A DNA stretch of 64,000 nt from Coptis chinensis (Eukaryota; Streptophyta; Magnoliopsida; Ranunculales; Ranunculaceae): positions 102,351,001 through 102,415,000 of the forward strand of contig CM027379.1 in NCBI GenBank assembly GCA_015680905.1, given 5' to 3'. The position numbers were made by a program, and so were the translations under genes. Below, piece after piece: positions 1 to 64,000 of the stretch (positions within the stretch are counted from its first letter, which is position 1; each line of letters opens with the position of its first letter). The notes beneath the pieces were generated by a model. It worked only from the letters and a program-made list of their open reading frames with translations. It did no database searches and was not told the DNA's origin.

Positions 1-20
1 GGCAAGGTAAGAAGTATAAA

Positions 21-40
21 TCTCTATATAAATATTATAG
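21..40 (+). promoter_or_regulatory. TATA box upstream of the HMGR fragment; alternatively a Helitron 5' end
   Basis: The sequence TCTCTATATAAATATTATAG holds a good plant TATA box (TATATAAATA, 25-34), about 170 bases before the HMGR start codon. That distance suits the promoter and 5' leader of that gene. The same bases begin with TC preceded by A and are AT-rich, the usual look of a plant Helitron 5' end. Both readings are possible and they do not exclude each other. Confidence 0.45.
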
Positions 41-205
41 CTCTCCCCTCCTCAATTGAGAAAGCGTTACTAGAGTGTCCACGTGTCCATACTAATTACG
101 ATAAATCAGGAGAAAAAATCTGCGAAAACTAAAGAAGAGTCGCACATCGCACGAAATTAAAATGAAAACCCCAGACCCTCTTTCTTCTCCGTACGGGTTC
201 GTAGG

Positions 206-805
206 ATGAATCTCGACATTCTCACTTTCTCTGAAATCACCGCCATCCTTTCTCTCATTGCTTCCTTCATCTATCTCCTCGGCTTCTTCGGCATCAATTT
301 CGTCCAGTCCTTAATCTCTCTTCGCATATTCATCACCCGTCTTCGCCCATCGTTGATTCCTCCTCCAAAAACATTCACTCATTCATCCAAAGACGACGAC
401 GATGAGGGAATTATTGATTCAGTGGTTTCAGGCACTACCCCGTCTTACTCGCTTGAATCAAAGCTCAGGGACTGCAAGCGAGCGGCATCCATTTGCCAAG
501 AAGCTTTGCAGAGAGTGACTGGGAAATCTCTTATTGGATTGCCATTAGATGGGTTCGATTACGAATTCATTTTGGGGCAGTGCTGTGAAATGCCTGTTGG
601 TTATGTTCAAATTCCAGTAGGGATTGCTAAGCCTTTGTTGCTCGATGGAACAGAGTATTCTGTCCCAATGGCTACCACAGAAGGTTGTTTGGTGGCCAGC
701 ACTAACAGGGGTTGTAAAGCAATTCGTGTTGTTGAGAGATGCAATGACTAGAGCTCCAGTTGTTAGGTTTGGATCCGCAAAGAGAGCTGCTAACCTCAAA
801 TTGAA
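206..805 (+). pseudogene. HMGR: HMG-CoA reductase fragment (N-terminal part of exon 1), decayed
   Basis: In the family this enzyme makes mevalonate from HMG-CoA at the ER membrane. The reading frame from ATG 206 has a hydrophobic segment at residues 10-35, a basic and variable linker, then a stretch matching plant [50 protein letters not shown] and [19 protein letters not shown]. The frame breaks at about 720-730 and the match continues one frame over with [21 protein letters not shown] up to about 805. The remaining catalytic part, more than half of a normal protein of about 580 residues, is absent, and the sequence switches to an FBD-protein match. The 5' leader and TATA-like box suggest a copy taken from genomic DNA. 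The family call is secure; the locus cannot make an active reductase. Confidence 0.93.
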
Positions 806-817
806 ACCCCAGTTTGT

Positions 818-1375
818 CTGCCTACATATTCTACTTTGAAGCATCTCCACCTTCATATGCTTCCCATTGAAAACCAAGTTCAAGTTGTTATCATCTTATT
901 AAAAAGAACTCCTAATCTGCAGACTCTTGGTATCTATGTCCTGGTAATACTAGAAATCTTATAAATTTTACATATACCATTATGAGAAGAATTGCGGTTT
1001 AGCTCATTTTATTTATTTTTTTCAACTGCAGATGTGACAGATGTGAGATACAATGCAAGATACACTCATGGAAAAGGAATATTGGCAACCACGGGAGTTA
1101 TACTCTGTGCATCATTCGATCATCTTAAATTACTTAAAATCGAGTCATTTCAAGGAACAGAGAGTGAATTTAGACTTTTGAGGCATTTGTTTGAGAATGG
1201 TAACGCCATAGAGAGAATGAATATCTGTTATTTAAAAGAAATGACTGAAACCGGAAGAACTGGTTTTAGCGAGAAACTAATGAAACTAACAAGAGTTTCA
1301 ACAGAAGTAGAGATATCAGCTGGTGACGACTTATATAAGCCCCATCCCCACATTTTCAAATGGCTCACATTTTAG
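818..1375 (+). pseudogene. F-box/FBD/LRR protein fragment (C-terminal, two exons)
   Basis: The first piece (818-943) reads LPTYSTLKHLHLHMLPIENQ followed by LLKRTPNLQTLGIYVL, the LRR-to-FBD region of plant F-box/FBD/LRR proteins. It ends at a GT donor (944). After a short intron ending in ttcaactgcag (AG 1030-1031) the second piece starts at 1032 and carries the FBD core: LKLLKIESFQGTESEFRLLR, FENGNAIERMNICY, then a Lys/Thr-rich tail to a stop at 1375. In the family, the F-box recruits SCF ubiquitin ligase and LRR/FBD is thought to bind substrate. The F-box and most LRRs are missing. The match starts within about 15 bases of the end of the HMGR match, so the two fragments are fused end to end. 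The family call is strong from the FBD pattern; which member is unknown. Confidence 0.75.
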
Positions 1376-2467
1376 CATGGATTGTAACCCAAAAAAATTA
1401 CATTCATGTCTGTACCAAATAGTGTTATACTGCTGCAATTTATTTTTCCTTTTTCCTGGTAAACTGGTTCATCATCTGTTGCTCTAAGAACATGCAGTTT
1501 CGAGGATTGCTTACTTTTTTAGTTTGGCTAGGTATGTTTAACAATGATGCAACAACCAATAACATTTTGTCATTCGTTTCACCTCTATCCGAATTGCTTT
1601 TATAGGGTCAAATTGGTTATCTTCATACTAAAAAGTTATCTGTCATGGTTAATTAGTCCTTCACATATGTTGTTAGTACCTATGCCCTTCCATTAAGTTT
1701 TACATTCATCAGAGAAATATTACTGTGCAAAATATTTCTACATAAGCTACTATCTATATGTTGTAAAGCAAGTTGCTTGAAAAGTTTTCTTTGTTGACAG
1801 AAAACAGTTTATATGGGATTCTGGGGATGCAACTCAGGTTAGCTGGAAAAGTTAGGTGCTTTCTGAAGTTTCTTCTAACTTTCAGAGCTTTAACTTGGAG
1901 AATGGCAAGTTTTTTTTTTTTAGATGAGAATGGTAAGTTACACCTGGAATCAAATTCTTAAAGCCAATCCAGTTCATATTAGACAGTAGTGCAAATGTGC
2001 AATAAGCAATTCTTCTACGCATATGATCTGCTTCCAGCTAAAAAATGGACATTGAAGGTTGTGCAATTGTGCTTGGGTTTGCCTGTGCAAAATTCCCTAT
2101 GTAAGCTTGATCTAAAATATACTAGCTTTGAATTAAAACTATGTCGTGCTCTTGGTAAAATAGGATATTTGGACGAATCAATTGAGCTTGAAGAGTTTTT
2201 GCATGGTTGTTTGTTAGTGGATCAGGGTTCCAAGTTAGTCCAGCATAAAAAGGCCCAACATGGCATAGTTGGCCCATGAAAGTTTGTGCGGGCAATACAT
2301 TCAAGTCCTTGAGAGAATTCATTCATACCAGAAATTTCTGACGTTGGTTTTGGTGATTACGTCAAATATTGGTTACCTGATCAAAGTTACAAATCTAAAT
2401 AGGCGTAAACCAATTACCAAGTTTCTAAAGTTTTGCTGCTACTGTGTATAGCTACTCCACACCTGTA
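1376..2467. other. No assignable gene; one unrecognised open stretch
   Basis: AT-rich sequence. An open frame at 1989-2279 (+, 96 codons) and a short splice-flanked segment near 1800-1845 (after ttgttgacag) look somewhat protein-like, but I recognise no family in either. They may be further pieces of captured or decayed genes. Confidence 0.4.
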
Positions 2468-2651
2468 GGCTATTCCTGCAAGGCTGTTCATCCTATTGCA
2501 CTTGCAAAAGTGATGAACATTGCACAAATGATGAAATCTAAATTTGACGACAAGCATTATTATCTTTCTGGTATTGGTGGAGTGGAGTGGAGACTGGTAG
2601 CGACGTAGCTAAATTTATTCTTCTTGGAGCAAATACTGTTCAGGTTCATTG
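2468..2651 (+). pseudogene. PYD1: Dihydropyrimidine dehydrogenase (PYD1-type) exon fragment
   Basis: The first frame reads GYSCKAVHPIALAKVMNIAQ, MMKSKFDDKHYYLSGIGGVE; after a small tandem duplication of gtgga near 2580-2590 the match goes on in another frame as VETGSDVAKFILLGANTVQV. This is the C-terminal FMN/TIM-barrel part of plant dihydropyrimidine dehydrogenase, the first step of uracil and thymine breakdown in plastids. A plausible splice acceptor (cacctgtag) lies just before 2468. Only about 60 residues of a protein of more than 400 are seen and the reading frame is broken, so it is a gene fragment. It is on the same strand as its fragment neighbours. Confidence 0.85.
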
Positions 2652-3135
2652 ATATCTGTGATGCCTATTCTTTCTTAATCTTTGAATGTCTACGAAGAGT
2701 TTGGAATTGTGAAAGCTACGATTTAGCTCCGATAATTAGAGAATTTTATTTTAGATTGATAGGTGATGTCTTTAGTTCCATTTGTTATGTTTTCTTAATT
2801 GGTAATGTGTGCCTTATTTATGGTCATTACTTATTGTGTGTATGTCGTTGCTAACTTAAAGATTAAGTAATGGTTTGGGGGACATGGTTTATTATTCTTT
2901 TTCTAAATGGTGCTATGTTTGCAATATTATGAATTATTTACATGTGCCTGAATCAATTACTGTGTTTGTATCAGTAAGTGGAGGTTGTATTAGTTAGACT
3001 ACCGTCTTATTGTGTACTGTCTTAACTATGTATGGGGGTTGTAACAGAATGGGACAAGTGCATAGAGCATATTTGCACACATAAAGTGCAAATTGTATGT
3101 AACGCAAAGTGAGGGTTCATACAGTTTAGGGCTTA

Positions 3136-3344
3136 AACTTGATGAGTTCTTCCTTGCTTTTTCAATATTTTTTTTTCTTTGCTCATTAGTTTTGGGATCT
3201 CTGTTCTCAGCAGATAACGTGGTGGATATTTCAAAGCTAACACCAACATATATACGGATTCCTTATTGTAAGTTCTTGCATCCTCTTACAAACTTGATGA
3301 GTTCTTCCTTGCTTTTACAATTTTTTTTTTCTTTGCTCATTAGT
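3136..3344 (+). repeat. Direct repeat of about 55 bp, two copies
   Basis: Copies at 3136-3190 and 3290-3344 share aaacttgatgagttcttcc, a T-rich run and ctttgctcattagt with very few differences. The 99 bases between them include a short open stretch I cannot assign. The surrounding sequence 2652-3713 shows no other recognisable feature. Confidence 0.8.
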
Positions 3345-3713
3345 ATAAATAATTCCGGTTTATCCCATCCAGTGGATGGTTGATTTCTATAATTAGTGGA
3401 TACGGTTAGATGATGGTTAAGAATTATGATGATGGCAATTAGGTTACATTATGTTCAACAAGATTATTGAATAACAACATGTTAGCAAGCTGTTACAATG
3501 TCCGATTTTATTTTTTCCCAAACTCATTAAGTTATTTTCTGCTCATTCAATTACAGTAAATTGGTTGAGTAGTTCATATTTGTTTTTATTAATTAGAGAA
3601 TTCTCAACACATTACCAGGCGTGTTCTTTGTGCAGACTATTCCACATGCATGTTATTACCGTCTCAATTGGGGATGGCACCCAAGTACAATACTAAAGTA
3701 TACTATAGACAGA

Positions 3714-3959
3714 CATGGTCTCCTCAACATGACAACGTTTGTTCCCAATCCTGATTATTACAGGCAAGAAAATTTTCATTGAGATTGAAACAACATTTAT
3801 ACTTGAGTGAGACTCTAATTCTAATGTCCTTCTTCTGTTGATGGATTTATTATGTTCAGTGCACTGATGTGGCATCGGCTTATGGGCAAAGGAGTCCTTG
3901 CTGCTGATAGCAATTCATCGCCATTTTTACGCATTTATGCCCATTGTTCCAAAGGAAGA
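3714..3959 (+). pseudogene. GH79 heparanase-like protein fragment (two exons)
   Basis: Exon piece 3714-3763 reads HGLLNMTTFVPNPDYY and exon 3860-3959 reads ALMWHRLMGKGVLAADSNSS, PFLRIYAHCSKGR. Plant heparanase-like GH79 proteins (the AtGUS and baicalin beta-glucuronidase type) have a near-identical GLLN..F.PNPDYYSALLWHRLMG stretch in the C-terminal half. The serine codon between the exons is split, as expected from a retained intron. The first intron donor appears to be GC (AG|GCAAGA) and the acceptor is tatgttcag; the second exon ends at a strong donor, GTGAGT. In the family the enzyme releases glucuronic acid in the cell wall or apoplast. Catalytic glutamates, signal peptide and most of the protein are absent, so this is a fragment. 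Confidence 0.82.
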
Positions 3960-4305
3960 GTGAGTTCCATATTATTATTTTAAATTGCCCCAAAAAAGGA
4001 CTGCATAATCATAAAACTATTGGCTCACAAATGAACTTCAAACACCACATAGGTGTGGTGTGAATGCATGGACGAGCTGATTTTGTAAAAGTATTAGAAT
4101 ATCCAGGGTTTAGTGAATTTTTCTTTGTTTTGGTAGACAGCGTTGTTACACCCTAAATTTATCGTAAAACCCACAACCCATCTCACCAAAACACACATCT
4201 TACTTATTAAATCTCAACTTGAAAGAGGAGAGAAAAACTGCGATACATGTCTTCAACATAGACTGGAAAGCCCTAAACCTGCACAAAACCCACGACCCAT
4301 TCACC

Positions 4306-4308
<3 letters not shown>
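3960..4308. other. No gene seen; short imperfect direct repeat
   Basis: AT-rich sequence. About 40 bases around 4146-4195 recur imperfectly at 4270-4310 (cctaaa, aaaacccac.acccat, caccaaaacacac), leading into the AC microsatellite. Confidence 0.5.

Positions 4309-4370
<62 letters not shown>
4309..4370. repeat. (AC)n dinucleotide microsatellite
   Basis: An uninterrupted AC/GT run of about 31 units. Open frames across it on both strands are products of the repeat and are not genes. Confidence 0.98.
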
Positions 4371-4372
<2 letters not shown>

Positions 4373-6658
4373 CGACTAAAATTAAAAACAACCCTAGAGA
4401 TTCTCTCGCTTTAATTTCTTTTTCATATCATTTCCATACTGTTATCATTGTCTTTATTTTTTTAGTTAATTTTTTGTTGTAATAGTACTTCTTATTCCCA
4501 AAGTTTAATTTTCCAAAACCCTCGAATTCATATTTTAATTGTTAGTTGTAAGAGATGAATTTCCCAAAACCAATTAATTGTTGATCGAGAAATCAAAGTA
4601 AAGAAGACTTGATACTCAAACCATTATAAAGTTAGTAGAATTGATAAGCATATAAATTAAGTCTTCCCAATACTCAACCTATAGACATGCCCCTTAGGCT
4701 TTACATATGCTTTGTCTTTCACATCTGTTTTGGATTGATATTGGACTCTCCTCACCTGTAAAAGGACCAAAATATTTAATATGTAGAAATGATAGAATAT
4801 CGAGGAAAAAAGATTTGCTTGGATAAAAAATTGTCATAATTAATGGAAACCACAAATTTTAGCTGTAGAAAAGCATAATCCTAAGCACATCACTATTAGC
4901 TCACACTTGATGTAAATTTCACAATTATAGTTGGAAACATAAGAAACAAAAGATTAATAGTTCATGCGAAGGATTTGCACAAACCAACACACAAACTTTA
5001 CCATTACAATTTTTCCCACACTCAAACATCATAATTTATAGATACTCCCAATTGCAAATCATTCAATACCCACAAATTGTCCTTGAAAATGTATTTAAAG
5101 AATCAACACTTGAAGTTAAATTCATGATTAACTAAACCTTTCTTCAAAAAACCTTTGGGGCGACCATGTCGAGGTGCATGCAAGCTTACCTAATACATTA
5201 GAGCATTCATTTTTTGTTTGGTAAGTCATAAGAGCAATCAACAACCTAGGCATTGGAATCTCATGTTATTTAGGACATTTCAATGTCTGATAGAATATCT
5301 TAAATTAGAAACCTTTGTATCTAATCCCTATATGATCATAGGAATTGTTGGGATTCTGTTATAACTAGGGTCAATGTTGCAGAGTTCCTATGAGTACGAG
5401 AATGTCATAATGAAGATGATATTAAGCTATAGGTTACTCAAGTTGTTCCTCCATTGCAGATACTTGCTTCAGTCAAACGTCAAAGAGATCACTCAATGTC
5501 TACGTAAACTGTTGGGTTGTAAAGGGGTGACCGGATGAGAAAGGAGTTAAATTTGATGCTTGCTAGAGAATTAGAATCATTTGATCACTATAAGGCAAAA
5601 CATGAATCCAATGTCTGATCATGGAGATCCTTAATGGCATGTTAAAGTAAAGTGTGGCAGAAAAAGAGATCACCTATCATTTTGAATGTAGAAAATTAAT
5701 ATCTCAAATTAATATGAATAGTGCATGGGAACGAAGAGAACTGTATCTATACAGATGTTATGGCGATCAAATGACCACATAAATTACAAACTTGGGGAGA
5801 TCAGTTGTGATTGCGGACATGAAGTTTACTTAGTTGTTTGTTCTCTGTACTCACGGACTCTCATTATTAGTATTACCTGAATTTTAAAGTTTGTTTTTGG
5901 TAAATTCTGATATACAAAGATCAAGAAACCTTTGGGTGTATATATATATATTATTTACAGCCCAACTACTCACATTTGAACATTAGTGCATACATTCCTT
6001 GCCTTTCTTATACTAAGGAATCCAGTTTTAACTATAGAATGATAGTAGACTTTTTGTTATTATTTATTAATTTTTCTAAAATGTTTTGATTGGTTTTTAT
6101 TAGTGATGTTGTATTTGATCAAGTGCTATTAACTAATGGGTTTATTCTCTATTTTTTAGTTTGAATCATCAGTATGAGTCGGACTCTACTAATGAATGTC
6201 TTCAACCAATAATTCATTTATTCTTCTAACGATCCATTGGAATGGGAAAGAACGAGGATGATCGAGGTACTATGTTTTTTCTTTGGGTTTGGGGATTTGA
6301 CCCTTCATTCTTTTAAACAAGAAATCCCTTAATATATAGATATTAGTCCTTATTATTCTTTGGGTTTGGGGAATATACATATAAATGGTGGTGTTCTCTT
6401 TACTGTACAATGGAAAAAACTTTTTCACTTCCAATCTTCATCATAAAAATCTTAGCTGGATATACTTTTTTTCGAACAAAAGGTACCACCCCTTTAACCC
6501 AATGTTTTGCAAGTGATAGTTGAACTTGAAAAAGGAAAGCTAAACCCATGACTAAAAACCAAAAAATAAGTTGATTCTGCATTCTATATTCCTCTTTAGC
6601 TTGGACTATTTGAATAACAAGGTGTTTTCTCAAGTTCTCACTTTGGAAAAGCATTAGT
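4371..6658. other. Long AT-rich stretch without a recognisable gene
   Basis: No domain, RNA gene or bounded repeat was recognised on either strand. A minus-strand open frame at 6400-6654 has one hydrophobic segment, but it matches no family I can name. Confidence 0.5.
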
Positions 6659-7001
6659 CTTAGATCGAACTATAGAGCTAAATGTCTTGCAGTTCTTGAA
6701 GGAGTGGAATGTGCCTTGACTAAGGGTTGGCGGCATATTTGGGTAGAAACTGATCGATTCAGAAGCAACTGCTTTAGCCTTTAATATGGATAAACTACCA
6801 TGGATGTTGCTACCTAGGTGGATGAATTGCAAAGGTCAATTGGTAAAGTTCAAGATCTCTTCCATTTGGAGAGAAGTTAACTTTACAGCGGACACGCTAG
6901 CAAAAGCAAGAGCATTACTTCAGGACAATGGAACCAATTTGGTAGATGGCAAACCCGACTGGATTCAAAAATGCAAAAGAGCTTATGCCTTTACTGTATA
7001 A
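6659..7001 (+). pseudogene. RNase H-like domain fragment of LINE/RVT_3 type
   Basis: The first frame gives RAKCLAVLEGVECALTKGWR and HIWVETD; after one shift near 6755 the second gives MDKLPWMLLPRWMN, KISSIWREVNFTADTLAKAR, then a tail to a stop at 6999-7001. The order E-G-(A)-x7-W-E-(T)-D, then I..+R+.N..AD.LAK, is that of the plant RNase H-like domain found at the end of non-LTR retrotransposon polyproteins and as stand-alone copies. The first catalytic part (DGS motif) is missing upstream. No reverse transcriptase is seen next to it. It is a LINE tail or an isolated RNase H-like gene relic. Confidence 0.72.
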
Positions 7002-8135
7002 AGAAGCAGGATGTTGTCAGTTTAATGCTAATTTGATCTAAAGGGCCTCTTTAAGGGCAAAGCAATTAAATTCTTCAATGGCCAGACTTATAATTCCATT
7101 CACACACTCTGTTTAGTTTACACTATTTTGCTTTAATTTTGCCTTGCATCACTATATAAGCTGACATACTTCGCCATTGCAAGATATTTGGCCATTGAAC
7201 TACTTATGAGCTTTTCCATGACCGAGTTGGTTAACTGCTCTTGAATTTATGAAATTATTTAGTCCGTTATGCCCTTTCCATATGCAAATATGGTGCATGA
7301 CTTGCTTTTTAAGAATTTTGTTTATCATTGTATTTTTTGTTTGTTTTGGTAAAAAATAATTTTACGCGTTTTGATGCTAGCAATTTTTTTTTCCCTATTG
7401 AAACAACAATATAAAGTTAGTTCATGGGCAAGGTTGTAGGATCAAATTCACGACTGCAAGGATCCTTTTATTTGTTTATTTTGTTCAGTACCATCTATCT
7501 GCAATCTCTTTTTTCTTGCTTTAGGGTCTAAAGTCGATTGGTTTGATTTGTTGTTAGTGATTGCTTTTACAATGGTCCATGTTTGGTGTATGATAGGAAG
7601 ATAGTTATATGATAGCCAAGATATAGTATTTTGTATTCCATTATTTGTAGCACATTAGGTTGTGTGACTCACCTAATTCCAGTCCACGTTTGGTATAACT
7701 TAAATTATTACTTCATTTTGTTTCAATTATGTAGCCTTAGCAGCATGTTAGCCTTTTATTTGTGGAGAACCCATCGTTTTATATGTGGAGAATACACCCC
7801 GTGTACTCAATTGGTGTCATTGACAATGAGATAGACTGATTGATGAATCCAATTATATATACTGTGAAGTTGTGATTAATATGAAATAGAAGTCATGTAC
7901 CCCTATTAGTTTTTAAACATTATGAGTCTCCCTTATATAATTTATCAAAGGGCTAGATTGTTAGGCCATGTCAAAGTTTCCAGTTGTTATGCTGCTCAAT
8001 GATTTCAAAAGTATTTCTTATAGATAGAACTACGTGAACCATAGAAGGGGTGATGGGGATTTGTCTTAGCAAGTAGCAGTCCCCTTTCGAGCTCTCTCAG
8101 GGTGTCCACACCAGTTTTTTACTCACGACAATTTA

Positions 8136-8137
<2 letters not shown>
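7002..8137. other. No gene recognised
   Basis: AT-rich intergenic-type sequence. Short open frames (for example 7631-7834) lack any recognised motif. Confidence 0.5.

Positions 8138-8201
<64 letters not shown>
8138..8201. repeat. (AT)n dinucleotide microsatellite
   Basis: An uninterrupted AT run of about 32 units. Confidence 0.98.
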
Positions 8202-8203
<2 letters not shown>

Positions 8204-9245
8204 TAAACCCCAAGTCCCAATAAAAACCCACGGTTAAAAAAAGATGTTCCTTCTGCTTTCTCTAAACCCCCAACAAAAAAACCAAGGATGAAAAACTGAA
8301 TAATTGATTTCTATTTCTCGCTAACACTATGCATAGCTAGCACATCTTCTGCTATCTTCTTCCTCGATCTCCAACGTGAGTTTGGCAATCAAAATTGGTT
8401 TTTCTCTCATCGTCAATCTTTTTAAAGATTTTTTGGCTAAATCATATTTCAATATTAAATTGCTAGGTTTTGTTGCGATAAACTTGAGACATATCATACC
8501 AGTTTGATTAATCTCCATATATTCTTTGCTTTGATTTTTTTTGCGCATCTAGGTGAGTTGCCACCACTCTTTAGTGCTTAAAACTTTATGAGTTAAGACT
8601 ACTTTGAAGAAGAAGAACAGGTTTGTTGTTTTTTGAGTTTTGTAAGTGTTGCATTTGCAAGGCATGCTATATTTTCTCATATAGTTAGTAGTATTTCTCC
8701 TGCTAACTTCAATAATTCGCCTCTATTATTCTCATGATTTATACTTCCGTATTTAGGTGAACCGTGAACCCCGCCAACTTCCACCACAATTACTCTATGG
8801 AATAAGAATTTACTCTCTTGAGCTATCTCATGAATCTTATGTTTATTGTTCTGATTAATTCCTTACTGCTTTGATTTTTGTTCTTTCTCATTTTTTTGGT
8901 TTTTCAGCTAGATTGCAAGTTCATAAACCATTTGTGGATTTGGAGGAGAGTGTAGCGACTAGCGACTGATGCAATAGAAAAACTATGGAGTGGTTAGATA
9001 TAAATTATTTACATATTTCAGATTTGTTTAATCAAGCACAAAATTAATTTTCTTAGTTTTTGTTGGGGAGACAAGGAATGAAATCTCTGATTGTTTTTTC
9101 TTATAATGATATTGTGGTTTTAGTATTGGTTTGCTTGGTTTCTTTTTTTGTACTGCCCCCACCAAACTCAAGTTGCCCAGGGAAGACCCATCAGTGTTAA
9201 GTTTCACATTCCTGACGTGACAACTATAAAACATGATGGCCTTCA
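8202..9245. other. No gene recognised
   Basis: AT-rich. It holds several leader-like runs (ctctaaacccccaac, cttcttcctcgatctcc) but no coding match on either strand. Confidence 0.45.
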
Positions 9246-9447
9246 ACGGGAAATTAGAAGCTTGATGTTAAAGAATTGAATCAATTTCAAAACACCCACA
9301 AGACGGGAAATCAAAAGTTTGATGAAAAAGAATTGGATCAATTTCAAATAACCACGAGACAGGAAATCAGAAGCTTGATGGAAAACACTCACGAGATGGA
9401 AAAATTGGATCAATCCCAAAGCACCAACAAAATCAGAAGCTTGAATA
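9246..9447 (+). repeat. Degenerate tandem repeat, units of 57-72 bp
   Basis: A unit of the type aattggatcaatttcaaa, cacccacaagacgggaaatc, agaagcttgatggaaaa begins at 9274, 9331 and 9403, with a partial copy before the first. It stays open as 62 codons (9276-9464) rich in Gln, Glu, Asn and Lys, so it may be a piece of a repetitive coding region, but no family is recognised. Confidence 0.7.
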
Positions 9448-10250
9448 GTACTGATAATGTCTAAGGTTTGAGCTTATTCTATCCAACCAACCAAGAAGGC
9501 CCAATGCAAAAAAATATCAAGTCTTTTTCATACACATTGTTCATTTGTAATTTTGGAACAAACCAAACCACTAATGCATTTGTTTTCTCATGATTTTACC
9601 ATGTTTCTTGAAGAACATTATTGTTTGAATTGTACACCTATGAGGTGTTAATTATAGCTAGCACAAATTCCAATTGTATTATGACTTTCTTCTAATGGCA
9701 TATGTCTCTAAAAAAATATAAAGATGGAATTTCAAACGGGATTCATTACCAAAAGTCCAACATAAATAGTCTTACTTACTCAAGAGAACAAATAATCCAA
9801 ACTCACTCTCTCTCTCTTTAAAAAGTCCGAAAGTACTAATAGAAAGACGATTATGACAATAAGCAGGATTAATCATGTAGCAGTTCAACTTAATCTTTAA
9901 GGATGAAAGACTTCTAATTTATATTTTAAAATAATATTATTAAATGGTAACCATTCGTAGGACGGATTCGAAAACTAGTAAAAGACTGATATCTCCTATG
10001 AAATGTAAGCATATAGTAAATATCCTGTTTCATAGGATATATTAAAACTTTGAGATATCATCACTCTTGATCTGCTGACTGTGGCAGATACCGTATGAAG
10101 ATCTTTTAAATAGAAATATAGTGAGAACGGTAATGATAGTACTAGGATGCTAGGCTCAACTAGTATTTCCTAATTTAGGAATCGGTACATTTGAGAAATT
10201 TGACCAAATCTCAAGATATGTTCCTGATACCAGTTGGATCGTGTGTTCTT
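9448..10250. other. No gene recognised
   Basis: AT-rich, without an assignable feature. Confidence 0.45.
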
Positions 10251-10580
10251 TATAACCCCACATTGGGAATTTAGAGCCTTGCACAACAACATATTAGTTC
10301 CTGGGCTGCTCTACTCAGCTCCAATTGGTTTTGAGTTGGATGCTCTGAAATTTAAGATGGTATTCGAGCAGTCTATTGTGTCTGGCTCAGAAGCCCAATT
10401 ACTCAGCTTGACCAAATTAAAATTAGTCCACCTGTTGTGCTTAACTCACACGACAGGTGAGGAGTTGCGTTGATATATATAATCCCACATTGGTAGTTTG
10501 AAGCCTTTGACAACAATATATAAGTTCTTGAGACCGTTCCCGACATTGCCAACTGGTTTTTAGTTTGGATGCCCCGATGT
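10251..10580 (+). mobile_element. TRIM-like LTR remnant pair
   Basis: Two related stretches of about 100 bases, at 10251-10350 and 10478-10580, share tata.cCCACATTGG, then a similar run to ttggttttgagttggatgc or its variant. The second follows a purine run (gtgaggag) that resembles a polypurine tract. This layout recalls short non-coding LTR elements of plants. It is an old, broken fossil and its ends are not clear. Confidence 0.4.
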
Positions 10581-11932
10581 TTGAGATTTTGTAGTGCTTT
10601 TTTCTTCATTAGTGGCTCCATTAAAAGAGTTTCTTTCAGCGTTGAAAAATTAAAAGTTGTTTGCCTTGGCATTGCATTTGATTATGTATCTGTTATCCTT
10701 TTCTATTTGTAACATTCAAAGATTTTATACAGTTTTTGGTTTTTCTCCAGGCTTTTAGCAGTGGTAAAACTTTATCGATTTGGAACCTTCCTGCTTCTGA
10801 GCCCGTTACGAGGGTTGTGACTTTATCCTATTCAAGACCTATTATTTGATGAGAACCAAGTAAGCTGTAGGCTCTTTTGTTATAGTTTCTTTAAATATTA
10901 TTCTTGTAACACGCTTTGAACGTGATGATAATATGCTGCTAAAGTACCTGTATCATTTTTGTAAGTTTGTTAGTTATAACTTGTAACTTATAAGTTAAAT
11001 ACTTAAATAACACACACTTCATATTCTTATAAAAATCCGTGTTGGACACACACACATACACATACATGTGGTCATGTTGGGCACACAAACGCGTTGTGCA
11101 TACAATTTCAAATTAGGGTTTCTTTTATACCTTAAACGACTAAGAAAATAATCTATTAACGTGGTTACGATTTCCATGATATGCCACTTTCATAGTTTTT
11201 TATTTGTAAAAAGGCGTTTTGTAAGGTCTTGAGCTCAAGAATTAGGTGTTAACTAAAGAAAAATAATAGTTTGCTTTTTAATTAGCTGTGTCCCTGAATC
11301 CCACTTCATATAGGTCGCCTTGCCTGACACTGACACCGACACACTTGTCCGTGTCAATGTGACTTAGCTTATAAGTTAAATAGTAGCTGCTTTTTCCTAT
11401 GCTTCCTGGTCTACTATTTGGTTATTCATATATATTATTGTTTCTCATAATAGCATCCTGGCCCTTTGTGAAATACAAACCAATTGACTGAGCTTTGTGT
11501 CGACACATTCCACTCTGCCACTGATACTGTTCCCACTTAATTGAACCACCCTCACCAGAGATGTGGGGTTGCCCATAAGCATCAGTTCTAAGAAGAGTTT
11601 TATCATAACATAGGAATCAGGTCCCGGACGTAACCTAACTGATGGGTGAGTGCATGACTAGTGACTTCGTTTTTTAGGCAACCTTCACTGCTTTGAGCTA
11701 GGACTCTTTCTCATATCCTTGAGGTATCACAGTTCCTCCACCTTTAGGATGTTAGCCTCAGCTTAAATACTACTCTACTCTATGAAGAGTTTTGAATACA
11801 CATCCCAATCTACCAATGATACTGCCTTAAAAACCTGTCAATAGAGGGCTGATTTTCCTCAAAAGGCCGCAGCATTGTAGTGATCAATCATCACAGAAGA
11901 AAATAAGTCCTGGACAACATAAGACAGAGGGT

Positions 11933-12004
11933 AGATATTGGTTGAAATATCAACCCATAAAATGTCGCAGATATTGGTTGAAATATCAACCCATAAAATG
12001 TCGC
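11933..12004 (+). repeat. 36-bp tandem duplication
   Basis: The 36-base unit beginning agatattggttgaaatatca occurs twice head to tail without differences, inside the long THO6-fragment intron. Confidence 0.95.
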
Positions 12005-12264
12005 CAGATATCAAAATTGGCTGATTACGATTTTTACGAAGGAAAAGGTCAAGCTGACAAAATTCGACAGGTAAAGCATTGTCGCATGATATAGGTATTC
12101 GAATTCCTGAAAAAACAACAAATGTCGTGATGGGAATTTGTACCATGCTGGATGGTACCTAAGTGAGGTGCAACTAAATTCCCAAAGATGCTCTTTCCAG
12201 CATACCATCTAGGTATCTATTTGATGTTTGGAATACAATGTATATGGAGGAATACTGGATTTGT

Positions 12265-12392
12265 GAGTTGCGTACATGCTCTGCACCAAAAGATACATCT
12301 TGTTTCAGGGTTCCAACTTCTTTGGAATTCCAATAACCATTTTTAGAATCCCAAGACAAGAAGTGCGTTAGTGCAGAGCATGTATGCAACTC
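12265..12392. repeat. Inverted repeat, 22-bp arms
   Basis: gagttgcgtacatgctctgc (12265 onward, 22 bases) is the reverse complement, with one mismatch, of 12371-12392. The spacer is 84 bases. A separate small hairpin, GTACCAT-gctgg-ATGGTAC, lies just upstream near 12140-12160 inside a wider GGGAATTT/AAATTCCC pair. Confidence 0.8.
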
Positions 12393-13163
12393 ATGAGGCG
12401 TGCCTGCTAGCATTCTTCTAACTTAGTTTTAAAGTACCTTTTGTTTCTTTGCCAATGGTGAATAATCATTTGTCCAAGTTTTACAAGTCTTTAATTCATG
12501 ATATGTAGCTTAGACTGTTATACATATCAATGCTCCATTGTCCTCCATTTTAGCAAATAATTTTCTGTTTTCCTTGTCTTTATATCGCTGTTATGTTGCA
12601 CCAGAAATCTCCTTAATTTCACAACTCTATGATGTTGATGAATGGTGATCATCTACTATACTGAGTAATGATACTCTGCAGTGAAAATGTGAAATCTTGA
12701 GTGCAATGTCTTCGTTCAGTTCATATATTAATCATCTAAGTTCTCTCATTGTATACCCATTTTTTTATATATATTTGTATTTTTTAACTTTGGTTTTCAT
12801 CTGCAATTCAGATTTTGGCAGTTGGAGCAGAGCCTGTACTCAGTCGTTTTGACATGAATGGAACAGCTCTCTCTCAGATAAATTGTGCTCCTCAGTCAGG
12901 ATTTTCTGTATCATTTCATTCTTCTGGGGTATGTACTGGTTAATCCTGTCTTCTTTGCCATATTATTATCATACTTTTGTTTGCTGCTCATATGCTATGT
13001 TTGGGAAAATTGGCTCCTTGAGCAATGATAAGTACTATCTGCACGTCCTATTGTCTTTAGCATTATAAATGTTGCTGTGAATGTTTTCGTAATGCCATTA
13101 CTTGGAAATCAGGAAATGACAATGAAATTGTGATCCTGGAAATGAGATTTAAATTGTCAATAA

Positions 13164-13658
13164 GGGCAATTCCAATGGGGAGTGTAAACCATATAGAGTG
13201 GAAATTTTACACTCCAAATATCAAAAAACTCTCTCCAATGGGAGTGCTATACCGTAGGTAATAGTGTATTAACTAGTAGAGAGGGTGGGGAATTTCCCCT
13301 CTCGCTATTAGTTAATAAAAAATCCGGGCGACACTCGAACTGACGTCTGAGTGAAATAATTTTCGGACGTCACTTGGAGTAACGTCCCTTTCTAATTCTA
13401 AAGTAATTTTTTAACTCGGACGTCACTTGGAGTGACGTCCCAGGAGTGACGTCCCAGTTTAAATTAAAGAGGGACGTCACTTGGAGTGACGTCCGAGTTT
13501 AAAATCTATTTTTTTTTTTACACTCTTCCATTAGAGAGTATAGAGTGTAGATATTTATAAACTATACAATACTATACAATTAGAGGTGTAAAATTTTAAT
13601 GACACTTACGTAGAGTTTAAGTGGAGGTGTAATTTTACACCCCTCATTAGAGATGCCA
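13164..13658. mobile_element. Tourist-like (PIF/Harbinger) MITE
   Basis: The element is about 495 bp with terminal inverted repeats: left GGGCAATTCCAATGGGGAGT, right end reverse-complementing to TGGCATCTCTAATGAGGGGT. A TAA duplication flanks it (13161-13163 and 13659-13661), the usual 3-bp target of PIF/Harbinger elements. It has no coding capacity. It lies in the intron before the last THO6-like exon and carries an internal array of palindromes. Confidence 0.8.
13365..13494. repeat. Array of palindromic ACGTCA/TGACGT units inside the MITE
   Basis: A near-perfect palindrome, GGACGTCACTT-x-AGTGACGTCC, occurs at about 13365-13387, 13418-13440 and 13472-13494, with half units at 13340-13347 and 13443-13454. 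Each unit presents two TGACGT cores, the known binding core of TGA/bZIP factors. Whether these are bound in the plant is not shown by sequence. Confidence 0.85.
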
Positions 13659-14006
13659 TAACCCCACCCTATTTGAAGTTGAACTGCGTGATTTTTTTTT
13701 AAGGAACCTGTTTGGGTGTGGGACTAGATCAAGGATGTTTGCTTGGGTTTGATCAGGGCCACAAATTAACTGCCTTTACATGTGCACAACAGTATATAAA
13801 TTCCCAACGTGAATTCAGTTGAAGTTGACATTGATGAGATTCATTGGTTTGATTGATAATGAAGTGCATTGGGAATTGTATAGTCCTTGAAGTGATTATA
13901 AAAAGTGTTGGACAAAATTATAGAATTAGTAATTGGAGCATGCATCCCATGCTTATGATAAACCTGTATTTTTGCTGCAGGTCACTGCAGTTGGAGGCTA
14001 TGGGAC

Positions 14007-14380
14007 CAATGTCCAAAATATCGCCGATATATCTAATATATCATTGATATATTTCAGTAAATTGGTACACTGATATTGATATTTTTGATATATATCCACC
14101 GAATATTGAATTCTTTTTTTTCTGATATATATCGGAATTTTCGATATGAAACTTTATATTGCCGATATAATTGATATTTCTGATATAATTGATATATATC
14201 GATTGACTTTTTGACCATTTTTAATATAAATCCGATATTTCCAATATATTTCCGATATGTTTATGATATTTCCAATATTTTAAATAGTTTGGACTGGTCA
14301 CCAAAAAAATAGATATATCCGATATATATCGGTTTTTGAATACACCGAAATATTCATCGATATCGATATTTTGGGCCTTG
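14007..14380. mobile_element. hAT-like MITE of GATATAT-rich type, copy 1
   Basis: The ends are CAATGTCCAAAATATCG and, reverse-complemented, CAAGGCCCAAAATATCG. The inside is built from (c)gatata/tatcgatat words. The flanks are TGGGAC (14001-14006) and TGGGGGAC (14381-14388), read as an 8-bp target duplication whose left copy lost two G. Joining the flanks across one copy restores the expected THO6 codons for G-Y-G-G-L-V, which supports both the ends and the gene call. No coding capacity. Confidence 0.8.
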
Positions 14381-14450
14381 TGGGGGACTAGTGGACATTA
14401 TAACTCAGTTTGGAAGCCATTTGTGCACGTTTTGTTGCCGTGGTCGTTGA

Positions 14451-15347
14451 TGTATTGCTTTGTCTGGATTTTCTAATGCTGGTAATTGCAAGATTTTCTT
14501 GTGCTAGAAAGTTGCTTGTCAGGATGGGGAGTGTTGTACAGGCTTCTGCAATCTCATGATTGAATTTTTCTCGTTTGAAGAAAGTATCAGTACGTGCATT
14601 TTGATCAGTAACAGCCTCCTTTTTTGGTCATTTGGTATATAATATTTAGTACTTACAATGTTTTTAAATGTGTATAATCTTCCACTTTTGATACTACTTT
14701 CTCTTTATTAAAATTTTCATTTGTCTCGTCCAGGTTTCCAAAGTAATGTAGTTTGCAGAGGTCTACTTTATGCATGCGTCGTATGTACATAGCATTCCAG
14801 AATTATGATGTCTTAGTAATCTCAAGGTTTGGATGCTCACATCTAAACCCAGCTAGGTTGGCACCCCCAAACCCATTTACAATGCCTTTTGTAATCTAAA
14901 TAAACTACACTGACCTTATTTGGCTACCGTTTTTTGTACTTAAAGTGCACTGTTAGTTTTGTATATTGTCGAAGATATTCGTCTTTCTCTCGAGCTGATA
15001 AAGAACCTAACCAGAGTAGACGTCAAATAGTAATTAAAAAGCGTTGCAGAACCTAATCTGTATCCTTCTGCAAAACTATAGGATACATTTCCTCATCTTT
15101 TGCTAGTTTCGTAATCGAGCCTACAGCTGGTTTTTTAATCAATTTAGCTATTTTTTATGTTTCTAGATTGGCTTGATTTTGATTAATCGAGTATAGCCCA
15201 ACATGTCAGGATGAGAAATCAAAACTCCGTTGATTTCAAGTTTTCAACCAATCTTTGTAATATAGAAAGGTTATTTCCATTAAGCAATGTAGGAACACAA
15301 CTATCTTGGAATTGTTTGAAAAGATCATCTAAGCAATGTAGGAATTG
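14451..15347. other. Former 3' flank of the THO6 fragment; no gene seen
   Basis: AT-rich sequence after the THO6 stop codon. No recognised coding or RNA feature. Confidence 0.45.
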
Positions 15348-15785
15348 TTATTTAGCTTTTGGCCCCATTTTATATATGGATATTAGTGCTTGGCTCTCTT
15401 AAGTTGGTTTATTCGTTTTCAATCCAATACAAATTTCGTTTCGATGAATTGGAATTTAATACAAAAGCATAAATTGAAATTTAGACATTCTATTTACATA
15501 TATTTTTGTTTTTGGCCCCTGTTTCAAAATCTTTACTTTATAGAAAAATGTGGGGTCGGGTAACAGTGATTTTGGTGTACGTCGTAGGGGCAAAATTGTA
15601 ATTTCACTTTTTAAAAATATTTTTTGTTTTTGGAAGGGTAAAACGGTAAATTAGTATTTTAAATTTGTTTTTAAAGTAGGTTTTCAAAACTGGTGGACAA
15701 ACAGGGCTATAATGGTAAATTTATTCTTAAATTAGTATTTTTAGTCAATTTGTAAGACCGTCCATGTTGAAAAAATACAACACAA

Positions 15786-15814
15786 CACGTGTTTTTACAC
15801 GTGCACGAGGCTAG
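15786..15814 (+). mobile_element. Helitron-like 3' terminus
   Basis: A perfect 7-bp stem with 4-base loop, CACGTGT-TTTT-ACACGTG (15786-15803), is followed after 7 bases by CTAG (15811-15814) and then T. This is the rule for Helitron 3' ends: hairpin about 10 bases before CTRR, inserted before T. The 250 bases before it have the repeated gggcaaaattgtaatttc / gggtaaaacggtaaa style common in non-autonomous plant elements. No RepHel protein is seen in the window. Confidence 0.6.
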
Positions 15815-15849
15815 TAACTTTTAAGGTTTTAGCCCTTCCTCCATTTAGA

Positions 15850-16213
15850 TCATGCAAACTCAACTTCCCATATTTCTGTGGATTGTGGTAAAGCCGACCT
15901 GCATAACAGACTCGTTGGGATGGTCATCATATAATAGAGAGTACGGTAGAAGAGGATGCACAGCAAGGAAGTCTGCTCAGAGCTTGTCCTTTAATGGCCA
16001 ATATAAAATTAGGAAAGCAGGATTGACAATTGATTGCGTAAAGAAAGCACTTGGAGCTCCTGCTTTGGTGACCAAAATCTTACTTGGGTTGGCCCTTGAC
16101 ACAAGGTAAATGGTATGGGATACAAAGTCATGTATGAGTTTCTGTACCGCGAACATGAGGGCCAGCCACTCTTTCTCAACTAGTGGATAACAGTGCTCTG
16201 CCCACACCATCAT
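15850..16213 (-). mobile_element. Ty3/gypsy RNase H relic
   Basis: The minus strand reads YPLVEKEWLALMFAVQKL and HTIYLVSRANPSKILVTKAG, the RNase H part of a Ty3/gypsy polyprotein. It is a small, broken fossil with no LTR recognised beside it. Confidence 0.75.
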
Positions 16214-16960
16214 TAGAAAGGGGTAAGGTAATAGGTGGGAATAAAATCCACCATAGTGCCAGCTAGTAGAAGTTACTGTTGCAATTGTTTGATCAGCTAT
16301 TCCTGTTGCAGTTGTTGTCTACCGATCGACTTTACATGGTATTATTCTATCTTGATGAAGCCGGCCTATTTGTTTTGAGACCCAGCTGCTTGTGCTTACC
16401 CCGATCATACCGAGATTTATTTGTTTTAACTAAAGCAAAGGAATTACCTCAACCGGGATCAAAGCCCGTTTCAAGATCGAGTATCGACATACTTCGAATG
16501 CGAGATCTTCCCGTGGGTCGTAGCCTATGAAGATCTTGAATACCTTTTTGGGTGTAACCCCATTGTTGGCATTCACAAGAACAAGTGCAGTATGATATGA
16601 GCACTATTCATAGTAATTGAATTTTAAGTTATTGTTCAAATTTATATGGATTTAGTTTTGCATCATGGAAGAAGGTAAACAGTGCTCATTTAAGAGAGCA
16701 TGAGTGGTTAAATTGGGTTACAAGGACGGTCCAGATGAGATTAAATATAGTTTTTTAGATTAAATTGTGTTCATTCGATTGTTGAGATCTGGACTGTTTT
16801 GATAAAAACATGTGTCTATTACACTTAAGTTAGTGGACCACTTTCTTAATGGTATATTGGTAAATATTGTTAAGGGGTATTTGAGCCATTACGAAAATAT
16901 GAGAACTTTATTTCACAGCCAGTACAAAATTGACCGAGTCAACTAACGGAACTGGAACTA
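16214..16960. other. No gene recognised
   Basis: Open frame 16279-16530 has no recognised motif. The rest is AT-rich intergenic-type DNA. Confidence 0.45.
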
Positions 16961-17032
16961 AAAACGAATAAACTAATTTAGGAGAGCCAAACGCTAATAT
17001 CCATATATAAAGTGGGGCCAAAAGCTAAATAA

Positions 17033-17464
17033 CCCAAAGAAAAAATAGCTGTATATCTTGAATAGCGAACATTGTTGAAGAACAAGCTGGAAAGAGAAGT
17101 TATGGTAAGAATTGTAGCCAAACAAGAGTTACGAAGTGATGGAGAAGAGTTGATGGGCTAGTTATTAAAGAAAGTTGGTTTGAACTTTGAGGAGAAGGGT
17201 GTTTGAGGTTTGGCGTTCGGGCGAGTAGTTGTTGTGATTGCTACAATGGTAAGTACGATTGAGACTGTTATCGTGTTATGTAGTATGGTGCGTGCCACTA
17301 GATGACGCCATTGTTAGATGACGCCATTGTTGTTGGTTTTTGTAAGTTGTAGGCAACTTGGCAATAGGCATTAACACGTGAGATCCGACCCAATTTGAAA
17401 AGGCTCTTAAACCAAAAAGAGGTTGACTTACTTAAACCGACCCAATTATGGAGCTAATTTAATT
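17033..17464. other. No gene recognised
   Basis: It includes a short tandem duplication, agatgacgccattgtt, near 17300-17330. Nothing else is assignable. Confidence 0.45.
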
Positions 17465-17828
17465 CGAACACCGAAAATATCGGCCGATATATCGGCAATA
17501 TATTTTGGTTTTTGGCCCCTCCAATATAGAGATCTTAAGATATTCGGATGGATATATTGATATAATTTTCAACCGATATATATCGGGGTTTTCGATATAT
17601 CGATATATATCAACTGATATATCCAATATTTGATTGATTTTTTATTATTTTTTCAAATATTTCTGATATATATTGTTATATGTTGATGATATTTTCCGAT
17701 ATATTGACACAATTTTTTTTTGACCAATCAACAAAAAGAGATATATCGTCTGATATATCGATATTTTCGATATATTTCGTTTTTTGAAAGGTCTGAAATA
17801 TCACCCGATTTTGAAATATTAGGCCTTG
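17465..17828. mobile_element. hAT-like MITE of GATATAT-rich type, copy 2
   Basis: Same family as the copy in the THO6 exon: the left end has ACACCGAAAATATCGG, the right end GAAATATTAGGCCTTG, and the inside is gatatat/cgatatatc rich. Direct repeats sharing TTTAATT flank it (8 bp, one mismatch). It sits just upstream of the chromovirus fossil. Confidence 0.7.
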
Positions 17829-17938
17829 GTTTAATTCGGTTCGAACCCGACACCGACACCGACTCGAAACCGTTAAATTAACAAGGGCAAATCCGGAAAA
17901 CAAAAGTCATCCGAACATCACATATAAATACACCCGGT

Positions 17939-18291
17939 GAGTCATGTTTGGTTGAAGTTTCAACCTGGTTCAATGTTCATTTTTTATTGTATGGGAAAAA
18001 TCTTATTGATATATATGTAGGGGAATAACAAGTTTCCTCTACAACCAAGACTGTTGCCTTCGCTTGCCACAATTGTACTGTTGATTACTCGAATGAAAAT
18101 TATTTGATGCCTTCTTATGAAGTCTTCTTACGAACTGCTTACTTACTGCTTTTGCTCACTTCGTACAATTGTGATCTAATTACTGTCTACTCAAACACCA
18201 CTAGTTCGCACTGCTCACTCGAATAACAAGCTTACTTGGGATAAGTTACACCCAAGTGCAACACGGCACGCATCCAAGCATGTCCGTGATA
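17939..18291 (+). repeat. Chromovirus 5' LTR
   Basis: Matches the 3' LTR (about 53485-53838) at roughly 90% by eye, including ccttcgcttgccacaattgt and caagcttacttgggataagt. It is shorter than the 3' copy. Confidence 0.88.
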
Positions 18292-18293
18292 GT

Positions 18294-18306
18294 TGGTATC
18301 AGAGCC
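18294..18306 (+). other. Primer binding site, tRNA-iMet
   Basis: TGGTATCAGAGCC, the complement of the initiator methionine tRNA 3' end, directly follows the 5' LTR. Confidence 0.92.
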
Positions 18307-18326
18307 AAGTTCGACTCCCTTGAGAT

Positions 18327-19650
18327 TTGCCAATCATGGTGAAAGGAAAAGAAACAGTTGTCCCTGAGATCAACAAAACTGATATTGATCCAAACACAAC
18401 TCGACCGAACAAAGAACGCCTCCTGGAGTTGGAAAGGCAAATGGCTATCATTGCTAAACTTCAAGAAGGAATTAGCAGACTGGAAGAACAAGTTTACGGC
18501 ATGATGGATGATCATTAAGAAGTAAGAGGGACGGTTACCTCCCTCCAGCAACAAGTGGAGGATCTCACCTCCAAGTTGAACCTAATTATAAAAGTTATTG
18601 GTTCACATGACCACACGTCATCATCACTCTTGGGCGATCGTCCTAAGATCAAGATTCCATAACCTCGAGCATACAAAGGTGCTCGTGATGCCAAAGAACT
18701 CGAAAATTTCATCTTTGACATCGAACAATACTTTCGAGTAGTAAAGCCCAAAGCTGAAGCAGACAAAGTCACGATGGCCTCAATGTACTTGTCCAAAGAC
18801 GCCAAACTGTGGTGGCTTACTAAATGTGCGGAGATCAAACAAGGGCAGCCTCATGGGAAGACCTCAAGAAAGAACTGAAGCGGTAATTCCTCTCTGAGAA
18901 TGTGGGTATGACTGCCCGAAGAAAACTACGAAACTTGTCACAGACTGGATCGATACATGAATATGTCAAGCAATTCTCTGCTTGTATGCTTGACATCAAT
19001 GGCATGAGTGAAGAGGATAAGTTGTTCCATTTCACTGAGGGACTCAAACACTAGGTTCAGATGGAGCTTCAAAGACAGCAAGTCAAGGACATGACATCTG
19101 CTATTGTTGCCGTAGAGCGATTGATAGATTATGCTCATGTCAGAACAGACCAATCCAAGAAGTATGTTCCACCTAAAGGCAAAGACTCGACATACTCCAA
19201 CAAAGCTAAAAGTGGAGGACAGAGTTCCAATGCAAGTACCAGCACCAATCAGAATTCGAATTATGGCAATAACTCCTACTACAAGAAGGACAATGGCAGA
19301 TTTTCCCCTCGACGAGACCATGGGAATAACGGTTACAATAACATCTACAATTACCGGCATGTTCGTTGCCTACTATGTAGCGAAGGACATCCCACGTTCA
19401 AATGTCCTCAAAGAATAGCACTGAATGCCTTCTATGCTGCCTCTCAACAACCTGTTACCCAACCTGAGCAACCGGAAGTGGAAGAAGATGTTCATATGGG
19501 AGAAATGCACTTACTGAATGCTATCAAAGGCCAAACTACTCAGCAGGCTACTAAGCCACAAGAACAAAGTGCCTCCTTGAACAAGGGTTTCATGTATGTA
19601 GATGTAATTAATTATGCAGGGAACGCCTACCAAGGCCATGATTGATACTA
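18327..19650 (+). mobile_element. Chromovirus gag region
   Basis: A capsid-type gag region with a heptad-rich start and an Asn/Ser/Tyr-rich linker. A zinc knuckle, CLLCSEGHPTFKC, lies near 19370-19412. Fossil; broken. Confidence 0.82.
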
Positions 19651-21460
19651 GTGTTTCACATAGTTTCATTGCCAAATCAGAAGCAAGACGAATTGGTCTC
19701 CAGCTACAAGCCAAAGATGATGGAAAGATGAAGAATATCAACGCGAAAGCCATGCCAGCCCGCAGTACATCCAAGTCTGTACCTATTCAAATTGGTTCAT
19801 GGGAGGGTACCATTGACCTTCTTGCTATTACCATGGATGACTTCAAAGTAGTCCTTGGACTAGATTTTCTGAACGTGAACCGTGTAGTACCCATGCCCTT
19901 CATGAACTCTATGGGCATGTTTGGTGACCAACCATGTTTCTTACCCGTTACCACAAAGAAGCGGAAAGTAACAACAAGCTGCTATCTGCTATGCAGCTAA
20001 AGCGAGGACTTTGGAAGAAGTGCCCACATTTCTAGTCACCATCCGCTCTATGGATGAGGATACTTCTAAGATAAGTGAAGAATCACCTCACATGGTTGAA
20101 ATCCTCACATAATTTCAAGATGTAATGCCTAAGGAATTGCCAAAGGTGTTACCTCCGAAAAGATCCATCGATCATCAGATTGAACTGGAACCGGGTACCA
20201 AACCACCTGCAAAAGTACCATATTGAAGGAGTCCTCCAGAACTTGCAAATCGAGGAACTATTAGATGCAAGATTTATCCGACCATCAAAATCTCCATATG
20301 GTGCTCCCGTACTATTTCAGAAGAAACATGATGGTTCCTTGCGGTTATGTGTGGACTATAGAGCTCTTAACAAAGTGACGGTCAAGAACAAGTACCTCAT
20401 ACTGTTGATAGCAGACTTGTTTGACCAGTTACAACTAGCTCTGTACTTTACCAAGTTAGATCTCAGATCAGGGTATCACCAAGTTCGCGTTGCGATGGAG
20501 GATGTACACAAGACTACCTGTTCCACCAGATATGGAGCATATGAGTTCCTAGCCATGTCGTTTGGCCTGACCAATGCTCCTGCCACCTTGTGTACACTCA
20601 TGAATGAACTCTTTTGCAAGTACCTAGACAAGTTTGTGGTGATATACTTGGATGACATCGTTATCTACAGTTCCTCCATGGAGGAGCACGTCCAGCACGT
20701 GGGGTTGGTTCTCCAAATCCTCAAAGAGAATCAATTGTATGTCAAGAAGGAGAAGTGCTCTTTCGCTTAGAAGGAAATCAAGTTCCTCGGTCATGTCATT
20801 TGTGGAGGAGAGATATGTATGGACAAAGACAAGGTCTGGGCCATCGAAGAATGGCAACCACCTACTTCGACATCTCAACTGAGATCCTTCCTTGGTCTTG
20901 TGAATTACTACCGCAAGTTTATCAAGGATTATTCCAAGCACGCATCGCCTCTAACTGATTTACTGAAGAAAGACTGATCATGGTCTTGGCCAGAGCCTTG
21001 CAAGAAGGCTTTTGAAGATCTTAAACATGCAGTGATGACTGATCCAATTCTTGCACTGCCAGATGTCAACAAGCCATTTGAAATTCAGACCGACGCCTCA
21101 GATTTTGCTCTTGGAGGAGTGCTACTCCAAGAAGAACATCTGATTGCTTATGAGAGTCGAAAACTTAACGATACAAAACGTCGTTATACTGCACAGGAGA
21201 AGGAGTTTCTCGCCATTATACATTGTCTTCGTGTTTGGTGACACTATGTATTCGGATCACCAGTCCTGGTCAAGATTGATAACTCTGCTACCAGTCACTT
21301 CATGACTAAGAAATCCTAATCTCCAAAGCAAGCCCGATGGCAAGAATATTTGGGTGAATACCACCTAGTACTAGAGTACAATCCAAGACGAATCAACAAT
21401 GTTGTGAATGCTCTCAACCGGAAAGCAGAATTTGCAGCCATACAAGCTGACCACTAAAGT
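19614..21460 (+). mobile_element. Chromovirus protease, reverse transcriptase and RNase H region
   Basis: The protease part lies at about 19630-19900. The reverse transcriptase carries [22 protein letters not shown] and YLDDIVIYS (near 20645). RNase H follows with FEIQTDASDFALGGVL near 21070. Domain order is that of Ty3/gypsy. Fossil; broken. Confidence 0.9.
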
Positions 21461-21469
21461 TTAGCCTCT

Positions 21470-21701
21470 TTTGTCAACAATGATCTCATCTGTCGTATAA
21501 AGGAAGGTCTCGCCAAGGATCCACAAGCACAAATACTCTTTGATCTAGTAAAGAGTGGCAAGACCCGTCGTTTCTGGATGACGGATGACTTATTATATAC
21601 CACAGGGATGCGCCTCTATGTCCCCAACAATGGTGGTCTGCGCAAAAATCTCATCAAGGAGTGCCATGATACTCTATAGGCCGACCGTCCTGGTTGGCAC
21701 C
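21470..21701 (+). mobile_element. Chromovirus integrase, N-terminal zinc-binding part
   Basis: The region before the solo LTR resembles the start of integrase up to its histidine/cysteine domain. The match goes on beyond the solo LTR at 24964. Confidence 0.65.
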
Positions 21702-24700
21702 TGTCACACCCCGAATTTCGACAGAATTCGGAAAAACATTTATTTGTTCCCGACTCTTCGATCTCCGAGGTGTGACGCACTCTCCACTCCCAAAAACCCA
21801 TAAACAGTTTAAATATGCGGATAATTTAAAAACCAATAAAAATTTCAAATTAACAAAAGTCCTCTTCATTACAAAAATTAACAAATGAAAATGCAAATAA
21901 CTTTATCTCAACTGAAAATCTATATCACCTCAAAGGAAAACAAGGCCTATCTTGAAATGCGACGCTAACGCAAACCACAAGCAGCAACCAATCTTCTTCA
22001 ACACTAAACCTGTCAAGACTTATCAACTATGTTCATTTAATGAATACACCCGATAAGCAAACATGCAAATCGGGTCAGCATTATAAAAATGCTGGTGTGA
22101 GTAGCTCTAAAATACAACATATATTTATACATATATTTACACAATCTATAAGGCAGTTAGTTCCTCCACCGAGGCGCCTTAACTCCCAACAACTAATACG
22201 ACATTCGTAACTACAATAGGTAAAGGCGGTAGTTTCTCCAATCGAGGCCTTTAACTTCCAACAACTAATACAACATACCATACGCATAATAAAAAGGCAT
22301 TTAGTTCCTCCACGAGGCGCCTTAGGTTCTAACTAAACTACTAACCAGCCAAACATATAAAATCATCTATCTAAAGATATATCATTTACCAACATATTAC
22401 CATAATTATATTAATTAAGGCTTTCTTTGTGTGTCCCTAAAATTCACGTCGTATCTATGTCTTACCTAGTTTCCCTGGCTACCACAATCGCTTCCCAACG
22501 CCGAACATGTACATCCACATGCCTCCCCTTACATAATGAAACACTTCGTGCGTAACTACCCTGAGCGGGATGCCGCACACTAGGTAACGCTCACACGGAA
22601 GCCATTATGCAAGTACTGCCACTATTCGGCATAAAATATCGCGCGTCTCGTTCTATTTTGCGAACGGAATAATCAAGCCACTATTCGGTTACGCCAGAAG
22701 GGCCATTCAGCTTAACTGAAACGCCAGAAGGGCCAATCACATTACTTACACCCGAAGGCCATTCAGATTCACTGAAACGCCAGAAGGGCCAATCAAATTG
22801 CACACGCCCACACAGGGCAAATCACATGAGTTGTGGTAGTCAGGTTCTAGGATTTTCGTTACGTAATTTATTCAGGTGTCATCCATAAATATCTCATAAT
22901 CATTTCACTATATCACGTGCATGTCAAATACATTATTGCACTAAGCCAAATATATGTAGAATTATTTCAATTATATCTCATAACCACTTTTATTCTTTCA
23001 CGTGCCAATATATTATTGCACTAAGCCACAATCCCGTGGGCAAATATTTACCAATACTATACTACCTCATAGTAGTATCTCACATATAAAATAATGGAGT
23101 GCTTATACATTTATTTCTCCAAAACTATTACATTTAATATATATATCCCAACATATTATATAATGTCACAATATCAACGACAAATCTTAATTAGATAATG
23201 ACCACCAAATTTATACAAGCTTCCCCAGCATTTTAGCATTTGATTTATCCATACAATTTACAACATAAAATGTAGCACAATTAAACAGTCCACAATCCAC
23301 AACCAAAGCCCAATATATATATGTTTTACACACTACTCACGTCAAATCTTAATTAGATAATGACAAACAACGTTATATAATGTTCGACAATATTTTATTA
23401 TTATAATAGTCCATAAAATCAAATATGTGAAAAACTGGAAAAAATCAACATTCCACAGTCAACGGTCAATGGTCAAAGTCAACACGTTATTGTCAAAGTC
23501 AAACTGTCGTTCCATGTTCAACAGGTTCAGGGTCATAGCCATGGTTCGTGGCTAAGGTCAATGTGCATGGCTCATGGGCTCATGACTAAGGTAATGGTTC
23601 GGACCCAACTGGCCAAGCCCAAACCTTAGAACCCGAAAGTCTAAAACCAACTTATTTATTCCACCTGACCCAATTGGGGACATAAGGACCAGCCCACATA
23701 AAATTATAAATCGGCCCAAAGAAAACTAATTAGTTTTGACCCAAAACCGAAATAGAACTCGGCCCACAACTAACACTAAAACTGGTCCCAAAACTTAATG
23801 AAATTGGGCCCAAACAAAACAATCTAATTGGAAAAGGCCCAACCAAACTAACCTAAACCCAAGAGAAACCGACCCAGGCCCAAGCCCAGCCGATCATCTT
23901 CTCCAACAGCCACCACCAAAACCGGCCACCACCAATTCCGATCGCCCACCCATTTCAACCCACCAATTTTGATCCCCATAACAACCCCTACAACTTTAAC
24001 AAAGCCAAAAATCTCAAATCCTTAAATCCAAGCATCACCAAAACTAGATCTGGAAATAATTTCCGCCACCATTAACGCTTGTTTCAAGCTTCCACCACCC
24101 CCATTCGAACATCAATACCCAAACCTCAACCCCTTACTACCCCAATGTTCAATCAACACCAAAAAAAAAATAATCCGCACAGGTTCACCTAACTTTTATC
24201 GGCGATTTTTTCTTATCACGCCATTAATGAGCTTCACGATACGTCCAATCACCAACAACCAACCTCCAGCACTCACTCAAACCCCACTCATCCATTCTCA
24301 CCCAACCAAGACAACTACCGATTTAAAAGTGTATTGAACCCTTCCTCCACAGCACTGCCATTAACGAACTCCACGCTCCCGCTTCGACAGCATCCAACCA
24401 ACCTCCAATAACCCACAACAACCAACGAGATTTAATAGATAAACAGTCTTCAATAATCTACAAACAGTTCCAACCCGTACACAGAGACGACTTCTCTGTC
24501 TCGCGCCGCCATTGGTGACTTATTCCGAGTTCCAGTAATTCGGACAGTTTTCAATAATAACTAAAACCATATACTAATAATTATCCAGTTTACTAAATAA
24601 TGCGACATGACGAATAATGATGAACAATGAAAATTGTTCGCAGATATGCGGTGAAGTAGAAAACTAACTACTCACCTTAGTTAGCAGCTTGACGAATCCC

Positions 24701-24958
24701 TCGTAGTCCGAATCGTCGCGCTCCACCCTCCAGCAAACGAGTTTCTAGCTCTGCCTCCATTATTATTATTTTTTTATTCTCCCAGAACCCTATTATCTAG
24801 AACAATACGAATATATACTTGGGTTTGAAACCCAAGCCCAACGCAGACTCGGGCCCAGAAACCAGGCCCGCGTATCCCAAATCCAATCCAGCCGATTTTA
24901 TATAAAATTAAATTAATTAATTAATAAATAAATATGTATTTTAAATACGGGCGTTACA
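21702..24958 (-). mobile_element. Probable solo LTR (Ty3/gypsy type), 3.26 kb
   Basis: It starts TGTCACACCCCG and ends GGGCGTTACA. It is flanked by a perfect 5-bp duplication GCACC (21697-21701 and 24959-24963). No protein coding is seen. The reverse complement starts TGTAACGCCC and ends CGGGGTGTGACA, as in many plant gypsy LTRs, so minus orientation is preferred. Inside are three degenerate units of about 71 bp (22150-22340) and a GCC/GGCC-rich short repeat block (22680-22810). It is inserted in the chromovirus integrase region, with clean ends, so it is clearly younger than its host. Confidence 0.78.
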
Positions 24959-24963
24959 GCACC

Positions 24964-25308
24964 GCACTTTGGCACTTCTAGAACATGGTTACTTCTGGCA
25001 CAAGATGCACGACACCGTCCAGCATTATGTTTGCAATGTTTGATATGCCAGCAGGACAAAGTGGAGAGACACAAGCCGATTGGCCTCTTACAACCTCTAC
25101 CTGTACCTACTCGTCCTTGGGAGAGTGTATCTATGGATTACATTACCGGCCTTCCAGTGGTGGACAACTATGGCACCATCCTAGTTGTCATTGATAGGTT
25201 TTCCAAGTATGCCACATTCATGCCAACATCTAAGAACTGTACCGCTGAAGAGACATCACAACTATTTATCAAGCACGTTGTCAAATACTGGGGCATACCA
25301 AGCAACAT
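24964..25308 (+). mobile_element. Chromovirus integrase, catalytic core part
   Basis: Reads WESVSMDYITGLPVVDNYGT, VVIDRFSKYATFMPTSKN and FIKHVVKYWGIPSNI, the integrase core. It is cut at its right end by the Tat element; related sequence resumes past the hAT element near 52340. Confidence 0.88.
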
Positions 25309-25985
25309 TGGGAGATTTCCCATCATTGGACAGATGACACGTGTGTGGGAAATAGCCCAGGACTATGGATGTCCAGAATGGGACAATGATTATCAGATCA
25401 GTTCCGCGAAGAAGTGATCTCGTGTTTAGAATGATTGTTTAGTAAACATGTGCCAGGCACGTGACTGACCGCCTCTAAGCATAACAGTTCTCCAAGTCGT
25501 TAGGAACTGTTATGGATAGTTCCTAAACAGAAGGAAACTGAAGAGGGCGATCTTTGATGATAAGGAAGGAATTGTGATTGCATATCATTTAGAGTTACCT
25601 TTTAGATATAATCTTCCTATGTACGATGGGACATTATGATCAGCAAGGAAACCTACCTCTAGTAAGATATGGTCTAGATTCAGACTTCCATAAAGAGAGA
25701 ATTCCTAATAGGAAGGTAGAGTCCAAAGATGGAAGGGAACTCACAAGCGGTGAGGACAGCCCTAACCTAAGGACTCTCATATCCCTTCATATATAAACCA
25801 TAAGGATTCACTCTTAGGAACTACGCAAAATAGGATTAATTTGATTCTCCGCATAAACAAGGTGGTATGTAGGCAGCCGCCAGGCGGTTCAACCCTAAAC
25901 TCTAAATCATCTCATCCCTTCTCGATCAAGAAGAGAGCTCCTGAATCACAAGGCATAGAGGAGGATCAAGAAGAGAGCTCCTACA
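25309..25985 (+). repeat. Tat element 5' LTR
   Basis: Matches 50814-51475 along nearly its whole length, for example ccaggactatggatgtcca and aggcagccgccaggcggttc. Confidence 0.9.
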
Positions 25986-25990
25986 TCTTT

Positions 25991-26008
25991 TGGCGCCGTC
26001 TATGGGGA
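25991..26008 (+). other. Primer binding site, tRNA-Asp-like
   Basis: TGGCGCCGTCTATGGGGA follows the LTR; TGGCGCCGT..., the Asp tRNA 3' complement, is the nearest known type. Confidence 0.65.
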
Positions 26009-26073
26009 CGAAAGCAGGTAAACAATATTCGTTTCGAACGACTAATTTAGTCTAAAAAACTCTTACCATTGTA

Positions 26074-27762
26074 ATGGCAAGAGCAAAGAAAACAAAAGGT
26101 GGCGCTGCCATACGCAGCGTTGCTACCAGAGAAGAAGAGCACGAGGTGCTTGAAGAGGGGGAGAATGTTGGTCACCATGATGCGAATAATCCCCTCCAAG
26201 AACCTACGACCAACACCAACGGACCAGCTGCTCTCGGTGCAGGCCCTAGGAATAACGCTCAAGAGAAGAGTCAAAACGGTGAGAATGCTATTCTTACCAA
26301 CCCAGAGTCTGTTCAGGCCAACCAGGCGGTATAGGCTCTGGAACAACAAAGAAGCAACCTTGAGCGAGAGTTGCAATTGCTAAGGCATTTGTATCAATTT
26401 GACACAGGGAAGGAGCCACTCATCAATCTCGATGATGACGGCCTTCCAGAATGCGGTCGTGCTAAGAACCCAAGGCGTGGGGATCCAGTTTGACATGAAC
26501 CATCAGAGTCAGAATACAGTAACTCGGATAAGGATTCGGATACAACATCAGACCCAGGGTCAACTGACCAGGATCGTGATGTCGACCCTTGACACCGAAA
26601 AAGAACCCAGAACAAGAAACTTTCTACCAAAGAAAGTGCATGGGAAACTGAGAAGAACGATCTGATCCGTCAGATGCATCAGATGATAGGTAAGGGGAGG
26701 AAAATGCAAGACTCCCTTGTTCAATCTGCCATAATGGGGGCAGGTAGATCCCCTTTCGCATCACGAATAATGAGAAAACTATATCCCCATGGGTATAGGC
26801 AACCAAAGTTCAGTGTCTTCAATGGCAAGTTAGATCCGGTGGATCACGTATTCAGATGTTGTGCCATTATGGGACAATATGAAAGGTATGACCACGTTAT
26901 GTGTCAAGAGTTCAAAGCTTCTCTATCTGGATCTACGCTCCAGTGGTACCACAAGTTACCTGAGCGGCAAATCAAGTCCTCAGAAGAAATGTTTAGGACC
27001 TTTATAGACAGGTACTCGTGCAACAAGCACCAACCAAAACGAATTGATGTGTTGTTCAACATCAAGAAAAAAGATAGAGAGGCATTGAGGTCCTACATAC
27101 AATGATTCATGGAAATCTCAATTCATATAGAGTCTTGTGATGAGCAGACTGCCATAATAACTTTCAAACAAGATGAAAACAACACCTTATTCGGGCCCCT
27201 CTCCCAGAAACCACCCCGTGATTTAGAGGAACTCCTAGACAGGGTTGAAACTCATGCAAGGTGGGAAGAGGATGTCCTGAACAGACGTCAAGAAGAAAAA
27301 AAGGCTAATCGGACAACCCCTATAGTCCCACGTGAGGGGAACAACAACTTTTCACCTTAAGAGCCAAAAAGAGACTGTCATCGTGGTAGCCGAAGGGCTG
27401 AATCCCCATCCAAGGGACAAATATCCAGAGGGTAGTACAAAAATATAACCAGTAATGTAGATGAAAAACCACAAAAGAAGTCGTGGGTGGAAGGAGCTGA
27501 AGAAGCTCTCCCCTCAATGGACAAAAATTTTGCCCCTCTGAACAAAATGTCAGACGAGGTCCTGGACTCGATTAAGAACCAGAGTTATCTCAAGTGGCCA
27601 ACTCCACTCAAGCCAGGCTCCCTGGGAACCAGAGACCAGAGGACCTACTATAAGTTCCATAAGAGTAAAGGTCATAGTACCAGAGCCTGTAGAGCCCTGA
27701 AAAATGAACTACAGGATCTGATTGAAAGGGGGTATTTGAAGCAGTTTGTAGCACACGAGTAG
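26074..27762 (+). mobile_element. Tat element gag region
   Basis: Matches Tat/Ogre-group gag: DPVDHVFRCCAIMGQYER, FKASLSGSTLQWYHKLPE and, later, CRALKNELQDLIERGYLKQF, a stretch near the end typical of this lineage. Fossil; broken. Confidence 0.85.
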
Positions 27763-27849
27763 GCGAACACAGTACAGCCCGAGGAAGTCAGTACGTCAGC
27801 TCAGGATCCCCCAGGTACTAGACCACTCAAGGGCCGACTCCATATAAAT

Positions 27850-29195
27850 ATGATTTCAGGAAAGGCAAGCAAGCGAAATGTGCAGGTCACTGAAAAGGGT
27901 GCATGGTATCAAATGCGCGTCACCAAGCAAATGAGAGTCATGAACAACGAACTGACTACGGGTGCTCAGATCAATGCGGTACCCCACAAAGATCCGCTCA
28001 TCCTCTTCACTAAGGCTGACAATCTTGGAATCCATAGTCCACATGAGGATGCACTTGTATTTACACTCTCTTTTGGAGATTATAACTTGCATCGCATATT
28101 GGTTGATCCAGGAAGCTCAGCAGATGTGTTATACTATGACGCATTCAAAAAACTATAGATTCCTGATTCTGAGATGGTTGCTACCAATTCCAACCTGTAT
28201 GGATTTAGCGGGGACAAAGCTCTAATAGTTGGGGAGATCCAACTACCCGTAGCTATTGGTTCATTTGGTAACTCTCATCATAAATTTTGTTGTGGTAAAA
28301 GCTAACACACCTTATCACATGATTTTGGGCAGGACCTGGCTGCACAAACTCCGCGTTGTTCCTAGCACCTATCACCAATGTCTAAAGTTCCCTCATAACG
28401 GGAAAAATGAGATAATCAGAGGAGATCGGATGGCTGCCAAAGCATGCTACGCTCTGGCGACAAAGCAATCCCCACTCCCTTTTGAACCAATCGAGGTGGG
28501 GATGCCCGCCAAATAGCAATTATAGTTTGATCCTTCTCTCCCGGACTTGGTCTCAAGAGAGAGGGAGGATCCCCCCTCACCGGAGTCGTTAGAGGAAGTG
28601 GAAATTGTGGGAGGCAGCTCACCAAAAACCATTTTCATCGGCACCTTATTGAGTTCTGAAGAGCGCCAGGCTCTAATACACTTTCTCCGAGAACATAAAG
28701 ACGTGCTTGCTTGGTCATTCAAAGAAATGCCAGGAATTGACCCCCCCCCCCCATGTCGCATGTCACCGGCTCAATGTCCGCAATTATGCAACAGTAGTCA
28801 AACAGAAGCCGAGAAAAATAGGTGCTGACAGATCCAAAGCGGTAAAAGCTAAAGTTGAAAAGCTAAAGGCAGCTAATTTTGTCAGGGAAATCAACTTCCC
28901 CACCTGGATTTCTAATATTGTCCCAGTACGTAAGAAGAATGGGTCATAGAGAATCTGTATCGACTTCACGGATCTGAACCGAGCATGTCCAAAAGACAGT
29001 TACCCTCTGCCATGAATTGACAAATTGGTAGATTCAACGGCTGGACATGAGCTGTTATCTTTCACAAATGGGTCATCTGGCTACAACCAGATCCCCTTGC
29101 ATGAGGAAGACCACAAGCATACAAGTTTTACAACCGATGATGGCCTGTATTGTTATCAGGTCATGCCGTCCGGACTGAAAAATAATGTGGGAGCT
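27850..29195 (+). mobile_element. Tat element protease and first part of reverse transcriptase
   Basis: The protease part is near 28000-28500 (VDPGSSADVLYYDAFKKL). The reverse transcriptase start includes FLREHKDVLAWSFKEMPGID and FTDLNRACPKDSYPLP. It is cut by the Athila element. Confidence 0.87.
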
Positions 29196-32100
29196 TGATA
29201 AAACATAAAATGAATAGTTTACCTACGAAATGAACGATGAAACTCAAAACGTAAGTAAACTAAAACTATTTACGTGCCTATGTTTATCAAAGATTCTACT
29301 CTCAATCCTATGAGATATAGTGGAGTAGAGTGATTCGTCCCACTCCTAGTCCTTCCGCATGCTGTGTTCTCTACGTATAAGTATTCTTACTCTAAAGTCT
29401 AATGAGAGATTTACGAAGTGGCAACTAGACTACGATGCAACTACCCACAAGATGCAACTAGTCGATTATCAGAACAACTATAGGAATGCTACGTTGATTC
29501 GATGATAAGGAGTTAGAGGGGGATTGATTCCACCTTAACTCAACTTAATCCTATTAACGACGAATCGTCGAAATCCGACTTGAACTGCTTCACAGAACAA
29601 TTGGTTCTTCCTAATCCCTAATTACACATGGCATTCCTACCAATTCATAACTAGCATGTGAACGATTAAACCCATTCTCATGGTGAACTAATAGTTTCTA
29701 GAGTGGAAGGGAAATTACGACGACTCTACGATAATCGGAATCAAGCTTTCATCAAGGTTTCTCAACCCCCTCTAATGGAGGTTTAGCCGAGAATCATTAC
29801 GCAATCATTTCTGATTAAATTAAAACTAAACATAATATAAAGAATTGAAATTTACTAATCTAAATTAAACAATAATTAAAATCTAATTAATAACTAAGAA
29901 TTGAATAACAAGTAATAAATGAAATCAAATCTAACACAAATGTAAATGACAAGAATCGAAATTAACAAACTAGCTATTTTATTAATCAAACTAATTAAGA
30001 GTAATGATTCTAAGAGTTTAATCTAAAACAAGAATTGAATATAAACTAAACTCAATTTAATTAAATAAAAACTAAATCTATTGTTTTAGGTCTAAAACAA
30101 GCTACCTTAACTATCTACCCTATCTACCATTAACAAAGAGCTAAGCTTTGGTTTTTATACTTTCAGATCCAAAAATCGTGCATGGGCTTGGAGCCACGTT
30201 TTGGGCCAGAGAATCAGGCCCAAAACCCAATTCTTTCAGTACAAAAAGGCCTCTTCAGTTGCAGTTGGCTTCAACAGACTTTTCGTCTACTTGTGCTCCT
30301 TTGATTGGATCAAGGCTTAGACCATTGGAAAGCTCTTTCTGAGCCGGTCATTTTGACATAAGGTAGGCCCCATTCCGAGGTCTGAGTCCAAAGATATGGC
30401 CTTCGGAAGTTCTGCTGACTTTGTGTGTTGTTTCTGCCCGCGTCGACTTTTCAGCTTTTGACCGGGCTTTAGAAAGGCTTTGTCTTCTTGAATCTTGGCC
30501 TTTAATCACGGAACTCCTTAGTAACCGACCTTTGCTTCTTTATCTCGCTAAAGTGGCACATTTCTGCACATAATGGACTTTGAAGCCTGAAATGCATAAA
30601 ACACGAATCGTGTTAACTCTTAATTATTACTCACATAATTGGTCTAAAAGTATGTCATTCATATGGTTAAAACTACAGTTTTGGGCTCTTATCAAACCAC
30701 CCCAAACAGCATTTTGCTTGTCCTCAAGCAAAGATGAGAAATTAGAATAAGTGACCAAAATGGAGTTCTAACTACTCTCGTTTACTGAGTGCATTGCATT
30801 GATCATATCTTAACAAGGCCTTAAACCACTAGGAATTCCCTAGTGGACGAAGTTATAGCCTCGTGAGAGTTTTCCAAAGAAGGTACTCACAAACTTCATC
30901 TATACTACAACGACTAAGAAATAAAACTATTGTTTCCTTATTCATGCCCTAAATTAACTATACCTCTCACTAGCAATGCATATAGAGTAATCAAGTCGAA
31001 ACCTAAGCTAATATATACATAATAATCAATCATCTACCATAAACATATATACAATGAGTAATACTATGAAATGCCTAGCAGGTTCGTTTCTAAAACTCGA
31101 AATAGCGTCCTTAAGTAGGTTCTCACAATAATAGTCAAGATACAACACTCTGATTTTTCCACTCAAGTTCATTTACTCCAAAATGCAGTGGGGCACACTT
31201 TACCTTACAATCTCAATGACAACAAGGAAGTCGGAGTCGATCAAACACATCTGCCACTTACTATCACACTAACCTATTCCTAATTGAGTTAGAGGTCTTT
31301 ATTAGGTGTTGTGGGGATTAGGAGATGGTTTAAGAAGGAAAGAAATGGATATTCAAAAAGGACAAGTCTGAGATAATAGAGTTTCATATTATGTAACTTA
31401 GAGAAAACCTTGTTATTTTCTTTTGCTTCTATACTTTGTTTCCATCCTTAGCCATATTTTTTTTTCTTTTTCTTTTCTTTGGCTTTTTACTCCCTTTTAT
31501 TCTATTTTTGGAGTTTTTATTTTATTTCTATTTTTATTTTTCTTTTCTTTGGATGGAAACTTCTTTTCTTTATTTTCTGAAGCAATTAACTAACTTTTGT
31601 TTACACGTGTTTTTTCTTCTTCTTTCTTCCTCATTCTATTCTCGGACTTATTTAAAATTGGGTAGGTTGAATTTTTTTTAGTTTGTTTTGTTTTGTAACA
31701 GGGGTAAAGGAATTGTGGTTTATGGAAGGCTAAAGAAAGGCTCGAGGGGCTAATTAGCGGAAAATAATTCATAGGTTTGAATTTCTGGCTATATCGATCC
31801 AAAGAGGGCCTAAATTCTCGCTTAGGATATGGCATAGTGATAAAGCAAGTGGACGTGTGATTTCTCTATCCGATTTTTACTTCTTCCTTGTGTCATTTCT
31901 CAAATGTTTCATTTCATATAAGGCTTTTAGGCTATATTCTCACAGATTTGTAGAATAAGTACTCTAGCCTAGATTTCGAAAACTTATCGCTAACAATCAT
32001 AGATACTCATGTAATATATTTATAGATAGATGCAAAGATTATTACCTACATATTAACCTAAGTTTCTAACAATTATTCCGATGCAAAAGCTATTGAGACT

Positions 32101-33053
32101 TCTAGATTGTTAAGAGCATAGAGAAATAAAATAATACCACTATTCCTAAGTGTATATCATAACTTATTTATTTATATTTTTGAATTTTTGAAATTTTAAC
32201 TAGAAAACAAATGCATATTATACATATCTATATCCTAACAGATGCCTTAATTACGCGTGTTTCTATGCCCCCAAACAAGAAGCATGCTTTGTCCTCAAAG
32301 TATTGTAAATAAAGAGGGTAGGAAAAATACCATTGAAACGTGTGAAATTCAGGAACATCTGCAAAATAAAGTTAGAACGCACTAAAATAGGAAATAAAAC
32401 CGACGAACTCTATAATGAAGTTCTACCCATTATGGGGTTAACAAGAATGAAATTGCTTGGGACATAAGCAGACACTAACTAGAATGAAAACTTACCTTAT
32501 CTCCCGCATTACTCATCATCTTCCTCATCCTCTTCTTCCATAAAGAAGTGAGGTTCCTTTGCGTCTTGCCATGCCATAATAATTTGCCATGCTTCCCGCC
32601 ATTTATCATCTATTATTGCTAACCTATTAAGTGCTACTTGGTCTGACGGGGTGTAGGGTGCAACCTGATGAGGTTGTATCCTCCACCCTTTACAAGTCAT
32701 TGCACGGAAAGATCGAATAATACTATTGGTGGGTCGTACAGTGTCGACCGTAATCCAATCCGTGAAACGCGTACACAAAAAGCAGGAAAGAAACATAGCA
32801 TAATACGGAAACTAGAACAGGCATAAGAAGGAACTTATGCCTCATGCTATGGGATCGAAAGCTAAACTAGACATCAAGGTTCGGGAAGGTTATGACACAT
32901 ACGCCCCCCGGCTAAAGCAAGGAAGACGCCGCAAGTGGCATCATTCACGTAAGAAAAACGCCATTCCCCTAAAATGTTTAGCATGATCCAAAACATAACA
33001 GTTCCTATGTTCATGGACAAAGCTACCAAAGGCGACGCGTTATATTCCCCTTG
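29196..33053 (-). repeat. Athila-type LTR, left copy
   Basis: Direct repeat of 40282-44173. Contains caaaccaccccaaacagca, a T-rich tract near 31450-31680 and an acidic-tailed minus-strand open frame at 32509-32796. Confidence 0.88.
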
Positions 33054-36000
33054 GTCCTCGATACGGAAAATGCCCGCCCCATAGGACTCATGCAAAAACT
33101 CATAAGTGTAGACATACATATTATCTACCCAATAGCACAATGGGTCTTGTATTTCAGCCGGCATAGCAAGTCCAAAACAAATGCTAGCAAGAACCCGTAA
33201 TTTCCATTGGTTCATTATCAATGTTGATGGAGAACACTTGTTCTCCATCCGGTCTTTCAAAGAAAATGCAGTTATCGTAAAAATAAGATGCTAGTGTTGG
33301 AGAATAAAGTGCATCGTCTTACCATAAGCGCTCCCCCGCCAACGTATGTGATCGCTTCACAAAACCAAGCACCATAAGTACCGCTTTGGAACAAATCCTT
33401 GAAAGACTGTTCCGTATCAATGTTGGAGATGTCATCTCAAAATTACGCCTGAATAGCTGCGAATGATCCGAAACTACCCGCAGAACCGAATTTTTCTGGT
33501 CCACGAAGTCGTCGAAAGTCGCGGCTCTCTTAGAGAAAAGCGCCTGAAGATTTGAATTCCAGTGTTTGAACGCTGGTCGCTCACCTTTAAGCGAAAAGTG
33601 CTTCTAACAAAAAAAATCTGAAAAAAATTGCAGAGCGAAAAGTCGCCTCTAGGGCGCCGAAAGTGTGCTCGAGTTCTTTGAAACTCGAAAAATGAGACGA
33701 AACGGGGAATCGTGGGAGTGAAAGGTGAGTGATGGAGGTTAGGTGTAGTGTGAGTTGTGAGTGTAGAATGTAGGAAGTTTATATAGGTTTTAAGTTGCTA
33801 AAATAGATCGGGAAGTTGCCAAAAGGTTTTTACGGCAGTTTCCGGAAATACCAAAATTTCCAAACCCGAAAACGGAAACAACTCATTTTCTTGATTCTAA
33901 AACAAACCTAGTATCTTTTAGATTGAATTTATGATAGAATCTACCTATTTAATCAAGATTTCATCCTACAATGATACTTATTCATAGATATGCCTAAACG
34001 GCCATATTTTCACCTTGACTCCGAAATAAATTCTAAGACGAGGGTCATATAAAAATAATGCTGGAATAGATAAAACCACCCCCAAACAATTTGGGAAGGT
34101 GGGATCAATAGTAAACAACCACGCATAATGAAAATAACCGCATTATATTAAAATTTTCATTCGAAGTACATTTCACTACAAAATTCAAAACGGAAATAAA
34201 ACTTACATTAAAATAAATGGCAATAATGAAACTACAAATAGAAATAGAAATACCAAACGATACTATCCCTAACCACTCCGGTACTGGTAGCGGAGGGCAC
34301 ACGCTCGGGAGATGGCTCCTGAGCTCCCGATGGGCCAGCACCATTCATCTTTCGGCGACGACGCTCGTGCCTCGATGGTGTGTCCTCAGAAGGAGAATCC
34401 CCGTGAGGTGGGAATCGTGCAAGCATGTCGGGCCCGAACCGGGCGCCGAGCTTCTAGCTCGCCCTCATCCGTTCCCACCTCATCATCCTCTCTCGGTACG
34501 GATCTCGGTTATGATGGATAGTTGCCTGTCGAGTCCGGAGGTCTTCGCAGATAGTGTTGAGCTTAACGATGCCACGATGAATTACGGTCATGCGCTCGCA
34601 TCCGACCAACACCTCTCCGGGGCATCCGCGATCAAAACAAGTCAAGTCCTCCTCATCCTCCGGGCATTCTGATTTCCCCATCCTCCCTCGGCATTCTCGC
34701 TTCCACCATCCTCCTCGTCCTCTACCCTATCCTCGGCAACCTCCAAACTCGCTGGATACACTCCTTATAGATGCGAGGATTTCGTGTAGGTGATGTAAGA
34801 CCTATCGATGCCCGAAATGCTCTCAACAACTTCAAAGATGATTTTGGTTATCAACACGTGGGAGAGGTGCAAATGGACTTCCCTACTCCCCTTATCATGC
34901 TAAGCAAAACTCCAAGATACGTAACTTCGTATTTCGCTCCCCGAGTATCCATAAAATGTGGAGGCGAGTTCAGCCGATGTCGCCGACCTTCTCCTTCCCG
35001 GGATCGCTCCGGACCAATCCATCGAAGCTGCAGCCGGTGGCCGGGTTGGTTCTTAGGGATGCTGGCGAACACAATGCGATCTCGCATTGTAGTTCCCTTC
35101 GAATCGCCACGCTCATCAATGGCTCTACCCCATTATATTGGGACTCCTGCAACATGACATCGGATGGATTCTAGGCGAATGCCTAGAATCTCACCAACAA
35201 CCCAAGAGTCACTTCCTTCCTCCTCTTCGCCACCATAACAAAATCCTAGTCCCTCCAACTCCCTCGTTTGCAGTAGAACCGTCGGGACTAATTCTTCGTG
35301 GTAATAGGCTTCGTCGAGTACCACAAGCTATTCCAGCCTCTACTAATCATTTCACACCGTGAAAACGGCCGAAGTGGTCGCCGATAAAAGCTTGTTCTGG
35401 TAAAATTCGGCGTTGTTGAGCCATTGGAAGTTTGAATACGGTTTGAGGTTTGTAGAAGGTAGGAGGAAGCAATAAGGGACACCTCACTAAAAAGAACGAT
35501 GGTGGTGGTGGTGTGGTGGCGCGGCAGCACCATTTTTTTTTTTTTTTTTTTTGATTTTCCGATGGTTTTTGTTGATGTAAATTGGTGGAGGTTGTGGGGC
35601 GGCGCGGTTGGAGTAGATTTGGGTTGGGTCTTGGATTGTGGGCGTGGGTTAATTAGGTTTTGTTTTTAATTTATTTTTTTTTTGTCGGGTTTGAAGCTTT
35701 GTTAATGGAGGTTTGTGGAAAAAAATGATGAACTGATGGTGAAGGTAAGGGCGCGGGTGCACTATCGGTGGGCGCGGGTTGGGCCCAAGCCCAATTCGAA
35801 ATTTGTGATTTTTTCAATTTTTTTCGCGAAACTTCAAATCAAAATTGCCGCTTCGTTACCGGTCCGATTTTTGCGAATGAGATATGGAAATGATCAGGAG
35901 AGAATTTCCAATCCAATGATCCATAAAACACTCTATTCCGACCGTGGATGACATATAAGATAGTGGGAAATGCCTCAAAGTGCGTGCATGACGTACATTA

Positions 36001-37300
36001 TGCGAACGACTGATCTCTAAATTCAAGATTATGTCAACCCGGATCGTAATACAATTAAACGGCATAAGCAACTGTAATGGGACATAAACATTCTAGGACG
36101 GAAACACGGACACCCCACCCCCAAACAAATTTTTTACAACAAAGCTTAGAAAATTTGTTTTTAGCAGTGGGTCTTTTAAAGTCAGATTCCCGAGACTTCC
36201 TAGATTACTATGTTTATTCTTTAATATATATATATTTTACTTTTAAAAAGAAAAACAATAAACAAGAAAGACATAATTCACCCCATAGAGAAACGTGACT
36301 CAAAAATCCGAGAAAACATGCAAGAGTGGAAAATGTGAATTATGTCAAACGTGGACTTAGGATCCGGTACTTACAGCCACACACTCCGTAGGGAGGGCCC
36401 GGTTACCTTAATGGTGCACTCACCAATATATGGAAATGAAAGGAAATGCACCAAACACAAAAGTTGAGTCGTTTTATAGTCGATACTCGAGACTTTATCT
36501 AAACATATGTATGAACATGCAGTTTATCATATATCAACAACCGAAATAGTTGTGGATCATTCCATAAATAAATATCATAGAAAACATATCCAAACACAAT
36601 CAAGCACCAAGATTTCCTATGACGCAACCTAGTGAAATGAAAGCGAAGTCGGATAACCCTATTACGTAACCTAGCATGTACCTTCTTTTTCATTTTTGAA
36701 CGAGTGGGTGTTCTAGTAAATAAGTGTGGAAAAGTGAATGGTTGTGGAGAATATGGTGGATATGGATAAGTTGTAGAAGGACAGCATGTAAACAATGAGG
36801 ATGTGGTTTTAGCACAAAACTCATTCATGGTGTGTGTAGGGACTGTTTCAAGTTTGAAAATGAAGGTGTCAAAGGCTTTTGTCTTCTGAAGTATTTGTTT
36901 ACTAGGTGGATTTAAAAACTTATGAAGCTAATGAAGAAACAAAAGGATCGAAAGTGCAAACTCGAGATTCCTTTGAAAGGGTGGAAGGAGGGAAGTCGAG
37001 GTGGATGTTGTGGAAAGTAGTTCTTGATAGGGTGAATTATCACCTGCTCTAAGAAACTCATCGAATTGCTCATCTAGATTGGTCATATCCTCGTTACTAT
37101 GATAGTCCTCTACATCTTTGAGAAAGTCATCTATCTCATCCTCATCCGTAATATGTGTATCGACTAGTGTAGGGATGGAAATGTTGAGTCCGAACTTCCA
37201 AAGGAAAGAAATTTGGGCATATGATTATCGTGGGAACGTGTTGTTGAAATAATCTCGAGCAAAGCTCTCGATCATGCTAACCTCTCCATCCATAGATCGA
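33054..37300 (-). mobile_element. Athila-type element interior of unknown content
   Basis: Several minus-strand open stretches (33319-33504; 34232-34426; 34454-34681; 34851-35087; 35288-35533; 36499-36828) match no reverse transcriptase, RNase H or integrase that I can recognise. One near 34454-34681 is rich in charged residues. A T20 run lies at 35533-35552. The words ccacccccaaacaa occur near 34078 and 36112. This stretch could hold an element-specific extra gene or captured DNA. Fossil. Confidence 0.5.
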
Positions 37301-39500
37301 ATCGGGTAATCGCGGTCTTTGTTTTAAAAACATTGACTTCAACAAGAAGATGGCCAAAAGACATGGACATTGAACCATCGCGGCAATTAATGAGTGCATT
37401 GGCGGTTGCGCCGAAAAGGACGCTCTAAGATGATCGACAGAGTCGCTAATCGACTTACGATCGAGGATGACAAAATCAGCCGGATAGTAAAAATCCTTGA
37501 ACTTTTACCGTAACATTTTCGACCACACCCTTAGGATACTTAATAGACCGATCAGCTAATTGCAACGTCATTTTAGTGGGTTGCATCTCGTCTAGACCTA
37601 TTTGTCTATACAAATAAAACGGGAGTAAGTTAGCACTAGCCCCCAAGTCTAATGACGCGGTCGTCGTATAAGAATCTCCTAAGGTGCATTGTACGGTAGG
37701 ATCTACCGTGGTCCTTTGTACTTTAACAATTCCATTATGTTCGATAGAGTTGGGAATTGTTATGTTAAAAAGCGCCTTTTGGTATATTGGTCTTTACGCC
37801 TAGTAGTACATAATTCCTTAAGAAACTTAGCATGGTGTGGTAGCTTTTAATAGCTTCGAGGAAGGGAAGGTTTATAGTTAGATTCTTGAAAACGCCCCTA
37901 ATCTCCTCATAATTAGTATCCCTAGTTAACACGGCTAATTTTTGTGGAAACGGTGGTTTCGGCTTCTATTTTAGCAATGGTATCACCGGATGTTTAACCG
38001 TGGCTTTTCTGTTTCTTAGGTTGTGTTGTAACCGGTACCTATACGGTGGTAGGCTCTTCGGGTTTCGATTTCGGTATCTAGTAAAATAGCGGTGTATAGG
38101 GGGCTATCGGGGTAACTATAGGCATAGTTACTTTGTTATCAACCACTCTGCCCGAATCGGAGAGTGGTGATGGCATTTAGCTCACCTACATTTTCATATT
38201 CATTACTAGTATTATCGGTTATCTCAAAGGTCTGTATTTGTTGTTTTAGGATTAGGTATTGCGTGACACGGAAATACACCTTTGGGTTGGGCTTTATCTT
38301 GAGCCAACCGTTGGGTTAAATTATTAACGGATTGTAGAAGCCGCTTGGTTAGATTGAGCCATGGTTTGGAAAAGTTTTTGGCTCACTTGTATGAAGGTGT
38401 CAAGACGATCCGTTTGTGTGGGTGTAGTAGTCACGGGTGGTGTGAACTATTTCCGTGCATTATTTATCGGTGGATTTTGATAATTATTATTTACCTAACA
38501 ATACCTCTATTAGCATTATAATTATTATAACTACCTTGACTTTGTGCTTGACCTTGTCGAGGTTGCACTTGGTTGTTATAATTATTAAAATTACCCGACC
38601 ACGCCCTTGACGTGGAGCTTGGTTAAAACTATGTGTTGGCCTAACATATTGATTATTGTACCTCGGAGGTGTGGCGTGTTGGTTATTTCTCCAACCGAAG
38701 TTGGGATTATCTCTCCAAGGGGCGTTAGTTCACTATTAATGGAACAAGCCCTGTTCATAGGCTATAGGGCCGATGGGGAATCGGGATGCTCGTGGCTCCA
38801 AATGAAACTACATGGATTTGAATTTACGCTCATGACGGGATAGGCTTTTGTTGAACGTAAAATGGCCTCTACCTTTTTAGTGAGTGATTCGATTAGAGTT
38901 TTAAGCTCGGGATCGTGTTTAATTTCAAACATACCGGCGGCCTTAACTGTATTTGATGAACTAGCGGAGCGGTGGATATTATCACTACCCCCCCAGTTGT
39001 TATTTCGCTTAGTTTGATCCTCTAAAAATTTATAAGCCTCCGAGGCTCCTTTGCTTAAGAAACTACCCCATTCATTATGTCTATGACTTCTTTATGGTGG
39101 TGTAGAAGTCCTTTGAAAAAGGCACGAACTAACGTGTCTTTCGCTAAGTTATGATGTGGACACTCTATAAGGAGATCGGTGAAACGATTCCAAGCCTCTG
39201 AAAATGATTCATGAGGATTTTGTCGAAAAAAATGAATCTTGGAAAGCATCTCATCCGTCTTTAGGGGTGGGTAAAAATGTTCCATAAACAGCTGAACAAG
39301 TTTAGCCCACGAGTCCACATAATTAGGCGCTTTGGCGCTAACCAAGACGCCTTTATCGGCTAAGGTGAAAGGGAATACCCCGAGTTTAATTTGTTCCGCA
39401 CCAACCGTAGGATGGTGGAATGTTGTTAGGACTTGTTCAATCCCACGATAATGCCGATAAGGTTTTTCATGGTCTAATCCATGAAAAACGGGTAACAAAT
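37300..39500 (-). mobile_element. Athila-type gag and protease region
   Basis: Gag at 39055-39498 reads YVDSWAKLVQLFMEHFYPPL, FRQNPHESFSEAWNRFTDLL and ECPHHNLAKDTLVRAFFKGL, the Athila gag pattern. Further on (about 38460-38700) comes the Asn/Gln/Arg-rich gag tail, and at 37480-37900 protease-region wording typical of Athila (KLPHHAKFLKELCTTRR; SIKYPKGVVENV). Fossil; broken. Confidence 0.82.
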
Positions 39501-40266
39501 TAAAATATTTGGGGATTCAAAATCCCCCAATCGGGTCCGCTAGAACGATGCAAGATTTGGGGCTATCGCTCAAGGCTTTGTAGAAGTCAAAGAGAGGAGT
39601 CTTCTTCTTCCGGGCATTGGTCGTGACGTGTGTGTGAAATAGTAGCTAGAGGTGTAGTGGGTGGTATACTAGATAGACTTGTTTGTTGACGCTTGTTGGG
39701 TAATTACGCTCGGTGTTTTGTTCGCCGCACCTTAATCTCATACAAGGCTAAAACCAAACTTAGCTAAACACATCAACACTCCAAACAATTCTGATATACT
39801 AGTATAAACTTCTAACAGGAGATGTGAGGTGTGGAAGAAAGGAATACCTGATGCGTCCTTGCTTCGCTTATGAATAGCGTCTTGTTTACGCGTGTTCAGT
39901 GTATATAACAAGTTAGAACACTGAAAAACTTGAAATATCAAAGTTCGAATCAAAACTTTAGAATTCCTGAAAAATATAGCTTAGGGCGCGGGTGCGCTCG
40001 CATAGGGCGCGGTCGCGCTCCGTGTAATCTTCAAATTACAGTGTTTTAGGGAGGGTCGCTCCACATAGGGGGGGCGGCTCGCTTTAAGGTTCCAGTTATA
40101 GAGCAGCGCCCTTATAGGTCTTGTCGCGCGTCGGTGTATTTTTCCCGGAACTTTTCAACGCTGAATCGGAAAACCACAGTAGGAATCAAACAAGGGTGGG
40201 TGGGTGAAATGGGACTTTAAGAAAATTACTTACACTATGAAAACAATGCGAAAGTGAAACTAAGAT

Positions 40267-40280
40267 GGCAGCGGCGCCAT
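40267..40280 (-). other. Athila-type primer binding site
   Basis: The minus strand reads ATGGCGCCGCTGCC directly after the LTR end, close to the tRNA-Asp complement used by Athila elements. Confidence 0.65.
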
Positions 40281-40281
40281 T

Positions 40282-43200
40282 TGATAAAACATAAAATGAA
40301 TAGTTTACCTACGAAATGAACGATGAAACTCAAAACGTAAGTAAACTAAAACTATTTACGTGCCTATGTTTATCAAAGATTATACTATCAATCCTATGAG
40401 ATATAGTGGAGTAGAGTGATTCGTCCCACTCCTAGTCCTTCCGCATGCTGTGTTCTCTACGTATAAGTATTCTTACTCTAAAGTCTAATGAAGGATTTAC
40501 GAAGTGGCAACTAGACTACGATGCAACTACCCACAAGATGCAACTAGTCGATTATCAGAACAACTATGGGAATGCTACGTTGATTCGATGATAAGGAGTT
40601 AGAGGGGGATTGATTCCACTTTAACTCAACTTAATCCTATTAACGACGAATCGTCGAAATCCGACTTGAACTGCTTCGAAGAACAATTGGTTCTTCCTAA
40701 TCCCTAATTACACATGGCATTCCTACCAATTCATAACTAGCATGTGAACGATTAAACCCATTCTCATGGTGAACTAATCCTTTCTAGACTGGAAGGGAAA
40801 TTACGACGACTCTACGATAATCGGAATCAAGCTTTCATCAAGGTTTCTCAACCCCCTCTAATGGAGGTTTAGCCGAGAATCATTACGCAATCACTTCCGA
40901 TTAAATTAAAACTAAACATAATATAAAGAATTGAAATTTACTAATCTAAATTAAACAATAATTAAAATCTAATTAATAACTAAGAATTGAATAACAAGTA
41001 ATAAATTAAATCAAATCTAACACAAATGTAAATGACAAGAATCGAAATTAACAAACTAGCTATTTTATTAATCAAACTAATTAAGAGTAATGATTCTAAG
41101 AGTTTAATCTAAAACAAGAATTGAATATAAACTAAACTAAATTTAATTAAATAAAAACTAGATCTATTGTTTTAGGTCTAAAACTAGCTACCTTAACTAT
41201 CTACCCTATCTACCATTAACAAAGAGCTAAGCTTTGGTTTTTATACTTTCAGATCCAAAAATCGTGCATGGGCTTGGAGCCACGTTTTGGGCCAGAGAAT
41301 CAGGCCCAAAACCCAATTCTTTCAGTCCAAAAAGGCATCTTCAGCTGCAGTTGGCTTCAACAGACTTTTCATCCACTTGTGCTCCTCTGATTGGATCAAA
41401 ACTTAGACCATTGGAAATCTCTTTCTGAGCCGGTCGTTTTGACATAAGGTAGGCCCCATTCCGAGGTCTGAGTCCAAAGATATGGCCTTCGGAAGTTCTG
41501 CTGACTTTGTGTGTTGTTTCTGCCCGCGTCGACTTTTCAGCTTTTGACCGGGCTTTAGAAAGGCTTTGTCTTCTTGAATCTTGGCCTTTAATCACGGAAC
41601 TCCTTAGTAACCGACCTTTGCTTCTTTATCTCGCTAAAGTGGCACATTTCGCATTATAATGGACTTTGAAGCCCTGAAATGCATAAAACACGTAATCGGT
41701 GTTAACTCTTAATTATTACTTACATAATTGGTCTAAAAGTATGTCCATTCTGAGGGTTAAAACTACAGTTTTGGGCTCTTATCAAACCACCCCAAACAGC
41801 ATTTTTGCTTGTCCTCAAGCAAAGATGAGAAATTAGAATAAGTGACCAAAAATGGAGTTCTAACTACTCTCGTTTCACTGAAAGTCGCGATTGCATTGAC
41901 CATATGCAACAAGGCCTTAAACCACTAGGAATTCCCTAGTGGGACGAAGTTATAGCCTCGTGAGAGTTTTCCAAAGTGAAGGTACTCACAAACTTCATCT
42001 ATACTACAACGCACTAAGAAATAAAACTATTGTTTCCTTTATTCATGCCCTAAATTAACTATACCTCTCACTAGCAATGCATATAGAGTAATCAAGTCGA
42101 AACCTAAGCTAATATATACATAATAATCAATCATCTACCATAAACATATATACAATGAGTAATACTATGAAATGCCTAGCATGTTCGTTTCTGAAACTCG
42201 GAATAGCGTCCTTAAGTAGGTTCTCACAATAATAGTCAAGATACAACACTCGATTTTTCCACTCAAGTTCCGGCATTTACTCCAAAGATTAAAGCAGTGG
42301 GCACACTTTACCTTACAATCTCAATGACAACAAGGAAGCCGAGTCGATCAAACACATCCGCCACTTACTATCACACTAACCTATTCCTAATTGAGCTAGA
42401 GGTCTTTATTAGGTGTTGCATGGGATTAGGAGATGGTTTAAGAAGGAAAGAAATGGATATTCAAAAACAAGTCCGAGATAATAGAGTTTCATATTATGTA
42501 ACTTAGAGAAAACCTTGTTATTTTCTTTTTGCTTCTATACTTTGTTTCCATCCTTAGCCATATTTTTTTTTCTTTTTCTTTTCTTTGGCTTTTTACTCCC
42601 TTTTATTCTATTTTTGGAGTTTTTATTTTATTTCTATTTTTATTTTTCTTTTCTTTGGATGGAAACTTCTTTTCTTTATTTTCCTCAAGCAATTAACTAA
42701 CTTTTGTTTACACAATGGTTTTTTTTCTTCTTTCTTCCTCATTCTATTCTCAGACTTATTTAAATTGGGTAGGTTGAATTTTTTAGTTTGTTTTGTTTTT
42801 TGTAACAGGTAAAGGAATTGTGGTTTATGGAAGGCTAAAGAAAGGCTCGAGGGGCTTAACTAGCGGAAAATAATTCATAGGTTTGAATTTCTGGCTATAT
42901 CGATCCAAAGAGGGCCTAAATTCTCGCTTAGGATATGGCATAGTGATCAAGCAAGTGGACGTGTGATTTCTCTATCCGGATTTTACTTCTTCATTGTGTC
43001 ATTTCTCAAATGTTTCGCTCATATAAGGCTTTAGGCTATATTCTCACAGGATTTGTAGAATAAGTACTCTAGCCTAGATTTCAGAAACTTACTGCTAACA
43101 ATCATAGATACTCATGTAATATATTTATAGATAGATGCAAAGATTATTACCTACATATTAACCTAAGTTTCTAACAATTATTCTGATGCAAAAGCTACGT

Positions 43201-44173
43201 GAGACTTCTAGATTGTTAAGAGCATAGAGAAATAAAATAATACCACTATTCCTAAGTGTATAGCATAACTTATTTATTTATATTTTTGAATTTTTGAAAT
43301 TTTAACTAAAAAACAAATGCATATTATACATATCTATATCCTAACATATGCCTTAATTACACGTGTTTCTATGCCCCCCCCCCCCCCCAAACAAGAAGCA
43401 TGCTTTGTCCTCAAAGTATTGTAAATAAAGAGGGTAGGAAAAATATCATTGAAACGTGTGAAATTCGGAACATCCGCAAAAAAAAAGTTAGAACGTGCTA
43501 AAAATAGGAAATAAAATCGACGCTTGAACTCTATCTGAAGTTCTACCCATTATGGGGTTAACAAGAATGAAATTGCTTGGGACATAAGCGCACTAACTAG
43601 AATGAAAACTTACCTTATCTCCCCGCGATACTCATCATCTTCCTCATCCTCTTCTTCCATAAAGAAGTGAGGTTCCTTTAAGCGCCCTGCCATGCCATGA
43701 TAATTTGTCGCTTCCCGCCATTTATCATCTATTATTGCTAACCTATTAAGTGCTACTTGAGTCCGACGGGGTGTAGGGTGCAACCTCGATGAGGTTGTAT
43801 CCTCCACCACTTTCCAAGTCGCTTAACGGAAAGATCGAATAATACTATTGGTGGGTGCGTGCGATTAATAGGCCGTAATCCAATCCGTGAAACGTGTACA
43901 AAAAACAGGAAAGAAACATAGCATAATACGGGAAACTAGAACAGGCATAAGAAGGAACTTATGCCTCTTGCTATGGGATCTAGCTAAACTAGACATCAAG
44001 GTTCAGGGGAGGTCATGACACATACGTCCCGTGGCTAAAGCAAGGAAGACGCTGCAAGTGGCATCATTCACAGAAGAAAAACGTCATTCCCCTAAAATGT
44101 TTAGCATGATCCAAAACATAACAGTTCCTATGTTCATGGACAGGCTACCAAAGGCGACGTTATATTCCCCTTG
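40282..44173 (-). repeat. Athila-type LTR, right copy
   Basis: Direct repeat of 29196-33053 with small differences. Its outer end meets a 36-bp copy of Tat sequence (44172-44207). Confidence 0.88.
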
Positions 44174-44207
44174 ACCTATACTGGGTACGACTCGACAACC
44201 CCCAGTT
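44172..44207 (+). repeat. 36-bp exact duplication at the nested junction
   Basis: Bases 44172-44207 are identical to 45038-45073, in the linker between the two RNase H domains of the Tat element. The copy stands exactly between the Athila LTR and the resumed Tat reverse transcriptase. Confidence 0.92.
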
Positions 44208-45060
44208 TGAAAGGTTGATAGGCGACATTGTGGAGGTGTATGTCGACGATCTCTTGATCAAAAGCCTAAAACGGGGAGACCATCTCTCCCACCTAAAACG
44301 TGCTTTTGACATTCTCCGAAAGTATCGCATGAAACTCAACCACGCGAAATGTGCATTCGTCGTCTCATCAGGAAAGTTCTTAGGGTATCTGGTTACTAAG
44401 AAAGGAATTGAGGCAAACCCAGATCAGATCCGGGCGCTCATAGAAATGCCTTCTCCTAAAAACATGAAAGAGGTTCAAAAGGTTACAAGCATGTTAGCAG
44501 CTCTAAACAAGTTCATCTCCAAGAGTTCAGATAAGTGCAAACCTCTATTTCAGTTACTGTAAAAAAATACCTCATTTGCATGGACGGAAGAATGCCAAAA
44601 AGCATTCGATCAACTCAAAACGTACCTAGGGGCACCACCAATCCTTTCCAAACCAATTGAGGGAGAAGTTTTAGGTTTTTATCTTTGTTCATCTAATTAC
44701 GGTCTCAGTTATGTATTGATACGTGTGGACGAAAAGAAGGTTGAAAAATCTGTCTATTTCCTGAGCCGAACACTCCTACCAGCAGAAGCAACGTATCCTA
44801 AACTCGAAAGAGTCGTTTTAGCCTTTGTTTTTACAGCAGAGAAATTACGACCATACTTCCAATCCCACACTATCAGAGTGATCATGGAGTACCAGTTACG
44901 ATCAGTTCTAGAAAGACTGAATAGGTCAAGAAGGTTAGCTAAATGGTCCGTGCAATTGTCAGAGTATGATATTATCTACGTCCCAAGAATCTTAGAGAAG
45001 GGTCAGGCACTAGCAGAATTCTTAGGAAATTTTCCAATGACCTATACTGGGTACGACTCG
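44208..45060 (+). mobile_element. Tat element reverse transcriptase (second part) and RNase H
   Basis: YVDDLLIKS lies near 44238, then LNHAKCAFVVSSGKFLGYLV and, in the RNase H part, YFLSRTLLPAEATYPKLERV and RLAKWSVQLSEYDIIYVPR. Fossil; broken. Confidence 0.9.
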
Positions 45061-45129
45061 ACAACCCCCAGTTCAGATGATGGCATTCTGACTGAATCTC
45101 CAAGCACCCACCCAGACCCTTGGGAGCCG

Positions 45130-45500
45130 AGCTCCAGATGGCGACTGTTTGTGGATGGGTCTTCAAATGACAAAGGCGCAGGAGTTAGAGCTGTGTTAGT
45201 TACTTCTAACAACATGAGACTGAATAAATCCATCCGATTAGGTTGGAATGCCTCTAACAATGAGACAGAGTATGAGGCGACATTAACTGGCCTCACAATG
45301 GCTCTTGACCTGGGCCTTACACACCTCACAGTTTTTAGTGACTCACAGCTGGTTGTGTTTCAAGTTAATGGGGGATACGAGGCCATGGACGAACGAATGA
45401 ACAAATACCTGGAACTAGTAAGGGGTCTTCAGGGCTAGTTTGAGAATATTCAGTTTTATCAGCTGCCTCGGTCAGAAAATCGGCACGCAGATGTTGCCTC
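45130..45500 (+). mobile_element. Tat element second (archaeal-type) RNase H domain
   Basis: WRLFVDGSSNDKGAGVRAVL, then NNETEYEATLTGLTMALDLG and FSDSQLVVFQVNG give the DGS, E and SDS motifs of a second RNase H, a lineage mark of Tat elements. Fossil. Confidence 0.88.
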
Positions 45501-45599
45501 AATGTTGGGCAACAATGAGTCTCGCTTCATCCCGGTAGAGTTCCAAGACAAACCTAGTATCCAAGCACTCGCTACTACCACAGTTTGTGTTATTCCAAC

Positions 45600-46830
45600 C
45601 ACCACACCAAATTGGATGGATCCATACAAGTCTTACCTCAAAGACGGAACACTCCCAAAAGATAAGAACACAACAAGGCGTATGCTTGCAAAGGTACCAC
45701 GATTCACCCTCATTGAAGATGATCTCTACAAAAAGTCCTTTTTGGGATCTCATCTCCAATGCCTCTCCCCAGACCTCACTTAACAAGTCTTGCGAGAAGC
45801 TCATAAAGGAATTTGTGGCAATCACACTGGGGGCAGAACACTAGCTTTCAAGATCCGAAGACATAGATATTTTTGGCCTTATATGCAAAAGGATGCACAA
45901 GTTTTTGCCCGCAAATGTGAAAAGTGTCAATGATATGCCCCACTTATTCATGCTCTAACAACATAACTGCACCCGTTGGCCAGCTCATGGCCATTTGCAT
46001 AGTGGGGAACTGACATTGTAGGACCCTTGCCACCAGATCCCGACAATATCAAATTCTTACTGGTCCCAACGAATTACTTCACCAAGTGGATAGAAGCAGT
46101 TCCCCTTGTTTTCATTCGGGAACAGGACGTCAAAAAGTTTATTTGGAACAACATTGTATGCAAGTTTGGCATACTGAAAGTTATCATATTAAATAATGGG
46201 CAACAGTTCGTAGGCGGATTTATCGCTGAACTCTGTGAGGAGTTTCACATTACCCATTTGTTCTCAACTCCCAGGTATCCACAAGGTAATGGCCAGGCTA
46301 AAGCCTCCAATAGGGTTATTTTGGATAACATGAAGCGCAAGTTAGATGACGTGAAAGGATTATGGGTCGAGGAACTCCCTAATGTCCTATAGGCATAACG
46401 AACTACACCCAGACGATCAACTGGTGAGTCCCGATTTTCACTGACCTACGGAACTGAAGCTGTCATACCTCCAGAACTGGTTGCTCCCACTCAGAAGTCG
46501 GACATTGTGCACACCCTGGACAATGAGGAACTATTATGTAGAGAAATGGATCTCTTAGATAAAAAAACGAGAAGGTGTCGCACTGCGCTTAGCTGCCAAC
46601 CAACAGATTCTGAAAAAATCATACGACAAGAGAGTCCGAATTCGATCTTTCAAATCTGGCGATCTGGTTCTGTACGAGATCCCAGAGCCTAACGGCAAGC
46701 TTGAGCCCAACTGGGAAGGACCATACATCATCGATAAGGTTGGCAGAACAGGCTTTTACTACCTACGAATTGTTGAAGGGGACGTTCTTGTCAAACCATG
46801 GAACGACAGCACCTTCGCAAGTACTATCAA
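45600..46830 (+). mobile_element. Tat element integrase region
   Basis: Zinc-binding part near 45780-45935, core from about 46010 (TNYFTKWIEAVPL, ITHLFSTPRYPQGNGQAKAS), and a C-terminal part with SGDLVLYEIPEPNGKLEPNW near 46655-46720 read in another frame. Fossil; broken. Confidence 0.87.
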
Positions 46831-47842
46831 TAATTTGTTATTTCATGCTTCTTTATGCATTGTTATTCTCTCCGGTAATCAATAAAGTTCCTCACCTTGC
46901 AATCGAATTTATTCCTTACGTAAGTTCTTTATTTATTATCCACAGTGAACTAAGCCTTTAGGAAATTATCTTCTCACTATCTGTTCAAGAATATTGTATG
47001 CCAATTTGCTTTAGAACCAATGATACTAAGTTTGGGGAAGTTAAGTTGTATGCAAGTTCCTTTCTCGTCCCCATGCAGCCTGAACTGTACGCCAGTTCTT
47101 TCAGACTGCGATTATCCTCGATGAGTTAAGCCTTTAGGGAATCTAACCACACTAACTCTTCAGTAAATTATATGCCAACTTGACTTGGAACAAGAGATAG
47201 TGTTCTTGGGAGCCTGAACTGTATGCCAGTTCCTAGAGCTCTCATAACATCACACATGGGAGTTGCTGGGAAGGTCTGGGTTGGATCCAGATCCTAGCAC
47301 GCAATCATTGGCCTAGAATTATATCGGCATGATGGCGCTGAGGAAGACTTCCACACTATTGTTCTGGCGAATAAAAATAAATAGGACCTATCGTTATTAA
47401 GCACAGTGTTGTGCTCAAGACACCAAGTTACTTTCGCGACAAAGCATGGCTCCTCAGGGCACTATGTCTCTATTATGATCAAACTTTCAGTTACAGTTAA
47501 CTTGAATGGCTCCCATGACATCCTTATCAGATTCTGGATATGCCTCATTTTAACTTGTTTAGCCTACTAGGGTCACCTATTGTTGTTTTAAATAAACTTT
47601 GGGGGAATAAAGGGTAGAATATGCATAGTAATACATGTCATTATACGCTGTATAACATAGAATGCTTTAAATGCATGCATAAATTAGAAGAGCTATAGAG
47701 CTCAGTAAATTAAATTGTATGTGAGCAACATGGCTCAATAACATAGAAATAGAAATTGTATGTGAGCAACACGGCTCAATATTACAAACCCAGAGAAATA
47801 TTGTTTTTGAATAAGCGTACCTTGAATTGAATAACTAAGTCT
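46831..47842 (+). mobile_element. Tat element 3' non-coding stretch with short repeats
   Basis: Words such as gaactgtatgccagttc recur several times (46990-47240), and tgtatgtgagcaacatggctcaata occurs twice near 47716-47785. No coding match. Confidence 0.6.
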
Positions 47843-50462
47843 TTACTTAGTTTGTTGAGCAGAGATGGTATCTCCCTTAGTAGTACTTGCAGGAACTGAC
47901 TGAGTGATTGAGGGCTGGATAGAGCACTCACCTGGAACAGGTATGATAGGAGCAAGAGGCAAGTCATCATCAGTTTCTTCTTCAGAAGATGAGGAAACGT
48001 TAGGCATGAGCTCATTTTGAATGGTCAAGATGCTAGTAGACAGGTCAAGATACATGATGAAAAGGTTAGTCACTTGTCCTTGCTCATCCACCTGATGAAT
48101 GTATCCAGCAGCCCCCACCGCCTCTTTAAATTTAACTTGCTTAGCAGCTTTGAAGGAATCTTCGATAACATCAAGAACTCTCAAAGCGAAATGAACGACA
48201 TTGTCAGAGGACCTCCTCTTTACCTTTTTGGCCAATTTAGAATAAAACCCAAAGGTTTCAATCAGGAGATCATCAGCCTTTGTGGTAGAACGTAAACGAT
48301 TCTCCCTGAGGCTCCTCTCATAACCTGACATAAGCTCATTAGATTAAATGATGGCCTGACCAAGCGTCCTCATCTCAGCATTTCTATGATCCAGATCACC
48401 TTGGACTTGATCTTTTTATGCTTGCAGTGTGGTAAATTGGGAGCGCAGTTCCAAAAAATTTACTTTCCAGGAGGCAGATTCGGCAGCTTCGTTCTGGGCT
48501 TTACCAAGAGAGGTTCGAAGAGTTGCAACTGTCTCTCTCATATTTCTAAAGCCAGCATCAGCTTTCTTCTCTCTGGCTAGGAGCTGGTCAACCTGGCCCT
48601 GCAGTTCCTCAGCCTGTTTCTCAGTAGCCTCCTTTTCCCAGTGCAACTCACCAGTAGCCATGTCGTCAGCGGTTGTACTGGCTGAGTTGGCAAAGATCAG
48701 CTCTTTCATAGCCAGGAAGTCATTCACCAGCTGGAGAGTGGTACAAAATGTGTAAGTAACGCGATAAGATATGTCAAATAATATGTAGGGAAAGAAGTTC
48801 TACCTTGGCCATATGAATGGCAGATCTGTGGTATGACAGGTCCAGACTGCCAGCCATACTGTCTTCAGCTTTGTCAATTGGAAGTCGCGCAGCTTCCAAA
48901 ACTCCAAACGCGATATCAGCATCATTAATAGAATGTTTGTTGGTAACTGAAAGCTCACCAGATCGGCCCCAACACCGCATCTCCACAGTCATCTCCATTT
49001 CAGGAGAGTCAGGGGATTGTGACGAAAAGGGCATATCATCTCCCCTCCTCCTCCTGTGTCCATCCTCAGAGTGAACAGGAGGGTGGGCCACTGTGATAGC
49101 GATGGCATCAACAATGTTTTTTCCCTTCCGATTATAGGGAAGGGAGGGATTAATAGTAGAGTGTACATTTTCATCAGCCTGTTCAAAACCTATGGGAAGA
49201 TCTAAGGTCAGTAGTGGTGCAGTTACTTCTTCAAAAAAACTTACCAGATTGGGGAGGAATTACAGGAACTTGGACAGGTGTTTCCTCATCTACATTTAGA
49301 AGATAGAATTTCATTTTCTTACTTGTAGGGGCGGCATCAGAAACAATGGCCGAACCAGTTCTCTTCAACCTTGAGCGTACAGACGCACGTACTTATCTCT
49401 TAAAATTGCTAGCAGCCCGAAGCTCTTGAGCCAGTTCAAGGCCTCTCCCACCAGTGATCACACAGTTGTCACTGATATCGAACTGCACCCGTTGGGGCAG
49501 CTTCTCTAGCAGCATCAGCAGAACTCTTCTCTCCCCGGTTCCCTCTCCTTTTGGAAATAAGATAGGGTTCTACCTGACCTGGAGGAGGAAGAAGGTCAGC
49601 AACCTGATCCACAGGAGGGGAAGTATTGTGCATCCAGTGTTCACAATATTAACTCTGAAAAGTGAAAAGCTAGGGACAAGTGCCAGCAGTTATGCAGCAG
49701 ACATGTTGAAATACTCCAATAAATGGGTGGGGTCAGGAACTACCACCTAGGGCATCCTCTGCTATTTGGAGATCTATGTGATGATATCCACCATCCCAGC
49801 ATCAGTTGCAGTCAATTGGCTCCAGAGAGAAGAGTCGTCTAATAAATAACAGCATAAAAACTAAGTCCAAAGCACTTACACAGGATTTGCAATGTTTATA
49901 AAGAAGCATACTTACTGGTTGGGGCATGGGCATGCTTTCTGGGGACAAGAATCCCCATTGTCTCACCCTTAGCATCTTGAGGACGAATGCCCCATTCTTC
50001 ACCCAACACCCTGATATGGTGATCAACCCATCCTTCATCGCTATGTTTCCCTTCAAAGGAAACGATTGGAGTGTTCTTATCTCTAGTCATGAGATAATAA
50101 TAAGACTGGTCTCGAATGCGGCGGACCTTGTAGAAATACCCAAACACCCAACGATTCAGAGTAAACCCATGTCTCTTCGCCAGAATGGCAGAGTACATAA
50201 CAATTCTATAGAACATAGGCACTGCTTGACCCAGGGCAAGGTTAAAATGGATCAGACACTCTCTTAACAAGGGATGGAGAGGAAGAGTAAGAACAGCCCT
50301 GAGTTGGCCAATGGTGACGAGCGCCACCTCCTTGTAGGCCTGTTCGTCAGATAACCTCCCCCATTCCAACCTAATGTTGGCAGGAATATGAAATTTCTCC
50401 CTGATCAGTTCAAGGGAAGAGAGAACCTCGAAGTTTATAAGGGACCAATTTGGATGCGTCAT
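47843..50462 (-). mobile_element. Antisense gene region of the Tat element
   Basis: Minus-strand open frames at 49896-50462, 48774-49091, 48416-48727 and 47843-48331 lie between integrase and the 3' LTR. The first reads LTLPLHPLLRECLIHFNLAL, FYRIVMYSAILAKRHGFTLN and WVFGYFYKVRR, like the putative gypsy-type transposon protein family (Pfam Transposase_28 type). The third is rich in coiled-coil heptads (EKEATEKQAEELQGQVDQLL). Antisense frames in this position are known from Tat-group elements. Fossil; spread over several frames. Confidence 0.72.
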
Positions 50463-50813
50463 TGAAAAAGAGAGAAAGTTTGAAGTTTTTGAGGTAAACC
50501 CTAGCAGGAAAATGAGAGGTTTAGTGTGTAGAGGAAACTGGACAAGAAGATGATATAGACTCTCTCACAAGATCCTTTATATACAAATAAGATGGACGGT
50601 TACGATTAGCCCAAGAATTACGTCTTCTCGGGATGAAACCGCCATCATTAGCTTTTTTGGGAAACGGCGTGTCTGTTCGAGTCGTCTTTTCAGAGCCTTA
50701 ATTAGTTGGGTACGTAAGCAATTCCAGCAACTGTTCAGAAAAAATATTCTCGCGCCAAAAGCAATGTCGCTTCATCAAGCACCCACGTGCTAGATGGCAC
50801 GAGAGGGGGTATC

Positions 50814-51475
50814 TGTAAAGGGGATTTCCCGTCATTGGACAGTTAACAAGTGTATGGGAAATAACCCAGGACTATGGATGTCCAAAATGGAACAAGGATC
50901 ATCGGATCAATTCCGCGAATAAGTGATCTCGTGTTTAGCATAAGTGTTTAGTAAACATGTGCCAAGCACATGACTGACCGCCTCTAAGTATAACAGTTCT
51001 CCAAGTCGTTAAGAACGGATATGGACAGTTCATGAACAGAAAGAAACTGAAGAAGGCGATCTTTGATGATAAGGAAGGAATCGTGATTGCATATTTTCAA
51101 GAGTTATCTTTTAGATATAATCTTCTCATGTACGATGGGACATTATGATCAGCAATGAAACCTATCTCTAGTAAGATATGGTCTAGATTCAGACTTTCAT
51201 AAAGAGATAATTCCTAATAGGAAGGTAAAGTCCAAAGATGGAAGGGAACTCACAAGCGGTGAGGACAGCCCTAATCTAAGGACTCTCATAGCCCTTCCTA
51301 TATAAATCATAAGGATTCGCTCTTAGGAACTACACAAAATAAGGTTTGATTCTCCGCATAAACAAGGAGATATGTAGGCAGCCGCCAGGCGGTTCAACCC
51401 TGAACTCTAATTCATCTCATCCCTTCTCGATCAAGAAGAGAGCTCCTAAATCACAAGGCACAAAGTATGATCAAG
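50814..51475 (+). repeat. Tat element 3' LTR
   Basis: Begins TGTAAAGGGGATTTCCC after a purine tract (gagagggggtatc) and matches the 5' LTR. Confidence 0.88.
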
Positions 51476-51522
51476 GGATACTCAGAAAAGCCCTTACAAC
51501 AAAGATGGCAGATTGATGCAGG

Positions 51523-52321
51523 CAGGGGAGAAGCGAGGATTTTTATCCAACGGGGGCGGAGTTTGGGTCAACAAAAAAACTTATAACAAATCACATATAT
51601 TAATTATATTGTTCTAAATTAGTAAAATAAGTTTTCACACACATTGATAATAGTAAGCAAAATAAGTTTGTAACTCAAAAACATTCAACATATTATAAGC
51701 ATACCAAGAATCATAAATAGCCATGTCTAATTGCAAAATGAAGGCAACCAAAAAACATCAAGTTTTAACTTCAAACTTAAAAGAATTTTCCTTTACAAGA
51801 CTTGACATCAAAGTCTACAATCAATGAATTAGTGCTAAATATTTTTACAATCTCATTTTCGATATACACTGTCATACTATCTGCAAGAAATTCATTCCCC
51901 ATCTTGTTCCGAAGCCTAGTTTTAACCAATTTCATTGCAAAAAATGCTTTTTCTGTTGTTGCTGTAGAAATCGGAAGAGTCAACACCAGTTGAAGTAGTC
52001 GATCTACAAGAATACGAGATCACGGACTGTTATTCTGTTAGAGCATGAGAATTGGTGAACTGAGAAGACGAGATCGAGTGGAGTGATGGAGTATTTATTC
52101 GGCTCAGACGAGATCGATTGGAGTGATGGACTATTTTTTATGTCAGGGGCCCATCGATTTCATTCTCACCAAATGCAAATAGTAACCCCAAACAAAAATA
52201 AAAGAGTCAGACATAACTTCTGGAAAATGAAAAAGAAAGAGATATATATTTCTTTTTTTTTTCTTAAAATTTTAGGGGGGGGCAACTGCCCCTGCCAGCC
52301 ACCCCCTTAGCTCCGCCCCTG
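51523..52321 (-). mobile_element. Non-autonomous hAT element with transposase C-terminal relic
   Basis: The ends are CAGGGGAGAAGC and, reverse-complemented, CAGGGGCGGAGCTAAGGGG. A perfect 8-bp duplication GATGCAGG flanks it (51515-51522 and 52322-52329). On the minus strand 51777-51986 reads LTLPISTATTEKAFFAMKLV, KTRLRNKMGNEFLADSMTVY, the hAT dimerisation region of the zinc-finger MYM-type family. The catalytic core is absent, so the element of 799 bp is an internal-deletion derivative that would need a helper transposase. It sits in the chromovirus integrase region just past the Tat 3' LTR. Confidence 0.88.
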
Positions 52322-52334
52322 GATGCAGGGGATC

Positions 52335-53258
52335 AGGGGATACTCAATAGTGATCACAGGAAAACTCTGGACCGAACTGTTCAAGCTTCTAGGTTTTCAG
52401 CTCAACTTCTCCACCAACAACCACCCTCAGAGTGATGGTCAGACAGAAAGATTCAACTCCATGTTAGAAGAGTACTTACGCCACTTCATCAGTACCAACA
52501 AGTCAGTGTGGGTACAACTACTTGATGTGGCACAGTTCTGCTTCAACCTCCAAAAGAGGTCAGCCACCAACAAGAGCCCTTTTGAACTCATCACAGGATA
52601 ACAACCTCTAGCACCTCACATGATCGTTAGTGGGTACAAAGATGCCAGCCCCATAGCCTTCCATCTTGCCAAGGAATGGAAAACCAATGCAGATCTTGCC
52701 AAAGCCTATTTGGAGAAATCCGCACACAAAACAAAGAAGTTTGTATATCATAACCGCCGCCCAGATCCCTTTTCAAGTAGGTGACCAAGTCCTTCTCAAG
52801 ACAGATCAAATATGCCACTTCAACAGAGTTGACAGAGCTCACAAAGGCCTTTTACAGCGCTATGTCGGACCAGTCACCATTCTGGACCGTATTGGCCAAG
52901 TTTCCTACAAACTTCAACTCCCACATTGGCTCAGAAAAACGCATCCAATATTCCATGCCAGCTGTTTGAAGGAGTACCATGCAGACAAGGACGATCCAGG
53001 CAGAAGCATTACCACCAGAAGATTCAAGCACACCACCATCAAGCCAGATAGAAAGGTCGAGGAGATTCTAGCCGACAGAACAATCACCCCAGCATCGTGA
53101 GATCAGCCGCAGTTGGAGTATCTTGTCAAGTGGAAAGATTTGCCACTCTTAGAAGCCAGTTGGGAACGAGCTTCCACTCTCACCTCATTCAAGCAGAAGA
53201 TTGAAGAGTTCAAGGATATCAGTGCGACGAGGACGTCTGCGCATTAAGTGGGGGAAAG
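52335..53258 (+). mobile_element. Chromovirus integrase C-terminal part, chromodomain and polypurine tract
   Basis: The integrase stretch includes NNHPQSDGQTERFNSMLEEY. A chromodomain with EYLVKWKDLPLLEASWE lies at about 53113-53180. A purine tract GTGGGGGAAAG (53248-53258) precedes the 3' LTR. In chromoviruses this domain steers integration to marked chromatin. Fossil; broken. Confidence 0.88.
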
Positions 53259-53840
53259 TGTAATGGATACAATTGTAATAGTCATGTAATGAGTATATAT
53301 ATGTTAACTATATGTCAAAACTAGAGTCTGAACCATCCCAAATGACATTAGGCAGATATATGCTATTTTGGATGTTCAAACCTTCTCGCATGCTCCCAAT
53401 TTCAGTTCCATGTTTTAGTATGTTTCTAGACACCCCAAATAGAGTGGTCGAAAGTACAAATCGGAGAATCAAGCTAGGAGTCATGTCTAGTTAAAGTTTC
53501 GACCTGGTTCAATGTTCCCTTTTGATTGCATGGGAAAAATCTTATTGACATATATGTAGGGGAATAGCAAGCTTCCTCTACAACTAAGACTGTTGCCTTC
53601 GCTTGCCACAATTGTACTGTTGATTACTCGAATAAAAGTTATCCGATGCTTTTTTATGAACTGTTGCCTTCTTACGAACTGTTTACTTACTGTTTCTGCT
53701 CACTTCGTACAGTTGTGATCTGATTACTGTTTACTCAAACACCACTAGTTCACACTGCTCACTCGAATAACAAGCTTACTTGGGATAAGTTATGCCCAAG
53801 TACCGCACGACACGCACTGCATCCAAGCGGGTCCGTAGCA
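53259..53840 (+). repeat. Chromovirus 3' LTR
   Basis: Starts TGTAATGGATAC and ends near GTCCGTAGCA; matches the 5' LTR over its later part. Confidence 0.85.
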
Positions 53841-54344
53841 CTAGGGCCCCGCAGCCCAAGGGGCCCCTAATATATTCCAGCGGTCCAGTCCACTATTGCT
53901 TTTTCATGTTTTTTCAGACGGTTAGAGTAAAAAAAGACGTTTTTACATCTCTACACTATATGGTAGCGGGGTTTTGAGGAACCCATTCTCTACTATCAAG
54001 TAGGCAAATTGAAATCTCCTTATTTGTTCAATTTATAAACACGTCGCTCACAAAAATTAGAAATCTCCATTTTATTAATAATTTAGAAGAACCTCTCTAA
54101 TGTAACTTAAATTATATAATTATTTTCTATTTTTCTATTTGAATTTAGAACAAGCTCTTTTTTATTAATAATTTAGAAAAAAAACTCTCTAATATAATTA
54201 TCCCTTATATTATATTAAATTAGATGTGCCTCACTGTGTAATTACAATTTCCAAAAAAAGCCTTCAGGGTAAAAAGCTCGATGCGTAGCACGGTTTTTAA
54301 TGAGAAAAAGATAGGGGTTTCATTTGTTCTGGTCGACACTCAAA
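53841..54344. other. Intergenic stretch between the stack and the PPR locus
   Basis: GC-rich words at its start (ctagggccccgcagcccaag) look like the edge of another repeat. A direct repeat of about 35 bp, ttttattaataatttagaa.., occurs near 54072 and 54159. No gene. Confidence 0.5.
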
Positions 54345-56186
54345 ATGGCGATGTTAAGGAGGGTTTCTTCTTCTGGTACTCTCTCTTTCCTTCTTTCGCT
54401 TCAAAACTACTACTACGTATCAACCACTTCTGCCGATCAAGACCACCTTCATTTTGATTTATTAGACAAATTGGTTAGAGATCGTTGTAAATCTAGAACA
54501 CTTGAGCTTGACGAGGCATTGCGTTTCTTTAATGAGTTGATTCTGTTCACACTTTTACTCACTTGTCAAGACCAAACACTATTCTACTGTTTTATCTATG
54601 TATAATGCAATGGGTTCCGCTCCTGACATTGTTACGCTTTCTACACTAATCAATTGCTACTCTTATATGGGTCGGGTGGATTTCGGGTTTTCTGTTTTGG
54701 GGACTATTCTTAAACGTGAATGTGGTTACTTTCACTACTCTGCTCAAGGGTTTGTTCAACAAAATGTTGGCAAATCGATATCCATGCAATGTTGTCACTT
54801 ATGGGGTTGTCATCAATTGGTTCTGCAAATCATTAAATTCAGATGCTGCCCTTCAATTGGTGAGCTCAATGGAAAAGGAAAAACTTAAGCCGGACATCCA
54901 CATATACAATATCGGGTGAATGACGCCGTCAATCTCTTTCAGGAAATGGTTTACAGCTCTTTAATTCATGGACTATGCAGCATTCGTCAATTGAAAGTAG
55001 CCTTGAGCTTGTTTGAAAATATGTCCAAAGGAGCATCTCACCGAATGTAGTAACCTTCAACATTCTTGTCGATGCCCTTGGCAATGAGGGTAGGACCAGT
55101 GAAGCACTTCAGGTGTTAGAATTGATGCTTCAAAGAGGTATAACGCCTGATGTCGTCACATATAATTCTTTGATTCATGGCCTATGCATCTCCAGTAATT
55201 GGAACAAGGCAACTGAATTGTTACATGATATGATCAGTCGAGGAATCTTGCCATATGTGAGAACATACAATATTTTGGTCGATACGTATTGCAAAGAAGG
55301 GAAAGCTAGTGAGGCACATCAACTATTAGAGGAGATGATCCAAAGAAATATGGCACCTAACAATATCACCTACAACTCTTTGATGGATGGGTATTGTTTA
55401 CAAGGTCGAATGGAAGAGGCTGTGAATGTTTTTCTTTTAATGGTTGACGCTGGTCTGGAACCCAACATTGGTAATTGTAATACTTTGATTAATGGTTATT
55501 GCAAGGCTAAGAGATTAGATGAGGCTATGAAACTTTTTCAGGATATAAGTCGGAAGTGTCTGAAACCTAATGTTATCACGTATAGCACCCTTATAGGTGG
55601 ACTATGTAAGGTTGGGAGAGTTGTGGACGCAATGAAGATTTTTATAGACATGCAAACTCGTGGGCAGAGTCCAAATATTGTCACTTATGCTATATTAATA
55701 GAAGGTGTGTGTTCTAATGGTTGTCTTTCTGAAGCTATGGAATTGATTCATTTGATGGAAAGAAATGGGTTAAGAGCTGATGTTGTGATTTATAGCAGTA
55801 TTATTCACTACATGTGCAAAGAAGGAAAGTTGTTGGAAGCCAAGGAACTATTTTACAGCCTTTCTTCAAAAGAGGTGCTGCCTAACACCATAACATATAC
55901 CACAATGATCAATGGCTTTTGTAAGGAGGGCATGTTAATTGATGCTCAAAGTTTGTTCATAGAGATGGAAGAGAATAGTGTTGCTCCAAATGACCGCACG
56001 TTCAATATCATGGTTCAAGGATTTCTCAAAGGTAGAAATTTTGAGAAGGCAGTGCAATTTCTTAAGGCAATGGATGAGAGGAGGTTCTCGGCGGATGCAA
56101 ATACTATGTCTATGGTTATAAATTTGCTGGCTAAAGATGAACCAAATCATGAGAGTTTGGACATACTTCGTAATTTCTTGTTGTAA
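54345..56186 (+). pseudogene. Rf-like P-class pentatricopeptide repeat gene, decayed 5' half
   Basis: P-class PPR proteins bind organelle RNA in a sequence-specific way; this subtype resembles restorer-of-fertility-like proteins. ATG 54345 opens a mitochondrial-type leader (MAMLRRVSSSGTLSFLL) and LDKLVRDRC..LDEALRFFNELI. The frame then changes several times between about 54545 and 55110, with PPR pieces in different frames: PDIVTLSTLINCYSYMGRVD, NVVTFTTLLKGLFNKMLANR, CNVVTYGVVINWFCKSLNSD. From 55113 to 56186 one frame of 357 codons stays open with nine full 35-residue repeats and a partial tenth, each of the VTYN.LI.G.CK.G...A..L...M type. Compared with RFL proteins of about 600 residues, some early repeats look deleted. 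It is most simply a pseudogene; expression of the open 3' half is possible but not shown. Confidence 0.85.
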
Positions 56187-56888
56187 GGGTGAGTTGCGGA
56201 TGATATTCTTCGGTTGGGACTGTTGTTATCAATCATGTTCTGTATGACCTGTTGTGACGAACAAGCTTTTGTTATCTTGGTACGTCAGCTCGTAATTAAT
56301 CTTGTAACGAGTACGTCCTCCAGCCATTTTCTTGAATTTCATAAGTTTAAAAAATTTCTAATCAATAACTTAATATGTTCTTTTATTTTATTTTTATCAT
56401 CCATTATATATTACCTTCAATTTAACGGATTATTTCTCAATTAATAGTATATTAGTATCCATACTATTAACTCATTGGAAACTAAAGAAAAAAAAACGGT
56501 ATACAGAGAAATAGACCCTTCGTTTCCCTCGCCTTCAGCCTTCTCCACCGTTTCCCACGTTCTCAAGCAAAAAAATGCACGCCTCCATAACTAATCAACA
56601 TTTTTCTTCACCTCTTTATAAAACCAACAATACACTCTTACCTCTATCATCTTCTTTTTGCCTTCTTTGGTTTTATAATCCCTCATTCTCTCTGACTCTC
56701 TATATTCTTCTTCTTCTCTGCTGGTATTTGTTTGTTTCTGATATATATTTAAGTATTTGTTTTATGATAATAATGTTGAAGATGTTTATATGTTATTCAC
56801 AGAAACAATAGTGCTGGCTTGCTGCTAAAAAATTTTGTTTAGGATTTACAGAAAACACGTACAGTCTTTTTCTTGTTATTTGATACTG

Positions 56889-56894
<6 letters not shown>
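56187..56894. other. 3' flank of the PPR locus; no gene recognised
   Basis: AT-rich, with a pyrimidine-rich leader-like stretch at 56520-56720. The open frame 56575-56811 is Leu/Phe/Tyr-rich and low-complexity, with no family match. Confidence 0.45.

Positions 56895-56964
<70 letters not shown>
56895..56964. repeat. (TA)n dinucleotide microsatellite
   Basis: A TA run of about 35 units. An open frame across it on the minus strand is an artefact. Confidence 0.98.
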
Positions 56965-56967
<3 letters not shown>

Positions 56968-56968
56968 A

Positions 56969-56999
56969 CCGTGCCCGCACGCACGGGTTTGATTTTTAG
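56969..56999 (+). mobile_element. Degenerate Helitron-like 3' terminus
   Basis: CCGTGC-ccgcac-GCACGG forms a 6-bp hairpin, followed 9 bases later by TTAG and T where CTAG|T would be expected. A TA run directly before such hairpins is common at plant Helitron ends. No partner 5' end was identified. Confidence 0.35.
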
Positions 57000-57159
57000 T
57001 GATTTTACATAAGTGAAGCTACTAAGTGAAACTCCAAGGCTACTAAGTGAAGCTCGCTAAACATTGATTTTAATGGTATCTTGATCGGGCAAGTCCCATT
57101 TGCAGTCATTCTCTATTGGTGACCTTCGAGCCTATTTGATGGGATGATGGTCTCCACTA

Positions 57160-57560
57160 CATTATTTCCACTTCAGTGGTTGTGGTGTGCATAGCTGCTT
57201 TGAGAGCCAGTGTCTTTGAATTTGCCCGATCACTTCCCTCTTGTAGTTTTCCAAGTTATTACTATCGCCTTTTTGCAAGACTTTGTGTTCTTTCATATAG
57301 TTACGATTCCAGACACCATTGAGTGTTCCATAGGTGTTTAATCGATGCAATTGTTCGATTTCAAATATTTATAGTGTCTTTTAAATTGTGAAAGACGGAG
57401 TTGACCTTAAACTTTTTAGAAATCCATGCCCATGTTCCTTTGTAGTGTCACATTCTCAGAACAAATGATCAAGAGATTCTTCTTTCTGCCATCCCAATCC
57501 AAGTAGGTAGTAATTACTTTAAATGTGAATTCCATAAAAGGTTGCTCTAGCAGACCTTTG
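57160..57560 (-). pseudogene. Possible LINE tail (zf-RVT-like) relic
   Basis: The minus strand has pieces such as GVWNRNYMKEHKVLQ followed by basic and amphipathic residues. These recall the zf-RVT end of plant LINE polyproteins (..W.ERN.R.H...). The frame changes often and no reverse transcriptase is seen. The call is tentative. Confidence 0.3.
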
Positions 57561-60531
57561 GCCTAGTATATCATTTCCCATTACGCCCGAACTCATTATA
57601 AATTGTCCCTTCAGATCCGAGTGCAAACTCTGTAATCCTTTACACCTTGATTGCATTTACGAGGTTGTTAATGTTCATGGCATCACCTTGTAGTAAGTGA
57701 AATATTTCTCTTTGGAAGGCTCCATTCTAAACTAAATAAAATCTAACTCAATTTTGATTTTGATTTGCATGCATCCTTTTGTGAAGAGACTCGAACTCCC
57801 CTATAATCCCTCCAAAGGTCTATATGAGAACCATCCGCAATTATCCATTGAAAGCTAATGACGCACTTTGCCAAATGGAGGACTTCTTGTTCCAAAACTT
57901 ACCTGGGAAACAAATTAAACCATGTCAGATATTGCAGAGGAACAAACTTCAACAACAAACTAAACCAAAATCAGATAACATACCAATTGGAATCGCAACA
58001 CAAAGTGTTTGTGCATGTCTGTGTCACTCGATTCCGATCCTTATTGAGTTGTTGTACCGTGGGCCAAAGCAACCTTAAAATTTGACAAAAGGATACCTTA
58101 ACAGTTGGTTTTTTGTTTGTGTGAACACATTCGATGATAATATTAAAGGAGTAATAGGAATTGAAATAGATTGAATCAGAAAAACTAAAATAGAATGAAA
58201 ATATGGGAGGAAGTATACCAACGAATTGGGAAAAAAAAGTAATTAGGGAGCCCAATTACCCTACCCCGTCTGTCTCTCGTTATGGAGGTTAATAGGTTAT
58301 ACAGGAGCTCTAATTTTAAGTTAAGGAATCGAGTTGAACAGAAAAATTATATATAATAGAGTTCATACCAGTTCGAAGAAAATCCCTCATATTGGAATTC
58401 AGAAAGCAAGGAGGTCTTTCTCTCAAAGCCGAAGCTCATCTCAAACGCAGTTTATAGGGAAGATCGGGGATAGTGATCGTAAGTGATCATGTTTTGCAAC
58501 CATTGATAGGATCATCGCGTTTGGTACAATATTACAACATAGATGAAACAAAGGAGGGAATCCCTATGCATTCGGGGGCATCAAACTGTTCCGACTTCTA
58601 ATTTCAAATTTCGAACTATGTATGTATGCCAAATGACCTGCATTACTTCAAAAGATTGGAAAATAAAGAAAGAGAATGAAATAGCTTAGATGGAGTTGTT
58701 TGGCTAATAAATTTAGTCATTTACGGATTTCAATGAGACATACCTAATCGACAAAATTACATTTGCACTCAACCCTCGATTCAGCAAATTTAAAATTGTT
58801 CACGTTAACCATTTTCTATGGAGCTGAATTTTGAAAAATCAGATCAGAACCTAATGAAGGCGAACAGTTTCAAGCATTTTTAGCAAGCTGTATGAGGTCC
58901 ATGATTGCCAACCACCCAATGGATGAAATTCAAAGATTATTAAACATTGTCGTCAAGAAAGTTCCAATTCCCAACTGTTCAATCTACACAGTACATACAA
59001 TTTGCAGGTTGGCCGCATACAAATTCTATAGCAAAGGAAAATATATATAGTAGCAGTCTAACACCTAAGTTAAGTACCATATGTTTTCACAAAAAACAAA
59101 GAATAAAAAGGCAATAACTGAAATGACTCCATTAACGGATTTGAGTCGTTTACTCTCCTTCTAATATTTCTATCACAAAGTAACCAAAAATGGGTAGTCA
59201 AGATTCAAGAGTATATATGTGTGACACATTAATCCATTTTTGGTATTCAAAATGATATAGTCAGGGTATATCGAAAGGAAAGGAAAAAAGAGGACACACA
59301 TCTAAGAAGGTTGGAGTGATAATTGCTCACCTTAATTCTTAGACGTTGGAAGAATAGTTTTTGAGATTAATTGAAGCCTCGAGAATAATGTTGAAAGCCT
59401 CCAATTCAAACAAATTACATGGTAGAAAAAGACAATCTCTGAAAAATCAATGCTAACTTGACAAAAACCAAGACTTAATCTCTATCAATATAGAAATTGA
59501 GTGTTACTAAAAATAGAGAAAATAAGATAGCAGAAGAACAAAGTCACACTAAAGATATCATATGAAAAACCAAAAAGTACAGTGAAATAGAGAGAGAGAG
59601 AGAGTACCTGAGTGCAATGTATTCATTGATAGTATGTAGCTTCCTTGAAATCTCTGTCCACATTTCAACCAAGATTAGTAATCAAATTTCTAAACACTGA
59701 ATTTTGGTCTATAAAGAAACAACCAAATGCGTGGGGAGAAATGAGTCACAACTGAACTGAGGAAAAAAGTGAGATGATTAAAATTTAGGAGGAAAAAAAA
59801 CATATAGGAAGAACTGAGAGACAGATAAAGAAATCAAAGCAGAAAGGGAACTATGCATACTCTTGAAAATCCGAAACAGTTTTTCGACTATTTAGTAATG
59901 CCCATAGTTGAAGCCCATCTCGTTAGGCTTTCTTTTGGAAACTCCTTAATTACCATACTTAATTTTCTTCATTGTAAAACTGAAACCCCAGACTCCCACT
60001 TTAAAAGTTCTTAGGAAACGTATATCACTATATCAGGAATAAATTAGATTATAAACCGCAAGCCATCTACGCCCAAAGCCCTCTTTCTTTTCACTTTCCT
60101 TGAACTGTTGATACACTATTACACCCTAATAACTAATTTTAAATAAGAACATGGAAGTGCGCAATTATACTCACCATGTACCACAATTTCAGGGGAAAAG
60201 AAAGAATTATTGACACCAAGTGGATAATAATGATTATTGTTTTATTTCATATCGAAGTCAAAAGTGTGAAAATAAAAGTAAATATGTATAAGAATGAAAC
60301 AAAACATTGTAGGGCTAGACAAAATACTTTAAAAGGGACTAAGGGCGCAGCTAATTCAGGGAAATAAAGGTCACTCACCAAAAGAAAAAGAGAGAAGGAA
60401 GCAGCAATATAATCGTATATGCTACTTGTTATGATATAAATAGCTTGTAGAAGCACTCTAATGTGCAAAGACCATCTAAATCAACTCCATTGACAATATG
60501 TGTTTTTAGTGGCAATTAAACAGATAGATAC
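57561..60531. other. No gene recognised; isolated exon-like stretches
   Basis: AT-rich. A + frame near 58840-59045 (MRSMIANHPMDEIQRLLNIV) and a minus splice-bounded piece near 59610-59663 (ISRKLHTINEYIALR, then a GTACTC donor) look protein-like but match nothing I can name. Confidence 0.4.
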
Positions 60532-60637
60532 CATGAGCTCGATGTCGACATAATCTGAGGCAAGATGTATTGCTAAACAAAGTGCATCCAGTCGTGAAGT
60601 TTTGTCACTTTCCTAATGACAACCATCCGAATTTGGC
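60532..60637 (-). pseudogene. Dehydroquinate dehydratase-shikimate dehydrogenase exon relic
   Basis: On the minus strand, after an acceptor (gttttttacag) and before a donor (CATG|GTATCT), the exon reads PNSDGCH, a TAG, then ESDKTSRLDALCLAIHLASD and YVDIELM. The plant bifunctional shikimate-pathway enzyme has RPKWEGGQYEGDENKRQ, DALRLAMELGADYIDVEL at an exon of this shape. The pattern E.D..R.DAL.LA..L..DY.D.EL fits well, but the stop inside the exon and the lack of neighbouring exons make it a relic. Another TIM-barrel protein cannot be excluded. Confidence 0.5.
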
Positions 60638-61333
60638 CTGTAAAAAACACATCAAATATTAGTTCATTGCACCTAGTTGACCAAACTTTATATGAATGAA
60701 GAGGTCATTATATGTTAAGCATTGGAAAAGACTGGTATTGAGCTTGTTGATATAGTGGAGGTGTAAGCACTTTTTGAAAATTATAGAGTCCACAAAGTAG
60801 GTCCATTGTATTAACCTTGAGTCCAATTATCTTTTTTTGCATTTGTACATTGTGCAAGTTTCGTCAATTACAGTACAAACACAAAAAGGGATTATATCAC
60901 GAAATTTTTCATTTTATTTTTTAACAGTGTAATGTATTTCGGATAGTTCAACTGGAAGCAAAAAATATGATTTCTTCATCCAATGTTGGTAACAAAAACA
61001 CACACACACATTGAGCAGGTACAAAAGTAAGACAAAAAAATCTATCAGAACTGAAAAAGGACAAAAAAGAAGAACAGTAAACAATCAAGGCGGCTGTTAT
61101 GTAAGCCTAGAGTTTTATCTTTTTTTTTAGGTGTATTACATAAACAGAGTAATAAAAAATAACTTAAAATAGATGATCAAGTAGTGGGCACAGGGGTTAT
61201 GATAATGTTTGAACTGCCCTCTACTAAGCAAGCTAAAAATCCTGAACCCAAACAATTATATAATGCTGGAGTAAATCGTAATTCATAATACGTTACCTTA
61301 GCTTTCTTCGGTATCTTGATGATTGTCTTCATA
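60638..61333. other. No gene recognised
   Basis: AT-rich; no feature supported on either strand. Confidence 0.45.
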
Positions 61334-61339
61334 TTTATT
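61334..61339 (-). terminator. AATAAA poly(A) signal of the dsRBD-like gene
   Basis: AATAAA on the minus strand, about 72 bases after the stop codon of the gene ending at 61411. Confidence 0.6.
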
Positions 61340-61410
61340 AAAAAGTTGTAATTGAAAGCATAACAAATGGATAAATTGAACTATTTGTTCTCCAAAGGGG
61401 TTAGAAAATG

Positions 61411-61914
61411 TCAAGAACTGTGGTTGACATCCTCATCTTCAGAAGGGTCATATTGACTATCATATTCCTCTTCACTTTCAGCAGGTTCATTCTTCTCCAT
61501 TATGAGACGCTCTTTCATAACTTTATTTTCTTCAATCAGCTTCTGATAACTTGCCTGCATAGCTTGATGTTCTTCAAGTAGTTTGTCAAAAGCGAATTCT
61601 ATTCGTCGGTAGCGCACAGAGTATTTTTTTTTGTCCTTATAGTTGAAGTCTTCTATTTCGCAGCTGTGGGCTTCTTGTAAAAAAGCAATTGCTTTCTTTG
61701 CAGCATCCTGTTCCGATGTGTTTTTGTCATGTGAACGTATTCCTAAGAATATCTTCTGCTTTTTTATTCTGGAGATTTCAACTTCTACCCATGCCTCATA
61801 TAAATTTTCGTGTAGGGTGCATCCGTAGGAACTTTTGCGCATGTTGAAATGCTTGAGCAGGTGGTGGAGTAAGGTTTTGAAAGAAATGGTGTAAATTGAC
61901 ATACCCGATTCCAT
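61411..61914 (-). CDS. dsRNA-binding-domain-like protein with coiled coil and acidic tail
   Basis: An intact frame of 167 residues. Residues 10-66 (SFKTLLHHLLKHFN, SSYGCTLHENLYEAWVEVEI, then DAAKKAIAFLQEA) follow the double-stranded RNA-binding fold: an opening helix, strands with a Y..H..F-like pattern, and a closing AAKKAI..L helix. Residues 98-140 form a Glu/Lys-rich coiled coil, and the last 25 residues are Glu/Asp/Ser. Exact family and function are not known to me. ATG 61914 follows a splice acceptor (AG 61919-61918) by three bases, so an upstream exon is expected: 62913-63021 is a good 5' leader exon ending in GAG|GTGAGC, giving an intron of 995 bases. A TATA box and a poly(A) signal frame the gene. 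No break is seen. The domain call is by pattern only. Confidence 0.62.
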   Translation of the reverse strand: MESGMSIYTISFKTLLHHLLKHFNMRKSSYGCTLHENLYEAWVEVEISRIKKQKIFLGIRSHDKNTSEQDAAKKAIAFLQEAHSCEIEDFNYKDKKKYSVRYRRIEFAFDKLLEEHQAMQASYQKLIEENKVMKERLIMEKNEPAESEEEYDSQYDPSEDEDVNHSS

Positions 61915-61917
61915 GAC

Positions 61918-62912
61918 CTACATATTAGGCAAAATTGTTAGTTGTGCTATGGAATTGAAAAATACTACCAATGGCCGGGCAACCAAGCAAGATAAACAAT
62001 ATGCATGTTCATAACCATTAGGAGAATGAATTAAAGTTGTTAGTGTATAATTGAAGAAGACATAGAAAAAGGTTAAGGTTGAAACTGTTTTGTACCACTT
62101 TTGCGCATAGACAACCCAATACAATTGCAGCAAGCCTGTAGTGCAGCTTGGCTATTGTAGGGTTCTAATATGAATTTTATATTGCAGTACAATTATAAGT
62201 TGAAAGCATAAACCGATGTGTGGGATGATAAAATGATGCCTGGGTGATTAACTTAAATGCATTGAAGAAAGTATGATGTAAAAAAAAGAGAAAAGAAATA
62301 AAGAACTAAAAAGAAAGAACATAGCAAAACAAAAAACAGTACGCAGAAAGACAGTTGCCGGCGCATAGATAGGGTCAAGTAACGCAATCCTAATCAATTT
62401 CTTGTCAATGACACTAAAGCAGTATGCAGATGATAGGGATGTACCAAATCAAAGATTTGGTTTAAACCTTTGTGGGATTTAGAAACGAAATAGCAGGAAA
62501 ATTGAATAGGACAAATAAAATAATCAGAATGGATGTGGAAGGATTTTTAGCATAGAAATGAAGACAATAATTTAGTATAGAAATGTTAGCATAATTTAAA
62601 GCTTGTGGATTCGTGGTGACTGCTTTGTGAATCTCTTTTTTAGTGTTGAATACAATCTAAAACACAAAGACCGAGAGAGAGGAGAGAGTAATAATTTGAA
62701 AACACACGATTGTAGCCAAAAAGCTCCGGCTGTTAGGTTGTTATTTATTTCTTTAAATTGGAAACCAGTACATGAATTTCCATAATTTATATAATAAACC
62801 AATTAAGTTTTTCTATTACACAAGCATAAGAACAATAATAAGGGAAGGAAAATAAAGGAAAAAGTATAAAAGTTTAGTAAAGAGCGAGAATAGTGAAATA
62901 ACCATGGCTCAC
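61918..62912 (-). other. Proposed 5' intron of the dsRBD-like gene
   Basis: Donor GTGAGCC (62912) and acceptor ccta-atatgtAG (61918) bound 995 AT-rich bases with no recognisable coding content. Confidence 0.5.
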
Positions 62913-63021
62913 CTCTTAAAAAAACTTGAGGTCGTCTTGAAATTTAGGAGGTTTTAACAAAAATGGTGCCAAACAGTCAGTTATCTGGAGGATGTGTACA
63001 CCAAGTAGCTTTGTTCAAAGT
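62913..63021 (-). other. Proposed 5' untranslated exon of the dsRBD-like gene
   Basis: Starts about 30 bases after the TATA box and ends at GAG|GTGAGC. It is pyrimidine-rich in part (gctttctcctcaacacttt), as plant leaders often are. The exact start is an estimate. Confidence 0.45.
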
Positions 63022-63050
63022 GTTGAGGAGAAAGCTTGCAGACTCGCGGG

Positions 63051-63057
63051 TTTTATA
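63051..63057 (-). promoter_or_regulatory. TATA box of the dsRBD-like gene
   Basis: TATAAAA on the minus strand within ccagTATAAAAcccgcgag. Confidence 0.55.
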
Positions 63058-63285
63058 CTGGTATAGGTGAGAGGTTACTTGATCCATCACTTCGTAACCG
63101 ACTACTTTTATCTTAATGAATTTATTGGGCAGAAAACTTGGACGAAGAGGCAGGCATGGAAAATGGAGTTAATTTAGCGATCCATTATTTTGATTTCGAT
63201 TTTTATTAAGTAACGGGTCGGAAATGGTGTTTAAGGGAGAGGAAAAAGGGCAACGCGTTAAGCCCACATCGAAGCCCATTAGGCA

Positions 63286-63311
63286 TTTTTTTTTTTTTTT
63301 TTTTTTTTTTT
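63286..63311. repeat. Poly-T run of 26 bases
   Basis: A homopolymer run between the two minus-strand gene models; length may be unreliable. Confidence 0.95.
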
Positions 63312-63399
63312 GTTTGATTGGATAATGGTCAATACATAAAAATGGCAATCAACATACATTAACCCATCTAACGGTGAATAATAATAATTCGTTTAAACC

Positions 63400-63405
63400 T
63401 TTATT
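63400..63405 (-). terminator. AATAAA poly(A) signal of the 80-residue gene
   Basis: AATAAA on the minus strand, about 36 bases after the stop codon at 63441. Confidence 0.5.
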
Positions 63406-63440
63406 AAGCTATTTGTAAGTTGTTAAATTTCAAAGGTTAG

Positions 63441-63683
63441 TTAATCAATACTCTCCATGCATTGTGAACTGTTAGGAAAACCACACAAACATGCTGGTTC
63501 TGTCGAGACTCTAGTTTCATCGTTATTTCTAATCTTGACAGTGAGCTTTAGATGTGCTTTGTTATTGTAGTCGTACATTGTTACGGCTGCATGGCCACGC
63601 CAGGAGCCCTTGGGAGGTGTTGCTTCGCGTGTAGCAAGAATTTTTTCGCTGGATTCACCGGGTACTTTGCAAAGATTATCCAT
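63441..63683 (-). CDS. Unrecognised small protein, 80 residues
   Basis: An intact frame starting MDNLCKVPGESSEKI, with a basic middle (KGSWRGHAAVTMYDYNNKAH), a Lys/Asn-rich strand-like stretch and a Cys-containing end (ACLCGFPNSSQC). No signal peptide or membrane segment is evident and I recognise no family. ATG 63683 lies one base after a splice acceptor (tgtttttAG, 63685). A short leader exon (63767 to about 63795, donor AAAG|GTTTGT) and a TATA box at 63821-63827 complete a small gene model, with AATAAA downstream. It is on the same strand as the dsRBD-like gene, some 390 bases upstream of that gene's TATA box. It could also be a fragment of a larger gene. Confidence 0.42.
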   Translation of the reverse strand: MDNLCKVPGESSEKILATREATPPKGSWRGHAAVTMYDYNNKAHLKLTVKIRNNDETRVSTEPACLCGFPNSSQCMESID

Positions 63684-63820
63684 TCTAAAAACACAGCATT
63701 ATATGTCAATAAGAGGTAAGAATGCATAATATAACTAAGTATATTCGTTGTAAATAAATAACAAACCTTTGAGTGGAAGGAGTTGATTGTGAATAACATT
63801 TTACAGACTAATCACTAAGT

Positions 63821-63827
63821 CTTTATA
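63821..63827 (-). promoter_or_regulatory. TATA box candidate of the 80-residue gene
   Basis: TATAAAG on the minus strand (cctccttTATAAAGact), about 30 bases before the proposed leader exon. Confidence 0.4.
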
Positions 63828-64000
63828 AAGGAGGTGCTTGGTAATGTGATTGTTTAATGCTATAAATACCAAGCCTACGTATATGTATAGTTTCTATATA
63901 TTAATAATAAAATTATTTGCTGTCCCCAATTGTATCAAGTACCAAGTTTGTCAATGTAAAGAAAAGTATAGTATATAGTAAGTTACCAAGATTTGAAGTA

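Follow-up and report, generated by a model that had tools for sequence, protein, structure and literature searches.

A probable gene-scavenging Helitron with pieces of six genes in a 16-kb stretch of the Coptis chinensis genome

Six gene pieces, all broken and all on the + strand, lie between positions 206 and 14440 of the 64,000-nucleotide stretch of Coptis chinensis DNA that we analysed (the window), and a Helitron-type 3′ terminus stands downstream of them at 15786-15814. The interpretation we favour, with modest confidence, is that the gene pieces and the tail make up one large non-autonomous Helitron that was later hit by small transposons; that all the pieces belong to a single element running from 21 to 15814 is something we infer. 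We regard the stretch as a probable gene-scavenging mobile element; the kind is already known, and this one, if real, would be a large member of it. By borders drawn by eye, recognisable coding sequence amounts to about 2.1 kb out of 15.8 kb, and the pieces with their introns span 5.7 kb. The original prediction had been of a giant Helitron with six gene fragments, and from it the fragments, their common strand and the 3′ terminus are confirmed; the left limit at 21, where the motif is undistinguished, is not.

The contents had also been named beforehand, as fragments of HMGR, an FBD F-box protein, PYD1, a GH79 heparanase-like protein, RNase H and THO6 in one orientation, and translation and peptide matches place all six on the + strand. 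Judged by similarity, the first piece (206-803) is certainly HMGR: a search with the frame at 161-751 hits full-length Arabidopsis HMGR1 (7uli) at an E of 1.7e-67, the match opening at chain residue 86, straight after the ATG at 206, with a second stretch at residues 156-280. Past a small internal deletion after “GCKAI”, another frame extends the piece, and the HMGR similarity, to about residue 312, ending near 800, residues 289-312 being matched only by a hand-typed HMGR1 peptide. The N-terminus and the remainder of the gene are missing, so that what is left is an internal piece. Within some 20 bases of its end (by eye) begins the C-terminal part of an F-box/FBD protein (818-1374, the wider limits by eye), with an intron at about 944-1032 and a stop codon; the Pfam FBD match at 1121-1225 (E 4.7e-4) bears out this identity, though its 20.4 bits are below the cut-off of 22.

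At 2466-2645 stands a single dihydropyrimidine dehydrogenase exon of the PYD1/PreA type; its borders are splice-like and its reading frame is shifted once. As a query of two frames joined by hand across the frameshift, it matched bacterial preA (E 8e-8, 49% over 57 aa), whose product, PreA, is the relative of plant PYD1. The same query matched 63 plasmid records, 61 of them over at least 80% of its length; among the best 10 of these 63 matches, 3 were annotated preA or preA-like and the others had no listed gene. A hand-typed PreA peptide also matches the exon. The C-terminal exons of a GH79 heparanase-like gene follow at 3660-3958, separated by an intron of the GC-AG type at about 3764-3857 and marked by one short deletion; they match at 3665-3953 with a best E of 1e-9, the reference being a hand-typed plant peptide, and Pfam gave nothing relevant for this piece. 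The predicted RNase H domain is present as an RVT_3 fragment at 6644-6999, interrupted by stops and a frameshift, with a Pfam E of 1.3e-4 and a score of 22.3 bits, above the cut-off of 21.6; a longer frame scored below it. PDB searches with the PYD1 and RNase H pieces returned nothing useful. We discarded a ZIP match in Pfam (about 4112-4440) as low complexity, since it overlaps a (CA)n tract that reads as His-Thr repeats, and weak Pfam matches to Spermine_synt_N, zf-CCHC_5 and PG_1098_Fer were taken as chance.

The last and longest piece consists of THO6 C-terminal exons (10751-14440, with exons at about 10751-10858, 12814-12931, 13981-14017 and 14386-14440), separated by long introns and carrying one frameshift. 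A hand-typed plant THO6 peptide matches at 10763-10862, 12809-12931 and 14373-14432 with a best E of 2e-14; nothing relevant was found in Pfam for the piece, nor any match in PDB for the one exon searched. Two MITEs had been proposed, and repeat-like insertions are indeed present, but two is too few: one of the THO6 introns harbours a MITE-like insertion that has inverted repeats (about 13166-13660, limits by eye), and there are also a dispersed AT-rich repeat in the last THO6 exon (about 14018-14385, limits by eye), after which the THO6 reading picks up again, and a palindromic stretch at 12264-12393. Beyond the candidate element, at 17487-17828, the AT-rich repeat has a relative (62%).

That introns were kept in several fragments, as predicted, is borne out by splice-like borders, read by eye, in the FBD, PYD1, GH79 and THO6 pieces, and their retention argues that the pieces are captures of DNA and not retrocopies. 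Co-oriented, intron-bearing, truncated pieces together with a 3′ end are what Helitron gene capture predicts, and the prediction is partly supported here; by independent chance, six pieces would all fall on the strand dictated by the terminus 1 time in 64. Among 18 frame chunks from the − strand of 1-15842, no Pfam match up to an E of 0.3 was found. Nor did Pfam scans of both strands of 1-15842 find a Rep/helicase protein, which is no objection, since a non-autonomous Helitron needs none. Negative Pfam scans weigh little in this setting, because 3 of the 6 + strand pieces, which were first found by reading, were missed by Pfam, and the long-frame scans, which yielded no matches, were insensitive: the one of the − strand missed a gypsy RNase H that another Pfam scan detected.

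The 3′ terminus had been called textbook, and every part described is there: a hairpin with 7-bp arms and a 4-nt loop, a 7-nt gap, CTAG at 15811-15814 and T next at 15815, that is, the CTRR end and following T of a Helitron. The 18-nt hairpin (15786-15803), 11 nt before the end, agrees with the definition in an excerpt of PMC3288121, which places a palindrome of 16-20 nt about 10-12 nt ahead of the 3′ end. Under the medium HelitronFinder rule, as given in an excerpt of PMC2267711, the window holds 22 matches versus a mean of 15.6 in shuffles; perfect 7-bp arms (7/7 paired) occur only at 15814, and shuffled windows yielded 3 such perfect-arm matches in 200. The hairpin folds at −7.3 kcal/mol, a value equalled by 1 of 200 shuffles for a 46-nt stretch and by 3 of 200 for a 29-nt stretch. 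A scan for a hairpin plus CTRRT found 7 sites in the window, where 60 shuffles averaged 2.45 and reached 6 at most; at a stricter grade (stem ≥7, GC ≥4) there were 4 sites versus a shuffle mean of 0.23. The other three strict-grade sites are located in gypsy coding sequence (one) and in copies of one long direct repeat (two), and thus the hairpin and CTRRT grammar alone can mislead. Moreover, in the part of PMC2575219 that bears on this, the 3′ hairpin stood out in just nine of 35 maize Helitrons, so a hairpin by itself is weak evidence. No second copy of the terminus occurs in the window with up to 3 mismatches allowed. The terminus pattern with a free loop had 0 matches in viral and prokaryote collections, as expected, a result uninformative on copy number, and a literature search on the terminus and head patterns found none.

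The predicted left end is not confirmed. The stretch at 21-205 (A|TCTCTATATAAAT...), on the + strand and with no HMGR similarity, is a candidate Helitron head or a promoter/5′ UTR piece. The A|TC at 21 agrees with 14/19 positions of the high-quality 5′ pattern excerpted from PMC2267711, a maize pattern, but so well or better do 6 of the 236 A|TC sites before 15814, site 21 included, and on the whole + strand 41 of 1059 such sites equal or beat it. On a 14-base consensus it scores 11/14, and 9 of the 236 sites, itself included, are as good. The 5′ motif at 21 is not distinctive, being no better than that of several other A|TC sites, and it does not confirm a start at 21; the left flank inside the window is 20 bases only. 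The best explanation, with the modest confidence that applies jointly to the 3′ end at 15814 and the one-element reading, is that the 5′ end lies at 21 or left of the window. The caveat that the 5′ end may be an HMGR TATA box is in turn weakened: because the HMGR match starts at Arabidopsis residue 86, right after the ATG at 206, the TATA at 25 does not stand beside a normal start, and position 21 is less likely to be the HMGR promoter. The first 85 residues, which contain the first membrane span, were not found upstream of 206 in translations or in the HMGR1 alignment. It is possible that a deleted HMGR copy retained its own promoter.

To the right of the terminus the sequence is dense in nested LTR elements. 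In the right flank, at 15975-16204, the − strand carries what is left of a Ty3/Gypsy RNase H, opposite in orientation to the pieces and detected by Pfam RT_RNaseH at about 16064-16204 (E 0.0026, below the cut-off) and by tblastn with the window's own pol at 16100-16201 (E 0.004). Our own reading of the translation suggests that the remnant continues toward the terminus, as does a KGQAL match at 15975-15992, which by itself lacks significance, with the tools supporting only about 16064-16204; on the − strand left of 15814, tblastn gave chance-level gypsy matches only. Either side of the terminus lie the arms of a 73-bp, 92% inverted repeat (15347-15419 and 16961-17033), with no target duplication visible around them. 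Should these arms bound a single element, the Helitron end would fall within it; should they instead be separate insertions of the same repeat, they are compatible with a Helitron end here. No inverted repeat bounding 21-15814 was found among the 25 longest of 50 in 1-17900.

The inverted repeat raises the question of whether a Pack-MULE or other terminal-inverted-repeat element, for example one bounded by 15347 and 16961, carried the gene pieces. We consider this very improbable: the arms exist, but they enclose 0 of the 6 pieces and show no convincing target duplication, for which reason an element at 15347-17033 was dropped. Pack-MULEs are defined by their terminal inverted repeats and a target duplication of 9 bp, and neither was found around the pieces within the window, the left end of such an element possibly lying beyond it. 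Pack-MULEs and Pack-TYPE elements do resemble the candidate in carrying pieces of coding DNA (excerpt of PMC8903248), but their terminal inverted repeats and target duplications are what is missing around the pieces here.

A more serious competitor, though still an unlikely one, is a short non-autonomous Helitron of less than about 1.4 kb that ends at 15814 and starts somewhere downstream of the THO6 stop (14440) but no further right than about 15500, the gene pieces to its left stemming from other rearrangements. Short non-autonomous Helitrons exist (Mothra subtypes of 1252-2741 bp, in an excerpt of PMC4683698), and a possible start at 14895 has the same 11/14 score as site 21 on the 14-base consensus, but on the published pattern it falls short of site 21. 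Moreover, such an element would have THO6 3′ sequence on one side and gypsy sequence on the other, not necessarily former neighbours, and the co-oriented, truncated, intron-bearing pieces would be left unexplained. Less probable again, in our estimate, is that there is no Helitron at all: break repair and segmental copying would have piled up dead gene pieces and transposons here, and hairpin and CTAG would stand together by chance. The chance matches to which Helitron end grammar is prone, the density of nested LTR elements to the right, and the unexplained 73-bp inverted repeat across the terminus would all sit well with this. Against it, perfect-arm rule matches are rare (the 3 in 200 shuffled windows), and agreement in strand of six pieces would be improbable by chance.

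Compared with the maize HelA and HelB elements, the favoured large Helitron is alike in its TC...CTAG ends, of which the TC is a candidate, in the hairpin that precedes the 3′ end by about 11 nt, in its A/T insertion context, which depends on that same candidate start, and in its several gene pieces per element (0-12 in helAs, by an excerpt of PMC3288121). It is unlike them in that no second copy of its terminus was seen, the comparison covering the window only, and unlike the maize end patterns in its head, as scored above, and in its tail, which lacks the central AA of the high-quality 3′ rule (excerpt of PMC2267711). It also differs in length, about 15.8 kb, whereas roughly 80% of helAs measure from 100 bp to 10 kb (PMC3288121); PMC2575219 does report sizes reaching 15 kb or more. 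By comparison of the three plants, the latter paper describes Helitron gene capture as frequent in maize but rare in Arabidopsis and rice.

If the large Helitron is real, rolling-circle replication was probably its means of movement, the RepHel enzyme being supplied by another element. Host DNA from at least 5 genes may have been acquired stepwise over several past transpositions, as has been proposed for maize Helitrons (excerpt of PMC3288121). Capture as DNA would have kept introns and truncated ends, all in the same direction, and afterwards the pieces would have decayed and small transposons inserted. More tentatively, a near-16-kb Helitron with six pieces strictly in its own direction might give rise to chimeric transcripts through the TATA-like promoter in its head, which precedes the exons captured from HMGR and FBD, an outcome we think doubtful. 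A well-dated case of multiple capture, with the pieces all one way, would help to test how capture works, by stepwise copying or by read-through. As things stand, the locus is chiefly a warning to annotators that the exons here are not genes.

To the right of the proposed Helitron (a candidate non-autonomous element at 21-15814, carrying gene pieces on the + strand), the stretch from 17939 to 53836 consists of nested LTR retrotransposons. Three long direct repeat pairs lie one within another, 17939-18287 with 53478-53836 (88% identity), 25311-25970 with 50820-51475 (91%), and 29195-33053 with 40281-44173 (95% over 3.9 kb), and remnants of Ty3/Gypsy gag-pol are located between these repeats. 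Read by eye, the gypsy pol seems to be split by a stretch at 21702-24959 (first bases TGTCACACCCCG, last bases GGGCGTTACAG; limits also by eye), which on the same kind of reading may be a solo LTR or a small retroelement. The innermost nested element harbors a match to Rfam snoR71, a plant C/D-box snoRNA, at 39146-39249 (score 40.6, cut-off 40).

Smaller repeats occur in and around the proposed Helitron. Its 3' terminus (15786-15814) is flanked, one arm on each side, by a 73-bp inverted repeat pair of 92% identity (15347-15419 and 16961-17033), with no target duplication visible at the arms. Between the PYD1 exon (2466-2645) and the heparanase-like GH79 exons (3660-3958) lies a 56-base direct repeat (3135-3190 and 3290-3344; 96% identity, spacing 155 bases). 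Beyond the retrotransposons, a 389-aa open frame at 55017-56186 contains about 10 PPR repeats, and the reading frame directly upstream (54650-54916) matches part of it at 32% over 77 aa.
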